Assembly: GCF_000482245.1 (NCBI RefSeq)
Contig: NZ_AWNH01000068.1
Location: 1 to 37,573, forward strand
Origin: Leptolyngbya sp. Heron Island J
Lineage (GTDB): Bacteria; Cyanobacteriota; Cyanobacteriia; Phormidesmidales; Phormidesmidaceae
Length of the DNA: 37,573 nt
Direction of reading: 5' to 3'
Part shown: in pieces, positions 1-37,573 of the stretch
How the letters are laid out: the number at the start of each line of letters is the position of its first letter
Numbering within the stretch: the first letter of the stretch is position 1
Made by a program: the position numbers and the translations under genes
Notes under the pieces: model-generated
Databases searched by the model: none
What the model saw: only the letters and a program-made list of their open reading frames with translations
Told to the model about the DNA's origin: nothing

Positions 1-26
1 GAGATACAGCTATTTGCACTAAGTGT
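1..26. other. Telomere end, left (candidate half of resolvase target)
   Basis: The terminal bases GAGATACAGCTATTTGCACT are identical at both ends. Joining an end to its own complement gives a palindrome centred on CTCGAG within TGTATCTCGAGATACA. This is the form expected of a replicated telomere before cleavage by a telomere resolvase. The word CTATTTGCACTA (10-21) recurs in the resolvase promoter at 3780-3791 in complement, and CACTAAGTG (18-26) is itself symmetric. Whether the true hairpin tip lies exactly at base 1 cannot be read from an assembled sequence. Confidence 0.75.
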
Positions 27-65
27 AAACTGTTGTCAGTGTGCGTAAGAGACTATAGCAACTTT

Positions 66-122
66 AACAACAATCTTAACAACAATCTTAACAACAATCT
101 TAACAACAATCTTAACAACAAT
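66..122. repeat. 12-bp tandem repeat array in left TIR
   Basis: Four exact copies of AACAACAATCTT lie at 66-77, 78-89, 90-101 and 102-113. A partial copy (AACAACAAT) follows at 114-122. The mirror copy in the right TIR is at 37452-37508. Such an iteron-like array close to a telomere could bind a resolvase accessory domain, a replication protein or a telomere-protecting protein. No function is shown by the sequence. Confidence 0.9.
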
Positions 123-201
123 GCTTGAAACCCTTGGTGTGTATTGGTTTCAGACGATAGAAAGTTGTTATGTGAGACAACAATATTATCTCTCTAGCAT
201 G

Positions 202-268
202 CAACAGTTTGCACTAGTGTGTCACAAGTTGGCTTTTACAACAGTTTGCATCTGAGTGAAAACTGTTG
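202..268. repeat. CAACAGTT/AACTGTTG half-site cluster in left TIR
   Basis: The 8-mer CAACAGTT occurs at 202-209 and 239-246, and its complement AACTGTTG at 261-268 and near the telomere at 28-35. Copies 239-246 and 261-268 form an inverted pair. The copies at 28-35 (complement), 202-209 and 239-246 continue into related words of the type TTTRCACT. The set looks like repeated binding sites for one protein, inferred to be the telomere resolvase or a telomere-binding factor. Confidence 0.6.
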
Positions 269-276
269 CTCTCTAT

Positions 277-494
277 ACCCCGCTCGCATACGCTCGTAGG
301 CCCCTACCGGCTGCGCCGCTGGGGGTTTGGTTTTTTGCCGTTATCAATACTTGAGTCTTATTGCAACCTGACCCCATGTTTTTAATGGCCCTGGCTGACG
401 ACTCCACCAGCTCCACCGGGACAGCTCCACCAGAATCCAGACCACACCCCGCTCGCATACGCTCGTAGGCCCCTACCGGCTGCGCCGCTGGGGG
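277..494. repeat. 49-bp direct repeat pair in left TIR
   Basis: A 49-bp segment beginning ACCCCGCTCGCATACGCTCG is present at 277-325 and again, identical, at 446-494 (start-to-start 169 bp). Each copy contains the small hairpin GTAGG-CC-CCTAC, is bounded by CCCC and GGGG and is GC-rich. Because the TIR is duplicated, the plasmid has four copies. The right-hand copies are at 37080-37128 and 37249-37297. An ORF spanning this repeat on the minus strand has no family resemblance and is not called. Confidence 0.9.
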
Positions 495-547
495 AAACTA
501 TAGATAAATGCTTTCGTAGCTCTGTATCGCTGCTAGAGTCTATAGAA

Positions 548-573
548 CGCAATGAGTATTTATACTCATTGCG
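548..573. repeat. 26-bp perfect hairpin in left TIR
   Basis: CGCAATGAGTAT (548-559) and ATACTCATTGCG (562-573) are exact complements separated by TT. No T-run or flanking gene suggests a terminator. The mirrored copy lies at 37001-37026. A near-perfect palindrome inside a telomeric repeat could be a protein binding site or a cruciform. Confidence 0.9.
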
Positions 574-598
574 AGAGTCGCCGAGTGATCTAGCTTCG

Positions 599-860
599 TG
601 AGCTGGTGACGTGCGATCTCATCGCTAACCGGCTCAGTTCCACCACTACAGCCACTAGCGGACAGGTCGTCAGTTCAGACAAGCGGTGCGGCATGTATTG
701 ATTAATGTCTATAAAAGTGACGTCAACCATAGATGTCCGACCCCCCTCCATTGCATAATCCCTACGTGTTAGAGGGGGCCGGACATCTATATAAACTATT
801 GATTTTTATCTATGCGTGATGGGTTTGTTGGGGAAGGGGCATGAGCTGGTGACGTGCGAT
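599..860. repeat. 19-bp direct repeat pair in left TIR
   Basis: TGAGCTGGTGACGTGCGAT occurs at 599-617 and 842-860. In both cases a short variable stretch and ACCGGCTC follow, so the similarity extends beyond the exact core. The spacing brackets the large hairpin at 729-790. No gene is visible in this part of the TIR. Confidence 0.85.
729..790. repeat. Large hairpin in left TIR
   Basis: ATAGATGTCCG (729-739) is complementary to CGGACATCTAT (780-790). The adjacent C-run (741-746) can pair with the G-run (774-778), giving a long interrupted stem around the loop 750-770. It is also present in the right TIR (36784-36845). There is no downstream T-run, so a structural or binding-site role is more likely than termination. 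Confidence 0.85.
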
Positions 861-943
861 TGCAACTCATGACTTTACCGGCTCGCTAAGCAGGCTGCAT
901 AACCAGTCAGCCTCAAAATCAAAAACCCTGACGGTGGAGAGCG

Positions 944-1014
944 CCAGGGCGCTAGATAACCAGGGTGCTAGATAGGGCTATCGCTACAGCCCTAGCGATA
1001 CGGGTATCGCGATA
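944..1014. repeat. Repeat and palindrome cluster at inner TIR edge
   Basis: CCAGGGYGCTAGATA is repeated in tandem at 944-958 and 960-974 (16-bp period). It is followed by the inverted pair TATCGCTA (979-986) and TAGCGATA (993-1000), then the palindrome TATCGCGATA (1005-1014). The GCGATA word thus occurs four times in both orientations within 36 bp. This dense symmetric block lies within 30 bp of the point where TIR identity stops. Confidence 0.8.
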
Positions 1015-1118
1015 GATGAAACTTAGTGGGCCGCTGGTGGTGGGGCGTAGGTGGTTTTTGGTCTGAGGGGGTTGGGGGTAAGGGTGTGATGACGTGGGAG
1101 CGACAGCTGAGATACAAA

Positions 1119-1421
1119 TTAAAATTGAGGTGTTTTCTTGGGATGAGTTCCGGCGTAGAAAATTATTACTTTATTCGTATTTTTCTCAGGAAAGTAATAT
1201 ACCCGATCTCCTTCTGACAATTCATATTCCCATTGACCTTTCCGTTTTTTACCTCTCATAGGGAAAACACTTCCCGTGATCTTTATGAATGGTGTTTGAG
1301 TGAGATGCTCTTTGCACCGTTTAAAAGCGGATGGAAAGCGTTGTTCTATATCTCTCCATCCTTTTTTTGCTTTTTTATTTTTAAACACCAACTTCCATTC
1401 TTTTTTCTCCGTTTGCCCCAT
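1119..1421 (-). CDS. RelE/ParE-superfamily toxin
   Basis: A 100-aa basic protein, inferred toxin of a type II toxin-antitoxin pair, probably a ribosome-dependent mRNA interferase or gyrase-directed toxin of the RelE/ParE fold. Visible features are an N-terminal strand WKLVFKN, a lysine-rich helix, a central RGKKRKGQWEYEL segment and a C-terminal GDRVYYF...KVIIFYAGTHPK pattern. This is typical of plasmid RelE/ParE-like proteins annotated as toxin YoeB/RelE-like. It lies 45 bp downstream of the Phd-type antitoxin, and both are transcribed leftward towards the telomere. The antitoxin-first order suits autoregulation by the antitoxin or complex. The catalytic residues cannot be assigned with certainty, so the target is not stated. 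Confidence 0.7.
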   Translation of the reverse strand: MGQTEKKEWKLVFKNKKAKKGWRDIEQRFPSAFKRCKEHLTQTPFIKITGSVFPMRGKKRKGQWEYELSEGDRVYYFPEKNTNKVIIFYAGTHPKKTPQF

Positions 1422-1466
1422 AATTAAGTAACTCTGAACACAACTATCAGAGCAAAGGAAATCTAC

Positions 1467-1976
1467 CTAGGTGTTTTCATCTAGCGAGTTATCGTCATCT
1501 GAATCATCCAATGAAGCTTCATCATCCTCTGTATTCCAAGCTTCATCTAACTCATCACTAACAATAGCAATTGCGCTTTCACACCATTCATGAATGATGC
1601 CTAGAAGAAAATTCCAACCATCATCAGTCACCATTGCTCGTTGATAAGCTTCAGAAACCTCGTCAATTAGCTCTACTAACTCATCTGAATCAAAAGCTTT
1701 AAGCCAAGCAAAGCGATGCGATGAACTAATTTGTTCACCAAATCTGATTCGATGAGCTGCATTGGTGATTTCAAAAGCCTGAGCAAGACTATCAGTCTTA
1801 CCATAAAGAGCAGAAGCTCTTTTGCGACTCATCAGAGCATAACTTTCTCCATTCCGATGGATAGTTACGGGTCCTTCTGAAGCAGCATCTAAGATCTGAC
1901 CAGACTTGCGATTTAGTTCTGTAGCAGAAAAAGTTGCGTCTTGATAAAGGGTGTTTCTAGCAATGGTGGAAGGCAC
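1467..1976 (-). CDS. Phd/YefM-family antitoxin with long acidic C-terminus
   Basis: A 169-aa protein, the predicted antitoxin and DNA-binding autorepressor of the toxin gene downstream. Residues about 13-60 show the Phd/YefM N-terminal pattern: FSATELNRKSGQILDAASEG, then VTIHRNGESYALMSR. The usual family length is 80-90 aa. Here a helical extension and a very acidic tail (last 25 residues mostly D/E/S) double the size, plausibly to mask the basic toxin. The start is GTG at 1976, with AGGAA about nine bases upstream. No in-frame ATG gives a complete domain. Inverted repeats at 1989-2003 and 2033-2049 just upstream are candidate operators. Confidence 0.8.
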   Translation of the reverse strand: MPSTIARNTLYQDATFSATELNRKSGQILDAASEGPVTIHRNGESYALMSRKRASALYGKTDSLAQAFEITNAAHRIRFGEQISSSHRFAWLKAFDSDELVELIDEVSEAYQRAMVTDDGWNFLLGIIHEWCESAIAIVSDELDEAWNTEDDEASLDDSDDDNSLDENT

Positions 1977-1988
1977 GGTTCTAATTTC

Positions 1989-2049
1989 CTAAGCTCTTCT
2001 TAGAAGCATATGACTACTATCAAACAACTGTTTGTGTAGCTCATACACA
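1989..2049 (-). promoter_or_regulatory. Candidate operator of the toxin-antitoxin operon
   Basis: Two inverted repeats precede the GTG start of the antitoxin: CTAAG-ctctt-CTTAG (1989-2003) and TGTGTA-gctca-TACACA (2033-2049). Phd/YefM antitoxins generally repress their own operon by binding short palindromes of this kind, and YefM sites contain TGTACA-like cores. Assignment here is by position and symmetry only. Confidence 0.45.
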
Positions 2050-2158
2050 TAATGATTCAACGACTACGTAGAATATTACGTATTCTGCACACATTTATAT
2101 TAGCTCTTTCTCACGCTTAAGTGTCAATAGTTTGATTGAAAATTTATATTAACCGCCC

Positions 2159-3718
2159 CTACCACTCAATCACTTCAGCAATTGGCCTCTTACCCCGATC
2201 ATGCTGAATGCTGAAGCCGTAGCCCTTATCATAATCAGCTACCTCGGGATGACTAGCAAAGTAAGCCTTGATAGTGCCGTGTCGGGAGCCTGATAGGTAT
2301 CTAACGTTCGCTTCAGATAGCCGGTACATTTGCCCTAGTTCTTTGCCTTCGTTGTAAGCCCGTATAGCCTTAATCGCGCGTCTGATTTTCTCTTCAGCAC
2401 TGCCGGGGACCTGACTACCTTTTAGCTCAGCACTGGGCACCTGAGACCAGTCCGTACCTGATAGCTTGGATTCTTGCTCAGTCTTAGATTCAGCGGTAGT
2501 CACAGCTTCAGACATAACCTTAAGCTGGCGTTCCAGTTCGATTACTTTAGCCTCTAGAGCTTTAGCCCGATCCGCATCATTCAGCAGCTGGTTGATCTTC
2601 TCTTTGTGGGTGCCGGTGCCGTAAGCATCAAACCGTTCCTTTAGCTCACCATCGATATGAACAGTGGCCCGTTTATCTGCTTTAGGAGTGCTGGGAGTCT
2701 CACCCAGTTCATGACGCTTTTGACCATGGGACAGCTCATCACCCGACGCATCCAGGCAGACGTAATCTTCATAACTAACGGTTGCTACTACTGAACTATG
2801 CCCCATCAACCGCTCAGCAAACTTACTCATCGACTCCCGTGGATTCCTGAACAGGATTGCAGCAGCTTGAATGTAGGCAGCTCTGAGGTTTTTGTTGCTG
2901 AGCTTCTTTTCTCCTACGGGTGGGTTGAGCACACCTTTGTAGACTCTACGAACAGCAGCATTCATAGAGCTGTTGCGACGGCTATCAATCTGCTTATTGG
3001 TATCGTCTTCAAGATCTCTAACATCAGCATCGCGCTTTAGTCTAACCAGGGCATCAATAACATCAGCTGCATTAGCCAGGGTGTAGATGATGTATGGCTT
3101 AGCTTCGCCCTGCTTCTTTTTGAGCTGACCAGAGAACTCTATCTCATACTTGCCGATCAGTTTGAACCCTTGCCCCTTTAGTACCTCGGTAGGACGACGA
3201 CCGATCAGAAACTCAACGGCTACAGCTTGCTCAAGATAGCTTGTGGATAGCAGTGCTTTCTTAGCTGCATCAATCACAGTGAATGGATCGAACGGTTGAG
3301 CATTACCGCGCTGAGCATCGGTCTTAGCTTTACTCGCATCGTTACGCTTGTTATGAACTTCTTTGGGAAGATTGAGCCATTTAAGAGCGTAGTGAGTACG
3401 ACCGTTAGCCGCATCGGTTGAACGCTTGGGTGATGGATTTTCAAAGCTGTTTTGATCATTCAGCTCGACATCAGCTTGAAACTTTCGGATCGAATTCCGG
3501 TAGGCACTGACCCATACATTCCATGTATTAGGGCTTTCAGATTTACCCTTGATAGACTCCAACGTATCTGCACACAGCGTCTTGATAGATTTCTCAGATT
3601 TCAGAGCTGAGAGCTTAGCCAGGAATACAGCGATAGGGTGGCGGTAGGTCTGGCGCTGTCCTTCGGCGTACTGAGCGAACTGGTCAACAGGAATCGCTTT
3701 AGTAGTGGTGGTTGCCAT
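2159..3718 (-). CDS. Telomere resolvase (protelomerase)
   Basis: A 519-aa DNA cleaving-rejoining enzyme that converts replicated, palindromic telomere junctions into covalently closed hairpins by a tyrosine-recombinase-like reaction. The catalytic set is complete: R175 in LIGRRPTEVL, K200 in EFSGQLKKK, R279 in NKNLRAAY, H307 in LMGHSS and nucleophile Y316 in TVSYEDY. The spacings Arg-Lys 25, Lys-Arg 79 and His-Tyr 9 are almost those I recall for Klebsiella phage TelK (R275, K300, R380, H416, Y425). Residues 1-160 are a helical DNA-binding N-domain. A coiled coil runs from about 383-415. Residues 440-500 look like an extra helical DNA-binding domain (LGQMYRLSEANVRYLSGS). It starts at ATG 3718. 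Its promoter region carries a telomere-like word. Sequence identity to characterised enzymes looks low outside the motifs. Confidence 0.92.
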   Translation of the reverse strand: MATTTTKAIPVDQFAQYAEGQRQTYRHPIAVFLAKLSALKSEKSIKTLCADTLESIKGKSESPNTWNVWVSAYRNSIRKFQADVELNDQNSFENPSPKRSTDAANGRTHYALKWLNLPKEVHNKRNDASKAKTDAQRGNAQPFDPFTVIDAAKKALLSTSYLEQAVAVEFLIGRRPTEVLKGQGFKLIGKYEIEFSGQLKKKQGEAKPYIIYTLANAADVIDALVRLKRDADVRDLEDDTNKQIDSRRNSSMNAAVRRVYKGVLNPPVGEKKLSNKNLRAAYIQAAAILFRNPRESMSKFAERLMGHSSVVATVSYEDYVCLDASGDELSHGQKRHELGETPSTPKADKRATVHIDGELKERFDAYGTGTHKEKINQLLNDADRAKALEAKVIELERQLKVMSEAVTTAESKTEQESKLSGTDWSQVPSAELKGSQVPGSAEEKIRRAIKAIRAYNEGKELGQMYRLSEANVRYLSGSRHGTIKAYFASHPEVADYDKGYGFSIQHDRGKRPIAEVIEW

Positions 3719-3765
3719 GACTTTATGGTTCGTGGGGATGTTTGCGTCGGATATCCCGCTTGTTT

Positions 3766-3850
3766 AACTATTTACATAATAGTGCAAATAGTTTTCACTT
3801 GTCAATCACCTTGTGAAAATAGTTATAGCTGCAATGTTCAATTGCAGCTA
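3766..3850 (-). promoter_or_regulatory. Resolvase promoter/operator with telomere-like word
   Basis: This AT-rich region precedes the resolvase gene (minus strand). AACTATTT (3766-3773) and AAATAGTT (3786-3793) are inverted repeats. TTTTCAC (3793-3799) and GTGAAAA (3813-3819) form a second pair. TAGCTGCAAT-gttca-ATTGCAGCTA (3826-3850) is a perfect 10-bp-arm hairpin that may also terminate the upstream gene pair. TAGTGCAAATAG (3780-3791) is identical to the telomere bases 37553-37564. Binding of the resolvase to its own promoter is therefore plausible but inferred. Confidence 0.55.
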
Positions 3851-3923
3851 GTCAGAAAAGTAACCTGACTATTCAGGTCAATAAAATAAAACTTTGGGAA
3901 TGATCAGAGGACACTGATCAAAA

Positions 3924-4547
3924 TTACTCTTCTTCGCTATCTGTGTTGTCTTCGGTTGAATAGCCCCGCTCATTTACAACAAACCATTCTTGTTCAATTT
4001 CACCTGTTAAAATATCTGTGACTCCTTCAACGTTGTCACCTTCAATTAGCTGTTCAATCTCAGCTGAATATATTTCAACAAGCCAGCCTCGTTCAGCATT
4101 ACCTGTTGAAGTATCGGCAACATCTTCAGCATTTATATCTTTAATTAGTTGTTCAATACCAGACAAATCAACTTCTAGCATAGGGATAAACACTGTCTGG
4201 TTGACCACAAAAGAGTCGAACATTCCAGCCCACTTCCACAACATTTTATTACGTTGCATCAATAAAAAGCGTTTACCAGACCTTAGTTTTGATAGCGTGC
4301 CTTTCTCAAGTAACTTGTTCATGTACGTACTATCCGCCTTTATTGCTTCATCCTTCGCTTCTATTTCAGCTTCCCGAAACAGTGGGTTTAATTGTAGTAG
4401 AGGCTTACTAACTTTTTTGTACGCTTTGTAAGCAAGACTTTCTCTATCTTCCAATTGAGGCATGGGCATATCGAAATCTAGCATTGATAGTTCATCTAGA
4501 ATCGATACTTTTTTCTTCCTTTTGAATATGTTGAGCATAACTAACAC
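3924..4547 (-). CDS. Hypothetical acidic protein with internal repeat
   Basis: A 207-aa protein of no family I recognise. The N-terminus is basic (IFKRKKK). A middle region is helical, and the C-terminal third is acidic, ending in DSEEE. Residues 131-158 and 164-191 are a degenerate tandem duplication sharing IEQLI, a V-D-T pattern, TG and a W-[LF]-V triplet. The gene follows the 2-TM protein gene with no gap: the TAA of that gene (4548-4550) abuts a GTG start (4545-4547). An ATG at 4538 is the alternative start. The pair is clearly co-transcribed, so the protein may act with the membrane protein. Confidence 0.6.
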   Translation of the reverse strand: MLVMLNIFKRKKKVSILDELSMLDFDMPMPQLEDRESLAYKAYKKVSKPLLQLNPLFREAEIEAKDEAIKADSTYMNKLLEKGTLSKLRSGKRFLLMQRNKMLWKWAGMFDSFVVNQTVFIPMLEVDLSGIEQLIKDINAEDVADTSTGNAERGWLVEIYSAEIEQLIEGDNVEGVTDILTGEIEQEWFVVNERGYSTEDNTDSEEE

Positions 4548-5048
4548 TTACATATACTTTTTCAGATATAGTTTGCTATCTTCTATTGCTTTAGTTCTTC
4601 TGCCTCTGTTTGGTTTCACACTAATACTTGTCCAGTTTTGGTCTAGAACTAAATTTATTCTCTTTGTAAATTCTGAGAATAATTTTCTTACTTCTTCTTC
4701 CTCAGAGTCACTGGACATTATTACTTGGACCCATGTGGCTTCCATGTCGTGAAAAATAGGGTTTAATTGCTCAATAGCATCACTTATAGCTTTTGCATCC
4801 GTTGTCCAAGTCAAGTATGGGCTAATCACTGTTACAACTTGTGTAAATACAATTATAGATGCCCATATATTTGAGCTAATGGGATCGTTCCATACAGTCC
4901 AAGACGCAAGGCTTCCACTACCAATAACTGCCATACACATTTGTAATGATCGGGTTCTATCTGTAAGCGCTACCTGGCAGGACTTCAAGTACAGTATCTC
5001 GGCTCTCAATTTACCTAATTCATTCCAGTACGATTTTCTGAAATCCAT
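4548..5048 (-). CDS. Two-TM membrane protein, SLATT-like topology
   Basis: A 166-aa protein with an amphipathic N-terminal helix (RAEILYLKSCQVALTDRTRS) and two predicted transmembrane helices at about 36-53 and 60-80. A cytosolic helical tail with an acidic SDSEEEEV patch follows. The order helix, two TM segments, long helix resembles SLATT/S-4TM-type domains, which occur as pore-forming effectors in nucleotide-signalling or conflict systems. I see no diagnostic motif, and no nucleotidyltransferase or SLOG gene is nearby, so this is only a topological resemblance. It heads a two-gene minus-strand unit divergent from parA. Confidence 0.55.
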   Translation of the reverse strand: MDFRKSYWNELGKLRAEILYLKSCQVALTDRTRSLQMCMAVIGSGSLASWTVWNDPISSNIWASIIVFTQVVTVISPYLTWTTDAKAISDAIEQLNPIFHDMEATWVQVIMSSDSEEEEVRKLFSEFTKRINLVLDQNWTSISVKPNRGRRTKAIEDSKLYLKKYM

Positions 5049-5278
5049 TCTCTGACCTGGTTAAAGCCCAAACTGCTACAGATCGATTACTGTTCTTCCT
5101 ATTTTGAACATGATGCACCTCGATTACAACCGTAACGTAACCTTGTAGCACCATAGGTCGTTATCGATTATTAATCAAAAACTGGCTTTTAAAAGTCCAA
5201 ACATTTAGACGTTCAGCCGTTTATATGTTCAGCCAGCTACCCGTCTGATACACTCACTTCAGTTACAGGACTCAGGCC
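5049..5278. promoter_or_regulatory. Divergent promoter region parA / 2-TM gene
   Basis: This 230-bp intergenic region separates the two divergent units. It contains GTTCAGCC twice (5211-5218 and about 5228-5235) and the 24-bp element at 5200-5223 that recurs inside parA. Regulation by the ParA/RHH pair is likely by analogy with plasmid type Ib partition operons, where the small RHH protein binds the operon's promoter. Confidence 0.5.
5200..5223 (+). repeat. 24-bp partition-type repeat, copy 1
   Basis: The element starts AACATTTAGACGTTCAG and ends CCGTTTA. The same 24 bp, with two substitutions, lies inside parA at 5616-5639. Part of it (TAGACGTTCAG) occurs inverted at the end of the RHH gene (6100-6110). 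Three related sites spread through the par locus suggest a centromere or operator bound by the RHH protein. Confidence 0.55.
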
Positions 5279-5872
5279 ATGATTGTGACCGTAGCCAGTT
5301 TTAAGGGTGGAGTCGGCAAGACCACAACGGCTTTACACCTGGCGGCATATCTTCAAGTTGATGCCCCGACACTGCTTGTAGATGGTGACCTGAATCGCTC
5401 AGCATTGCAGTGGGCTAGCGCTGGAAATCTTGATTTCCAAGTTTGTGATGAGGCTCAGGCCGTTAAGTTCTCCCGCAAAGCTGATCACATCGTTATTGAT
5501 ACCCCCGCTCGTCCATCTATTGAAGAACTAGCAACCTTGGCTGGTGGTTGTGACATTTTGGTTGTGCCTACATCACCTGACGCCTTGGCAATGGGGGCAA
5601 TGCTTCAAATGGTTGAACATTTAGACGCTCAGACGTTTAAGGTGTTGCTAACACTCATTCCACCAAAACCCAGCTCAAGGGGCAGTGATGCCAGGGCAGC
5701 TTTAACCGATGCGGGAGTTCCTTTGTTTAAGTCTCAGATTAGATTTTTGGATTGCTTCAGAAAGGCAGCTGAACAGGGCACCACTGTGGACAAGGTGAAA
5801 GGGGACAGTATGAGGCGAATCGCGTGGGAGTGTTACCGCAAAGTAGGTAAGGAGTTAATAGACGATGGCTAA
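5279..5872 (+). CDS. parA: ParA-family partition ATPase
   Basis: A 197-aa Walker-type ATPase that would drive segregation of the plasmid along the nucleoid. The deviant Walker A motif FKGGVGKTT (8-16, signature K9 and catalytic K14) sits at the extreme N-terminus. The A' segment LLVDGDLNRSA (32-42) and the Walker B segment HIVIDTPAR (about 69-77) follow. The short length and absence of an N-terminal helix-turn-helix place it with type Ib ParA proteins, which pair with a small RHH protein rather than a classical ParB. That is exactly what follows, with the next gene overlapping its 3' end by 8 bp. A copy of the 24-bp par repeat lies within the gene at 5616-5639. Confidence 0.92.
   Translation: MIVTVASFKGGVGKTTTALHLAAYLQVDAPTLLVDGDLNRSALQWASAGNLDFQVCDEAQAVKFSRKADHIVIDTPARPSIEELATLAGGCDILVVPTSPDALAMGAMLQMVEHLDAQTFKVLLTLIPPKPSSRGSDARAALTDAGVPLFKSQIRFLDCFRKAAEQGTTVDKVKGDSMRRIAWECYRKVGKELIDDG
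5616..5639 (+). repeat. 24-bp partition-type repeat, copy 2 (inside parA)
   Basis: AACATTTAGACGCTCAG followed by ACGTTTA matches the upstream copy at 5200-5223 in 22 of 24 positions, although this copy must also encode the protein segment EHLDAQTFK. The match across coding and noncoding DNA suggests a selected binding site rather than a duplicated gene. Confidence 0.55.
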
Positions 5873-6119
5873 GGAAAATCGGTTTAGTGGTCTTATGGGC
5901 CAGGTAGGCAAAACTAGGAAGTCTGATCAGCCAAAGACTAAGTCAACATCAACCAGTCCAGTCAAAAGCAAATCTGCCGACTACTCAAAACTGACTGTCT
6001 ACATCACTAAAGCTCTGCATAAGCGCTTGAAAGTTGGTGCTGCTGAATTAGAAATGGAACTGTCAGATGTAGCTGAAGAAGCTATTTCAGCTTACCTGTC
6101 TGAACGTCTAGACGGTTAA
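5865..6119 (+). CDS. RHH partition protein (ParB/ParG-like)
   Basis: An 84-aa basic protein, the probable centromere-binding partner of ParA. Residues 1-40 are a disordered Lys/Ser/Thr-rich tail, as in ParG-type proteins where the tail stimulates ParA ATPase. Residues 42-80 form the ribbon-helix-helix: strand KLTVYI, helix LHKRLKVGAAELE, turn and helix SDVAEEAISAYLSERL. Its start overlaps the parA stop by 8 bp, so translation is coupled. The end of the gene runs into two palindromes (6105-6114 and 6114-6129). Confidence 0.85.
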   Translation: MAKENRFSGLMGQVGKTRKSDQPKTKSTSTSPVKSKSADYSKLTVYITKALHKRLKVGAAELEMELSDVAEEAISAYLSERLDG

Positions 6120-6129
6120 ATGTTTAACC
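6100..6129. promoter_or_regulatory. Palindromes at the end of the par operon
   Basis: CGTCTAGACG (6105-6114) is a palindrome. It is followed directly by GGTTAAA-tg-TTTAACC (6114-6129). CTGAACGTCTA (6100-6110) is the complement of part of the 24-bp par repeat. A third centromere/operator copy is the favoured reading. A weak terminator is possible, but there is no T-run. Confidence 0.45.
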
Positions 6130-6334
6130 ATTTGTTAAAGATGAATTCCTAGTTAGGTAGCCAGAGTTGAGAGTAGGTAGTGTCCGAGCCCACTGGGTAG
6201 CTCAAGGTGCTATGGCGGGTGAAAAGTTAGCCCCCTTGCTCAGGGATTTCCTGATCGAGCGGTAGGGTTTGCCTGAGAATGTGACTATGTATGACTTCAA
6301 GGTAAAACCAGAAAACTAAGAACTTGGTTAAATC
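6120..6334. other. Gene-poor stretch with a possible decayed ORF
   Basis: No intact gene is visible. A plus-strand frame from 6162 to about 6318 reads as a plausible protein (for example AMAGEKLAPLLRDFLIER, then GLPENVTMYDF). It is interrupted by a TAG after LIER and lacks a recognisable start. It may be a gene fragment, but I recognise no family and give it little weight. Confidence 0.3.
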
Positions 6335-6444
6335 AACTAAACAGTGTGCCTGGAATCAGTGGTTTCCAACTATTCCGATTTCAACCAAACGGTGTGCCTG
6401 GAATCAGTGGTTTCCAACTATTCCGATTTCAACTAAACGGTGTA
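6335..6444 (+). repeat. 48-bp tandem repeats downstream of parAB
   Basis: There are two complete copies (6335-6382 and 6383-6430) and a third partial one (6431-6444). They differ at only two positions within the shared bases. Each unit holds the inverted pair TGGAA...TTCCA around TCAGTGG. Near identity points to recent expansion or selection. Position next to parAB makes a centromere or incompatibility site plausible. It is not a CRISPR array because there are no unique spacers. Confidence 0.85.
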
Positions 6445-6528
6445 GATCATTGAGTTAGCCGATGGTCTCAGGTAACCTCGTTGGTCTCCTCTTCTCTGCT
6501 ATCCAGCCTAGAAGTATACAAATAGAAA

Positions 6529-6553
6529 AGTCCATGGATAACCTCCATGGACT
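6529..6553. terminator. Bidirectional terminator between par and hicB loci
   Basis: AGTCCATGGA (6529-6538) and TCCATGGACT (6544-6553) form a perfect 10-bp stem with a TAACC loop. On the minus strand the stem is followed by TTTTC. On the plus strand it is followed by CTTGTTT. It separates the plus-strand par operon from the minus-strand hicB locus. Confidence 0.7.
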
Positions 6554-6753
6554 CTTGTTTAGGTAGTAGCTAGCTACCTAGAAGTACACAAGTATGAGAG
6601 ATGTTTCATGTAAAACGCATCATGCTCTAGAGAAGAAAACAATTGTGTCAGACAGACCACGTCAAAGGGCCATAGATATTAAGCAGCCCATGTTAATTGT
6701 CCAACAATCCCATCAGCGACAAAGTAAAGACTTAAACTCTTTATTCTCCACAT

Positions 6754-7125
6754 TCAATTCATGGCATACGAATTGAAGTTTCGAAAGCTTCCTACATTTT
6801 CATCAATAGTTTTCCCAATGATTTGATCCATCAGTGCATTTATCGATAATCCTGCTTGCGCAGCTGCAATGCTGAGAGCTCGGTGTCTTTCTTTAGTTGT
6901 CCTGTAACTTATGTTTCCAGAGAATGGTTTATCGGGTTTTCTATTTTCTGCTTCACAGAATTCTAAGTAAGAATCTATTGCATCATGAAAAGCTTGCTTG
7001 AACTGTTTGACAGATTCACCTTCAAAAGTAATTGAGTCATTAACATCGATCACTTTACCTTTAATAAGGTCAGTTTTTTCGTCAATATCGCCGCAAGCAT
7101 TATAACCACGGTAACTTAGCAACAT
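6754..7125 (-). CDS. hicB: HicB-family antitoxin
   Basis: A 123-aa protein with the full HicB pattern of the PF05534 type. An N-terminal partial RNase H-like strand set reads MLLSYRGYNACGDID, then GKVIDVNDSITFEGESV and a helix AFHDAIDSYLEFCE. The KPFSGNISYR hinge follows, then a C-terminal RHH helix pair ERHRALSIAAAQ/GLSINALMDQII. It would neutralise a HicA mRNA interferase and repress its own promoter. The start at 7125 is chosen because AGGGAGGA sits seven bases upstream of this ATG. The reading frame is also open for another 189 codons upstream, which is unusual. No canonical hicA is adjacent, and the candidate partner is at 7696-8013. Confidence 0.8.
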   Translation of the reverse strand: MLLSYRGYNACGDIDEKTDLIKGKVIDVNDSITFEGESVKQFKQAFHDAIDSYLEFCEAENRKPDKPFSGNISYRTTKERHRALSIAAAQAGLSINALMDQIIGKTIDENVGSFRNFNSYAMN

Positions 7126-7692
7126 TATTTTTCCTCCCTCTGACACAACAAAGGGTATCTTCTTTAACTTGACTTTGACCTCTTTGTACAGCTTCAACAT
7201 CCAGTTGATGTCTAATCCTGAAATATCATCAGGTGGTACATCAAGATATAGAGCAACAGTCTCAGATAGTGTCAATGACATCCTGAAGAACTTCAGTAAT
7301 GGTCCCCGTAATGATTCCTGCGATGGTGGACTGAAGTAGTTCGGAGCTGAAACCAGCCATGATTCCTCTGATAGTTCCCACTCTGGTTTCAGCCGTGATT
7401 CCTCTGGTGGTTCCCACGTTGGTTTCATCGTGCGCATCTTGAATGGGCGCGGGTTCGACCTTAACTCTTTTTCCATTGTGTTCATCTTGAGTAGTCGCGG
7501 GTATAGCTCTGCCAAAACTCCTAAAAGTAATAGACAGAACGCCAAGATTATCTCAAAGGACGCAAAGCTTATCTGAAAAAACTTATGTCTCATCTCAATC
7601 TGTACTTGACGGCAAGAATGCTCGTAAATAATCCAAATGACAGATCTATTTGAAACGAGAGGAGTAAGGGGAAGAAGGCTTCCCCACCCCAA
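7126..7692 (-). other. Open frame upstream of and in frame with HicB
   Basis: The HicB reading frame continues without a stop from 7692, encoding up to 189 residues. These include a strongly hydrophobic segment (IILAFCLLLLGVLAEL, about residues 48-63). A Pro/Glu/Trp-rich region with imperfect internal repeats follows (WEPPEESRLKPEWELSEESW). Possible starts are 7692 and the internal Met at 7593. It may be a separate small membrane protein truncated by fusion, an N-terminal membrane-anchor extension of HicB, or a chance open frame. I recognise no family. The strong ribosome binding site inside it argues that HicB is made independently. Confidence 0.35.
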
Positions 7693-7695
7693 TCG

Positions 7696-8013
7696 TCAGT
7701 TCAAACAGTCATCCCTAAAACCTGCGGACATGAGCATATGGCGCAAATCACTAAGAAACATCTCCCCAGCATAAAAAGACTTAAGAGGTGTAATAAGGAT
7801 TGGAGCCCTAGAACCGTTGATAGATAAGGCTATTTGCCAAAATCCACGGTTCCGATCTGCTCGCACCCGACCACCAAGAGCAATGATTAAGCTCTCGACA
7901 TCAGCAAAAGGTATTCCTGCGGACTGACCATTCACAACAGCTGTTAACGTTGCTAGTTGCTCTGCTTCCAGCCTGTCCAGTAAAGGACGAATGGTCTCGC
8001 AGCTAATTGTCAT
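7696..8013 (-). CDS. HicA-like (double-stranded RNA-binding-fold) protein
   Basis: A 105-aa protein. Its C-terminal 60 residues follow the HicA layout: helix ADVESLIIALGGRV, strands around RGFWQIALSI and PILITPLKSF, then helix LSDLRHMLMSAGF. HicA toxins carry a catalytic His in a GS-x-H motif at the second strand. Here that position reads GFW, so either the activity is lost or the family is different. The first 35 residues are an extra helix. ATG 8013 was preferred to the TTG at 8055. Its upstream region has a repeated 17-mer. As a neighbour of HicB it may be the toxin partner, but I rate this as tentative. Confidence 0.45.
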   Translation of the reverse strand: MTISCETIRPLLDRLEAEQLATLTAVVNGQSAGIPFADVESLIIALGGRVRADRNRGFWQIALSINGSRAPILITPLKSFYAGEMFLSDLRHMLMSAGFRDDCLN

Positions 8014-8044
8014 TTGGTCAAAACATCCCTCATAGCTGTGTACT

Positions 8045-8090
8045 TGTGATAGCAAAAACTGATGTCATATAAATGTGATAGCAAAAACTG
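8045..8090 (-). promoter_or_regulatory. 17-bp direct repeats at the HicA-like gene start
   Basis: TGTGATAGCAAAAACTG occurs at 8045-8061 and 8074-8090 (29-bp period) immediately upstream of, and overlapping, the 5' part of the minus-strand gene. This is the place for an operator. HicB-type RHH proteins bind repeated sites in such promoters. It could alternatively be an iteron pair. Confidence 0.55.
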
Positions 8091-8296
8091 TTAGCATCGT
8101 CAATGACACAAAAGAGTGATCAAGTAGAGGTCTTACAGACTAGCAGGGGCTAGGGGCTGCAAACGTGTCTAACTTATGTACTTTGCGTGATTACAGCTGT
8201 AGTATCTGATGAGGCCTGAAATGGCATCTGACGTACATAACTACGTCTACTATATCTACGCTGACAGTGCGTCACCAAAGTTAGAGCCTTGCTGAA

Positions 8297-9178
8297 ATGG
8301 ATTTACACCGTGTTGGTCGTTGGCTATGGGTGCAACGCCCCTCTCAAAAACAGGTTTATAAATATTTAAAAACAGGTATTGCTTATCTATTTGTATTTGG
8401 ATTAGTATTTGGCCTTGTTTTTCTGGCTCTATTGAGTGAAACCCGTTTAATGGGTGAGCCCTTGAGTACTGTTCCAGATTTTATAAATGCGCTTAGAAAT
8501 TCTGGGTTACTTGGTGTGCTCGAAAGCGTCTCAATCATCACTGGCATTATTATCTTTTTACTATCAGGGGCACGTCAAGCTAAACAGCGGAGTCATTATG
8601 AAGCCTGGCTTGTTCTGGATATAGCGGAAGGAAAAGAAACAAGCTACGCCAGAATACGAGCGCTAACCGATCTGAATAGCGATAATATTCCTCTTATTGG
8701 ACTAGATGCAGCCGGAGCTGATCTAGATAATATTCAATTAGAAAATGCGGATCTAAGTCGTGCCAGCCTTGAAAAGGCTAGCTTTCAAAGAGCATCCTTA
8801 AAAGCCACACGCTTTTGGTATTGCGGTTTAAAGGACGCCAATTTCACCTTGGCTAGGCTGGAATTGGCTGATTTCTATGTGGCTAACCTGACCAGGGCTA
8901 AATTCAACGGGGCATATTTGAATGGTGCTAGATTTTCGGGGGCTACATTGAGTAATACGAATTTTTCAGGGTCTGACTTAAGAGAAAGCTGTTTTGAAGA
9001 CAACGATTTGCAATCAACTATTTTTAAGGATGCCAACCTGCATAGTGCTGACTTTCGAGGTTCGACCAATATTCCTCTTCTAGAAGTACTAAAAGCTAAG
9101 AACTGGAAACGTGCGCTATTTTCACCGTCAACGCGACGCCAGCTAGATGCATTGAGTCAGGCTCAGTCATCTGGTTAG
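8297..9178 (+). CDS. Pentapeptide-repeat membrane protein
   Basis: A 293-aa protein with two transmembrane helices near the N-terminus (about 25-48 and 71-91) and a helical linker. A right-handed quadrilateral beta-helix of A(D/N)LXX-type pentapeptides follows, from about 136 to 256 (ADLDN, ADLSR, ASLEK, ASFQR, ANFTL, ADFYV, ANLTR, AKFNG and so on). Such proteins are very common in cyanobacteria. Their role is generally unknown, although some soluble relatives mimic DNA and inhibit gyrase. The domain probably faces the cytoplasm. It stands alone, flanked by genes on the other strand, with its own upstream region of about 240 bp. Confidence 0.9.
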   Translation: MDLHRVGRWLWVQRPSQKQVYKYLKTGIAYLFVFGLVFGLVFLALLSETRLMGEPLSTVPDFINALRNSGLLGVLESVSIITGIIIFLLSGARQAKQRSHYEAWLVLDIAEGKETSYARIRALTDLNSDNIPLIGLDAAGADLDNIQLENADLSRASLEKASFQRASLKATRFWYCGLKDANFTLARLELADFYVANLTRAKFNGAYLNGARFSGATLSNTNFSGSDLRESCFEDNDLQSTIFKDANLHSADFRGSTNIPLLEVLKAKNWKRALFSPSTRRQLDALSQAQSSG

Positions 9179-9287
9179 AAAAATAAATTCAAGACAACAG
9201 TAGTGCTGATCTAAATTTGAGACCAAATTAAAAGCCTCATCCAGACGGACAAGGCTTAATTGCTATACAGTTGGCCTAACATAACTC

Positions 9288-9602
9288 CTAGGGAGTAATT
9301 TGAGACAGAGCGTCCAAAACATATCGAACCGTCAGATCAAGCGCGGCACCAAGGTCCCATACTAAGAGATAGGTCCTGCGGTAACCTAACAGCGCCAACT
9401 TCAATCGATTAGATAAAAGCGCTTCAAGATATGTCATCTCTTCAGGTCCAGTCGCCAAAGCAAATGGTAGGATGTACCACCGAATAATTGGGGACTGTTT
9501 TAAGAGATCATCAACCTCTTCTGGACTAAGCTCCTGAAACAGGTTGCCACTGTCGTAACCTGGAGAGGAAGGCGTTGACACGTTCGAGTAGCTCAACTCC
9601 AT
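9288..9602 (-). CDS. Hypothetical protein overlapping the padR 3' end
   Basis: A protein of about 104 aa. The part after the padR stop has protein-like composition: ELSPEEVDDLLKQSPIIRWY, EEMTYLEALLSNRLKLALLG and a helical end LDLTVRYVLDAL. Its frame contains no start codon after the padR stop. Translation must therefore begin inside padR, at ATG 9602 or GTG 9581, with an overlap of 55-77 bp. That implies coupled expression with the regulator. I recognise no family. A helical small partner of the PadR protein is one possibility. Confidence 0.5.
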   Translation of the reverse strand: MELSYSNVSTPSSPGYDSGNLFQELSPEEVDDLLKQSPIIRWYILPFALATGPEEMTYLEALLSNRLKLALLGYRRTYLLVWDLGAALDLTVRYVLDALSQITP

Positions 9603-9951
9603 CGTCAGTGAGAAAGTAGTAGACCCGCTTTGCTCCACCTCCGAGGGCATCACCTTCGTAGGAATCAATCCATCCTTTCCGTTTGAGTTTTTTGAGAGTT
9701 GAGTAGAGCGTTCCGGTGGAAACCTGCTCAGCTCCTCTACTGCAGGCATTGATTGAGCGTTGCAGATCGAGTCCGTAGCATCCACTCTGCCCTGTTCCTT
9801 CGATTGCCCATAAGAAGAGCAATTCGCGTTGTGCAGGTAATCGTGTTGTTTGTTTGTCGTCATGGCATTTTTGGGTATGCCCTACCCCTTTCGAGGTACC
9901 TGGATCTGGGCTGGCTCTTCCAGGCGGCCTTTTTGAAACCGTTGTCTCCAT
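9526..9951 (-). CDS. PadR-family transcriptional regulator
   Basis: A 141-aa winged-helix repressor. The core runs from about residue 40 (QRELLFLWAIEG) through GCYGLDLQRSI, the recognition helix QVSTGTLYSTLKKLKRKGWI and the wing KRVYYFLTDDGVELLERV. The phrase GTLYSTLKKLKRKGWI is characteristic of PadR. A basic, Pro-rich N-terminal tail precedes it. The ATG at 9951 is chosen because AGGGGG lies about eight bases upstream. The longer frame to 10002 would need a TTG. Long inverted repeats at 10069-10123 and 10147-10194 in the upstream region are candidate operators. The ligand and targets are not visible. Confidence 0.82.
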   Translation of the reverse strand: METTVSKRPPGRASPDPGTSKGVGHTQKCHDDKQTTRLPAQRELLFLWAIEGTGQSGCYGLDLQRSINACSRGAEQVSTGTLYSTLKKLKRKGWIDSYEGDALGGGAKRVYYFLTDDGVELLERVNAFLSRLRQWQPVSGA

Positions 9952-10068
9952 TAGAAATACCCCCTTTTTTATGTGGGTTCGATGCGCTGGACTTTTCCCC
10001 AAAGGAATAAGTCGTGTTCGTTAGTCATTCACCCCTTGTTGCCAACAGAAGTGATCTCAGATAACGCG

Positions 10069-10194
10069 CTAGTTTCGGTCTATAGAACGGTTTTCGCAAC
10101 AAAACCCGAATAACTGAAACTAGCAAGGGTCTCTGGATATCACTTGAATAAATATTAGCTTACAAACTAAATACTTGCAAACCTAATATTTATT
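10069..10194 (-). promoter_or_regulatory. Inverted repeats upstream of padR
   Basis: CTAGTTTC (10069-10076) pairs with GAAACTAG (10116-10123). Nested inside are GGTTTT (10089-10094) and AAAACC (10101-10106). Further upstream, AATAAATATTAG (10147-10158) and CTAATATTTATT (10183-10194) are exact 12-bp inverted repeats 24 bp apart. The stretch 9952-10318 has no gene. PadR autoregulation at these sites is inferred from position. Confidence 0.45.
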
Positions 10195-10318
10195 AGTTCA
10201 AATATATTGCTATGCGCTAAGCTTACGGGTTTTGCGTACGGAGCCAATCAGATGTATTGGTTTCAGTTCAATCGCTCGCCGGAAAACAAACCAATAAATA
10301 AAGCGCAATAGCTAAAAC

Positions 10319-10366
10319 AAAGCGAGTGGTAGTTGTGGGGTTAACTCAACAACTACCACTCGCTTT
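10319..10366 (-). terminator. Strong terminator after the 86-aa gene
   Basis: AAAGCGAGTGGTAGTTGT (10319-10336) and its exact complement (10349-10366) make an 18-bp stem with a 12-base loop. Read on the minus strand the stem ends GCTTTGTTTT, suiting termination of the minus-strand gene at 10454-10714. It also has TTTT on the plus strand. Confidence 0.85.
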
Positions 10367-10453
10367 TAGGACTGATTTACCCCCGGATACTTGCCTAGTT
10401 CATGGGTTACGCCAGCTCCGGTGCTGGTATCGTGGTTCCACTAGGTCAGGCCG

Positions 10454-10714
10454 TTATAATTCAGATTCTTCTTCACGGATTTCTTGAAGCCATCCGATTT
10501 CACCAGCGACACCTTCAAGGTCAGCGGTTACTTCTATAAGTGTTGATAGTCCGAATTCGTTCAGGATTTGTGCTGTACCGGTGCCGTCTGGCAGATTGAG
10601 ATCTCCAACCAGGTACTCAAGAGCGCTTAGCGTATGGGCTAAACCATAGGTTTTGATGAGGTTTTCGAGAATAGCGCGGCAGCTAATCTCTTTTGGGTGA
10701 TCTGGGTGATCCAT
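10454..10714 (-). CDS. Hypothetical 86-aa acidic helical protein
   Basis: A small acidic protein of unknown function (MDHPDHPKEISCRAILENLI, then AHTLSALEYLVGDL, and a C-terminal EIGWLQEIREEESEL). Its helical, cysteine-poor composition and clean start support a real gene. It is separated from the upstream operon by a hairpin (10806-10831) and followed by a strong terminator, so it may be its own unit or the operon's last, partially read-through gene. Confidence 0.6.
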   Translation of the reverse strand: MDHPDHPKEISCRAILENLIKTYGLAHTLSALEYLVGDLNLPDGTGTAQILNEFGLSTLIEVTADLEGVAGEIGWLQEIREEESEL

Positions 10715-10805
10715 TGCAGTGACAGGTTGATGATTTTCTTGGAACGTAGAGGCATTGGAAGGTAAATTGGAATCGCTCAGGATTTCCGTGACAGGTTACC
10801 TGGGT

Positions 10806-10831
10806 ATGAGGGCTGTTGGAGCAGCCCTCAT
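10806..10831 (-). terminator. Hairpin downstream of the ATPase operon
   Basis: ATGAGGGCTG (10806-10815) and CAGCCCTCAT (10822-10831) form a perfect 10-bp stem with a six-base loop. It lies 23 bp after the stop of the last operon gene (10854). There is no T-run on the minus strand, so it may stabilise mRNA or be a weak terminator. Confidence 0.5.
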
Positions 10832-10853
10832 TTAGATGCACTGATGAAAACTT

Positions 10854-11426
10854 TTAGGAATCTTTTTGACGATAGGACTCAAGCAAAGACTTAATTACAG
10901 CTTCCTCGGCTTCGTTTCCCTTTTGCTCTCGGTCCTGGGCTTCAATATTCAAACTAATTAAGCGTCTATATCCTGTCTCTATCAAGTCAGCAATATCGTG
11001 TTTGATCCCTAGATTAGATGTTGCCCAGTCAATATAGTCAGTATCGGTTAACGAATGAAAGTCAGTCACAGATGTGCATTCTTTCGGTTGAGTGTTTATC
11101 CAAACGGCGGGGACATTTCCAATTAATGCTGTGAGAACGGCAAGCTGATCAAGCGCACCACGTATTGAGAAAAACGTTAGCTGTAAATCATACGCATTGT
11201 TAGCTGGGGCAGTAATTAAAACGATCCCTTGATATTTGCTTAATTCATCACCATATTCCTCAGTCAATTTCGTTAGTGAAGAAAAAGATTTTTTACTCGT
11301 GTGATCTTCACTAGGAGCTTGGCTATACATCAGCAAACCGAGCACATTTTCTGGTTGTAAGCAAAGTGCTTTAGACACAGCATAATAGCCGTTATCATTC
11401 ATGCTTGAGTAGACAGTAAATTTCAT
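10854..11426 (-). CDS. Hypothetical 190-aa protein, last gene of ATPase operon
   Basis: A soluble alpha/beta protein of no family I recognise. A first strand (MKFTVYSSMNDNGYYAVSKA) and a central hydrophobic strand (YQGIVLITAP) precede a long helix (GALDQLAVLTALIGNVPAVW). The C-terminus is acidic and helical. The TAATG overlap with the upstream T5orf172 gene (TAA 11426-11428, ATG 11424-11426) shows translational coupling. Context suggests an accessory of the membrane-ATPase module. Confidence 0.65.
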   Translation of the reverse strand: MKFTVYSSMNDNGYYAVSKALCLQPENVLGLLMYSQAPSEDHTSKKSFSSLTKLTEEYGDELSKYQGIVLITAPANNAYDLQLTFFSIRGALDQLAVLTALIGNVPAVWINTQPKECTSVTDFHSLTDTDYIDWATSNLGIKHDIADLIETGYRRLISLNIEAQDREQKGNEAEEAVIKSLLESYRQKDS

Positions 11427-11989
11427 TATTTAATCACCTTCCATTGGAACGTTTTTTTACCTGTTTCTTCATTGCACGCTATGTTCTTGCAATTGACTGT
11501 GACTTTTCCTGACTTATTTGGTCTCTTGACTTTATATGTATTGCAAGAACCACCGCAGTTAGGACAAGTTGTACCTTCTTCTAGCGCTTTTTCAAGGTTT
11601 GTCTGAGTTATCAAATCGCTCTCAACTTCCTTTAGTTGATAAGTAGTTAATTGGTGGTGAATACTGTCAAGTTCACTCTTTTGAGAGTGATAGTCAGATT
11701 CGACTAATTTTAGTATTTCGATGCCATCTATTACATGCCTCTTATCGAGTGAAAACCATTCTCCAATTACCCGGTATTTAGCGAACCTTTCGTGTAATGT
11801 TTTTTCGGCTAGATGCATATCCAAGCATCTAGCGTAATGTACGGGATAAACCTTGAACGCACAACCTGTTTGTATTCCCTTAAGCCTTAATTGAGGGGTT
11901 AAGGAAATACCTATTTTGTATCTATCTGTACCCTGTGCATTAAAGATATAGACAAAGCCTTCCCCGTGTCTTGTGTCTTGATTTTTCAT
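11426..11989 (-). CDS. T5orf172 (GIY-YIG-like) protein with C-terminal zinc ribbon
   Basis: A 187-aa protein. Residues 11-90 match the T5orf172/MUG113 branch of the GIY-YIG nuclease fold: FVYIFNAQGTDRYKIGIS, R35, HLAEKTLHERF with E62 and H66, and IGEWFSL. Residues 141-185 form a Cys4 zinc ribbon (C142, C145, C167, C172) ending KTFQWKV. The ribbon is clearly homologous to the C-terminal ribbon of the ATPase encoded immediately upstream (gap 2 bp). A DNA-nicking or DNA-binding role is plausible for the fold, although many T5orf172 proteins are uncharacterised. The shared ribbon suggests that both proteins recognise the same nucleic acid or partner. Confidence 0.75.
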   Translation of the reverse strand: MKNQDTRHGEGFVYIFNAQGTDRYKIGISLTPQLRLKGIQTGCAFKVYPVHYARCLDMHLAEKTLHERFAKYRVIGEWFSLDKRHVIDGIEILKLVESDYHSQKSELDSIHHQLTTYQLKEVESDLITQTNLEKALEEGTTCPNCGGSCNTYKVKRPNKSGKVTVNCKNIACNEETGKKTFQWKVIK

Positions 11990-11991
11990 CT

Positions 11992-14139
11992 TTACTTAGC
12001 TCTTGCTGTTGGATTCCACTTGAATGTTTTTGTTTCGCATTCTGTGTTTTTACACTTAGGAAAAACGTTGCCTAATCCATTGGGTTTTCGTTTGGCGTAG
12101 CTCGCGGTATGAGTGCCACATTGGGGACAGTGGGTACCCGCTTCTAGGAGTGCCGATAGGTCAACCGTTAGGGCTCCCGTTGTACTGTTTGCGGTTGTAG
12201 CGCTTTCGGCAGTTCCGGTCGCAACCGCTTGGTCTAACTGCGTTCCACTTGTAGAACCTGTTCGCGGTTGCGCGGTGCTAGCCTCCCGATTCTGGGGTAG
12301 CTCAGTTTTGCTTTTGGCGCTGCTGTAGTGCCCAGGTGGGGGACATAACCCCATAAACACATCGTGAGGTTTAGCCGGATTAAAGAACAAGTAGATGAAC
12401 TCTTGAGGAACCCGATAATCATCTGGCTTTCCTTTTTTGAGTTTATTTACTTCTGCTAACCGTGCTTTGTATTCTGCTTTTAGTTTGGCTTTTAATTCGC
12501 TGGGGACATCCTCAAGTAAAGCCCCATCATCCCTATTATTTAAAGCTTCAGAAATACAGTTACCTAGCAGCAAAGATGATGTGTTAAAGAAGTCATTTTT
12601 TCTTAAATTAATGTCGCTAGGTAGGGGTGATTGCGTCACGCAAAGCAGCTTAAGCTTATGCTCACGACCGGCTTTTAGCATCAACTTAACGTTATTCTTG
12701 AAAGCCTTTGGCGTATACTTTTTATTCTCCGAAACCTCAGCTAATCCATAAAGTAGTTCGAGTTCATCAAAGACATGAAATTGTGGATCAAACTTTGGTA
12801 AAGCTGTCTTGCTTCTGATCGCATCCTTAACCTTATTAACCCGATACATGATGGCGGGAATTAAGTTAAACAGATGCTCTAGACATTCAGCACCTAGGTG
12901 TTGGGGTTCAATGTCACCCCAATTTTCAGGCTCGGTTACCTTCGGGTCACTCGCTTCATAGCCATTTGGATAATCCCGCGCGAGGTAGTTGATCAAGTTA
13001 CCCAGCGTTACTGATTTTCCTGAGTTTGAAGGAGCGGCAATACGGATATGAATAGAGGCATCAAGTGCTGACTCTAAGCGGCTTAGCGGGGGATTAACAA
13101 TAGCAATCGCTTTGTCCGCAGCTCGGCCTGATTTGTCTTGACTGAGTTGGACTGTGATTTTAATAAACCCATTCTCAATCTCAGCAATAGGGAGATCAGT
13201 CAGTCCTAAGTGGAGTTGAACGGCCTCTAACTGGTCCGTGACGGTTTTCAAATCGCAATTAATAGCTTCATAAAAGATGGGCGTTCGACCATAATGGACA
13301 GTCCCAATAGACTGACAACTAAGAACAACACCCCGACCATTTAGGAAAGCCTGAATCTTGTTGGCTACCTGGGCCTCATAGGTGTTGAACTGAAATGTTT
13401 TGGGGGCCTGTAGCTTAGCTACCATTTCCTTTTGTGCTGCCAGCTCCTGAGCCATGGCATTGATCTCACGGCTCAGCCGTTCTAGAACTCCGTTCACCTG
13501 CCCCCGTTCATCCGCCAGCACCTGATCACGGGTATCGATGGCCTTTTCTGCAGCTGCGGTCAGCTTCTTGTTATGTTCTTCTTTGATGGCAACCGCTTTC
13601 TTAGCCGTATCGGTAACCTGGCCCATTTTGATGGTGTACTCAGACTGGACAGCCGCTTTATCCGCCAGGGCTGCTTCTAGCTTGGCTTGCATGGATGCAA
13701 CCGCCTTCTCAGCTTTACTATCAGCGATGCGGGTTTGCTCTATCAAGATGCGGTCTTTGTAGGTCTGCTCTCTAAGGTCAAGCGCTTTTTTATCGGCCTT
13801 TAGCTGCCCCTGGAATGTGATTAATTTGGTTTCAGCCTGGTCTAGTTCCTTTTGAGATTTGGAAAGGGCTTCTAATTGTTGCTCTAGCTGGCGTTGCTCG
13901 CTCTCAAACTGGGTCTTATCTACCTGGGCTGCTTTCAAGGCTGCAGCGTTCTTACGTTTTGATATTTGCTCTGTGGTAGCAGCGGCTAGAAGGCCCACTA
14001 AGCCACAGTCACCGATGCGGGTAGCAATGGGGTTGCCTGTTAGAGAAAGCGTCGCTGAGACTCCCACAGCCGCCAGCCAAATCGAAATCAGAGGCTTTCT
14101 AGTGATAGCGGTACCGACTGATTGAAGTATTTGTGTCAT
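11992..14139 (-). CDS. Membrane-anchored coiled-coil P-loop ATPase (HerA/FtsK-like)
   Basis: A 715-aa predicted DNA-translocating or assembly ATPase. N-terminal membrane segments lie at about 16-36 and 43-57. An uninterrupted Lys/Glu/Ala coiled coil spans 58-245. The ATPase region includes Walker A IAAPSNSGKSVTLG (K375), Walker B FHVFDELELL (D458, E459), a GREHK box at 491 and a sensor-like LLCVTQSPLP. A low-complexity Thr/Ala linker (608-660) precedes a C-terminal Cys4 ribbon (C671, C674, C696, C701). The P-loop and QSP sensor resemble the HerA/FtsK/VirD4 pumps. The long coiled coil before the motor, in place of a FtsK beta domain, is unusual. It lies between the 218-aa helical gene and the T5orf172 gene in one operon. 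Conjugation, packaging or partition roles are all possible. Confidence 0.75.
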   Translation of the reverse strand: MTQILQSVGTAITRKPLISIWLAAVGVSATLSLTGNPIATRIGDCGLVGLLAAATTEQISKRKNAAALKAAQVDKTQFESEQRQLEQQLEALSKSQKELDQAETKLITFQGQLKADKKALDLREQTYKDRILIEQTRIADSKAEKAVASMQAKLEAALADKAAVQSEYTIKMGQVTDTAKKAVAIKEEHNKKLTAAAEKAIDTRDQVLADERGQVNGVLERLSREINAMAQELAAQKEMVAKLQAPKTFQFNTYEAQVANKIQAFLNGRGVVLSCQSIGTVHYGRTPIFYEAINCDLKTVTDQLEAVQLHLGLTDLPIAEIENGFIKITVQLSQDKSGRAADKAIAIVNPPLSRLESALDASIHIRIAAPSNSGKSVTLGNLINYLARDYPNGYEASDPKVTEPENWGDIEPQHLGAECLEHLFNLIPAIMYRVNKVKDAIRSKTALPKFDPQFHVFDELELLYGLAEVSENKKYTPKAFKNNVKLMLKAGREHKLKLLCVTQSPLPSDINLRKNDFFNTSSLLLGNCISEALNNRDDGALLEDVPSELKAKLKAEYKARLAEVNKLKKGKPDDYRVPQEFIYLFFNPAKPHDVFMGLCPPPGHYSSAKSKTELPQNREASTAQPRTGSTSGTQLDQAVATGTAESATTANSTTGALTVDLSALLEAGTHCPQCGTHTASYAKRKPNGLGNVFPKCKNTECETKTFKWNPTARAK

Positions 14140-14219
14140 GATTCGTAAGTTCCTTTTTACTTAGTCGTTTGAGGGAATAGGGCGGTCTAGCCAGTGCCAA
14201 CTATCTAGACCGCTTACCA

Positions 14220-14876
14220 CTAGACCGAGACAGTTGGGGCTGCACTTTTCAGAGAGTCAAAATCGTTTGATGATGCGATTAGTCGAGAGTTATTAGCCGC
14301 TCGGATGCCTTGCACCTCTAGGGCTGCACCCTCAATCAGAGCGTTGCCGCGCTCGGCTTCGATCTCCAGTAACTTGCGGGCGGTCAGGTTTTTAACTCCC
14401 TGGGTTTGAGTCTCGATCAAGATCCCTTCAGTCTTGGCAGTGATCAGTTCACCTACTTGGATGGCCTGCTGAAGTTTCAGCCCTTCATTAGCAATATTCT
14501 GATATTTGACTTGAGTCTGAGCTTGAATCAATGCTGCATCGGCGTAATGCCCTTCGATACGCTCAGTGACGATGTAATTCTTGGCTACCAGCTCACCCAC
14601 TTCTAACGCACGGGACTGCTCAACAGCTTGTTGTTTCAGTGCCTGATAAGTCGCCTCATCGTAACCGGGGATAGTGTCAGGGGGTGTGAACGGATCATCC
14701 GGGGCATAATCAGCTGCCTTAAAGAGGCTATTCACCCGTTGTTCAGTATCTTGTTGATTGCCCCGTGTATCGGCTAGGAATTGCTCAGTTTCAGCCAAAA
14801 TTTGCCGGGCAATCTGATCACGCTCGGCTTCATTTCCAAGTTGAATTTGTTCAAGAATATCGTTATCAATTTGCAT
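14220..14876 (-). CDS. Hypothetical 218-aa helical protein of ATPase operon
   Basis: A soluble, Gln/Glu/Ala-rich, almost wholly helical protein. Its start is acidic (MQIDNDILEQIQLGNEAERD). The last half has repeated patterns such as VGELVAKNYIVTERIEG and VGELITAKTEGILIETQTQG, which look like an internal duplication. There is no signal peptide or TM segment. It could be a rod, scaffold or chaperone for the coiled-coil ATPase encoded 80 bp downstream, but no family is recognised. It begins 8 bp after the last micro membrane protein stop. Confidence 0.65.
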   Translation of the reverse strand: MQIDNDILEQIQLGNEAERDQIARQILAETEQFLADTRGNQQDTEQRVNSLFKAADYAPDDPFTPPDTIPGYDEATYQALKQQAVEQSRALEVGELVAKNYIVTERIEGHYADAALIQAQTQVKYQNIANEGLKLQQAIQVGELITAKTEGILIETQTQGVKNLTARKLLEIEAERGNALIEGAALEVQGIRAANNSRLIASSNDFDSLKSAAPTVSV

Positions 14877-14883
14877 CGTGTTG

Positions 14884-15039
14884 CTACTCCAGATAAACAG
14901 TGTTCTGCGTGGACTGTAAGGCGGATGGGCGGGGCGTCACATCAATATCCAGACGAACCATTTGCCCCAACATGAACCCCACCAGCACCCAGAAAAAAGC
15001 TTGAAAAAACGAACTATTGCGACGATAACGGCTGTACAT
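14884..15039 (-). CDS. Micro membrane protein 4 (51 aa)
   Basis: ATG 15039 to TAG 14884, 51 aa: a basic N-terminus MYSRYRRNSS, one TM helix FFQAFFWVLVGFMLGQMV and a polar tail LDIDVTPRP. The start ATG follows the TAG of the previous micro gene with no gap. Charge distribution predicts the N-terminus inside and the C-terminus outside. The size, hydrophobicity and strict packing within the operon are the evidence that it is real. No family is recognised. Confidence 0.6.
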   Translation of the reverse strand: MYSRYRRNSSFFQAFFWVLVGFMLGQMVRLDIDVTPRPSALQSTQNTVYLE

Positions 15040-15174
15040 CTACCAACGTCTCCGGCGATAACGGGACATGCGAAACGGTCGATAACGGGAGCGGCCACCA
15101 GCACCACTATCTGCGAACTTTGCAAACAAATAAGCCACGGCTAAGACTAGAAAAAAGATTTTAAGTGTCTCCAT
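15040..15174 (-). CDS. Micro membrane protein 3 (44 aa)
   Basis: ATG 15174 to TAG 15040: an N-terminal TM helix (TLKIFFLVLAVAYLFAKFA), a Gly/Ser turn and a very basic tail RSRYRPFRMSRYRRRRW. The arginine-rich C-terminus would lie in the cytoplasm and could contact DNA or the acidic part of a partner. That architecture is reminiscent of filamentous-phage coat proteins, but no homology is claimed. It follows micro gene 2 after 3 bp and abuts micro gene 4. Confidence 0.6.
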   Translation of the reverse strand: METLKIFFLVLAVAYLFAKFADSGAGGRSRYRPFRMSRYRRRRW

Positions 15175-15177
15175 CAA

Positions 15178-15252
15178 TCAACGATCTCCCAACGAATTGA
15201 GCAACCAAAGCGCACATAGGGCAGGGGCAAAAAACATGACAAGATCAAACAT
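15178..15252 (-). CDS. Micro membrane protein 2 (24 aa)
   Basis: ATG 15252 to TGA 15178 encodes 24 residues that are nearly one TM helix (MFDLVMFFAPALCALWLL, then NSLGDR). The ATG overlaps the end of micro gene 1, so it would be read by termination-reinitiation. At this length the call relies wholly on composition and on the operon pattern. It could be a chance frame. Confidence 0.45.
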   Translation of the reverse strand: MFDLVMFFAPALCALWLLNSLGDR

Positions 15253-15367
15253 TTTGCGTTTGGGGGATAGGTGGACAAGGTTCTGTGTTGGTAGAGCTGA
15301 GGCCCATAGTGATAGCTGCAGTCGCCAGCACAGCGAGAAGTAAGGCAAAAACTAAGCGATATCTCAT
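15245..15367 (-). CDS. Micro membrane/exported protein 1 (40 aa)
   Basis: ATG 15367 to TGA 15245: MRYRLVFALLLAVLATAAIT followed by a short polar tail TNTEPCPPIPQTQ. The N-terminus is a textbook signal or anchor sequence, so the tail would be outside. The start codon overlaps the stop of the helix-turn-helix gene as ATGA (15364-15367), strong evidence of coupled translation. No family is recognised. Confidence 0.6.
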   Translation of the reverse strand: MRYRLVFALLLAVLATAAITMGLSSTNTEPCPPIPQTQNV

Positions 15368-15984
15368 GCCCCCGGTTGCTTTCCCATGGATTGCAACACC
15401 TCGAAATCATCGTTCAGCGCTGCTGTCTCTACGTTCTGGCGGTCGGCTAATAGCTCTGTACGCAAGGCATAGATATCATTACGCCGCTTTAGCTGATCTA
15501 CCTTACGGCCGACGGCTTGACGCGCTTGGCGAGTTTTGGCAATCTTCTGAGCCATCGCTTTTTCATCCTCAGCCATAGCATCCATCAGAGAATCAGCACC
15601 GTTGATAAACTGCTCAGCTAGGGCTAACGGATCATCATGGGCATCGACGGCAGCTAGTTCAGAGCGAAATGAGTCAAGGTTGAACTCAGTAGGGAATTGA
15701 GGGGCCTCTAGCGCATTGCGGTGGTTGCCCTCGATAACGGTTATGGCTACCGGGGTGGCAGCTTGTGTCACAGGCTTGTCAGGAGTCTTATCAGTGGCCT
15801 GGCGCTTGGCCTGATACGACAACAGTGTGTCTCGCTCAGCGTCAGAGAACATACGTGTGTCACCCTGTAATTCTCCAATTTCACCAGCTTTGAAAAGCCA
15901 GCGCTGGACAGTACGTTTAGTGGTTTTTGCTTCAGCTGCAATGCTGGTCAGAGTATGGGGCCTTTGGATTTCAATGTATGTCAT
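15364..15984 (-). CDS. Helix-turn-helix protein heading the ATPase operon
   Basis: A 206-aa protein. The N-terminal 55 residues hold a helix-turn-helix (HTLTSIAAEAKTTKRTVQRW, then LFKAGEIGE) of the kind in MerR/Xis-like or KorB-type plasmid regulators. The rest is helical, with acidic and Lys/Arg-rich coiled segments (DEKAMAQKIAKTRQARQAVG). The ATG at 15984 begins the HTH domain. Upstream in-frame codons to 16077 fall in the repeat-containing promoter and are unlikely to be translated. As the first gene, it may repress the operon through the 16028-16106 repeats. Confidence 0.7.
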   Translation of the reverse strand: MTYIEIQRPHTLTSIAAEAKTTKRTVQRWLFKAGEIGELQGDTRMFSDAERDTLLSYQAKRQATDKTPDKPVTQAATPVAITVIEGNHRNALEAPQFPTEFNLDSFRSELAAVDAHDDPLALAEQFINGADSLMDAMAEDEKAMAQKIAKTRQARQAVGRKVDQLKRRNDIYALRTELLADRQNVETAALNDDFEVLQSMGKQPGA

Positions 15985-16027
15985 ATGTTTTGCCTGCGAA
16001 ATGGCGGCGTGTTGTCGGCAATTATGA

Positions 16028-16106
16028 CGGTGTGTCATGTCGTAGCGGTGTCGCACGTCGTCACACCGTGCTGCCACAAAGCTAGCGAACGGTGTCGCAC
16101 GTTGTC
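16028..16106. promoter_or_regulatory. Direct repeats in the divergent promoter at the centre
   Basis: CGGTGTCGCACGTCGTC (16046-16062) recurs at 16090-16106 with one change. A more degenerate copy (CGGTGTGTCATGTCGT) is at 16028-16043. CACACCGTG (about 16062-16070) carries the core in complement. The repeats lie between the HTH-ATPase operon (minus) and the RHH-coiled-coil operon (plus). They are probably shared operator sites for the HTH and/or RHH proteins. Confidence 0.6.
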
Positions 16107-16194
16107 AAGGGGTTGCATAACGTTTTTTGACGTGCTATACCGTGGTGTGAGGCATACTTATGTCAGTTACTCTTTATTGACGTGAGTTAATGCC

Positions 16195-16362
16195 ATGGCT
16201 GAAAAAAAGAAAAAAGTGTCGGTATACCTAGACTCTGAAACGCTTGAAGAGGTTGAACAAGAAGCGCAAGATCAAGAGCGTTCAGTTAGCTACGTGATAT
16301 CGAAAATGGTTGAGGAACAGTTAAGAAAAAAAGAAGAGGAGGAAAAACCTAAGGGGTCTTAA
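16195..16362 (+). CDS. Small RHH protein 1 (55 aa)
   Basis: ATG 16195 to TAA 16362. It has a basic start MAEKKKK, strand VSVYLDSE and a first helix LEEVEQEAQDQER. SVSYVISKMVEEQLRKK forms the second helix, and the tail is charged. This is a minimal ribbon-helix-helix DNA-binding protein (CopG/ParD style). It is paralogous to the next gene, whose ATG overlaps its stop (TAATG). It could be a regulator of the divergent promoter. Confidence 0.7.
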   Translation: MAEKKKKVSVYLDSETLEEVEQEAQDQERSVSYVISKMVEEQLRKKEEEEKPKGS

Positions 16363-16550
16363 TGGTTCGAACTGTCACTAAGAGAAACAAAAAGGGGTTG
16401 ATAGGCTATTTCACTCATGAGACAGCTACAAAACTAGAACAACTTGCTAAAGAGGGAGATCGCTCTATTAGTTACGTAATCACCAAGCTGGTTGAAGCTC
16501 AGCTGAGACAAAAGGAAAAGGAAGAAAAGGAGTCAGATGACAACAATTGA
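16362..16550 (+). CDS. Small RHH protein 2 (62 aa)
   Basis: A 62-aa paralogue of the preceding gene: strand GLIGYFTHE, helix TATKLEQLAKEGDR, then SISYVITKLVEAQLRQKEKE. The matched phrase RS(V/I)SYVI(S/T)K(M/L)VE in both shows recent descent from a common gene. Its 3' end overlaps the coiled-coil gene by 14 bp. Confidence 0.72.
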   Translation: MVRTVTKRNKKGLIGYFTHETATKLEQLAKEGDRSISYVITKLVEAQLRQKEKEEKESDDNN

Positions 16551-16887
16551 CGAGCTATCAGCTCTAGTCGAATCTAATGCACGCAGTATCCAGGCCCTTA
16601 GCCAAGAATGGCGGGCTGCTGCTGAGGTCAACCGCGTTGATATGGCTGCTGTTAACCAGCGGATGACGAATATTGAAGCGACGTTAGAGCGCACAGAACG
16701 AATTCAGGAAAATAACTCAGTTCAATTAGCTGAACTAACTACCTCTGTAGCTGAAACCAATCAACGGATTCAAGTCTTAATTGAAGAAAGCCGCGATACT
16801 CGTAACTGGTTACGAGCAGCTCAAGAAAATATACAAACCTTATTCTCGGAGATACGAGAGATATGGAATCGGATTAACGCAGCATGA
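16537..16887 (+). CDS. Coiled-coil protein 1 (116 aa)
   Basis: A 116-aa, almost entirely helical protein with heptad pattern (DELSALVESNARSIQALSQE, NQRMTNIEATLERTERIQEN, ETNQRIQVLIEES) ending EIREIWNRINAA. It is paralogous to the 152-aa gene 170 bp downstream (shared ETN-R-(I/V)Q-L and (I/L)-x-EIW endings). Proteins of this style often form trimeric or dimeric rods attached to membranes or DNA-bound partners. Here it is coupled to RHH proteins, so it may oligomerise them. Confidence 0.65.
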   Translation: MTTIDELSALVESNARSIQALSQEWRAAAEVNRVDMAAVNQRMTNIEATLERTERIQENNSVQLAELTTSVAETNQRIQVLIEESRDTRNWLRAAQENIQTLFSEIREIWNRINAA

Positions 16888-17056
16888 TAAACGTGTCTTT
16901 GCGAGCGTGTCAGACTATCTGGCTAAATTGCCCGAATAGAAAGCTGAGAAGGACGGTCGAAGCTTGTCCAATCTTGTGGGCTTATTGCTAGAGCTACAAG
17001 CATCTGAACTACAGCAAGAGTATGAGGCTGAACAGCACAAAGGAGCTAAGCGATGA
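16884..17056 (+). pseudogene. Broken third RHH gene
   Basis: The frame from 16886 reads DKRVFASVSDYLAKLPE, then TAG (16937-16939), then KAEKDGRSLSNLVGLLLELQ to a TGA at 17054-17056. Ignoring the stop, this is an RHH protein: strand VFASVSDYL, helix LPE-KAEKDGR, helix SLSNLVGLLLELQ. The only nearby ATG (16884, overlapping the TGA of the upstream gene as ATGA) is in a different frame, implying an indel just after the start as well as the nonsense change. The stop still overlaps the start of the next coiled-coil gene as ATGA, preserving the RHH-coiled-coil gene order. Confidence 0.65.
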
Positions 17057-17511
17057 GTGAGGATCGATTGACTCGCATTGAAACTAGTATTGAAGAGCTG
17101 GTTAAAGCTGTAGCTATCACGAACGACTCAGTTAAATCACTGCGGACTGAAGTATCTGAGACTTCAGCCACAGTCAAAGAAGTTGCCCAAACTGCCACAG
17201 AAACGAATAGATCTGTGCAGCAGTTGAGGGCCGATATGGCTAAAGCGCTTGAAGGTAGCACAAGTTACACCGACGCATCCTTTGGTGCCGTAGTTCAGGC
17301 CATGGATGAGCGTGATAGCGAAGTTAGAGCCGAGCAGAAAAAAACGGAGGCATTACTTCAAAACCTCATTGATGATGCTAGGACAGACCGAAAAGCCAAT
17401 AAGGATGCTCTAACGGCATTTCAAGAAAGCTTCCTACAACTCGTAACCCAGATTTCAGCACGGTTGAACGAAATTTGGACTGAGGTTCAACAAATGAGGG
17501 ATGCATCATGA
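17053..17511 (+). CDS. Coiled-coil protein 2 (152 aa)
   Basis: A 152-aa helical protein with long heptads (RIETSIEELVKAVAITNDSV, ETNRSVQQLRADMAKALEG) and a C-terminal ARLNEIWTEVQQMRDAS. It is similar to coiled-coil protein 1. The duplication RHH then coiled coil is thus visible twice. The start overlaps the broken RHH gene, and the stop overlaps the next gene as ATGA. Confidence 0.65.
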   Translation: MSEDRLTRIETSIEELVKAVAITNDSVKSLRTEVSETSATVKEVAQTATETNRSVQQLRADMAKALEGSTSYTDASFGAVVQAMDERDSEVRAEQKKTEALLQNLIDDARTDRKANKDALTAFQESFLQLVTQISARLNEIWTEVQQMRDAS

Positions 17512-17840
17512 ACCGCAAAGTTTTTCTTCAGCTAATTGCTATGTCTAGCCTGGCGTGGTTGATCCCACCAAAGATAAGAGCTAAGGCTATCGCTGAGTCA
17601 TGGCCTTGCTCTTTCGATGTAGAGAACTGGAAGGCACCAACAGCTATCTATCCGCTGCAATCAAAAACAGCTTTGAAGTTTCATGAGCAAAAAGTCGATT
17701 ATTTAAAAATGCTGGGTCGGTTTGGTCGCGGTATTAATGAAAGCCAACAGACGTTATTAGATTTTCTTCAATACCAAATTGATTTTTGGGAATTCGATCA
17801 TATTCGATATGGGCATCTAAACAAAGTTTCAAAACCTTGA
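17508..17840 (+). CDS. Hypothetical protein with N-terminal hydrophobic signal
   Basis: A 110-aa protein: basic start MNRKVFLQLIA, hydrophobic MSSLAWLIPP, then a mature part rich in aromatic residues (FDVENWKAPTAIYPL, KLGYH-type ending). It has the look of a short exported or membrane-tethered protein, although the hydrophobic stretch is modest. It is coupled to the upstream coiled-coil gene by ATGA and is the last gene of the unit. Function unknown. Confidence 0.55.
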   Translation: MNRKVFLQLIAMSSLAWLIPPKIRAKAIAESWPCSFDVENWKAPTAIYPLQSKTALKFHEQKVDYLKMLGRFGRGINESQQTLLDFLQYQIDFWEFDHIRYGHLNKVSKP

Positions 17841-18097
17841 TCGATCAGCGTTTCAGGCGTATTCTTAGCCCCATCTACATAAAGGAGGTGATGAAATTGG
17901 AGTAGGAACGCTTAAATATGGCAAAACCCCCAAGATGTAGGAGTCTCGGAGGTTTATAGAAGCCGGAGTTCAAAAATAATTAACCCCATAGTGCCACAGG
18001 TCAGCTGCCCCCGCAACTGGTCACAGGATTTTTGTGTTCTTGAGTCTCGCTAAACCGATCATGTAAGCCAAGCTTACTTAACAAAACGTTACAAATA
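17841..18097. other. Noncoding stretch before the iterons
   Basis: No gene is seen. It contains a perfect Shine-Dalgarno word AAAGGAGGTGAT at 17881-17892 with no ORF longer than a few codons behind it. AACCCCC and GGAGGTT (about 17927-17955) could pair. A segment CTGCCCCCGCAACTGG (about 18005-18021) resembles part of a cobalamin riboswitch, but the rest of the fold is absent. Confidence 0.5.
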
Positions 18098-18208
18098 ATT
18101 TTTGTCAATACTCTAATAGATTTTTGTCAATGATTTTTGTACCTGATTACCAAAGTTGTTGTACCTGATTACCAAAAGGGCTCTTTTTAGAGGTCGTTTT
18201 GTACCTGA
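18098..18208 (+). repeat. Iteron array, candidate replication origin
   Basis: ATTTTTGT appears at 18098, 18120 and 18133. TTGTACCTGATTACCAAA appears exactly at 18137-18154 and 18159-18176. TTGTACCTGA recurs at 18199-18208. Spacings of 22 bp dominate, i.e. about two helical turns. The region is AT-rich, lies about 0.9 kb upstream of the replication protein gene and sits at 48% of the plasmid length. These are the usual properties of an iteron origin. Origin function is inferred. Confidence 0.6.
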
Positions 18209-18297
18209 AGTACACCTGAAAAAAGAGAAATGTAAGATACGTCGTAAGGCTTGCTTACAAATATGTATGGCTGACACATAACAGTCTTTTTGGAGGG

Positions 18298-18513
18298 TTG
18301 TCATTCTCTCTAAAAAACAGTAAACCGTTAGGTGATAGAGATTTTTCTAAACCAACCATGGACCGATTACCTCGAAGCCCCAATGGCTCCCCCCGACCCG
18401 TAAAAATCTTGGCTGTGAAACTTCCTAAAAGTGTTGCTGCAAAAGTGGCGAAATTACCCGGCAAGAACACCAACGACCGACTGAAGCGGCTGATCATCGC
18501 TGCGACCTCATAG
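18298..18513 (+). CDS. Small basic protein, possible DNA-binding regulator
   Basis: A 71-aa very basic protein (or 51 aa from ATG 18358). The C-terminal part RPVKILAVKLPKSVAAKVAK, then a polar turn and DRLKRLIIAATS, has a strand-helix-helix shape like a minimal RHH protein. The long form needs a TTG start at 18298 with GGAGG nine bases upstream. It lies between the iterons and the replication gene, as copy-control proteins often do. It ends 21 bp before a strong hairpin. Confidence 0.5.
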   Translation: MSFSLKNSKPLGDRDFSKPTMDRLPRSPNGSPRPVKILAVKLPKSVAAKVAKLPGKNTNDRLKRLIIAATS

Positions 18514-18533
18514 AAGTCTACTCCGTAATCAAA

Positions 18534-18562
18534 AACCGCCTAAGCAAAACGCTTAGGCGGTT
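18534..18562 (+). terminator. Hairpin after the small basic gene
   Basis: CCGCCTAAGC (18536-18545) and GCTTAGGCGG (18551-18560) form a perfect 10-bp stem with AAAAC loop, extended by AA/TT. There is no long T-run on the plus strand. On the minus strand TTTTTGATTA follows, so it may terminate leftward transcription best. Confidence 0.65.
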
Positions 18563-18570
18563 CAAGTTCC

Positions 18571-18636
18571 GTTCCCCTTTATCTCAAAAGTTGCTTCGAT
18601 TGGAACCCGGATCAACTTTCTGAGAGTTAAGGGGAC
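18571..18636. ncRNA. Long imperfect hairpin in the leader of the rep operon
   Basis: GTTCCCCTT...CTCA...AAGTTG (18571-18593) pairs with CAACTT...TGAG...AAGGGGAC (18613-18636) around a 19-base loop. It lies directly upstream of the 18668 gene. It could be a structured 5' leader or an antisense-RNA target controlling replication. No RNA family is recognised. Confidence 0.4.
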
Positions 18637-18667
18637 ACATAGACCCACCACACAGGAAGGCTACGTT

Positions 18668-19138
18668 TTGAACCATAACATACGCGAAAATTCTTATCCT
18701 CATTCTAGCAAAAGTGTCCCTGATTCCTCCACTCACCACCATCACCCTAAGACTCCGCCGACTTGCCTCTTAGCCAATAACACCCTCTGGACTGCTATCA
18801 ACACTACGTATTGCCCCCCTGAACTCCTTTGGGAGGAGATCGCCGCACTACTTAAGACCCAAAAGATACCGCCTAAACGCTACAAAGCTAAATTTTTAGA
18901 ACTCCGCAATATTGATCAAATCTGGCTACATCTAATGTGGCTTCATCGTTTCTCGGGTCATTATTTCGAGCCTGATGGACGCAGGCCAACTGCAAAGGAT
19001 CACCGAGAAAGCTTTAAAGCGTATCTAGCTAATTTAAAAAAGCTGGGGGCCGAGCATTACATTCAAATGCTTACCGAGCTGCGCTTAGCAGCCTATCAGG
19101 ACAAGCTTGCTGCGATGAGGGTGCGTTATGGCGATTAA
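18668..19138 (+). CDS. Hypothetical 156-aa protein coupled to the rep gene
   Basis: A 156-aa protein. The first 35 residues are His/Pro/Ser-rich and low complexity. The rest is a compact helical domain (LWEEIAALLKTQKIPPKRYK, IWLHLMWLHRFSGHYF, and a C-terminal LTELRLAAYQDKLAAMRVRY). TTG 18668 preceded by AGGAAGG is the likely start. The gene overlaps the replication gene start by 11 bp, so it may be a translational-coupling or loader protein for replication. No family is recognised. Confidence 0.6.
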   Translation: MNHNIRENSYPHSSKSVPDSSTHHHHPKTPPTCLLANNTLWTAINTTYCPPELLWEEIAALLKTQKIPPKRYKAKFLELRNIDQIWLHLMWLHRFSGHYFEPDGRRPTAKDHRESFKAYLANLKKLGAEHYIQMLTELRLAAYQDKLAAMRVRYGD

Positions 19139-22100
19139 TGCGCAATCTCCTGCCGCCAGAGCCCCCATAGATTTCCAAAGCGAACTCATCAACGGCTCAG
19201 CGATCAGCCCAGCACTCGCTGATCTCAACACGCAATTTCTTCAAGGGGACGCGCTAGCGTCCGTGCTCTTCAGCCAGCACAAACCAAAAACAGCCGATAC
19301 CTATACCTCAGTCATCCAGCATGGTGCCTTGGCATTTTGCGGATTAGACCCAACCGATAATTTCACCCCGACCACTCCCAGCCGATTTAAGCCTGTCCAA
19401 CCCAGACAGAATCGTGATGATTCGATCAATAAATATGAATCACGTCCGTTGCCACCTAAAAACAAACGACAGCACCTAGGGTTTTTCAGCATCGATCTGA
19501 CCACATTTCAGGCGATCGCTGAACGATGTGGTATTGCAATGCCAGCCTCTATACCTTTAGAGAATCCAGCACTTTCTGAAACCTTCTGGCATTGGGTTAA
19601 GACCAACGCAGTCCCTCTCTACCTGGCCGAAGGCGAGAAAAAAGCCCTCTCTTTGCTGAGCCATGGTTACGCGGCGATCAGCCTCGCGGGCATTCGTATG
19701 GGTGCCAATCGCATAAGAGTGAGTGGTTCGACCAACTATGTTATCCATCCTGATCTCGTTCAATTCTTTGGGTGTGATCGCAACTGGACGATTCTTTTCG
19801 ATTTCGCTCAAACGCATAACCAGCGTAAAAACATGCGCTCCGCAATTATCACGCTGGGGAATGCGATCGAGACCGAACAGACTAAGGCAGGTCACAAACC
19901 AGGGCCTAATGTGGTGCTACCCCATGGACCTGAAACAGGCATTGATGATGTCTTTGCTCGATCCGCGAATCAAGCCCACTCTCTGATCTACCTAAACAGT
20001 CAAGAATTTCAGAGCTTCAAAGCAGACTATTTTGTTAACTGGAAACGTGGGATTGATCCGAAAATCTGTAAGCAGATTGTCAAATTTCAATCGAAACAGT
20101 ACTACTCCGATGCGTGCCCCGAACTTCTAGAAGAAGGGCTTGTTTGTCTGGGCGGGACGATGGGTTTAGGTAAAACCCATCTCGTCGAGCTGTTGCGGAA
20201 AAAATACCCAGGGCGATCATTCCTGAACATCGGTCATCTTATAAACCTGCTTGAGAATCTATCAGCACGTCTAGGCACCCAAAGCTATAGATACCTTGAT
20301 ATTCAGCAGATTCACTCATGCCGTGAGCTGTCGATCACATTCGATTCGCTGCATAAATTGCTAAAAGACGGTGTGCTTGCATGGGTGCCCGAGATTGTTT
20401 TTATCGACGAGGTGAAACAGGGGCTTGAGCATTTACTTAAAGGCAGTACCTGTAAGGGCAAACGCTCAATTCTAATCAAAACACTGGGGTTGATCCTCTC
20501 TCAAGCTAAGCTAATTATCTGTGCAGATGCAAACCTGGACACAACCACGCTCAAAGCCTTATCAGCGGCTGCTGGACGGAAGCCTGTTGTCCACCAAGAT
20601 CAGAGGCTGTTGCCGTCTCGTGATGTCTACTGGTATGGGGATGTTGGTGGAGACTACATGATTGACCAGATCCACACCGCTCTGATAAATGGTGAGCGTG
20701 TAGCGGTTCCTAGCGATAGCAAAAAGTTTCTCCTTAAACTTGAGCGCTCATTCACCGACCCGCAATCTCGTGCGGCTATTGCTCAAGCATTGGAATGTGG
20801 CGACTCGCAGGCAGCCGGACAACCTAGAGTTTATGTGCTCAGCTCTGATAATAGCGGGAGCACTGAGGGACGCAGGATTCTACGCGATCTAAATGTGAGT
20901 GTTTTAGATTTTGATCTATTCTGCTTTTCGCCGTCGCTCGGTAGTGGGGGTGATATCTCTGTTGAGCATTTTGACAGTGTTTACGCTCATTTCGCGGGTT
21001 TTAGTATTGATGCTGAGCACTGTATTCAGATGCTGTATCGTGTTCGGTCTCAAGTGCCGATGCATATTGCGTGTAGACCTAATCATATGAAGCGCGACGC
21101 ACCATTGACTGTTGAGGGTGTAGAAGAAACACAAATCACTCGTAGTTGGGCGAGTGAGTTCTTAACCCAATCTCCACGGAGTTTTGACCAATTTACAAAA
21201 GATTTTTCTTGGGCTTTCAAGGCTTACTGTGAGTACACAGCAGCAAGTAATCTATCTCTCAAGTACCTGGATCGAGATTTGAAATCTCTATTAATTAATG
21301 CTGGGTGCCACATCATCGATTGCTCTCAGGATGGGGACCGACAGGCTAATCCTGTTACTAAGAGTATTTATGAAGGGATTTCAGGCTCTCTAAAAGCTGA
21401 GTACTGCGAGGGTGTGGCTAACGCGACTGAGATCGACGACGAAACATATAAAAATCGCATCGGCAGAGACGATCTAGAACCAGAAGAACGGCTAGAGATG
21501 GATCGGTACCGCATTGCCAAAACATACGCTACACCTGGTATCACGCCCGAGTTGGTGAAGCTGGATGATAACGGTAAGTTCGCAAGAAAACTCCGTGCGC
21601 TTGACGATTTGATTGCCGAACCTGGGGAGCCTGTACAAACACGCACGGGACCAGTCCCAGGGCCACCGGCACATGTGAAAGAGCGTGATTTGTGGGACTA
21701 TCACAACGAGGATTTTCTACCTGACCGAAGACACACCGTAGCGGGCTGGCGGCTTAGATTCACCTTGGGAATTCGTGATATCGCGCTTCATTTAATTAAT
21801 GGGAGCGAATTACATGCGGAACACCCGTTGGTCACTGATGCTATTGCCGCAATCTACGAGTCTGGAATGCGTGCGCATGTCAGACGTGTTTTAGGCTTCA
21901 GTATTCCCACACTGAAGGATGGTGAGGAGCTTGAACCCATGCAGGTTATTAGGCTGTTCCTTGATCAGCTTGGGCTACCCATCAAAAGCCGCAAGAAGAC
22001 GCTTGACGGGTCTCGGGTGGCGATGAAATACCTCGATATTTCATCGCCTAAATGGGAACTAGCAACCCACACCATAGGTGCTTGGGTGGCGCAACGAGTT

Positions 22101-24203
22101 GAGAAACAGGCGGCTGAAGCCAAAACACGCTCCGCTACAGAGGCCTTTATCGATCAATTAAATGCCGCGTACAACCGGCCAGCTGTCCGGCTTAAGCCCT
22201 CAGTTATTTGGCTCAAACCGACTAGTGCTGACTACCAAAAACATCTTGCCGACATTGCCCAACAGACCCGGTTAGGGGTTGATATTGAGACCTTTGGTAA
22301 CGACGCAAAGAATATCGAGGGTTTGCATCCATGGCGCGGAAAGATTCGACTCATCCAAATTGCTACTGAAGACACGACGTATGTGGTCGATCTTGGTGGG
22401 CGAGATGATGATCGTGACGCGATCCATGTCCAACTATCTGAGTTCTGGATGATGCTCGCTCGGCTTATGTCTAATCCAGACATTCTCAAAATAGGTCAAA
22501 ATTTCCACTTTGATTTGCGGTTCTTACAGATGCAGTACGGGATTAAGGCTAAAAATGTCGCTTGCACATTGATTGGTGCTCGAACATTCTTTGGTGATTA
22601 TGCGAAAGGTGAATCGAAGACTAATGTGACCCCCATTCTTGAAGGCGGTTATGGGTTAGGTAATCTTGTCAAAAAATTCTTAGGAGTCACAATTGATAAA
22701 GGTGAGCAGTCCTCTGATTGGGGTGCTGAACTAACACCGTCTCAGATTGATTACGCCGCAAAAGATCCATGCATCACACTACAGCTTCATGAAGCGATAG
22801 AGAGACTTTACGCAAACGAGCAACATCCGTTGTACTCGGCGGATATCAGAAATATCTGGCAGCTTGAGAATGACATTATCCCCGTTGCTTGTGAGATGGA
22901 AGCAAACGGGATGCCTTGTGATTTAGCTGAAGTTGAGCGCCAGCTGACTAAGATTGAGATCGTTGAGCATGAGTTGCAAACCCAATGGGCTGATTTGTGC
23001 CCAGATATCTCATACACGCAGGTTGGTAAACTGAAAGACTTCATCAACGAACAGTACGGCTTAGGGCTCACCAAGCTAAACAAAGCAGCATGCGCTGAAC
23101 ATAAAGATAATCCACTGATAGCGCTACGTCTAAAATTACGCGCACTGCAAAGCTTAAAGGACAATTTAGCCGCATTTAAGCGCAGTGCTGAGCAAGATAG
23201 CTCAATTCACACAATGTTCCGCACACAAACCGGACTTGGACGGTTCTCGGCTGGTTCAAATCTCGGGAGAAACCGCAAGGCTAAAGACCTTGTGAATATT
23301 CAATCGATTAGTGCTAAAGATAACCCAGCACTGAAAGGTTACGACCTGGGGCACCCACGGGAGGCCATTAAGCCTAATGCTTCGCTAGTATTCTTGGTAA
23401 TCGACCTGGCAGCGGCACATGCGCGGATTGCAGCGGATTTAGCCAAGGACAATACAGCAATTGCGGCCTTTAATGATCCGACTATCGATAACCACTCCCG
23501 TGTTGCAGCGTATGTTGCTCGCGCTGTGGGTGTTGATTGGGATGGTGACACAATCGCTAAACTCCGGAAACTCCACACCCCTGATGGAATAAGGGCGAAG
23601 AGCTTCCGAGATACCGCGAAAAACACGTTTTATGGCTTCCTGAACGGCGCAGGCCCCCATAGGCTACAAGAGCAAATCGCGGCTAATACAGGTGTTAGAC
23701 CTAGCTTAGAGGAGGTTAAAGGCGCTATTGAGGGTTGTAAGATTCTTTACCCTAATATTGTTCAATTCCAGAAAGACCTAATGACCAGCTTGGAGAGTAC
23801 AACATTGGCTCTTAACGGCTCAGAATACGTTGTCTCTACCACACGAGAGGGCTCTCGTATTCTCCTAGAGAAAGTTGAAAGCCGGTTCCACCCAGGGCGC
23901 TATGAGCCCCCGTTCACCCAGTCGCTAGCGGCGACATGGACTCGGATTGAGGCTACGGCTGTTAAGCGAGCGCTGGTAGAACTTCACCAGCTTGCAGAGG
24001 ACCGACCAGAACTGCAAATTAAGCTACGAGGCTATATTCATGATGAGGTTGATATCACGTGTTCTCCTGACCATGCTAAAGAAGTAGCGCAACTTGCAAA
24101 CGACTGTATCGGTAACCACTTCGCGGCCATGCTCGATTATGTTTCCGATGGTAGGGAGAGTGACCCTATGAAGCTAATTGCAACTAGCTGGGCTGAGAAG
24201 TAA
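19128..24203 (+). CDS. CyRepA1-type replication protein fused to family A DNA polymerase
   Basis: A 1,691-aa multifunctional replicase. Residues about 110-300 match the DUF3854 (TOPRIM-like) domain of cyanobacterial CyRepA1 plasmid initiators (VPLYLAEGEKKALSLLSHG, GANRIRVSGS, WTILFDFAQTH). Residues 335-650 are a helicase with Walker A LGGTMGLGKTH (K349), DEx box FIDEV (D427-E428) and a late YRVRSQVP motif. Residues 650-1020 are unassigned and helical. Residues 1045-1230 form a DnaQ-type 3'-5' exonuclease: VDIETF (D1052, E1054), FHFDLR (D1129) and YAAKD (Y1209, D1213). Residues 1330-1691 are a PolA palm/fingers: TGLGRFSAGS, motif A VIDLAAAHARIAADL (D1426), motif B RDTAKNTFYG (R1494, K1498, Y1502) and motif C IHDEVD (H1638-E1640). 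All catalytic residues are kept. Ordinary CyRepA1 proteins are roughly 1,000-1,200 aa and lack the polymerase. Confidence 0.9.
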   Translation: MAINAQSPAARAPIDFQSELINGSAISPALADLNTQFLQGDALASVLFSQHKPKTADTYTSVIQHGALAFCGLDPTDNFTPTTPSRFKPVQPRQNRDDSINKYESRPLPPKNKRQHLGFFSIDLTTFQAIAERCGIAMPASIPLENPALSETFWHWVKTNAVPLYLAEGEKKALSLLSHGYAAISLAGIRMGANRIRVSGSTNYVIHPDLVQFFGCDRNWTILFDFAQTHNQRKNMRSAIITLGNAIETEQTKAGHKPGPNVVLPHGPETGIDDVFARSANQAHSLIYLNSQEFQSFKADYFVNWKRGIDPKICKQIVKFQSKQYYSDACPELLEEGLVCLGGTMGLGKTHLVELLRKKYPGRSFLNIGHLINLLENLSARLGTQSYRYLDIQQIHSCRELSITFDSLHKLLKDGVLAWVPEIVFIDEVKQGLEHLLKGSTCKGKRSILIKTLGLILSQAKLIICADANLDTTTLKALSAAAGRKPVVHQDQRLLPSRDVYWYGDVGGDYMIDQIHTALINGERVAVPSDSKKFLLKLERSFTDPQSRAAIAQALECGDSQAAGQPRVYVLSSDNSGSTEGRRILRDLNVSVLDFDLFCFSPSLGSGGDISVEHFDSVYAHFAGFSIDAEHCIQMLYRVRSQVPMHIACRPNHMKRDAPLTVEGVEETQITRSWASEFLTQSPRSFDQFTKDFSWAFKAYCEYTAASNLSLKYLDRDLKSLLINAGCHIIDCSQDGDRQANPVTKSIYEGISGSLKAEYCEGVANATEIDDETYKNRIGRDDLEPEERLEMDRYRIAKTYATPGITPELVKLDDNGKFARKLRALDDLIAEPGEPVQTRTGPVPGPPAHVKERDLWDYHNEDFLPDRRHTVAGWRLRFTLGIRDIALHLINGSELHAEHPLVTDAIAAIYESGMRAHVRRVLGFSIPTLKDGEELEPMQVIRLFLDQLGLPIKSRKKTLDGSRVAMKYLDISSPKWELATHTIGAWVAQRVEKQAAEAKTRSATEAFIDQLNAAYNRPAVRLKPSVIWLKPTSADYQKHLADIAQQTRLGVDIETFGNDAKNIEGLHPWRGKIRLIQIATEDTTYVVDLGGRDDDRDAIHVQLSEFWMMLARLMSNPDILKIGQNFHFDLRFLQMQYGIKAKNVACTLIGARTFFGDYAKGESKTNVTPILEGGYGLGNLVKKFLGVTIDKGEQSSDWGAELTPSQIDYAAKDPCITLQLHEAIERLYANEQHPLYSADIRNIWQLENDIIPVACEMEANGMPCDLAEVERQLTKIEIVEHELQTQWADLCPDISYTQVGKLKDFINEQYGLGLTKLNKAACAEHKDNPLIALRLKLRALQSLKDNLAAFKRSAEQDSSIHTMFRTQTGLGRFSAGSNLGRNRKAKDLVNIQSISAKDNPALKGYDLGHPREAIKPNASLVFLVIDLAAAHARIAADLAKDNTAIAAFNDPTIDNHSRVAAYVARAVGVDWDGDTIAKLRKLHTPDGIRAKSFRDTAKNTFYGFLNGAGPHRLQEQIAANTGVRPSLEEVKGAIEGCKILYPNIVQFQKDLMTSLESTTLALNGSEYVVSTTREGSRILLEKVESRFHPGRYEPPFTQSLAATWTRIEATAVKRALVELHQLAEDRPELQIKLRGYIHDEVDITCSPDHAKEVAQLANDCIGNHFAAMLDYVSDGRESDPMKLIATSWAEK

Positions 24204-24266
24204 ATCGGCCATGGCAATCAGTCCAATGACGATCACTTAAAGGATTCTGGAGTTTTGTTATAGAAA

Positions 24267-24773
24267 ATGGGCCTATCACTCAATCAAATTAAAGCCGCTC
24301 AGCTGTTAGCGCAAGGTGTGAAGGGCAAAGATATTTACCCTCAACTAGGAGTATCTGAGGCCACGTTCTATTCCTGGAAAAAGTCAAAAGCCTTCCAAGA
24401 AACCCTGGATCTGCTGTTGCAGGCTGAAACACGTCATAGTGCAGAGCTAGCGAGTGTTGCCGATAAAGATGATGTCGCAGCAGGGTATACCGATGAAACA
24501 TGGATTCGTGAGCAACTTAAACCCATACTGACAAACTACGCGCAACTTGTCGCTGATGTCGTTGAGCATTTCAAGGATGATGTTGAGAGTTTCTCCTCTC
24601 GACAAATACCTAATCTGTTGCAATCTCTGGGGGCATTAGTAGAAACGTACCGGAGTTCAAATGACCGTATAGCAGGACTTGAGGATATATTACGTGAGCT
24701 TAGTCGCATTGAGAAAGAGAGGACGGCAAAAGTCGTTTCAATCGCCGCAGCTGACGATTCTACAGCAGCATAG
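24267..24773 (+). CDS. Terminase small subunit-like protein
   Basis: A 168-aa protein with an N-terminal helix-turn-helix (LSLNQIKAAQLLAQGVKGKD, GVSEATFYSWKKSKAFQETL) of the phBC6A51/Terminase_2 style. A helical oligomerisation region follows, and the C-terminus is Ala/Asp-rich. Small terminase subunits bind the packaging site and load the large subunit. Its position directly before, and overlapping, a large-subunit gene supports the call. Alone, the HTH would also fit a generic regulator. The ATG 24267 start gives the domain at residue 3. Confidence 0.75.
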   Translation: MGLSLNQIKAAQLLAQGVKGKDIYPQLGVSEATFYSWKKSKAFQETLDLLLQAETRHSAELASVADKDDVAAGYTDETWIREQLKPILTNYAQLVADVVEHFKDDVESFSSRQIPNLLQSLGALVETYRSSNDRIAGLEDILRELSRIEKERTAKVVSIAAADDSTAA

Positions 24774-26166
24774 CGAAGCGGACAGAGATAACAGTGAGGA
24801 AATATGGAAACCGCCTGCAGACTGGTGTGATTGGGTTTCAAATATTCCGATTAAGAGCGGTAGCGGGATTAGCACGTTTCAGCCCTTGCCCTGGCAACAA
24901 CAAGTCAGTGATTGCATTATTGGTAATCGTAACAGCCGGAAGAGCTACACGTTTTGTAAATCGCGACAGGTAGGAGCAACCACGTTGTCCTTATCTGTTA
25001 TTGATTTCCTATGTCTTACGATTCCCGGATTCCGTGCCTTGCTACTGCACAAGACTTTCTTGGATGCTCAGTTGCTAGGGGATAGGAATCGAAAGTTTCT
25101 CACGGCGGCTAAGGTGCCGATGGTGAGTGATTCCCAGAGCAGACAGGAATTCCCTAATGGATCAGTAGCCTATTTCAGAAGTAGTGACCCTGAGAGCTGC
25201 GGGCGGGGTCTTGATTCCGTGGACTGCGTGGTGTTTGAGGAGTGTGCATTTTACTGTGATCTTCCGGCCACCATTGGTGCGATCGCCCCAGCTCAAACCT
25301 GGGTAGACAACGCGATTAGCCTATTCGTGAGTACCCCTAACGGCAAACGGGGTGAAGGTGCCCGATATTGGGAAATGGTGAGCGGGGGCGATGATAAAGC
25401 TACCGAAGATAAGTTAAGCGCTATCAGGAACGGTCAGGAAGAGCCGTTTCAGATTCTTAGGGGTGATACTCCGTCAGTTCTATTTCTAACCCACTGGAGA
25501 GCCATAGCGCGTTATGCGGTTGAGCCAGATTTCAAGGCTCGAATCATCCAGGAATCCGGGATCTCAGAGGAAACCTTTGCTCAGGAATTCGATCTTGATT
25601 TCTCACAATCTGAAGCTGAAGCCGTATTTAGCTTTGAACTAATTGATAAAGCGACATCTGGGGAATGGGAAGCTGCTAATTCAGATGGTCTCTACTATTT
25701 GGGAGTAGATAGCTCTACAAGCGGTGCTGACTACTCCGTTGCTGTAGTGCTCAGGAAAGATGGTGATGATTATCAAGTGGTGAAACTCTACCGAAAGCAG
25801 AAAGGAACATCTGAGCAGCATTTAAGCGCTATTGCTGATTTGATTAGAGAGTATGAACCCATCAGCACCACAATTGAGAAAAACGGGACAGGTCAAATCT
25901 GGATAGAGCAATTATCGGGGATGGGATTACCTACATCTATTGACGGTTTCAGCACTACTAGGGATAGCAAAGAAGGTCTTATCGGCAGATTGGTAATAGC
26001 GCTTGAAAGAGATGATTTATCAATTCCCAAGAGCCAGATCACACAAGAACTTTTAAGCTATCAGCGCAAGGCTAATGGGCGTTTAGAGGCTGCTCCAAAA
26101 TCTCACGATGATTGTGTGATGGGTTTGGCGCTAGCGTTACAGGCAAGTCAGTATGGGGTCTTATGA
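24679..26166 (+). CDS. Phage terminase large subunit
   Basis: A 495-aa packaging ATPase-nuclease. The ATPase has Walker A-like KSRQVGATTLS (94-104), the Lys-first variant usual in many TerL proteins. A Walker B-like VVFEECA (184-190) has Glu in place of the usual Asp. The coupling motif is FVSTPNGKRG. The RNase H-like nuclease has GVDSSTSGADYS (D344), TTIEKNGTG (E400) and KSHDDCVMGLAL (D477, D478). Both domains look intact. The start is uncertain: no ATG precedes the conserved part, and TTG 24679 or GTG 24694 lies within the small-subunit gene, giving an overlap of 80-95 bp. No portal, protease, capsid or tail gene is present in the window. Confidence 0.88.
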   Translation: MRIYYVSLVALRKRGRQKSFQSPQLTILQQHSEADRDNSEEIWKPPADWCDWVSNIPIKSGSGISTFQPLPWQQQVSDCIIGNRNSRKSYTFCKSRQVGATTLSLSVIDFLCLTIPGFRALLLHKTFLDAQLLGDRNRKFLTAAKVPMVSDSQSRQEFPNGSVAYFRSSDPESCGRGLDSVDCVVFEECAFYCDLPATIGAIAPAQTWVDNAISLFVSTPNGKRGEGARYWEMVSGGDDKATEDKLSAIRNGQEEPFQILRGDTPSVLFLTHWRAIARYAVEPDFKARIIQESGISEETFAQEFDLDFSQSEAEAVFSFELIDKATSGEWEAANSDGLYYLGVDSSTSGADYSVAVVLRKDGDDYQVVKLYRKQKGTSEQHLSAIADLIREYEPISTTIEKNGTGQIWIEQLSGMGLPTSIDGFSTTRDSKEGLIGRLVIALERDDLSIPKSQITQELLSYQRKANGRLEAAPKSHDDCVMGLALALQASQYGVL

Positions 26167-26831
26167 AAAAGCTAAAGTATCTAGAATCAAAAGGCTCACA
26201 GCACTTTTATCAGGTGAAAAATGCCGTGATTGTTGTTGATCGAATCATTGCAAGCCTTTATAGCTGCGAAAGGTCAGGCAATACAGCCCTATGCTGGTTC
26301 ATCAAGTCAGGTGATAGTGTGGCCCCCGTGGAGCTGTGGAAGGATATTAAAGGGGCTGATAGCTGGCAATCACTTCTAGATAGCACTGGAAAGCCTGAGA
26401 TAGAGTTATTGATTAATCCTGTGGCCGGTGCGAGTGACTTCAAAAACCATCCAATCATCAAATCGTTAGCCGGTATTGCTCGCAGCTGGGGTAAATCAGT
26501 TCCTTCTGGAAAACTGGCCGGGCCTTTGAATCTCTTCGCGTTGCAACAATCCCTCGAATATCTGGAATTCCAGAATCAAATAGACTGGCTATTCTACAGC
26601 GCCACAGCAAAACACAAGGAACTGATTAAGCGTGGTGATATCGAAAGGGCTGAAGTAGCCGCACTATGTCAAGGGATCGTCTTTCTAGCGGGCCAACTTG
26701 AAAGCGATACGGACTTCAGTAGTAGCTTCGGTGTAGCGGTAAATACTTCGAGACGACGACGCCATATACCCCGTGCCAGAGATAAGGAATCCTATCGGGT
26801 AGGCGGTAGAACCTATAGACCACGCAACTAA
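26163..26831 (+). CDS. Hypothetical protein coupled to terminase
   Basis: A 222-aa protein whose ATG (26163) overlaps the TerL stop as ATGA. The first 150 residues are an alpha/beta domain (KNAVIVVDRIIASLY, NTALCWFIKSGDSV, ELLINPVAGASDFK). A helical part follows, then an arginine-rich tail (SRRRRHIPRARDKESYRVGG). No family is recognised. The coupling suggests a packaging accessory, for example a nuclease regulator or DNA-binding adaptor. The tail would bind nucleic acid. Confidence 0.6.
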   Translation: MKKLKYLESKGSQHFYQVKNAVIVVDRIIASLYSCERSGNTALCWFIKSGDSVAPVELWKDIKGADSWQSLLDSTGKPEIELLINPVAGASDFKNHPIIKSLAGIARSWGKSVPSGKLAGPLNLFALQQSLEYLEFQNQIDWLFYSATAKHKELIKRGDIERAEVAALCQGIVFLAGQLESDTDFSSSFGVAVNTSRRRRHIPRARDKESYRVGGRTYRPRN

Positions 26832-26934
26832 TCGTGGAGCGGTTAAAACTGAAGGCGCGTAATAAGACGACATTAAAGCGAAATGGGCGACGATGTAGCA
26901 GCCGGTGACACGCCATAGTCTGGAGTTTTATGTA

Positions 26935-26972
26935 GTTGCCCTGCGGGTTGAGATCGCAACCTTCAGGGCAAC
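26935..26972. terminator. Two-tier hairpin after the terminase operon
   Basis: GTTGCCCTG (26935-26943) pairs with CAGGGCAAC (26964-26972). Inside it GGTTG (26946-26950) pairs with CAACC (26957-26961), with a small internal loop between the two helices. No T-run follows, so it is a weak intrinsic terminator at best. A protein-binding or packaging-site role is possible. The rest of 26832-27106 holds the pair TACTCGA/TCGAGTA (27009-27028) and no gene. Confidence 0.5.
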
Positions 26973-27106
26973 CTTAGACACATACCAACTAACTTTGATA
27001 AAAAAGTTTACTCGACATCATTCGAGTAGAACGGTTTCATAAAAAGCGGCAAAGGTGTCTGAGCCCTCAGGTGCTCAGCAGAATAATTCGTAAGGTGATG
27101 TAGTGG

Positions 27107-29230
27107 ATGAGTCAGTTGGAAACCATCGGAGCGATCGAAAAAAATCTGTGGAATGCGGCGGATACCCTACGCTCTAACTCCAGCTATGCCAGCAATGAGT
27201 ATTTCATGCCTGTAATGGGCCTAATTTTCCTGCGCCATGCCTACAGTCGATTTCTGGCGGTAAAGAAAACCATCAAGCTGCCGTCGCGGGGCGGTAAAAC
27301 TCGTGCGCTACGGAAAGAGGACTTTTCCCAGAAGAACGCTATTTTTCTGAAACCAGAGGCGCAGTTTGACTACTTGGTATCGCTGACGGATAGCGATGAC
27401 CGCGTCAAAAAACTGATTAAGGCGATGAAGTCCATTGAAGAGGACTACGAGACCCTGAAAGGGGCCTTGCCCAAGGCGGAATACCAGGAGCTAGATAACG
27501 AAGTACTGGGGAAGCTGCTACGCACTCTCAACCCGGAAGAGCTGAAAACAGCTACAGGGGATATCTTTGGTCGTATCTATGAGTATTTCCTAACTCGGTT
27601 TGCTGGAGAGAAGGCACACGATGGTGGGGAATTTTTCACACCGGTTTCGTTGGTATCGCTGATTGCGAATGTGCTAGAGCCTGACCATGGGATTGTGTTT
27701 GATCCGGCCTGTGGCTCTGGCGGCATGTTTGTACAGAGTGCGCGGTTTCTAGAGCGTCGGCACGACAACCCCCAAAAGTTGTTGTTTCGCGGTCTGGAGA
27801 AGAACGGAACTACTATTCGCCTTGCCAAGATGAACCTGGCAGTTCATGGGCTTGAGGGCGACATTCAAAAGGCCATTACCTACTATGAAGACCCGGCGGA
27901 GATGGTGGGCAAAGCCGACTATGTGATGGCAAATCCGCCCTTTAATGTGGATGAGGTGGACGAAGGCAAGATTACAAAGGATCCACGTTTGCCCTTTGGT
28001 CTGCCGGGAGTCAATAAGGATGAAAAGGTCTCCAACGGGAACTACCTATGGATTAGCTATTTCTACAGCTACCTAAATGAAAAGGGCCGCGCTGGTTTTG
28101 TAATGTCATCCCAGGCATCGAGTGCGGGGCGCGATGAGGCTAAAGTGCGGAAAAAGCTGGTGGAGACAGGCGATGTGGAAGTCATGATCGCCATTCGTCA
28201 GAACTTTTTCTACACCCGCCCTGTCCCTTGTGAGTTGTGGTTTTTGAACCGTGCTAAGCCAGAGGATAGACAGAACCAGGTATTGATGATCGATGCGCGG
28301 AATATCTACCACAAGGTGACGCGTAAGATTTATGACTTCAGCCCAGAGCAGCTTCAGAATATTTTGGCGATTGTATGGCTCTATCGGAAACAGGAAGACC
28401 GGTTTCTAGAACTGGTGAAGGATTACCTGGCACAGACGCTAAAAGAGGCTCAGCATTGCTTCTTCCTGAAGCAGGACGACACTAAGACTCAGCCTTGTCA
28501 GGATTATACTGATGCTCTGCTGGCTATGCAGAAGGTGATACAGCCGTTTGTGGGTAGCTTGAATAAAGAGGTCGCAACCACTGAACCCTTCACCGAATTT
28601 CAAACGGCTCTTGATACCGTAAACACGGATATTGCGACCTTTTATCAGGCGCTGGAACATGAGCAAAAGACCTGGACAAAGGAACCCGCTACTACTAATG
28701 CGGAACTGAATGAGGCGGTAGATCGGTTGGCTCCCATGGCAAATCAGAGTCGCGATCTGGTAAAGCAGGCAGATCTGGTCTATAAGCTAGCAGTACGGTT
28801 AATTGACCATTGTGAACAGGACCTGAACGCCAAGGAAAACGACCACTGGCCCAAGAGTAAAGAGATCTCCAGTCCCCGTAAGCAGGCTGATACCGCTCGT
28901 CAAGCCGTTGTGGCTCAACTCAAACAGGTATGGTATTTCCATAAACAGGCGGTATGGCTCACCGAGCGATTCCCCAAGGGCACCTACCAGGATGTGGAGG
29001 GGCTAGTAGCTCTGGTGGACCGAGAGAGCGTAGACCGGAAAACTATAGCTCAGAACGACTGGAGCCTTACACCGGGGCGGTATGTGGGCGTAGCTCCAGA
29101 GGAGGAAGATGAAGACTTTGATTTTGAAGAAGCCCTACGAGAAATCCATGTGGAACTGGAGGGATTAAACCAGGAAGCATCAGAGTTGGCGATTGCGATC
29201 GCAAAGAATTTTGAGGAGCTGGGGGTATGA
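27107..29230 (+). CDS. hsdM: Type I restriction-modification methyltransferase subunit
   Basis: A 707-aa N6-adenine methyltransferase subunit. The N-terminal helical domain (about 1-150) is followed by the catalytic domain with SAM motif FDPACGSGGMF (198-208) and the catalytic NPPF (276-279). TPVSLVSLIANVL just before motif I is typical of HsdM. After about residue 420 there is an unusually long C-terminal region rich in helices and ending in an acidic stretch (EEEDEDFDFEEALREI). HsdM proteins of about 500-530 aa are more usual. It would methylate host and plasmid DNA as M2S and form R2M2S for restriction. The stop overlaps hsdS as ATGA. Confidence 0.95.
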   Translation: MSQLETIGAIEKNLWNAADTLRSNSSYASNEYFMPVMGLIFLRHAYSRFLAVKKTIKLPSRGGKTRALRKEDFSQKNAIFLKPEAQFDYLVSLTDSDDRVKKLIKAMKSIEEDYETLKGALPKAEYQELDNEVLGKLLRTLNPEELKTATGDIFGRIYEYFLTRFAGEKAHDGGEFFTPVSLVSLIANVLEPDHGIVFDPACGSGGMFVQSARFLERRHDNPQKLLFRGLEKNGTTIRLAKMNLAVHGLEGDIQKAITYYEDPAEMVGKADYVMANPPFNVDEVDEGKITKDPRLPFGLPGVNKDEKVSNGNYLWISYFYSYLNEKGRAGFVMSSQASSAGRDEAKVRKKLVETGDVEVMIAIRQNFFYTRPVPCELWFLNRAKPEDRQNQVLMIDARNIYHKVTRKIYDFSPEQLQNILAIVWLYRKQEDRFLELVKDYLAQTLKEAQHCFFLKQDDTKTQPCQDYTDALLAMQKVIQPFVGSLNKEVATTEPFTEFQTALDTVNTDIATFYQALEHEQKTWTKEPATTNAELNEAVDRLAPMANQSRDLVKQADLVYKLAVRLIDHCEQDLNAKENDHWPKSKEISSPRKQADTARQAVVAQLKQVWYFHKQAVWLTERFPKGTYQDVEGLVALVDRESVDRKTIAQNDWSLTPGRYVGVAPEEEDEDFDFEEALREIHVELEGLNQEASELAIAIAKNFEELGV

Positions 29231-30423
29231 GTTGGAGAGTGAAAAAGCTTGGTAGTATTGCCAAGTTTTTGTCTGGTGGAACTCCCAGCAAACAGAAACC
29301 TGAATACTGGGGAGGAAATATCCCTTGGGTCAGTGCAAAAGACTTACTTACTTCACGAATCAGCGATTCTCAGCTACACGTTACTGAAGAAGGTTTAGCC
29401 AATGGAACTAAGTTAGTTCCTGAAAATACAATCCTCTTTGTCGTCCGGGGAATGTCTCTTGCTAAGGAGTTTCGTATTTCATTGTCAAAAGTTCCAGTAG
29501 CTTTCAATCAGGACCTGAAGGCGCTACAGCTCAAAGAGGATACGGACCCAAGATTTTTATTTTATTCACTTTATGCGCAACGTGAGCACATTAGACAGCT
29601 TGCAGGAGAAGCATCTCATGGGACAAAAAAGCTGCCTACTGAAGTTATAGAAGCTATAGAAGTAAGCATTCCTGATGATGTATTAATTCAGAAAAAGCTT
29701 GGAGAGGCTGCAGCACATTACGATGACCTCATCGAAAACAACCGCCGCCGCATCCAGCTACTAGAGCAATCTGCCCGCCTGCTCTACAAGGAGTGGTTTG
29801 TACACCTACGCTTTCCTGGTCATGAGCATGTGGAGGTTATCGATGGTGTGCCCCAAGGCTGGGAAAAAAGACCTTTATCCTATTTCTGTTCAGATATTCG
29901 TCAATCGGTTTCTCCTCAAGAGATGCCATCAGAAACACCATACATCGGCCTGGAACATATTCCTCGCCGCTCGATCACTCTTTCTGACTGGGGCTTCGCA
30001 AAAGATATCGAAAGCAAGAAGTTTCTCTTCGAGGAGTCAGATATTATTTTTGGCAAGATAAGAGCATATTTTCACAAGGTCGGTTTAGCTTTTACTTCAG
30101 GTATCACATCAGCTGATGCGATAGTAATTCGCCCTCACTCAAGAGAAATACATTCTTACTGCTTGATGCTAGCTTCTAGTGATGAATTTGTAGCACTAGC
30201 TTCTACAACGGCGAAGGAGGGCTCTAAGATGCCACGTGCTGATTGGAAGTACCTTCTCACATACGAGTTCTTAGAACCTTCTAAAACTGTTATTCAGTTA
30301 TTTAATGAACAAATTATTCCAATTACCCATCAACTTAAGGCTCTAGCTTTCCAAAATAAAGGGCTCCAACAAGCCCGCGATCTCTTACTCCCCCGACTCA
30401 TGAACGGTGAAATAACCCTATGA
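29227..30423 (+). CDS. hsdS: Type I restriction-modification specificity subunit
   Basis: A 398-aa specificity subunit with two target-recognition domains (about 1-150 and 205-370). Each starts with the typical WxxxxLxxx signature (WRVKKLGSIAKFLSGGTP and GWEKRPLSYFCS). Central and C-terminal conserved helices close the circle (ENNRRRIQLLEQSARLLYKE, QNKGLQQARDLLLPRLMNGE). It recognises a bipartite site that cannot be predicted from sequence. Both flanking junctions are ATGA overlaps, so the three subunits are translated in ratio. The two recognition domains are AT-richer than the conserved spacer, consistent with domain exchange. Confidence 0.93.
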   Translation: MSWRVKKLGSIAKFLSGGTPSKQKPEYWGGNIPWVSAKDLLTSRISDSQLHVTEEGLANGTKLVPENTILFVVRGMSLAKEFRISLSKVPVAFNQDLKALQLKEDTDPRFLFYSLYAQREHIRQLAGEASHGTKKLPTEVIEAIEVSIPDDVLIQKKLGEAAAHYDDLIENNRRRIQLLEQSARLLYKEWFVHLRFPGHEHVEVIDGVPQGWEKRPLSYFCSDIRQSVSPQEMPSETPYIGLEHIPRRSITLSDWGFAKDIESKKFLFEESDIIFGKIRAYFHKVGLAFTSGITSADAIVIRPHSREIHSYCLMLASSDEFVALASTTAKEGSKMPRADWKYLLTYEFLEPSKTVIQLFNEQIIPITHQLKALAFQNKGLQQARDLLLPRLMNGEITL

Positions 30424-33400
30424 ATCCCTACACCGAAGACACCCTGGTTCAAGCCACTACCGCCGACTATCTGCGCGATGAACTCGGCTGGGAATCCGTC
30501 TATGCCTACAATCAGGAAAACTTCGGTGAAGACGGCTTACTGGGTCGCCTCTCTGACCGTGAAGTCGTTCTCACTCGCTACCTCCGTAACAAACTAGAAG
30601 ACTTCAACCCTGGTCTGCCAGACGACGCCTACCGCGATGCCATTCGCCAAATCACCGAATACAGCAGCAGCCAAACCGTACTCGCCATTAACCAGGAAAA
30701 ATACAATCTCTTCAAAGATGGCATTCAAGTCAGCTTCCGTAATAACGAAGGCAAACTCGTTAAAGAGCGACTGCGCGTTTTTGACTTTGACCACCCCGAC
30801 AATAATCACTTCCTCGCCGTGCGCGAGTTCTGGATAAAAGGAGTACTCTATCGTCGTCGTGCCGACATCATAGGCTTCGTCAACGGCATTCCCCTACTCT
30901 TTATGGAGCTAAAGAATGTCAACAAAGACATCCGCGCTGCCTACGATGGCAACCTGGCCGACTACCGAGACGTCGTCCCTACGCTCTTTCACCACACCGC
31001 TTTTCTAATCCTCGCTAACGGCATTGATGCCCGTATCGGAGCCTCACCCGAAACCCGCTTTGAATACTTCCACGAATGGAAGCGTCTGGACGAAGACCAA
31101 AAAGGCGCTGTGGACATGGAAACCCTGCTCATGGGCGTGTGCCATAAACACACCTTCATGGACATCTTTGAGAACTTTATTACCTTTGATAGTTCCTCGG
31201 GCAACACCGTCAAAATTGTTGCTCGCAACCACCAGTATCTTGGCGTTAACCAGGCCATTGAATCCGTCAAAACCCGCGAAGAACGAGAAGGAAAGTTAGG
31301 CGTTTTCTGGCATACCCAGGGCTCCGGCAAAAGCTATTCCATGGTCTTTTTTACTCGCAAGATCCATCGCAAACTAGGCGGTAACTTCACCTTCCTCATC
31401 TGTACCGACCGCAAAGACCTAGACAGCCAAATCTATGACACCTTCGCCGGATGCGGCCTCGTAGATAATGACAGCGACCCTTGCCGCGCCAGCAGTAACG
31501 AGGACCTTAAAACACTTTTGGGACCCCACAAATCCCACATCTTCACACTGATTCAGAAGTTCACTAAAGACGTCGATCCAAACAAACCCTACAACACCCG
31601 TAACGACATCATCGTCATCACCGACGAAGCCCACCGCACACAATATGGCAGGCTATCGCTCAACATGCGAAACGCCCTCCCCCAAGCAAGCTACATCGGC
31701 TTTACCGGCACTCCCCTATTCACCGGCGACGAAGTCACCCGCCGTATCTTTGGTGACTACATTTCCACCTACGATTTCCAACGGGCCGTCGATGACCGCG
31801 CCACCGTCCCCCTCTACTACGACGCACGGGGCGACAAGCTAGGCATTACCACCAACGACATCAATGAGCGCATCGCCCAAAAGCTAGAGCAGCTAGAAGC
31901 CGAAGAAGCCGACATCAAACGACTAGAGCGAGAACTCAAGCGCGACTACCACATCATCACCGCCGATAAGCGCCTGGACCAGGTCGCTAAAGACTTTGTC
32001 ACCCATTACTCCACCGCCTGGGAATCTGGCAAAGCCATGCTCGTATGCATTGATAAACTCACCTGCGTCAAAATGCATGGTCTCATCTTCAAATACTGGC
32101 AGGAGCGCATCCGTGAACTAGAAGCAGCCCTCGCCTTTGCCCCTGATGAACAGGCCGAAATCTATCAACGACGGCAAATCGAATGGATGAAAGCCACCAT
32201 AGCCGCCGTGGTTGTCAGCGAACAACAAGGTGAAGTAGACAGCTTCCGCCAGGAGGGCTTTGATATCACTTCCCATCGTCAGCTCATCAAAAACGGCTTT
32301 GAACTAGACGATGGTAAATGCATCGATATTGAATCCGCCTTCAAAAAACAAGAACATCCCTTCCGCATTGCTATTGTCTGCGCCATGTGGCTCACCGGCT
32401 TTGATGTCCCCAGTCTGACCAACCTCTATCTAGACAAACCCCTCAAAGCTCACACCCTCATGCAGGCCATTGCCAGAGCCAACCGCGTCTTTGAAGGCAA
32501 AAACAACGGTCTCATCCTCGACTACTGCGGCATCCTCAAGAACCTGCGCCAGGCCCTGGCCACCTTTGCAGGGACCACTGACACCGGCAATGGAAGAGAG
32601 GCAGGCAGCCAACCCGTAGACCCAGCCAAACCCCAAGAAGAACTGTTGGCAGATCTAGCTGAGGCTATTGGCATGGCCCGCACTTTCTTGAGTGATCGCA
32701 ATTTTGAACTAGACCGCATTATCGAGAGTACTAGCTTTGCCCGGATTGCTGCGATCTCAGCTGCCAAAGAAGCTGTCAACGAAAACGACGAAGCCCGCAA
32801 ACGCTTCGAAATCATGTGTCGCGAGGCCTTAAAGCAGTTCAAAGCCTGCATCAACATAGACGGCATAAACGCCTATCGCAAGGATCGCGACGCCCTCAAC
32901 ATCATCTATACATCTGTCATCAATGACCGAGAGAAAGCCGACATCAGCGATGTCATCCGCCAGCTCAGGACCGTAGTTAATGAGGCCATTGATGTTCAAC
33001 CTGATCAAAGCGACACCCCAGACACCCTATACGACATCAGCCATATCGACTTTGACCTACTGCGGAGAGAATTTGAGCGCAGCGCCACTAAAAACACTAC
33101 TGTCCAAACTCTCAAACAGACAATCGATAAACGGTTAGGGAAAATGATGGGCGAAAACTCCACCCGCACCAATTATCAGCAACACTACGAGGAGATCATC
33201 AAAGCCTATAACAGCGAAAAAGACCGAGTCACCATTGAGGCAACCTTCGACTCCCTCATCAACTTTTACCAAGAGCTAGACGAAGAAGATAATCGTCACA
33301 TACGCGAAGGACTCAGCAAAGAAGAGCTAGCCATCTACGACCTACTCAAGAAATCAGATCTCAGCAGTGCTGATATTAAACTCATTAAAGCTATTGCAGG

Positions 33401-33638
33401 CCAACTGCTAGAAACCCTCAAAGCCGAAAAATTGCGGATCGAAAACTGGAAGAAAAAAGAATCCACCCGCGATGCCGTTAGCCAAACTATAAAAGACTTT
33501 CTTTGGAGTGACGACACAGGGTTACCAGTTGACAGCTATACAGAGGAAGAGGTGGAAGAAACCGCTGAGGAAGTATACCGACACGTCTTTAAGGTTTATC
33601 CTAGGCTGCCATCTCCTTTCTATGCAGATGCAGCCTAG
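30420..33638 (+). CDS. hsdR: Type I restriction endonuclease subunit R
   Basis: A 1,072-aa motor-nuclease subunit. The N-terminal PD-(D/E)xK nuclease has RRRADIIGFVNGIPLLFMELKN split as D149 and E163-x-K165. The SF2 translocase has Walker A WHTQGSGKSYS (297-306), DEAH box VITDEAHRTQYG (402-405), motif III GFTGTPL and a late motif containing QAIARANRVFEG. A C-terminal helical region (about 850-1060) contacts HsdM. All key residues are present, so the enzyme is probably active. Base composition is richer in C-ending codons than its neighbours, hinting at separate ancestry of the hsd cluster. The ATGA overlap with hsdS shows one operon. Confidence 0.95.
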   Translation: MNPYTEDTLVQATTADYLRDELGWESVYAYNQENFGEDGLLGRLSDREVVLTRYLRNKLEDFNPGLPDDAYRDAIRQITEYSSSQTVLAINQEKYNLFKDGIQVSFRNNEGKLVKERLRVFDFDHPDNNHFLAVREFWIKGVLYRRRADIIGFVNGIPLLFMELKNVNKDIRAAYDGNLADYRDVVPTLFHHTAFLILANGIDARIGASPETRFEYFHEWKRLDEDQKGAVDMETLLMGVCHKHTFMDIFENFITFDSSSGNTVKIVARNHQYLGVNQAIESVKTREEREGKLGVFWHTQGSGKSYSMVFFTRKIHRKLGGNFTFLICTDRKDLDSQIYDTFAGCGLVDNDSDPCRASSNEDLKTLLGPHKSHIFTLIQKFTKDVDPNKPYNTRNDIIVITDEAHRTQYGRLSLNMRNALPQASYIGFTGTPLFTGDEVTRRIFGDYISTYDFQRAVDDRATVPLYYDARGDKLGITTNDINERIAQKLEQLEAEEADIKRLERELKRDYHIITADKRLDQVAKDFVTHYSTAWESGKAMLVCIDKLTCVKMHGLIFKYWQERIRELEAALAFAPDEQAEIYQRRQIEWMKATIAAVVVSEQQGEVDSFRQEGFDITSHRQLIKNGFELDDGKCIDIESAFKKQEHPFRIAIVCAMWLTGFDVPSLTNLYLDKPLKAHTLMQAIARANRVFEGKNNGLILDYCGILKNLRQALATFAGTTDTGNGREAGSQPVDPAKPQEELLADLAEAIGMARTFLSDRNFELDRIIESTSFARIAAISAAKEAVNENDEARKRFEIMCREALKQFKACINIDGINAYRKDRDALNIIYTSVINDREKADISDVIRQLRTVVNEAIDVQPDQSDTPDTLYDISHIDFDLLRREFERSATKNTTVQTLKQTIDKRLGKMMGENSTRTNYQQHYEEIIKAYNSEKDRVTIEATFDSLINFYQELDEEDNRHIREGLSKEELAIYDLLKKSDLSSADIKLIKAIAGQLLETLKAEKLRIENWKKKESTRDAVSQTIKDFLWSDDTGLPVDSYTEEEVEETAEEVYRHVFKVYPRLPSPFYADAA

Positions 33639-33674
33639 ACGGCAAAATGCAGTTGCGATCTCATCTCCTCATAC

Positions 33675-33866
33675 CTAAAACGGTGGCACCACATCTCGCA
33701 GCGAAATAAACCACAGAGCCAGCCCAAGCAACCGCACCGCTAGCAAACACTGCTCATCCACCGTCAGCAGCACCTCATACTGACGATCAGGCTGCTGACG
33801 ATGGCCTACAAGGTCACCTATGCGTAGCGATTGAATTACCTGTGTGCTCTGAGATGTTGAATCCAT
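33675..33866 (-). CDS. Hypothetical 63-aa protein
   Basis: A small minus-strand gene facing hsdR convergently. It encodes MDSTSQSTQVIQSLRIGDLV followed by a compact beta-rich segment (YEVLLTVDEQCLLAVRLLG) and an aromatic C-terminus (LALWFISLRDVVPPF). Composition and a clean ATG support a gene, but no family is recognised. It resembles the small SH3-like or RHH-less accessory proteins often seen next to cyanobacterial plasmid genes. Confidence 0.45.
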   Translation of the reverse strand: MDSTSQSTQVIQSLRIGDLVGHRQQPDRQYEVLLTVDEQCLLAVRLLGLALWFISLRDVVPPF

Positions 33867-34084
33867 GAGTTAGCTGGTAAACCTGGAATTAGTGTAGGGG
33901 ATGATCTGAGATCTCAACTCCCAAACACCCCTGTGACCCCCATCACCAAACTTACTCAGCCAATTTCAGAAACCCCTTAAGCAACCTTCAGTTACCCATC
34001 AGATAGCGTTCAGCTGCCCCCGGCATTCTTGTAATCAATGAAGCAAGTAAACACACTTCACTGATTCCTCAAGGAGCTTTAACC

Positions 34085-34699
34085 ATGAAACGCACACTAC
34101 TTTCCGCCTTAACCGTTCTCGTTGCATCCGCTGCGATCTCACCCGTTGCATCCGCCGTCGAGCCCGCTAACTTCAATATTCAAGAAGCCCGCCTCGAAGC
34201 CCTCGACCGCCGCACAAAGAATTCCGTCCATAAGCTACGCCTGGAGCATCTCAACAATCAGACCAAGGCTATCGAAGATATCCAAGCTGCTCGTCTAGAC
34301 GCACTGGATGCCCGAACTAAGGCTATCGATAATATCCAGGAAGCTCGCTTAGATGCACTGGATGCTCGCACCAAGAACAGCGTTCACAAACTACGCCTAG
34401 AACACCTGAACAATCAGACTAAAGCTATCGATAACATTCAGGAAGCTCGCTTAGATGCACTAGATGCTCGTACCAAAGCCGTTGATAATATCCAAGAGAC
34501 TCGCTTAGACGCTCTGGATGCTCGTACCAAGAACAGTGTTCATAAGCTACGTCTTGAGCACCTGAACAATCAGTCCAAAGCCGTTGAGGATATCCAAGCC
34601 GCTCGTTTGGAAGCGTTGGATGCGCGTACTAAAGCTATCGACAATATCCAGGAAGCACGTCTCGATGCCCTCGATGCTCGGACTAAGTCCATCCGCTAA
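34085..34699 (+). CDS. Exported protein of three 52-residue repeats
   Basis: A 204-aa protein with a Sec signal peptide (MKRTLLSALTVLVASAAISP, cleavage expected after VASA at residue 24). Three 52-residue tandem repeats follow at 32-83, 84-135 and 136-187, plus a partial at 188-204. Each repeat is three helical sub-repeats of 17-18 residues with the core RLxxLxxxTK (for example ARLDALDARTK and LRLEHLNNQTK). The mature protein should be a long charged helical rod in the periplasm or outside. DNA copies differ mostly at third codon positions, so protein-level selection keeps the units alike. AAGGAG precedes the ATG at good spacing, and a terminator follows. Function unknown. Confidence 0.8.
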   Translation: MKRTLLSALTVLVASAAISPVASAVEPANFNIQEARLEALDRRTKNSVHKLRLEHLNNQTKAIEDIQAARLDALDARTKAIDNIQEARLDALDARTKNSVHKLRLEHLNNQTKAIDNIQEARLDALDARTKAVDNIQETRLDALDARTKNSVHKLRLEHLNNQSKAVEDIQAARLEALDARTKAIDNIQEARLDALDARTKSIR

Positions 34700-34739
34700 C
34701 AGATTGCTGAGCTGTTGCGGTCCTCAGGTGAACAAGCTT

Positions 34740-34797
34740 GGGTGCCCAGTGCAGACTCCGTAATCTGTGAAATGCTTCATTCTCAGGGCACCCTTTT
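34740..34797 (+). terminator. Terminator of the repeat-protein gene
   Basis: GGGTGCCC (34740-34747) and GGGCACCC (34786-34793) pair and are followed by TTTT (34794-34797). An inner stem CAGACT/AATCTG folds the 38-base loop. It lies 40 bp after the stop codon. Confidence 0.75.
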
Positions 34798-34830
34798 CTA
34801 CTCAGACTCTCTATACAACACATACACTCC

Positions 34831-34859
34831 AAGCCTCTGCCGATTGGTGGGGGCTTTTT
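34831..34859 (+). terminator. Second rho-independent terminator
   Basis: AAGCCTC (34831-34837) pairs with the GGGGGCTT block (34850-34856) around a 12-base loop and runs straight into TTTTT. Together with the hairpin at 34740 it makes a tandem terminator. The remaining DNA to 35003 has no gene. Confidence 0.65.
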
Positions 34860-35003
34860 ATAGGATTTAGGGTTGCTATCTCCAACCCAGCTCTTAATTA
34901 TGAATTCTCTTCTGGGAGGTGTTTGACCTCTTTTACCAGTAAAGAAAACAATCAAGACATTAGGCTGTTTACAAATAATAGCCAGCTTTTATGGCTGGCC
35001 AAA

Positions 35004-35513
35004 TCACTTTAGGTTTGACTGATTTTTCACTGCAAGAACACCATTTTCCAAAATAACTTCGAGGTTTGAGCCATCACAATTTTCCCAAACTAAGTGAGTC
35101 TTATTCTGGGCCTGTCTAGTCTCAACGCCAGGGCCGAGAGTTGCTTCAATATCAGTTCTTGACATATCTTTCCGAAGCTTCTCATAATCTGCTCGCGTAA
35201 CTTGTGCTGCCTCTGCAAATGGACACGCACTTTTGCTAGAAACTTTGGAGACAAAAATGCCTGCTCCCAAAACCACACCTCCCAGAAAAACTACGACACT
35301 AAATCTGAGCCCTAAATAAAAGTGGTAACTGATATTTGGAGACGATTGATTTTCTTGTGACTGTGACCATGGACATGACATCTCCTTGAATTCATCAAGG
35401 GTACGTCTCAAGTGGTAAGGAGGTGGACTATCAATCTCAGTGAAGATGTAATTTGGTGGACGATTCTGAGAAGGCTTTTTTATACCTTCTTGCTTTTCAG
35501 GAAAGTTATCCAT
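35004..35513 (-). CDS. Membrane-anchored protein with BamE/DUF3862-like domain
   Basis: A 169-aa protein with a Pro-rich cytosolic part (1-62) and a transmembrane helix at about 66-88 (LRFSVVVFLGGVVLGAGIFV). The exported C-terminal domain (105-165) follows the SmpA/BamE/DUF3862 pattern: VTRADYEKLRKDMSRTDIEA, TLGPGVE, HLVWENCDGSNLEVILENG, VLAVKNQ. Such small lid-like domains occur in many bacterial envelope proteins. The function here is unknown. It shares a minus-strand unit with the RHH gene upstream (26 bp gap). Confidence 0.65.
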   Translation of the reverse strand: MDNFPEKQEGIKKPSQNRPPNYIFTEIDSPPPYHLRRTLDEFKEMSCPWSQSQENQSSPNISYHFYLGLRFSVVVFLGGVVLGAGIFVSKVSSKSACPFAEAAQVTRADYEKLRKDMSRTDIEATLGPGVETRQAQNKTHLVWENCDGSNLEVILENGVLAVKNQSNLK

Positions 35514-35539
35514 CTTACAAAGCCCCTTAGTAGATTTAT

Positions 35540-35857
35540 TTAGGAACGATCTATCTCAACCTTCATGACTTTTCCGCTCTCATCTGCTAGGTAGAAAGCA
35601 CCACCATCCTTAAGAGTAGTTTCGATAAGATTGTTGAGTCTCAAAGCTTGCGCTACAGCCTCGCTCAACGAAACGCCCCAAGAATTAGCACGTTCCTTAT
35701 ACTCATCCACAAGACCTTCAGGAACAGTAACTGTTATTTTGGTGCTCTTCGGAGATGAAGGATCATATACACGCGTTTCACTGACTTCCAAGTTGACCTG
35801 ATTCTGATCAACCAAACGCAAACGTGAATAACCTTCCATTTCATTAGACGAATTCAT
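35540..35857 (-). CDS. RHH/CopG-type DNA-binding protein
   Basis: A 105-aa protein. Residues 37-78 form a ribbon-helix-helix (TKITVTVPEGLVDEYKERAN, then GVSLSEAVAQALRLNNLI). A 35-residue acidic N-terminal arm and a beta C-terminal tail (GGAFYLADESGKVMKVEIDR) flank it. The tail is typical of small cyanobacterial RHH proteins annotated as plasmid or antitoxin-like regulators. The 14-bp palindrome AAATAAGCTTATTT at 35873-35886 just upstream is a natural autoregulatory operator. Confidence 0.75.
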   Translation of the reverse strand: MNSSNEMEGYSRLRLVDQNQVNLEVSETRVYDPSSPKSTKITVTVPEGLVDEYKERANSWGVSLSEAVAQALRLNNLIETTLKDGGAFYLADESGKVMKVEIDRS

Positions 35858-35872
35858 ATTATATCTCCTGAA

Positions 35873-35943
35873 AAATAAGCTTATTTATAAGTATATAAAT
35901 CATTTTTGAATACTGAATTACTGATTAAGTAAATTAATAAGTA
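35873..35943 (-). promoter_or_regulatory. AT-rich promoter/operator of the RHH gene
   Basis: AAATAAGCTTATTT (35873-35886) is a perfect palindrome 16 bp before the ATG. Further upstream TTACT and AAGTAA words alternate (about 35917-35943), a pattern often bound cooperatively by RHH proteins. Assignment is positional. Confidence 0.5.
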
Positions 35944-36054
35944 ACTTAATACGATTTAACCCGCAGTAAATATAGAGATGACCACAGCCCCGCACCGCTG
36001 CCCGCCAGACAACCAAATAGACTCCTAGGGCACAGTGCGGCACCGAGATAACAA

Positions 36055-36402
36055 ACCGACCAGGCGCTGCAAGCCAACTGGCCGAAAATCAACCCAGTAA
36101 CTGCCGCTTCCATCACCACAGAAGCCACAGTTACCGAACCCACCACAGACCTATCGTCTCTCACTGTTCGCCAGCTCAAGGCCATGGCCAAAGACCGCCA
36201 CATTCCCCGCTACAGTAGCCTACGCAAGGCTAAACTCATCACCGCCAGCAGCCTAACCACATCTGCCATGGGAACGCTCAGAGCCTTCCACCACTGCCTC
36301 ATTCTCCTCCTCTGCCAGCTGCTCCGTAGACCGCGCTATTCTCCACTTCTGCATATACCGCCAGCCCCATCGCCAAAGCAGCACCAGAGCCACCTCAATT
36401 AA
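36055..36402 (+). pseudogene. Remnant of a Rho-N/SAP-like domain gene
   Basis: A plus-strand frame open from 36055 encodes a Thr/Ala-rich linker. The segment SSLTVRQLKAMAKDRHIPRY, then SSLRKAKLI (about 36154-36240), follows. The latter fits the Rho termination factor N-terminal/SAP-like pattern LTVxQLKxxAK...IPxYSxLRKAxLI. After that the sequence loses character, and the frame ends at 36402. No convincing start is present, so this looks like a truncated gene end next to the TIR. Two competing minus-strand frames (35946-36203 and 36253-36450) encode hydrophobic peptides and cannot be excluded. Confidence 0.4.
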
Positions 36403-36533
36403 CTTCTCTACAATTACCTCAATAACTACCGTTGGCATAGTCGTTTCCACTGCTAACTACACCCTGGTGCTTATCCGGTAGCAGTTCAGCGATATCGAAA
36501 CAACCCCCACCTGACCAAAAACGCCCTACCCCG

Positions 36534-37573
36534 CCACCAGCGGCCCACTAAGTTTCATCTATCGCGATACCCGTATCGCTAGGGCTGTAGCGATAGCCCT
36601 ATCTAGCACCCTGGTTATCTAGCGCCCTGGCGCTCTCCACCGTCAGGGTTTTTGATTTTGAGGCTGACTGGTTATGCAGCCTGCTTAGCGAGCCGGTAAA
36701 GTCATGAGTTGCAATCGCACGTCACCAGCTCATGCCCCTTCCCCAACAAACCCATCACGCATAGATAAAAATCAATAGTTTATATAGATGTCCGGCCCCC
36801 TCTAACACGTAGGGATTATGCAATGGAGGGGGGTCGGACATCTATGGTTGACGTCACTTTTATAGACATTAATCAATACATGCCGCACCGCTTGTCTGAA
36901 CTGACGACCTGTCCGCTAGTGGCTGTAGTGGTGGAACTGAGCCGGTTAGCGATGAGATCGCACGTCACCAGCTCACGAAGCTAGATCACTCGGCGACTCT
37001 CGCAATGAGTATAAATACTCATTGCGTTCTATAGACTCTAGCAGCGATACAGAGCTACGAAAGCATTTATCTATAGTTTCCCCCAGCGGCGCAGCCGGTA
37101 GGGGCCTACGAGCGTATGCGAGCGGGGTGTGGTCTGGATTCTGGTGGAGCTGTCCCGGTGGAGCTGGTGGAGTCGTCAGCCAGGGCCATTAAAAACATGG
37201 GGTCAGGTTGCAATAAGACTCAAGTATTGATAACGGCAAAAAACCAAACCCCCAGCGGCGCAGCCGGTAGGGGCCTACGAGCGTATGCGAGCGGGGTATA
37301 GAGAGCAACAGTTTTCACTCAGATGCAAACTGTTGTAAAAGCCAACTTGTGACACACTAGTGCAAACTGTTGCATGCTAGAGAGATAATATTGTTGTCTC
37401 ACATAACAACTTTCTATCGTCTGAAACCAATACACACCAAGGGTTTCAAGCATTGTTGTTAAGATTGTTGTTAAGATTGTTGTTAAGATTGTTGTTAAGA
37501 TTGTTGTTAAAGTTGCTATAGTCTCTTACGCACACTGACAACAGTTTACACTTAGTGCAAATAGCTGTATCTC
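36534..37573. repeat. Right terminal inverted repeat
   Basis: The reverse complement of 1-1040, carrying mirror copies of every internal element: palindrome cluster 36560-36630, large hairpin 36784-36845, 19-bp repeats, 26-bp hairpin 37001-37026, 49-bp repeats 37080-37128 and 37249-37297, 12-bp array 37452-37508, and the telomere 37548-37573. Identity on both sides implies frequent copying between ends. No gene is called inside it. Confidence 0.95.
37548..37573. other. Telomere end, right
   Basis: Mirror of bases 1-26. It contains TAGTGCAAATAG at 37553-37564 and ends GCTGTATCTC. The same comments apply on tip position: a hairpin tip is symmetric, so the assembled end may be short or long by a few bases. 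Confidence 0.75.

Follow-up and report, generated by a model that had tools for sequence, protein, structure and literature searches.

The locus considered here raises the question of why a small cyanobacterial DNA element should carry a phage-type packaging enzyme when no gene for a phage shell can be recognised beside it. The stretch of DNA analysed, termed the window below, is the complete contig C68 (37,573 nt) of Leptolyngbya sp. Heron Island J, the genome of which comprises 8.06 Mb in 119 contigs. A sequence-only reading had described a small and a large terminase subunit and a coupled 222-aa gene at 24,267-26,831, and had seen no portal, protease, capsid or tail gene anywhere in the 37.6 kb.

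The terminase operon and the search for shell genes

The operon was borne out by comparisons with PHROG, Pfam and PDB profiles. Its first gene (24,267-24,773, plus strand) encodes the 168-aa small subunit (TerS), which matched the small-terminase families of PHROG, the best being phrog_2538 (E 1.4e-7); in Pfam it gave HTH matches only, plus a sub-threshold match to Terminase_5, and it is 44% identical to the TerS of the relative G11. The large subunit (TerL) occupies a 495-aa open frame (24,679-26,166, plus strand) with in-frame TTG, GTG and TTG codons at 24,679, 24,694 and 24,709, and was assigned by phrog_2 (E 1.1e-29) and by Terminase_6C of Pfam (E 7.7e-8). When a 12-row profile of the TerL family was compared with the PDB, it matched gp17 packaging proteins over its ATPase part and also matched phage large-terminase nuclease domains; the window TerL by itself matched nuclease domains. 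KSRQxG, a Walker B motif and STPNG can be recognised in it, as can all three acidic positions of the nuclease; the lysine of the P-loop GK[S/T] is missing, as it likewise is in the TerL of a capsid-bearing Nodularia phage (KSRQLGTT). No common cos or pac DNA was found around the operon in comparison with the relatives described below, where short matches only were obtained, the better ones between near relatives.

The third gene (26,163-26,831, plus strand; 222 aa), the ATG of which overlaps the TerL stop, is probably a part of the packaging motor, and most relatives have a gene at the matching position. A longer reading of it gave no Pfam or PHROG match, and its two structure predictions were of low confidence (mean pLDDT 55.7 and 41.7). 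Foldseek gave the first model no significant match (E 0.067 at best); RNase H-like folds, including resolvase, RuvC/RuvX and terminase nuclease domains, were frequent among the matches, and others were of different kinds, so that the product is possibly an RNase H-like protein. Profile comparison gave no link between the third genes of the window and of the Nodularia phage, so that their kinship is suggested by where they lie and by a weak pattern at the N-terminus.

The claim that shell genes are lacking was followed up with PHROG scans of ten window proteins and 22 window ORFs (within a set of 26), three being common to both, and with Pfam. No family named capsid, portal or protease was matched in the window, so that this part of the sequence-only reading held, and the virion gene set is incomplete in that head, tail and lysis genes were not recognised by these scans. 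The sole tail match was a weak one to a tape-measure family (phrog_1533, E 0.0017), found with a weaker spanin match (0.013) on a coiled-coil repeat protein at 34,085-34,699; both look like composition matches. All window proteins longer than 240 aa have a non-structural assignment, namely the resolvase, a HicB-like and a pentapeptide protein, an ATPase (assigned by motif only), the replicase, TerL, HsdM, HsdS and HsdR. The same scans recovered the portal, head protein and protease of the Nodularia phage, and the head protein and protease of a Stenomitos phage. Nor did a linked structural module appear in the relatives: no PHROG named as structural was matched by 76 plasmid ORFs (of 104 unassigned ORFs of at least 80 aa) or by 85 contig ORFs that were rescanned with all 17 matching families seen, a first scan having covered 100 of 101 contig ORFs of at least 110 aa with the best 25 of 41 families listed. 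In the 13.8-kb Gloeothece element, every protein longer than 215 aa has a non-structural assignment.

Ends, gene content and relatives of the element

Repeat comparison of both contig ends revealed terminal inverted repeats at 1-1,045 and 36,529-37,573, which are perfect over 1,040 bp and each contain a 12-bp tandem array, the left copy lying at 64-122. A 519-aa telomere resolvase (protelomerase) is encoded at 2,159-3,718 on the minus strand (PF16684, E 3e-34). Since the window is a whole contig with perfect terminal repeats, a telomere resolvase and a plasmid gene set, it is most likely a complete linear plasmid, the ends of which would be closed as hairpins.

The plasmid gene set includes a ParA-type partition ATPase (5,279-5,872, plus strand; PF01656, E 7.7e-13), followed by its probable ribbon-helix-helix partner (5,865-6,119, plus strand; sub-threshold RHH matches), and a 1,691-aa replication protein with DUF3854, 3'-5' exonuclease and family A DNA polymerase domains (19,128-24,203, plus strand), homologues of which lie upstream of TerS in relatives. 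A 715-aa coiled-coil P-loop ATPase (11,992-14,139, minus strand) was assigned by its motif in alignment A7 and has an apparent N-terminal membrane segment and a C-terminal zinc ribbon; as a query, the window protein matched nothing in Pfam, the PDB or PLSDB. It is flanked by a GIY-YIG nuclease-domain protein (MUG113/T5orf172; 11,426-11,989, minus strand), homologues of which are found close to the ATPase in relatives too, and by a 218-aa coiled-coil-like protein (14,220-14,876, minus strand) without a family match, which several relatives parallel, in position only, with genes of 218-281 aa. Domain matches identify a type I restriction-modification cargo (HsdM, HsdS, HsdR) at 27,107-33,638 on the plus strand. 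No integrase family was matched among the scanned window proteins, which gave one weak excisionase-type match (phrog_66, E 0.014); a tyrosine recombinase is present in several relatives. Neither tRNA genes nor Rfam families were found in the window.

Altogether, 19 cyanobacterial elements or contigs of this type (12.6-37.6 kb) were gathered, consisting of the window, seven PLSDB plasmids, nine GTDB contigs and two contigs of same-family genomes. The seven plasmids (13.8-26.8 kb, all cyanobacterial and typed as non-mobilizable) were retrieved from PLSDB with the window TerL (E 0.01), and the identical seven with the TerL of one relative; all of them encode a protelomerase and a large replication protein, and the window resolvase is 23-28% identical to the protelomerases of six of the seven. 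In a phylum/class sample, searches with the TerL alignment A1 found 10 of 386 genomes at E 1e-20, namely the window's own and nine with partial distant matches, and six of 388, the window's own included, at E 1e-30. As A1 was too diverse for pattern scans, the narrower alignments A2 and A3 were used for these, and a scan of 84,980 species genomes for one TerL subgroup disclosed 12 loci, ten of which lie on contigs of 12.6-29.7 kb. These small contigs derive from Symploca, Pelatocladus, Fischerella, Brasilonema, Nostoc, Okeania and Scytonema, one of the ten being the Calothrix plasmid again; a resolvase was found in all nine genomes of the remainder, and PF16684 on the TerL contig itself in seven of the nine.

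Across the 19, with HMMs seeded with the window and the seven plasmids, a resolvase was located on the same contig in 15 and an ATPase homologue in 14; the four resolvase-less contigs (13.1-14.1 kb) are presumably fragments. The gene order replicase, TerS, TerL is kept in ten of the 19. In six others (Fischerella PCC 9431, Pelatocladus, Rivularia, Brasilonema, Scytonema and Okeania) the resolvase precedes TerL by one small gene, which is a recognised TerS in Fischerella PCC 9431 and Pelatocladus. Terminal repeats, telomere resolvase and relatives had all been absent from the sequence-only reading.

All eight full records end in terminal inverted repeats, some imperfect, or in hairpin-type palindromes. 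Perfect repeats were found in Chondrocystis (1,099 bp) and Fischerella plasmid7 (1,491 bp) and imperfect ones in Gloeothece and pNPM9; palindromes occupy both ends of the Calothrix record and an end of Fischerella plasmid8, and the Rivularia record holds a single palindrome with arms of about 1.1 kb. Judged from the records themselves, these repeats and palindromes fit hairpin telomeres. The tip AAATTAACGGAC is common to Calothrix and pNPM9, the linear plasmid of Nostoc sp. N6, for which the tip AAATTAACRGAC has been reported, with hairpins inferred from reads (PMC5987646). Five of the seven plasmid records were deposited as circular, which counts against the linear reading.

Exchange of the terminase with phages

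Between Fischerella plasmid8 and Nodularia phages of 139-147 kb, TerL identity is about 61%. Relatives in general reach about 40-65% identity to the TerL of the 145-kb Nodularia siphophage, in contrast with 29-32% in the window's own group, and the 31% of the window TerL itself counts against the satellite reading for the window. With the GTDB contigs represented by about 10 kb either side of TerL, the third gene was found to be 31-34% identical to that of the Nodularia phage in four elements and TerS 27% in two. The replication proteins are distantly common to elements and phage (27% between the window polymerase and the phage DNA polymerase), two small regulator-like ORFs are common to the phage and single elements, and no resolvase match was found in the phage. 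Against 50,697 phage records, the third gene of one relative matched nine, all Nodularia phages, and the resolvase of one relative matched ten Vibrio phage records only and no cyanophage.

In the TerL tree, the Nodularia phage falls within a large plasmid clade. Chondrocystis and Gloeothece are joined (100/99) by L067, an IMG/VR record with a gene that weakly resembles a neck gene (phrog_5, E 0.005). The window's own group includes C51, from the same genome, and G05, a chromosomal locus adjoining a central-tail-fibre J-like gene. At least four changes between phage and plasmid were counted over 22 labelled rows, in which Nodularia, L067, L065 and G05 were the phage side, C51 was unlabelled, and L053, L068-L070, C27 and Scytonema were excluded. 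Forcing the phage-side rows (plus C51) into one clade was rejected (p-AU 4e-39). These comparisons of sequences show that the elements and phages have repeatedly shared the terminase. A position of the Nodularia row within the plasmids was favoured by 14 log units but was not significant (p-AU 0.0625), so that the exchange may have run either way.

No packaged copy was seen in five scans of viral_contigs (IMG/VR), one of which, with alignment A2, kept the best 80 of 219 relatives; among the matches listed, TerL of more than 41% identity came from the Nodularia phage only. The window's genome gave no match to the head families PF05065, phrog_264 and phrog_1005 or to the portal family phrog_113, so that any helper would either enter from elsewhere or use a different family, and would probably be an infecting phage. 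PF05065 was found in none of 15 genomes or records, and it failed on the Stenomitos genome as well, where phrog_264 does find the head of the phage, for which reason its negatives carry little weight; phrog_264 heads occurred in three of the 15. A Nodularia-type head plus portal was present in one of 23 genomes or records, which is the phage itself. As a candidate helper from the window's own genome, C51 was considered and rejected: its TerL is 38-40% identical, but of seven scanned proteins one matched small terminases, two matched families of unknown function and none matched a head family.

The satellite reading, its rivals and known systems

The sequence-only reading had offered three explanations without choosing among them: a satellite packaged into a helper's capsids, a decaying phage-plasmid, and a plasmid that uses its terminase for another DNA-processing step. 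The first is now the best supported, since a family exists, its terminase is conserved, and what is shared with a capsid-bearing phage is chiefly packaging and replication genes. An intact motor without shell genes, repeated in relatives from several cyanobacteria, suggests that the element is probably carried in the particles of viruses that infect its host. We therefore think it reasonably probable that the window is a linear plasmid living as a satellite of tailed phages, which would bring its own packaging motor and borrow the phage shell. The elements measure about 13-38 kb, as against 145 kb in the related phage, and this size mismatch counts against the reading.

Between infections, the linear plasmid would be copied by its own polymerase and segregated by ParA, and the telomere resolvase would convert the replicated ends back to hairpins, as suggested by the gene set and, for the hairpins, by the relatives. 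Once a suitable siphophage infects, the plasmid small subunit may mark plasmid DNA, and the large subunit may dock on the phage portal and pump this DNA into phage-made heads. The particle would deliver the plasmid to a new cell, where the resolvase would re-form the hairpin plasmid; in phage N15, the hairpin form is restored by the resolvase after entry.

Recruitment of the terminase for a task of the plasmid other than packaging, such as trimming replication concatemers or, with the coiled-coil ATPase, intercellular DNA transfer in the filament, is judged unlikely. It is favoured by the close association of the terminase with the resolvase and, in 14 of the 19, the ATPase, and by the lack of a helper among those sought. 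However, the Calothrix PCC 7716 plasmid p8 has a resolvase, ATPase, replicase and TerS-like gene without TerL, although this record is possibly incomplete, and pNPM9 occurs in its lichen host despite a broken TerL, by which a role of the terminase in plasmid maintenance is weakened. Moreover, Chondrocystis and Gloeothece, both complete records, gave no ATPase match, and in relatives both TerL and the third gene follow their counterparts in a capsid-bearing phage.

Slightly less likely again is a decaying phage-plasmid, that is, an N15-like cyanophage minus its head and tail genes with the terminase left over. Resolvase plus terminase is indeed the N15 combination, insertion sequences break both TerL and resolvase in pNPM9, and the Scytonema TerL frame has stops; in their 2018 paper, the pNPM9 authors remarked on one broken terminase and proposed phage remnants (PMC5987646). 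Against this, 17 of the 19 keep an open TerL frame, and dN/dS is well below 1 where it could be measured, which points to purifying selection: three pairs with dS of 1.7-2.8, close to saturation, gave 0.064, 0.109 and 0.098, and one near-identical pair gave 0.31; dS was not computable for the CHO/GLO and WIN/G11 pairs, and in CHO/GLO the identity of TerL is 77% versus 62% for resolvase and replicase. Decay is thus disfavoured for the family as a whole, and the suggestion fits the single members pNPM9 and Scytonema. The gene order kept in ten elements and the failure of a relative's resolvase to match any cyanophage among the 50,697 phage records also argue against it. A particle built from an unrecognised capsid protein of the element's own is highly improbable, although many small genes lack an assignment, in relatives several PHROG matches fall on families without a known function, and structure prediction covered the third gene only. 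The larger proteins of the window and of the Gloeothece element have non-structural assignments, and the PHROG scans were negative with working controls.

Returning to the satellite reading, its wider form, on which we are evenly divided, would be an unrecognised class of cyanobacterial satellites, linear hairpin plasmids with a motor and without a shell gene, which exchange the motor with the siphophages that supply their heads. If true, it would explain the movement of small non-mobilizable plasmids among filamentous and other cyanobacteria and would provide a cyanobacterial satellite system, with restriction cargo in the window, that is open to tests with phages in culture.

Among known systems, the N15-type telomere phages (N15, PY54, phiKO2 and the Vibrio phages VP882 and VHML) likewise combine a linear protelomerase plasmid with a terminase, and Vibrio telomere phages were the sole phage records matched by one relative's resolvase. 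The elements differ from them in having no recognised head, tail or lysis genes and in that their terminase kin are Nodularia-type phages and a cyanobacterial prophage remnant. The Nodularia siphophages (kac68v161, 2AV2) are kin in TerL and, for some elements, have a homologous third gene and TerS, but they are 139-147 kb in size with portal, head and tail genes and no resolvase match. With hairpin ends in its published description (PMC5987646) and a resolvase, ATPase, replicase, TerS and TerL, pNPM9 is a member of the family. No published description of the family was found in the literature on cyanobacterial linear plasmids, resolvases and satellites, of which few subscription papers were covered.

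In 2023, all known phage satellites were said to integrate in the chromosome (PMC10690885). A 2024 review mentions pDolos, a plasmid satellite of single-stranded DNA phages (PMC11389934), circular satellite phage-plasmids were proposed from glacier samples in a 2015 virome study (PMC4490671), and the PISP and cf-PISP of Vibrio are, as the window would be, plasmid-maintained satellites with terminase genes (PMC13230959, 2026). With satellite-plasmids already in print, it is only the linear, motor-bearing, shell-less form that appears to be new: PISP and cf-PISP are circular and have capsid genes (PMC13230959), whereas the window, most likely linear, carries a resolvase, TerS and TerL but no recognised capsid gene. 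The cf-PICI, SaPI/PICI and P4 are also mobile elements that lack a full virion and steer packaging, but they integrate in the chromosome (PMC10690885), in contrast with the window, a separate linear contig in which no integrase was matched. Both terminase subunits are carried by cf-PICI as well, together with head genes; some SaPI carry the small subunit only, and P4 relies on the helper terminase (PMC10690885). The capsid, portal and protease genes of their own that mark cf-PICI and cf-PISP were not found in the window by PHROG, nor did genome-wide searches for three families of head protein and one of portal give a match. Satellites described so far contribute a small subunit or a packaging signal, or supply heads of their own (PMC10690885); the elements described here would bring the whole motor without a head, which, if true, would show that the motor-portal contact is able to determine whose DNA is packaged.

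Further terminases in the same genome

A second terminase large subunit (TerL), 38-40% identical to that of the window, is encoded in the Leptolyngbya genome on contig C51 (28.9 kb; loci L031/L032), together with a small subunit (TerS) assigned to phrog_51. No head gene was found in the seven C51 proteins scanned, and this contig may represent a further satellite or what is left of a phage. A third terminase of the same genome, located at G000:C27:15943-17834, is more distant, and its TerS resembles that of the window (40%, E 4e-6).

Window genes outside the packaging operon

A similar zinc-ribbon-like pattern was observed at the C-terminus of both the GIY-YIG protein and the coiled-coil P-loop ATPase (window 11426-14139), the latter of which gave no match in Pfam, PDB or PLSDB at the thresholds used. 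Two neighbouring genes without assignment (window 3924-5048), one of them with membrane-like segments, could constitute a small defence pair, which is an impression only. Additionally, a secreted-looking coiled-coil protein with about three repeats of 156 bp is encoded at 34085-34699.

Related plasmids and phage-like regions

A palindrome with arms of ~1.1 kb (L029:4249-6439) lies within Rivularia pRIV7116.01, the record of which is circular; this plasmid is probably linear with hairpin ends and was circularized in error. In pNPM9 (L030), the telomere resolvase and the terminase are each broken by an IS1634 copy (3760-5367 and 15961-17568), both carrying the same protein accession. Calothrix PCC 7716 plasmid p8 (L216; AP025026.1) harbors the resolvase, the ATPase, the replicase and a TerS-like gene without TerL. 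The Nostoc sp. XA010 contig NODE_59 (L161) is perhaps a high-copy or induced element, its assembly coverage being 1016 according to the contig name. In Stenomitos, a phage-like region encoding a head protein together with a related TerL is present in two copies separated by 102 kb within a single contig of 344 kb (JAHHIE010000002; L065/L066).
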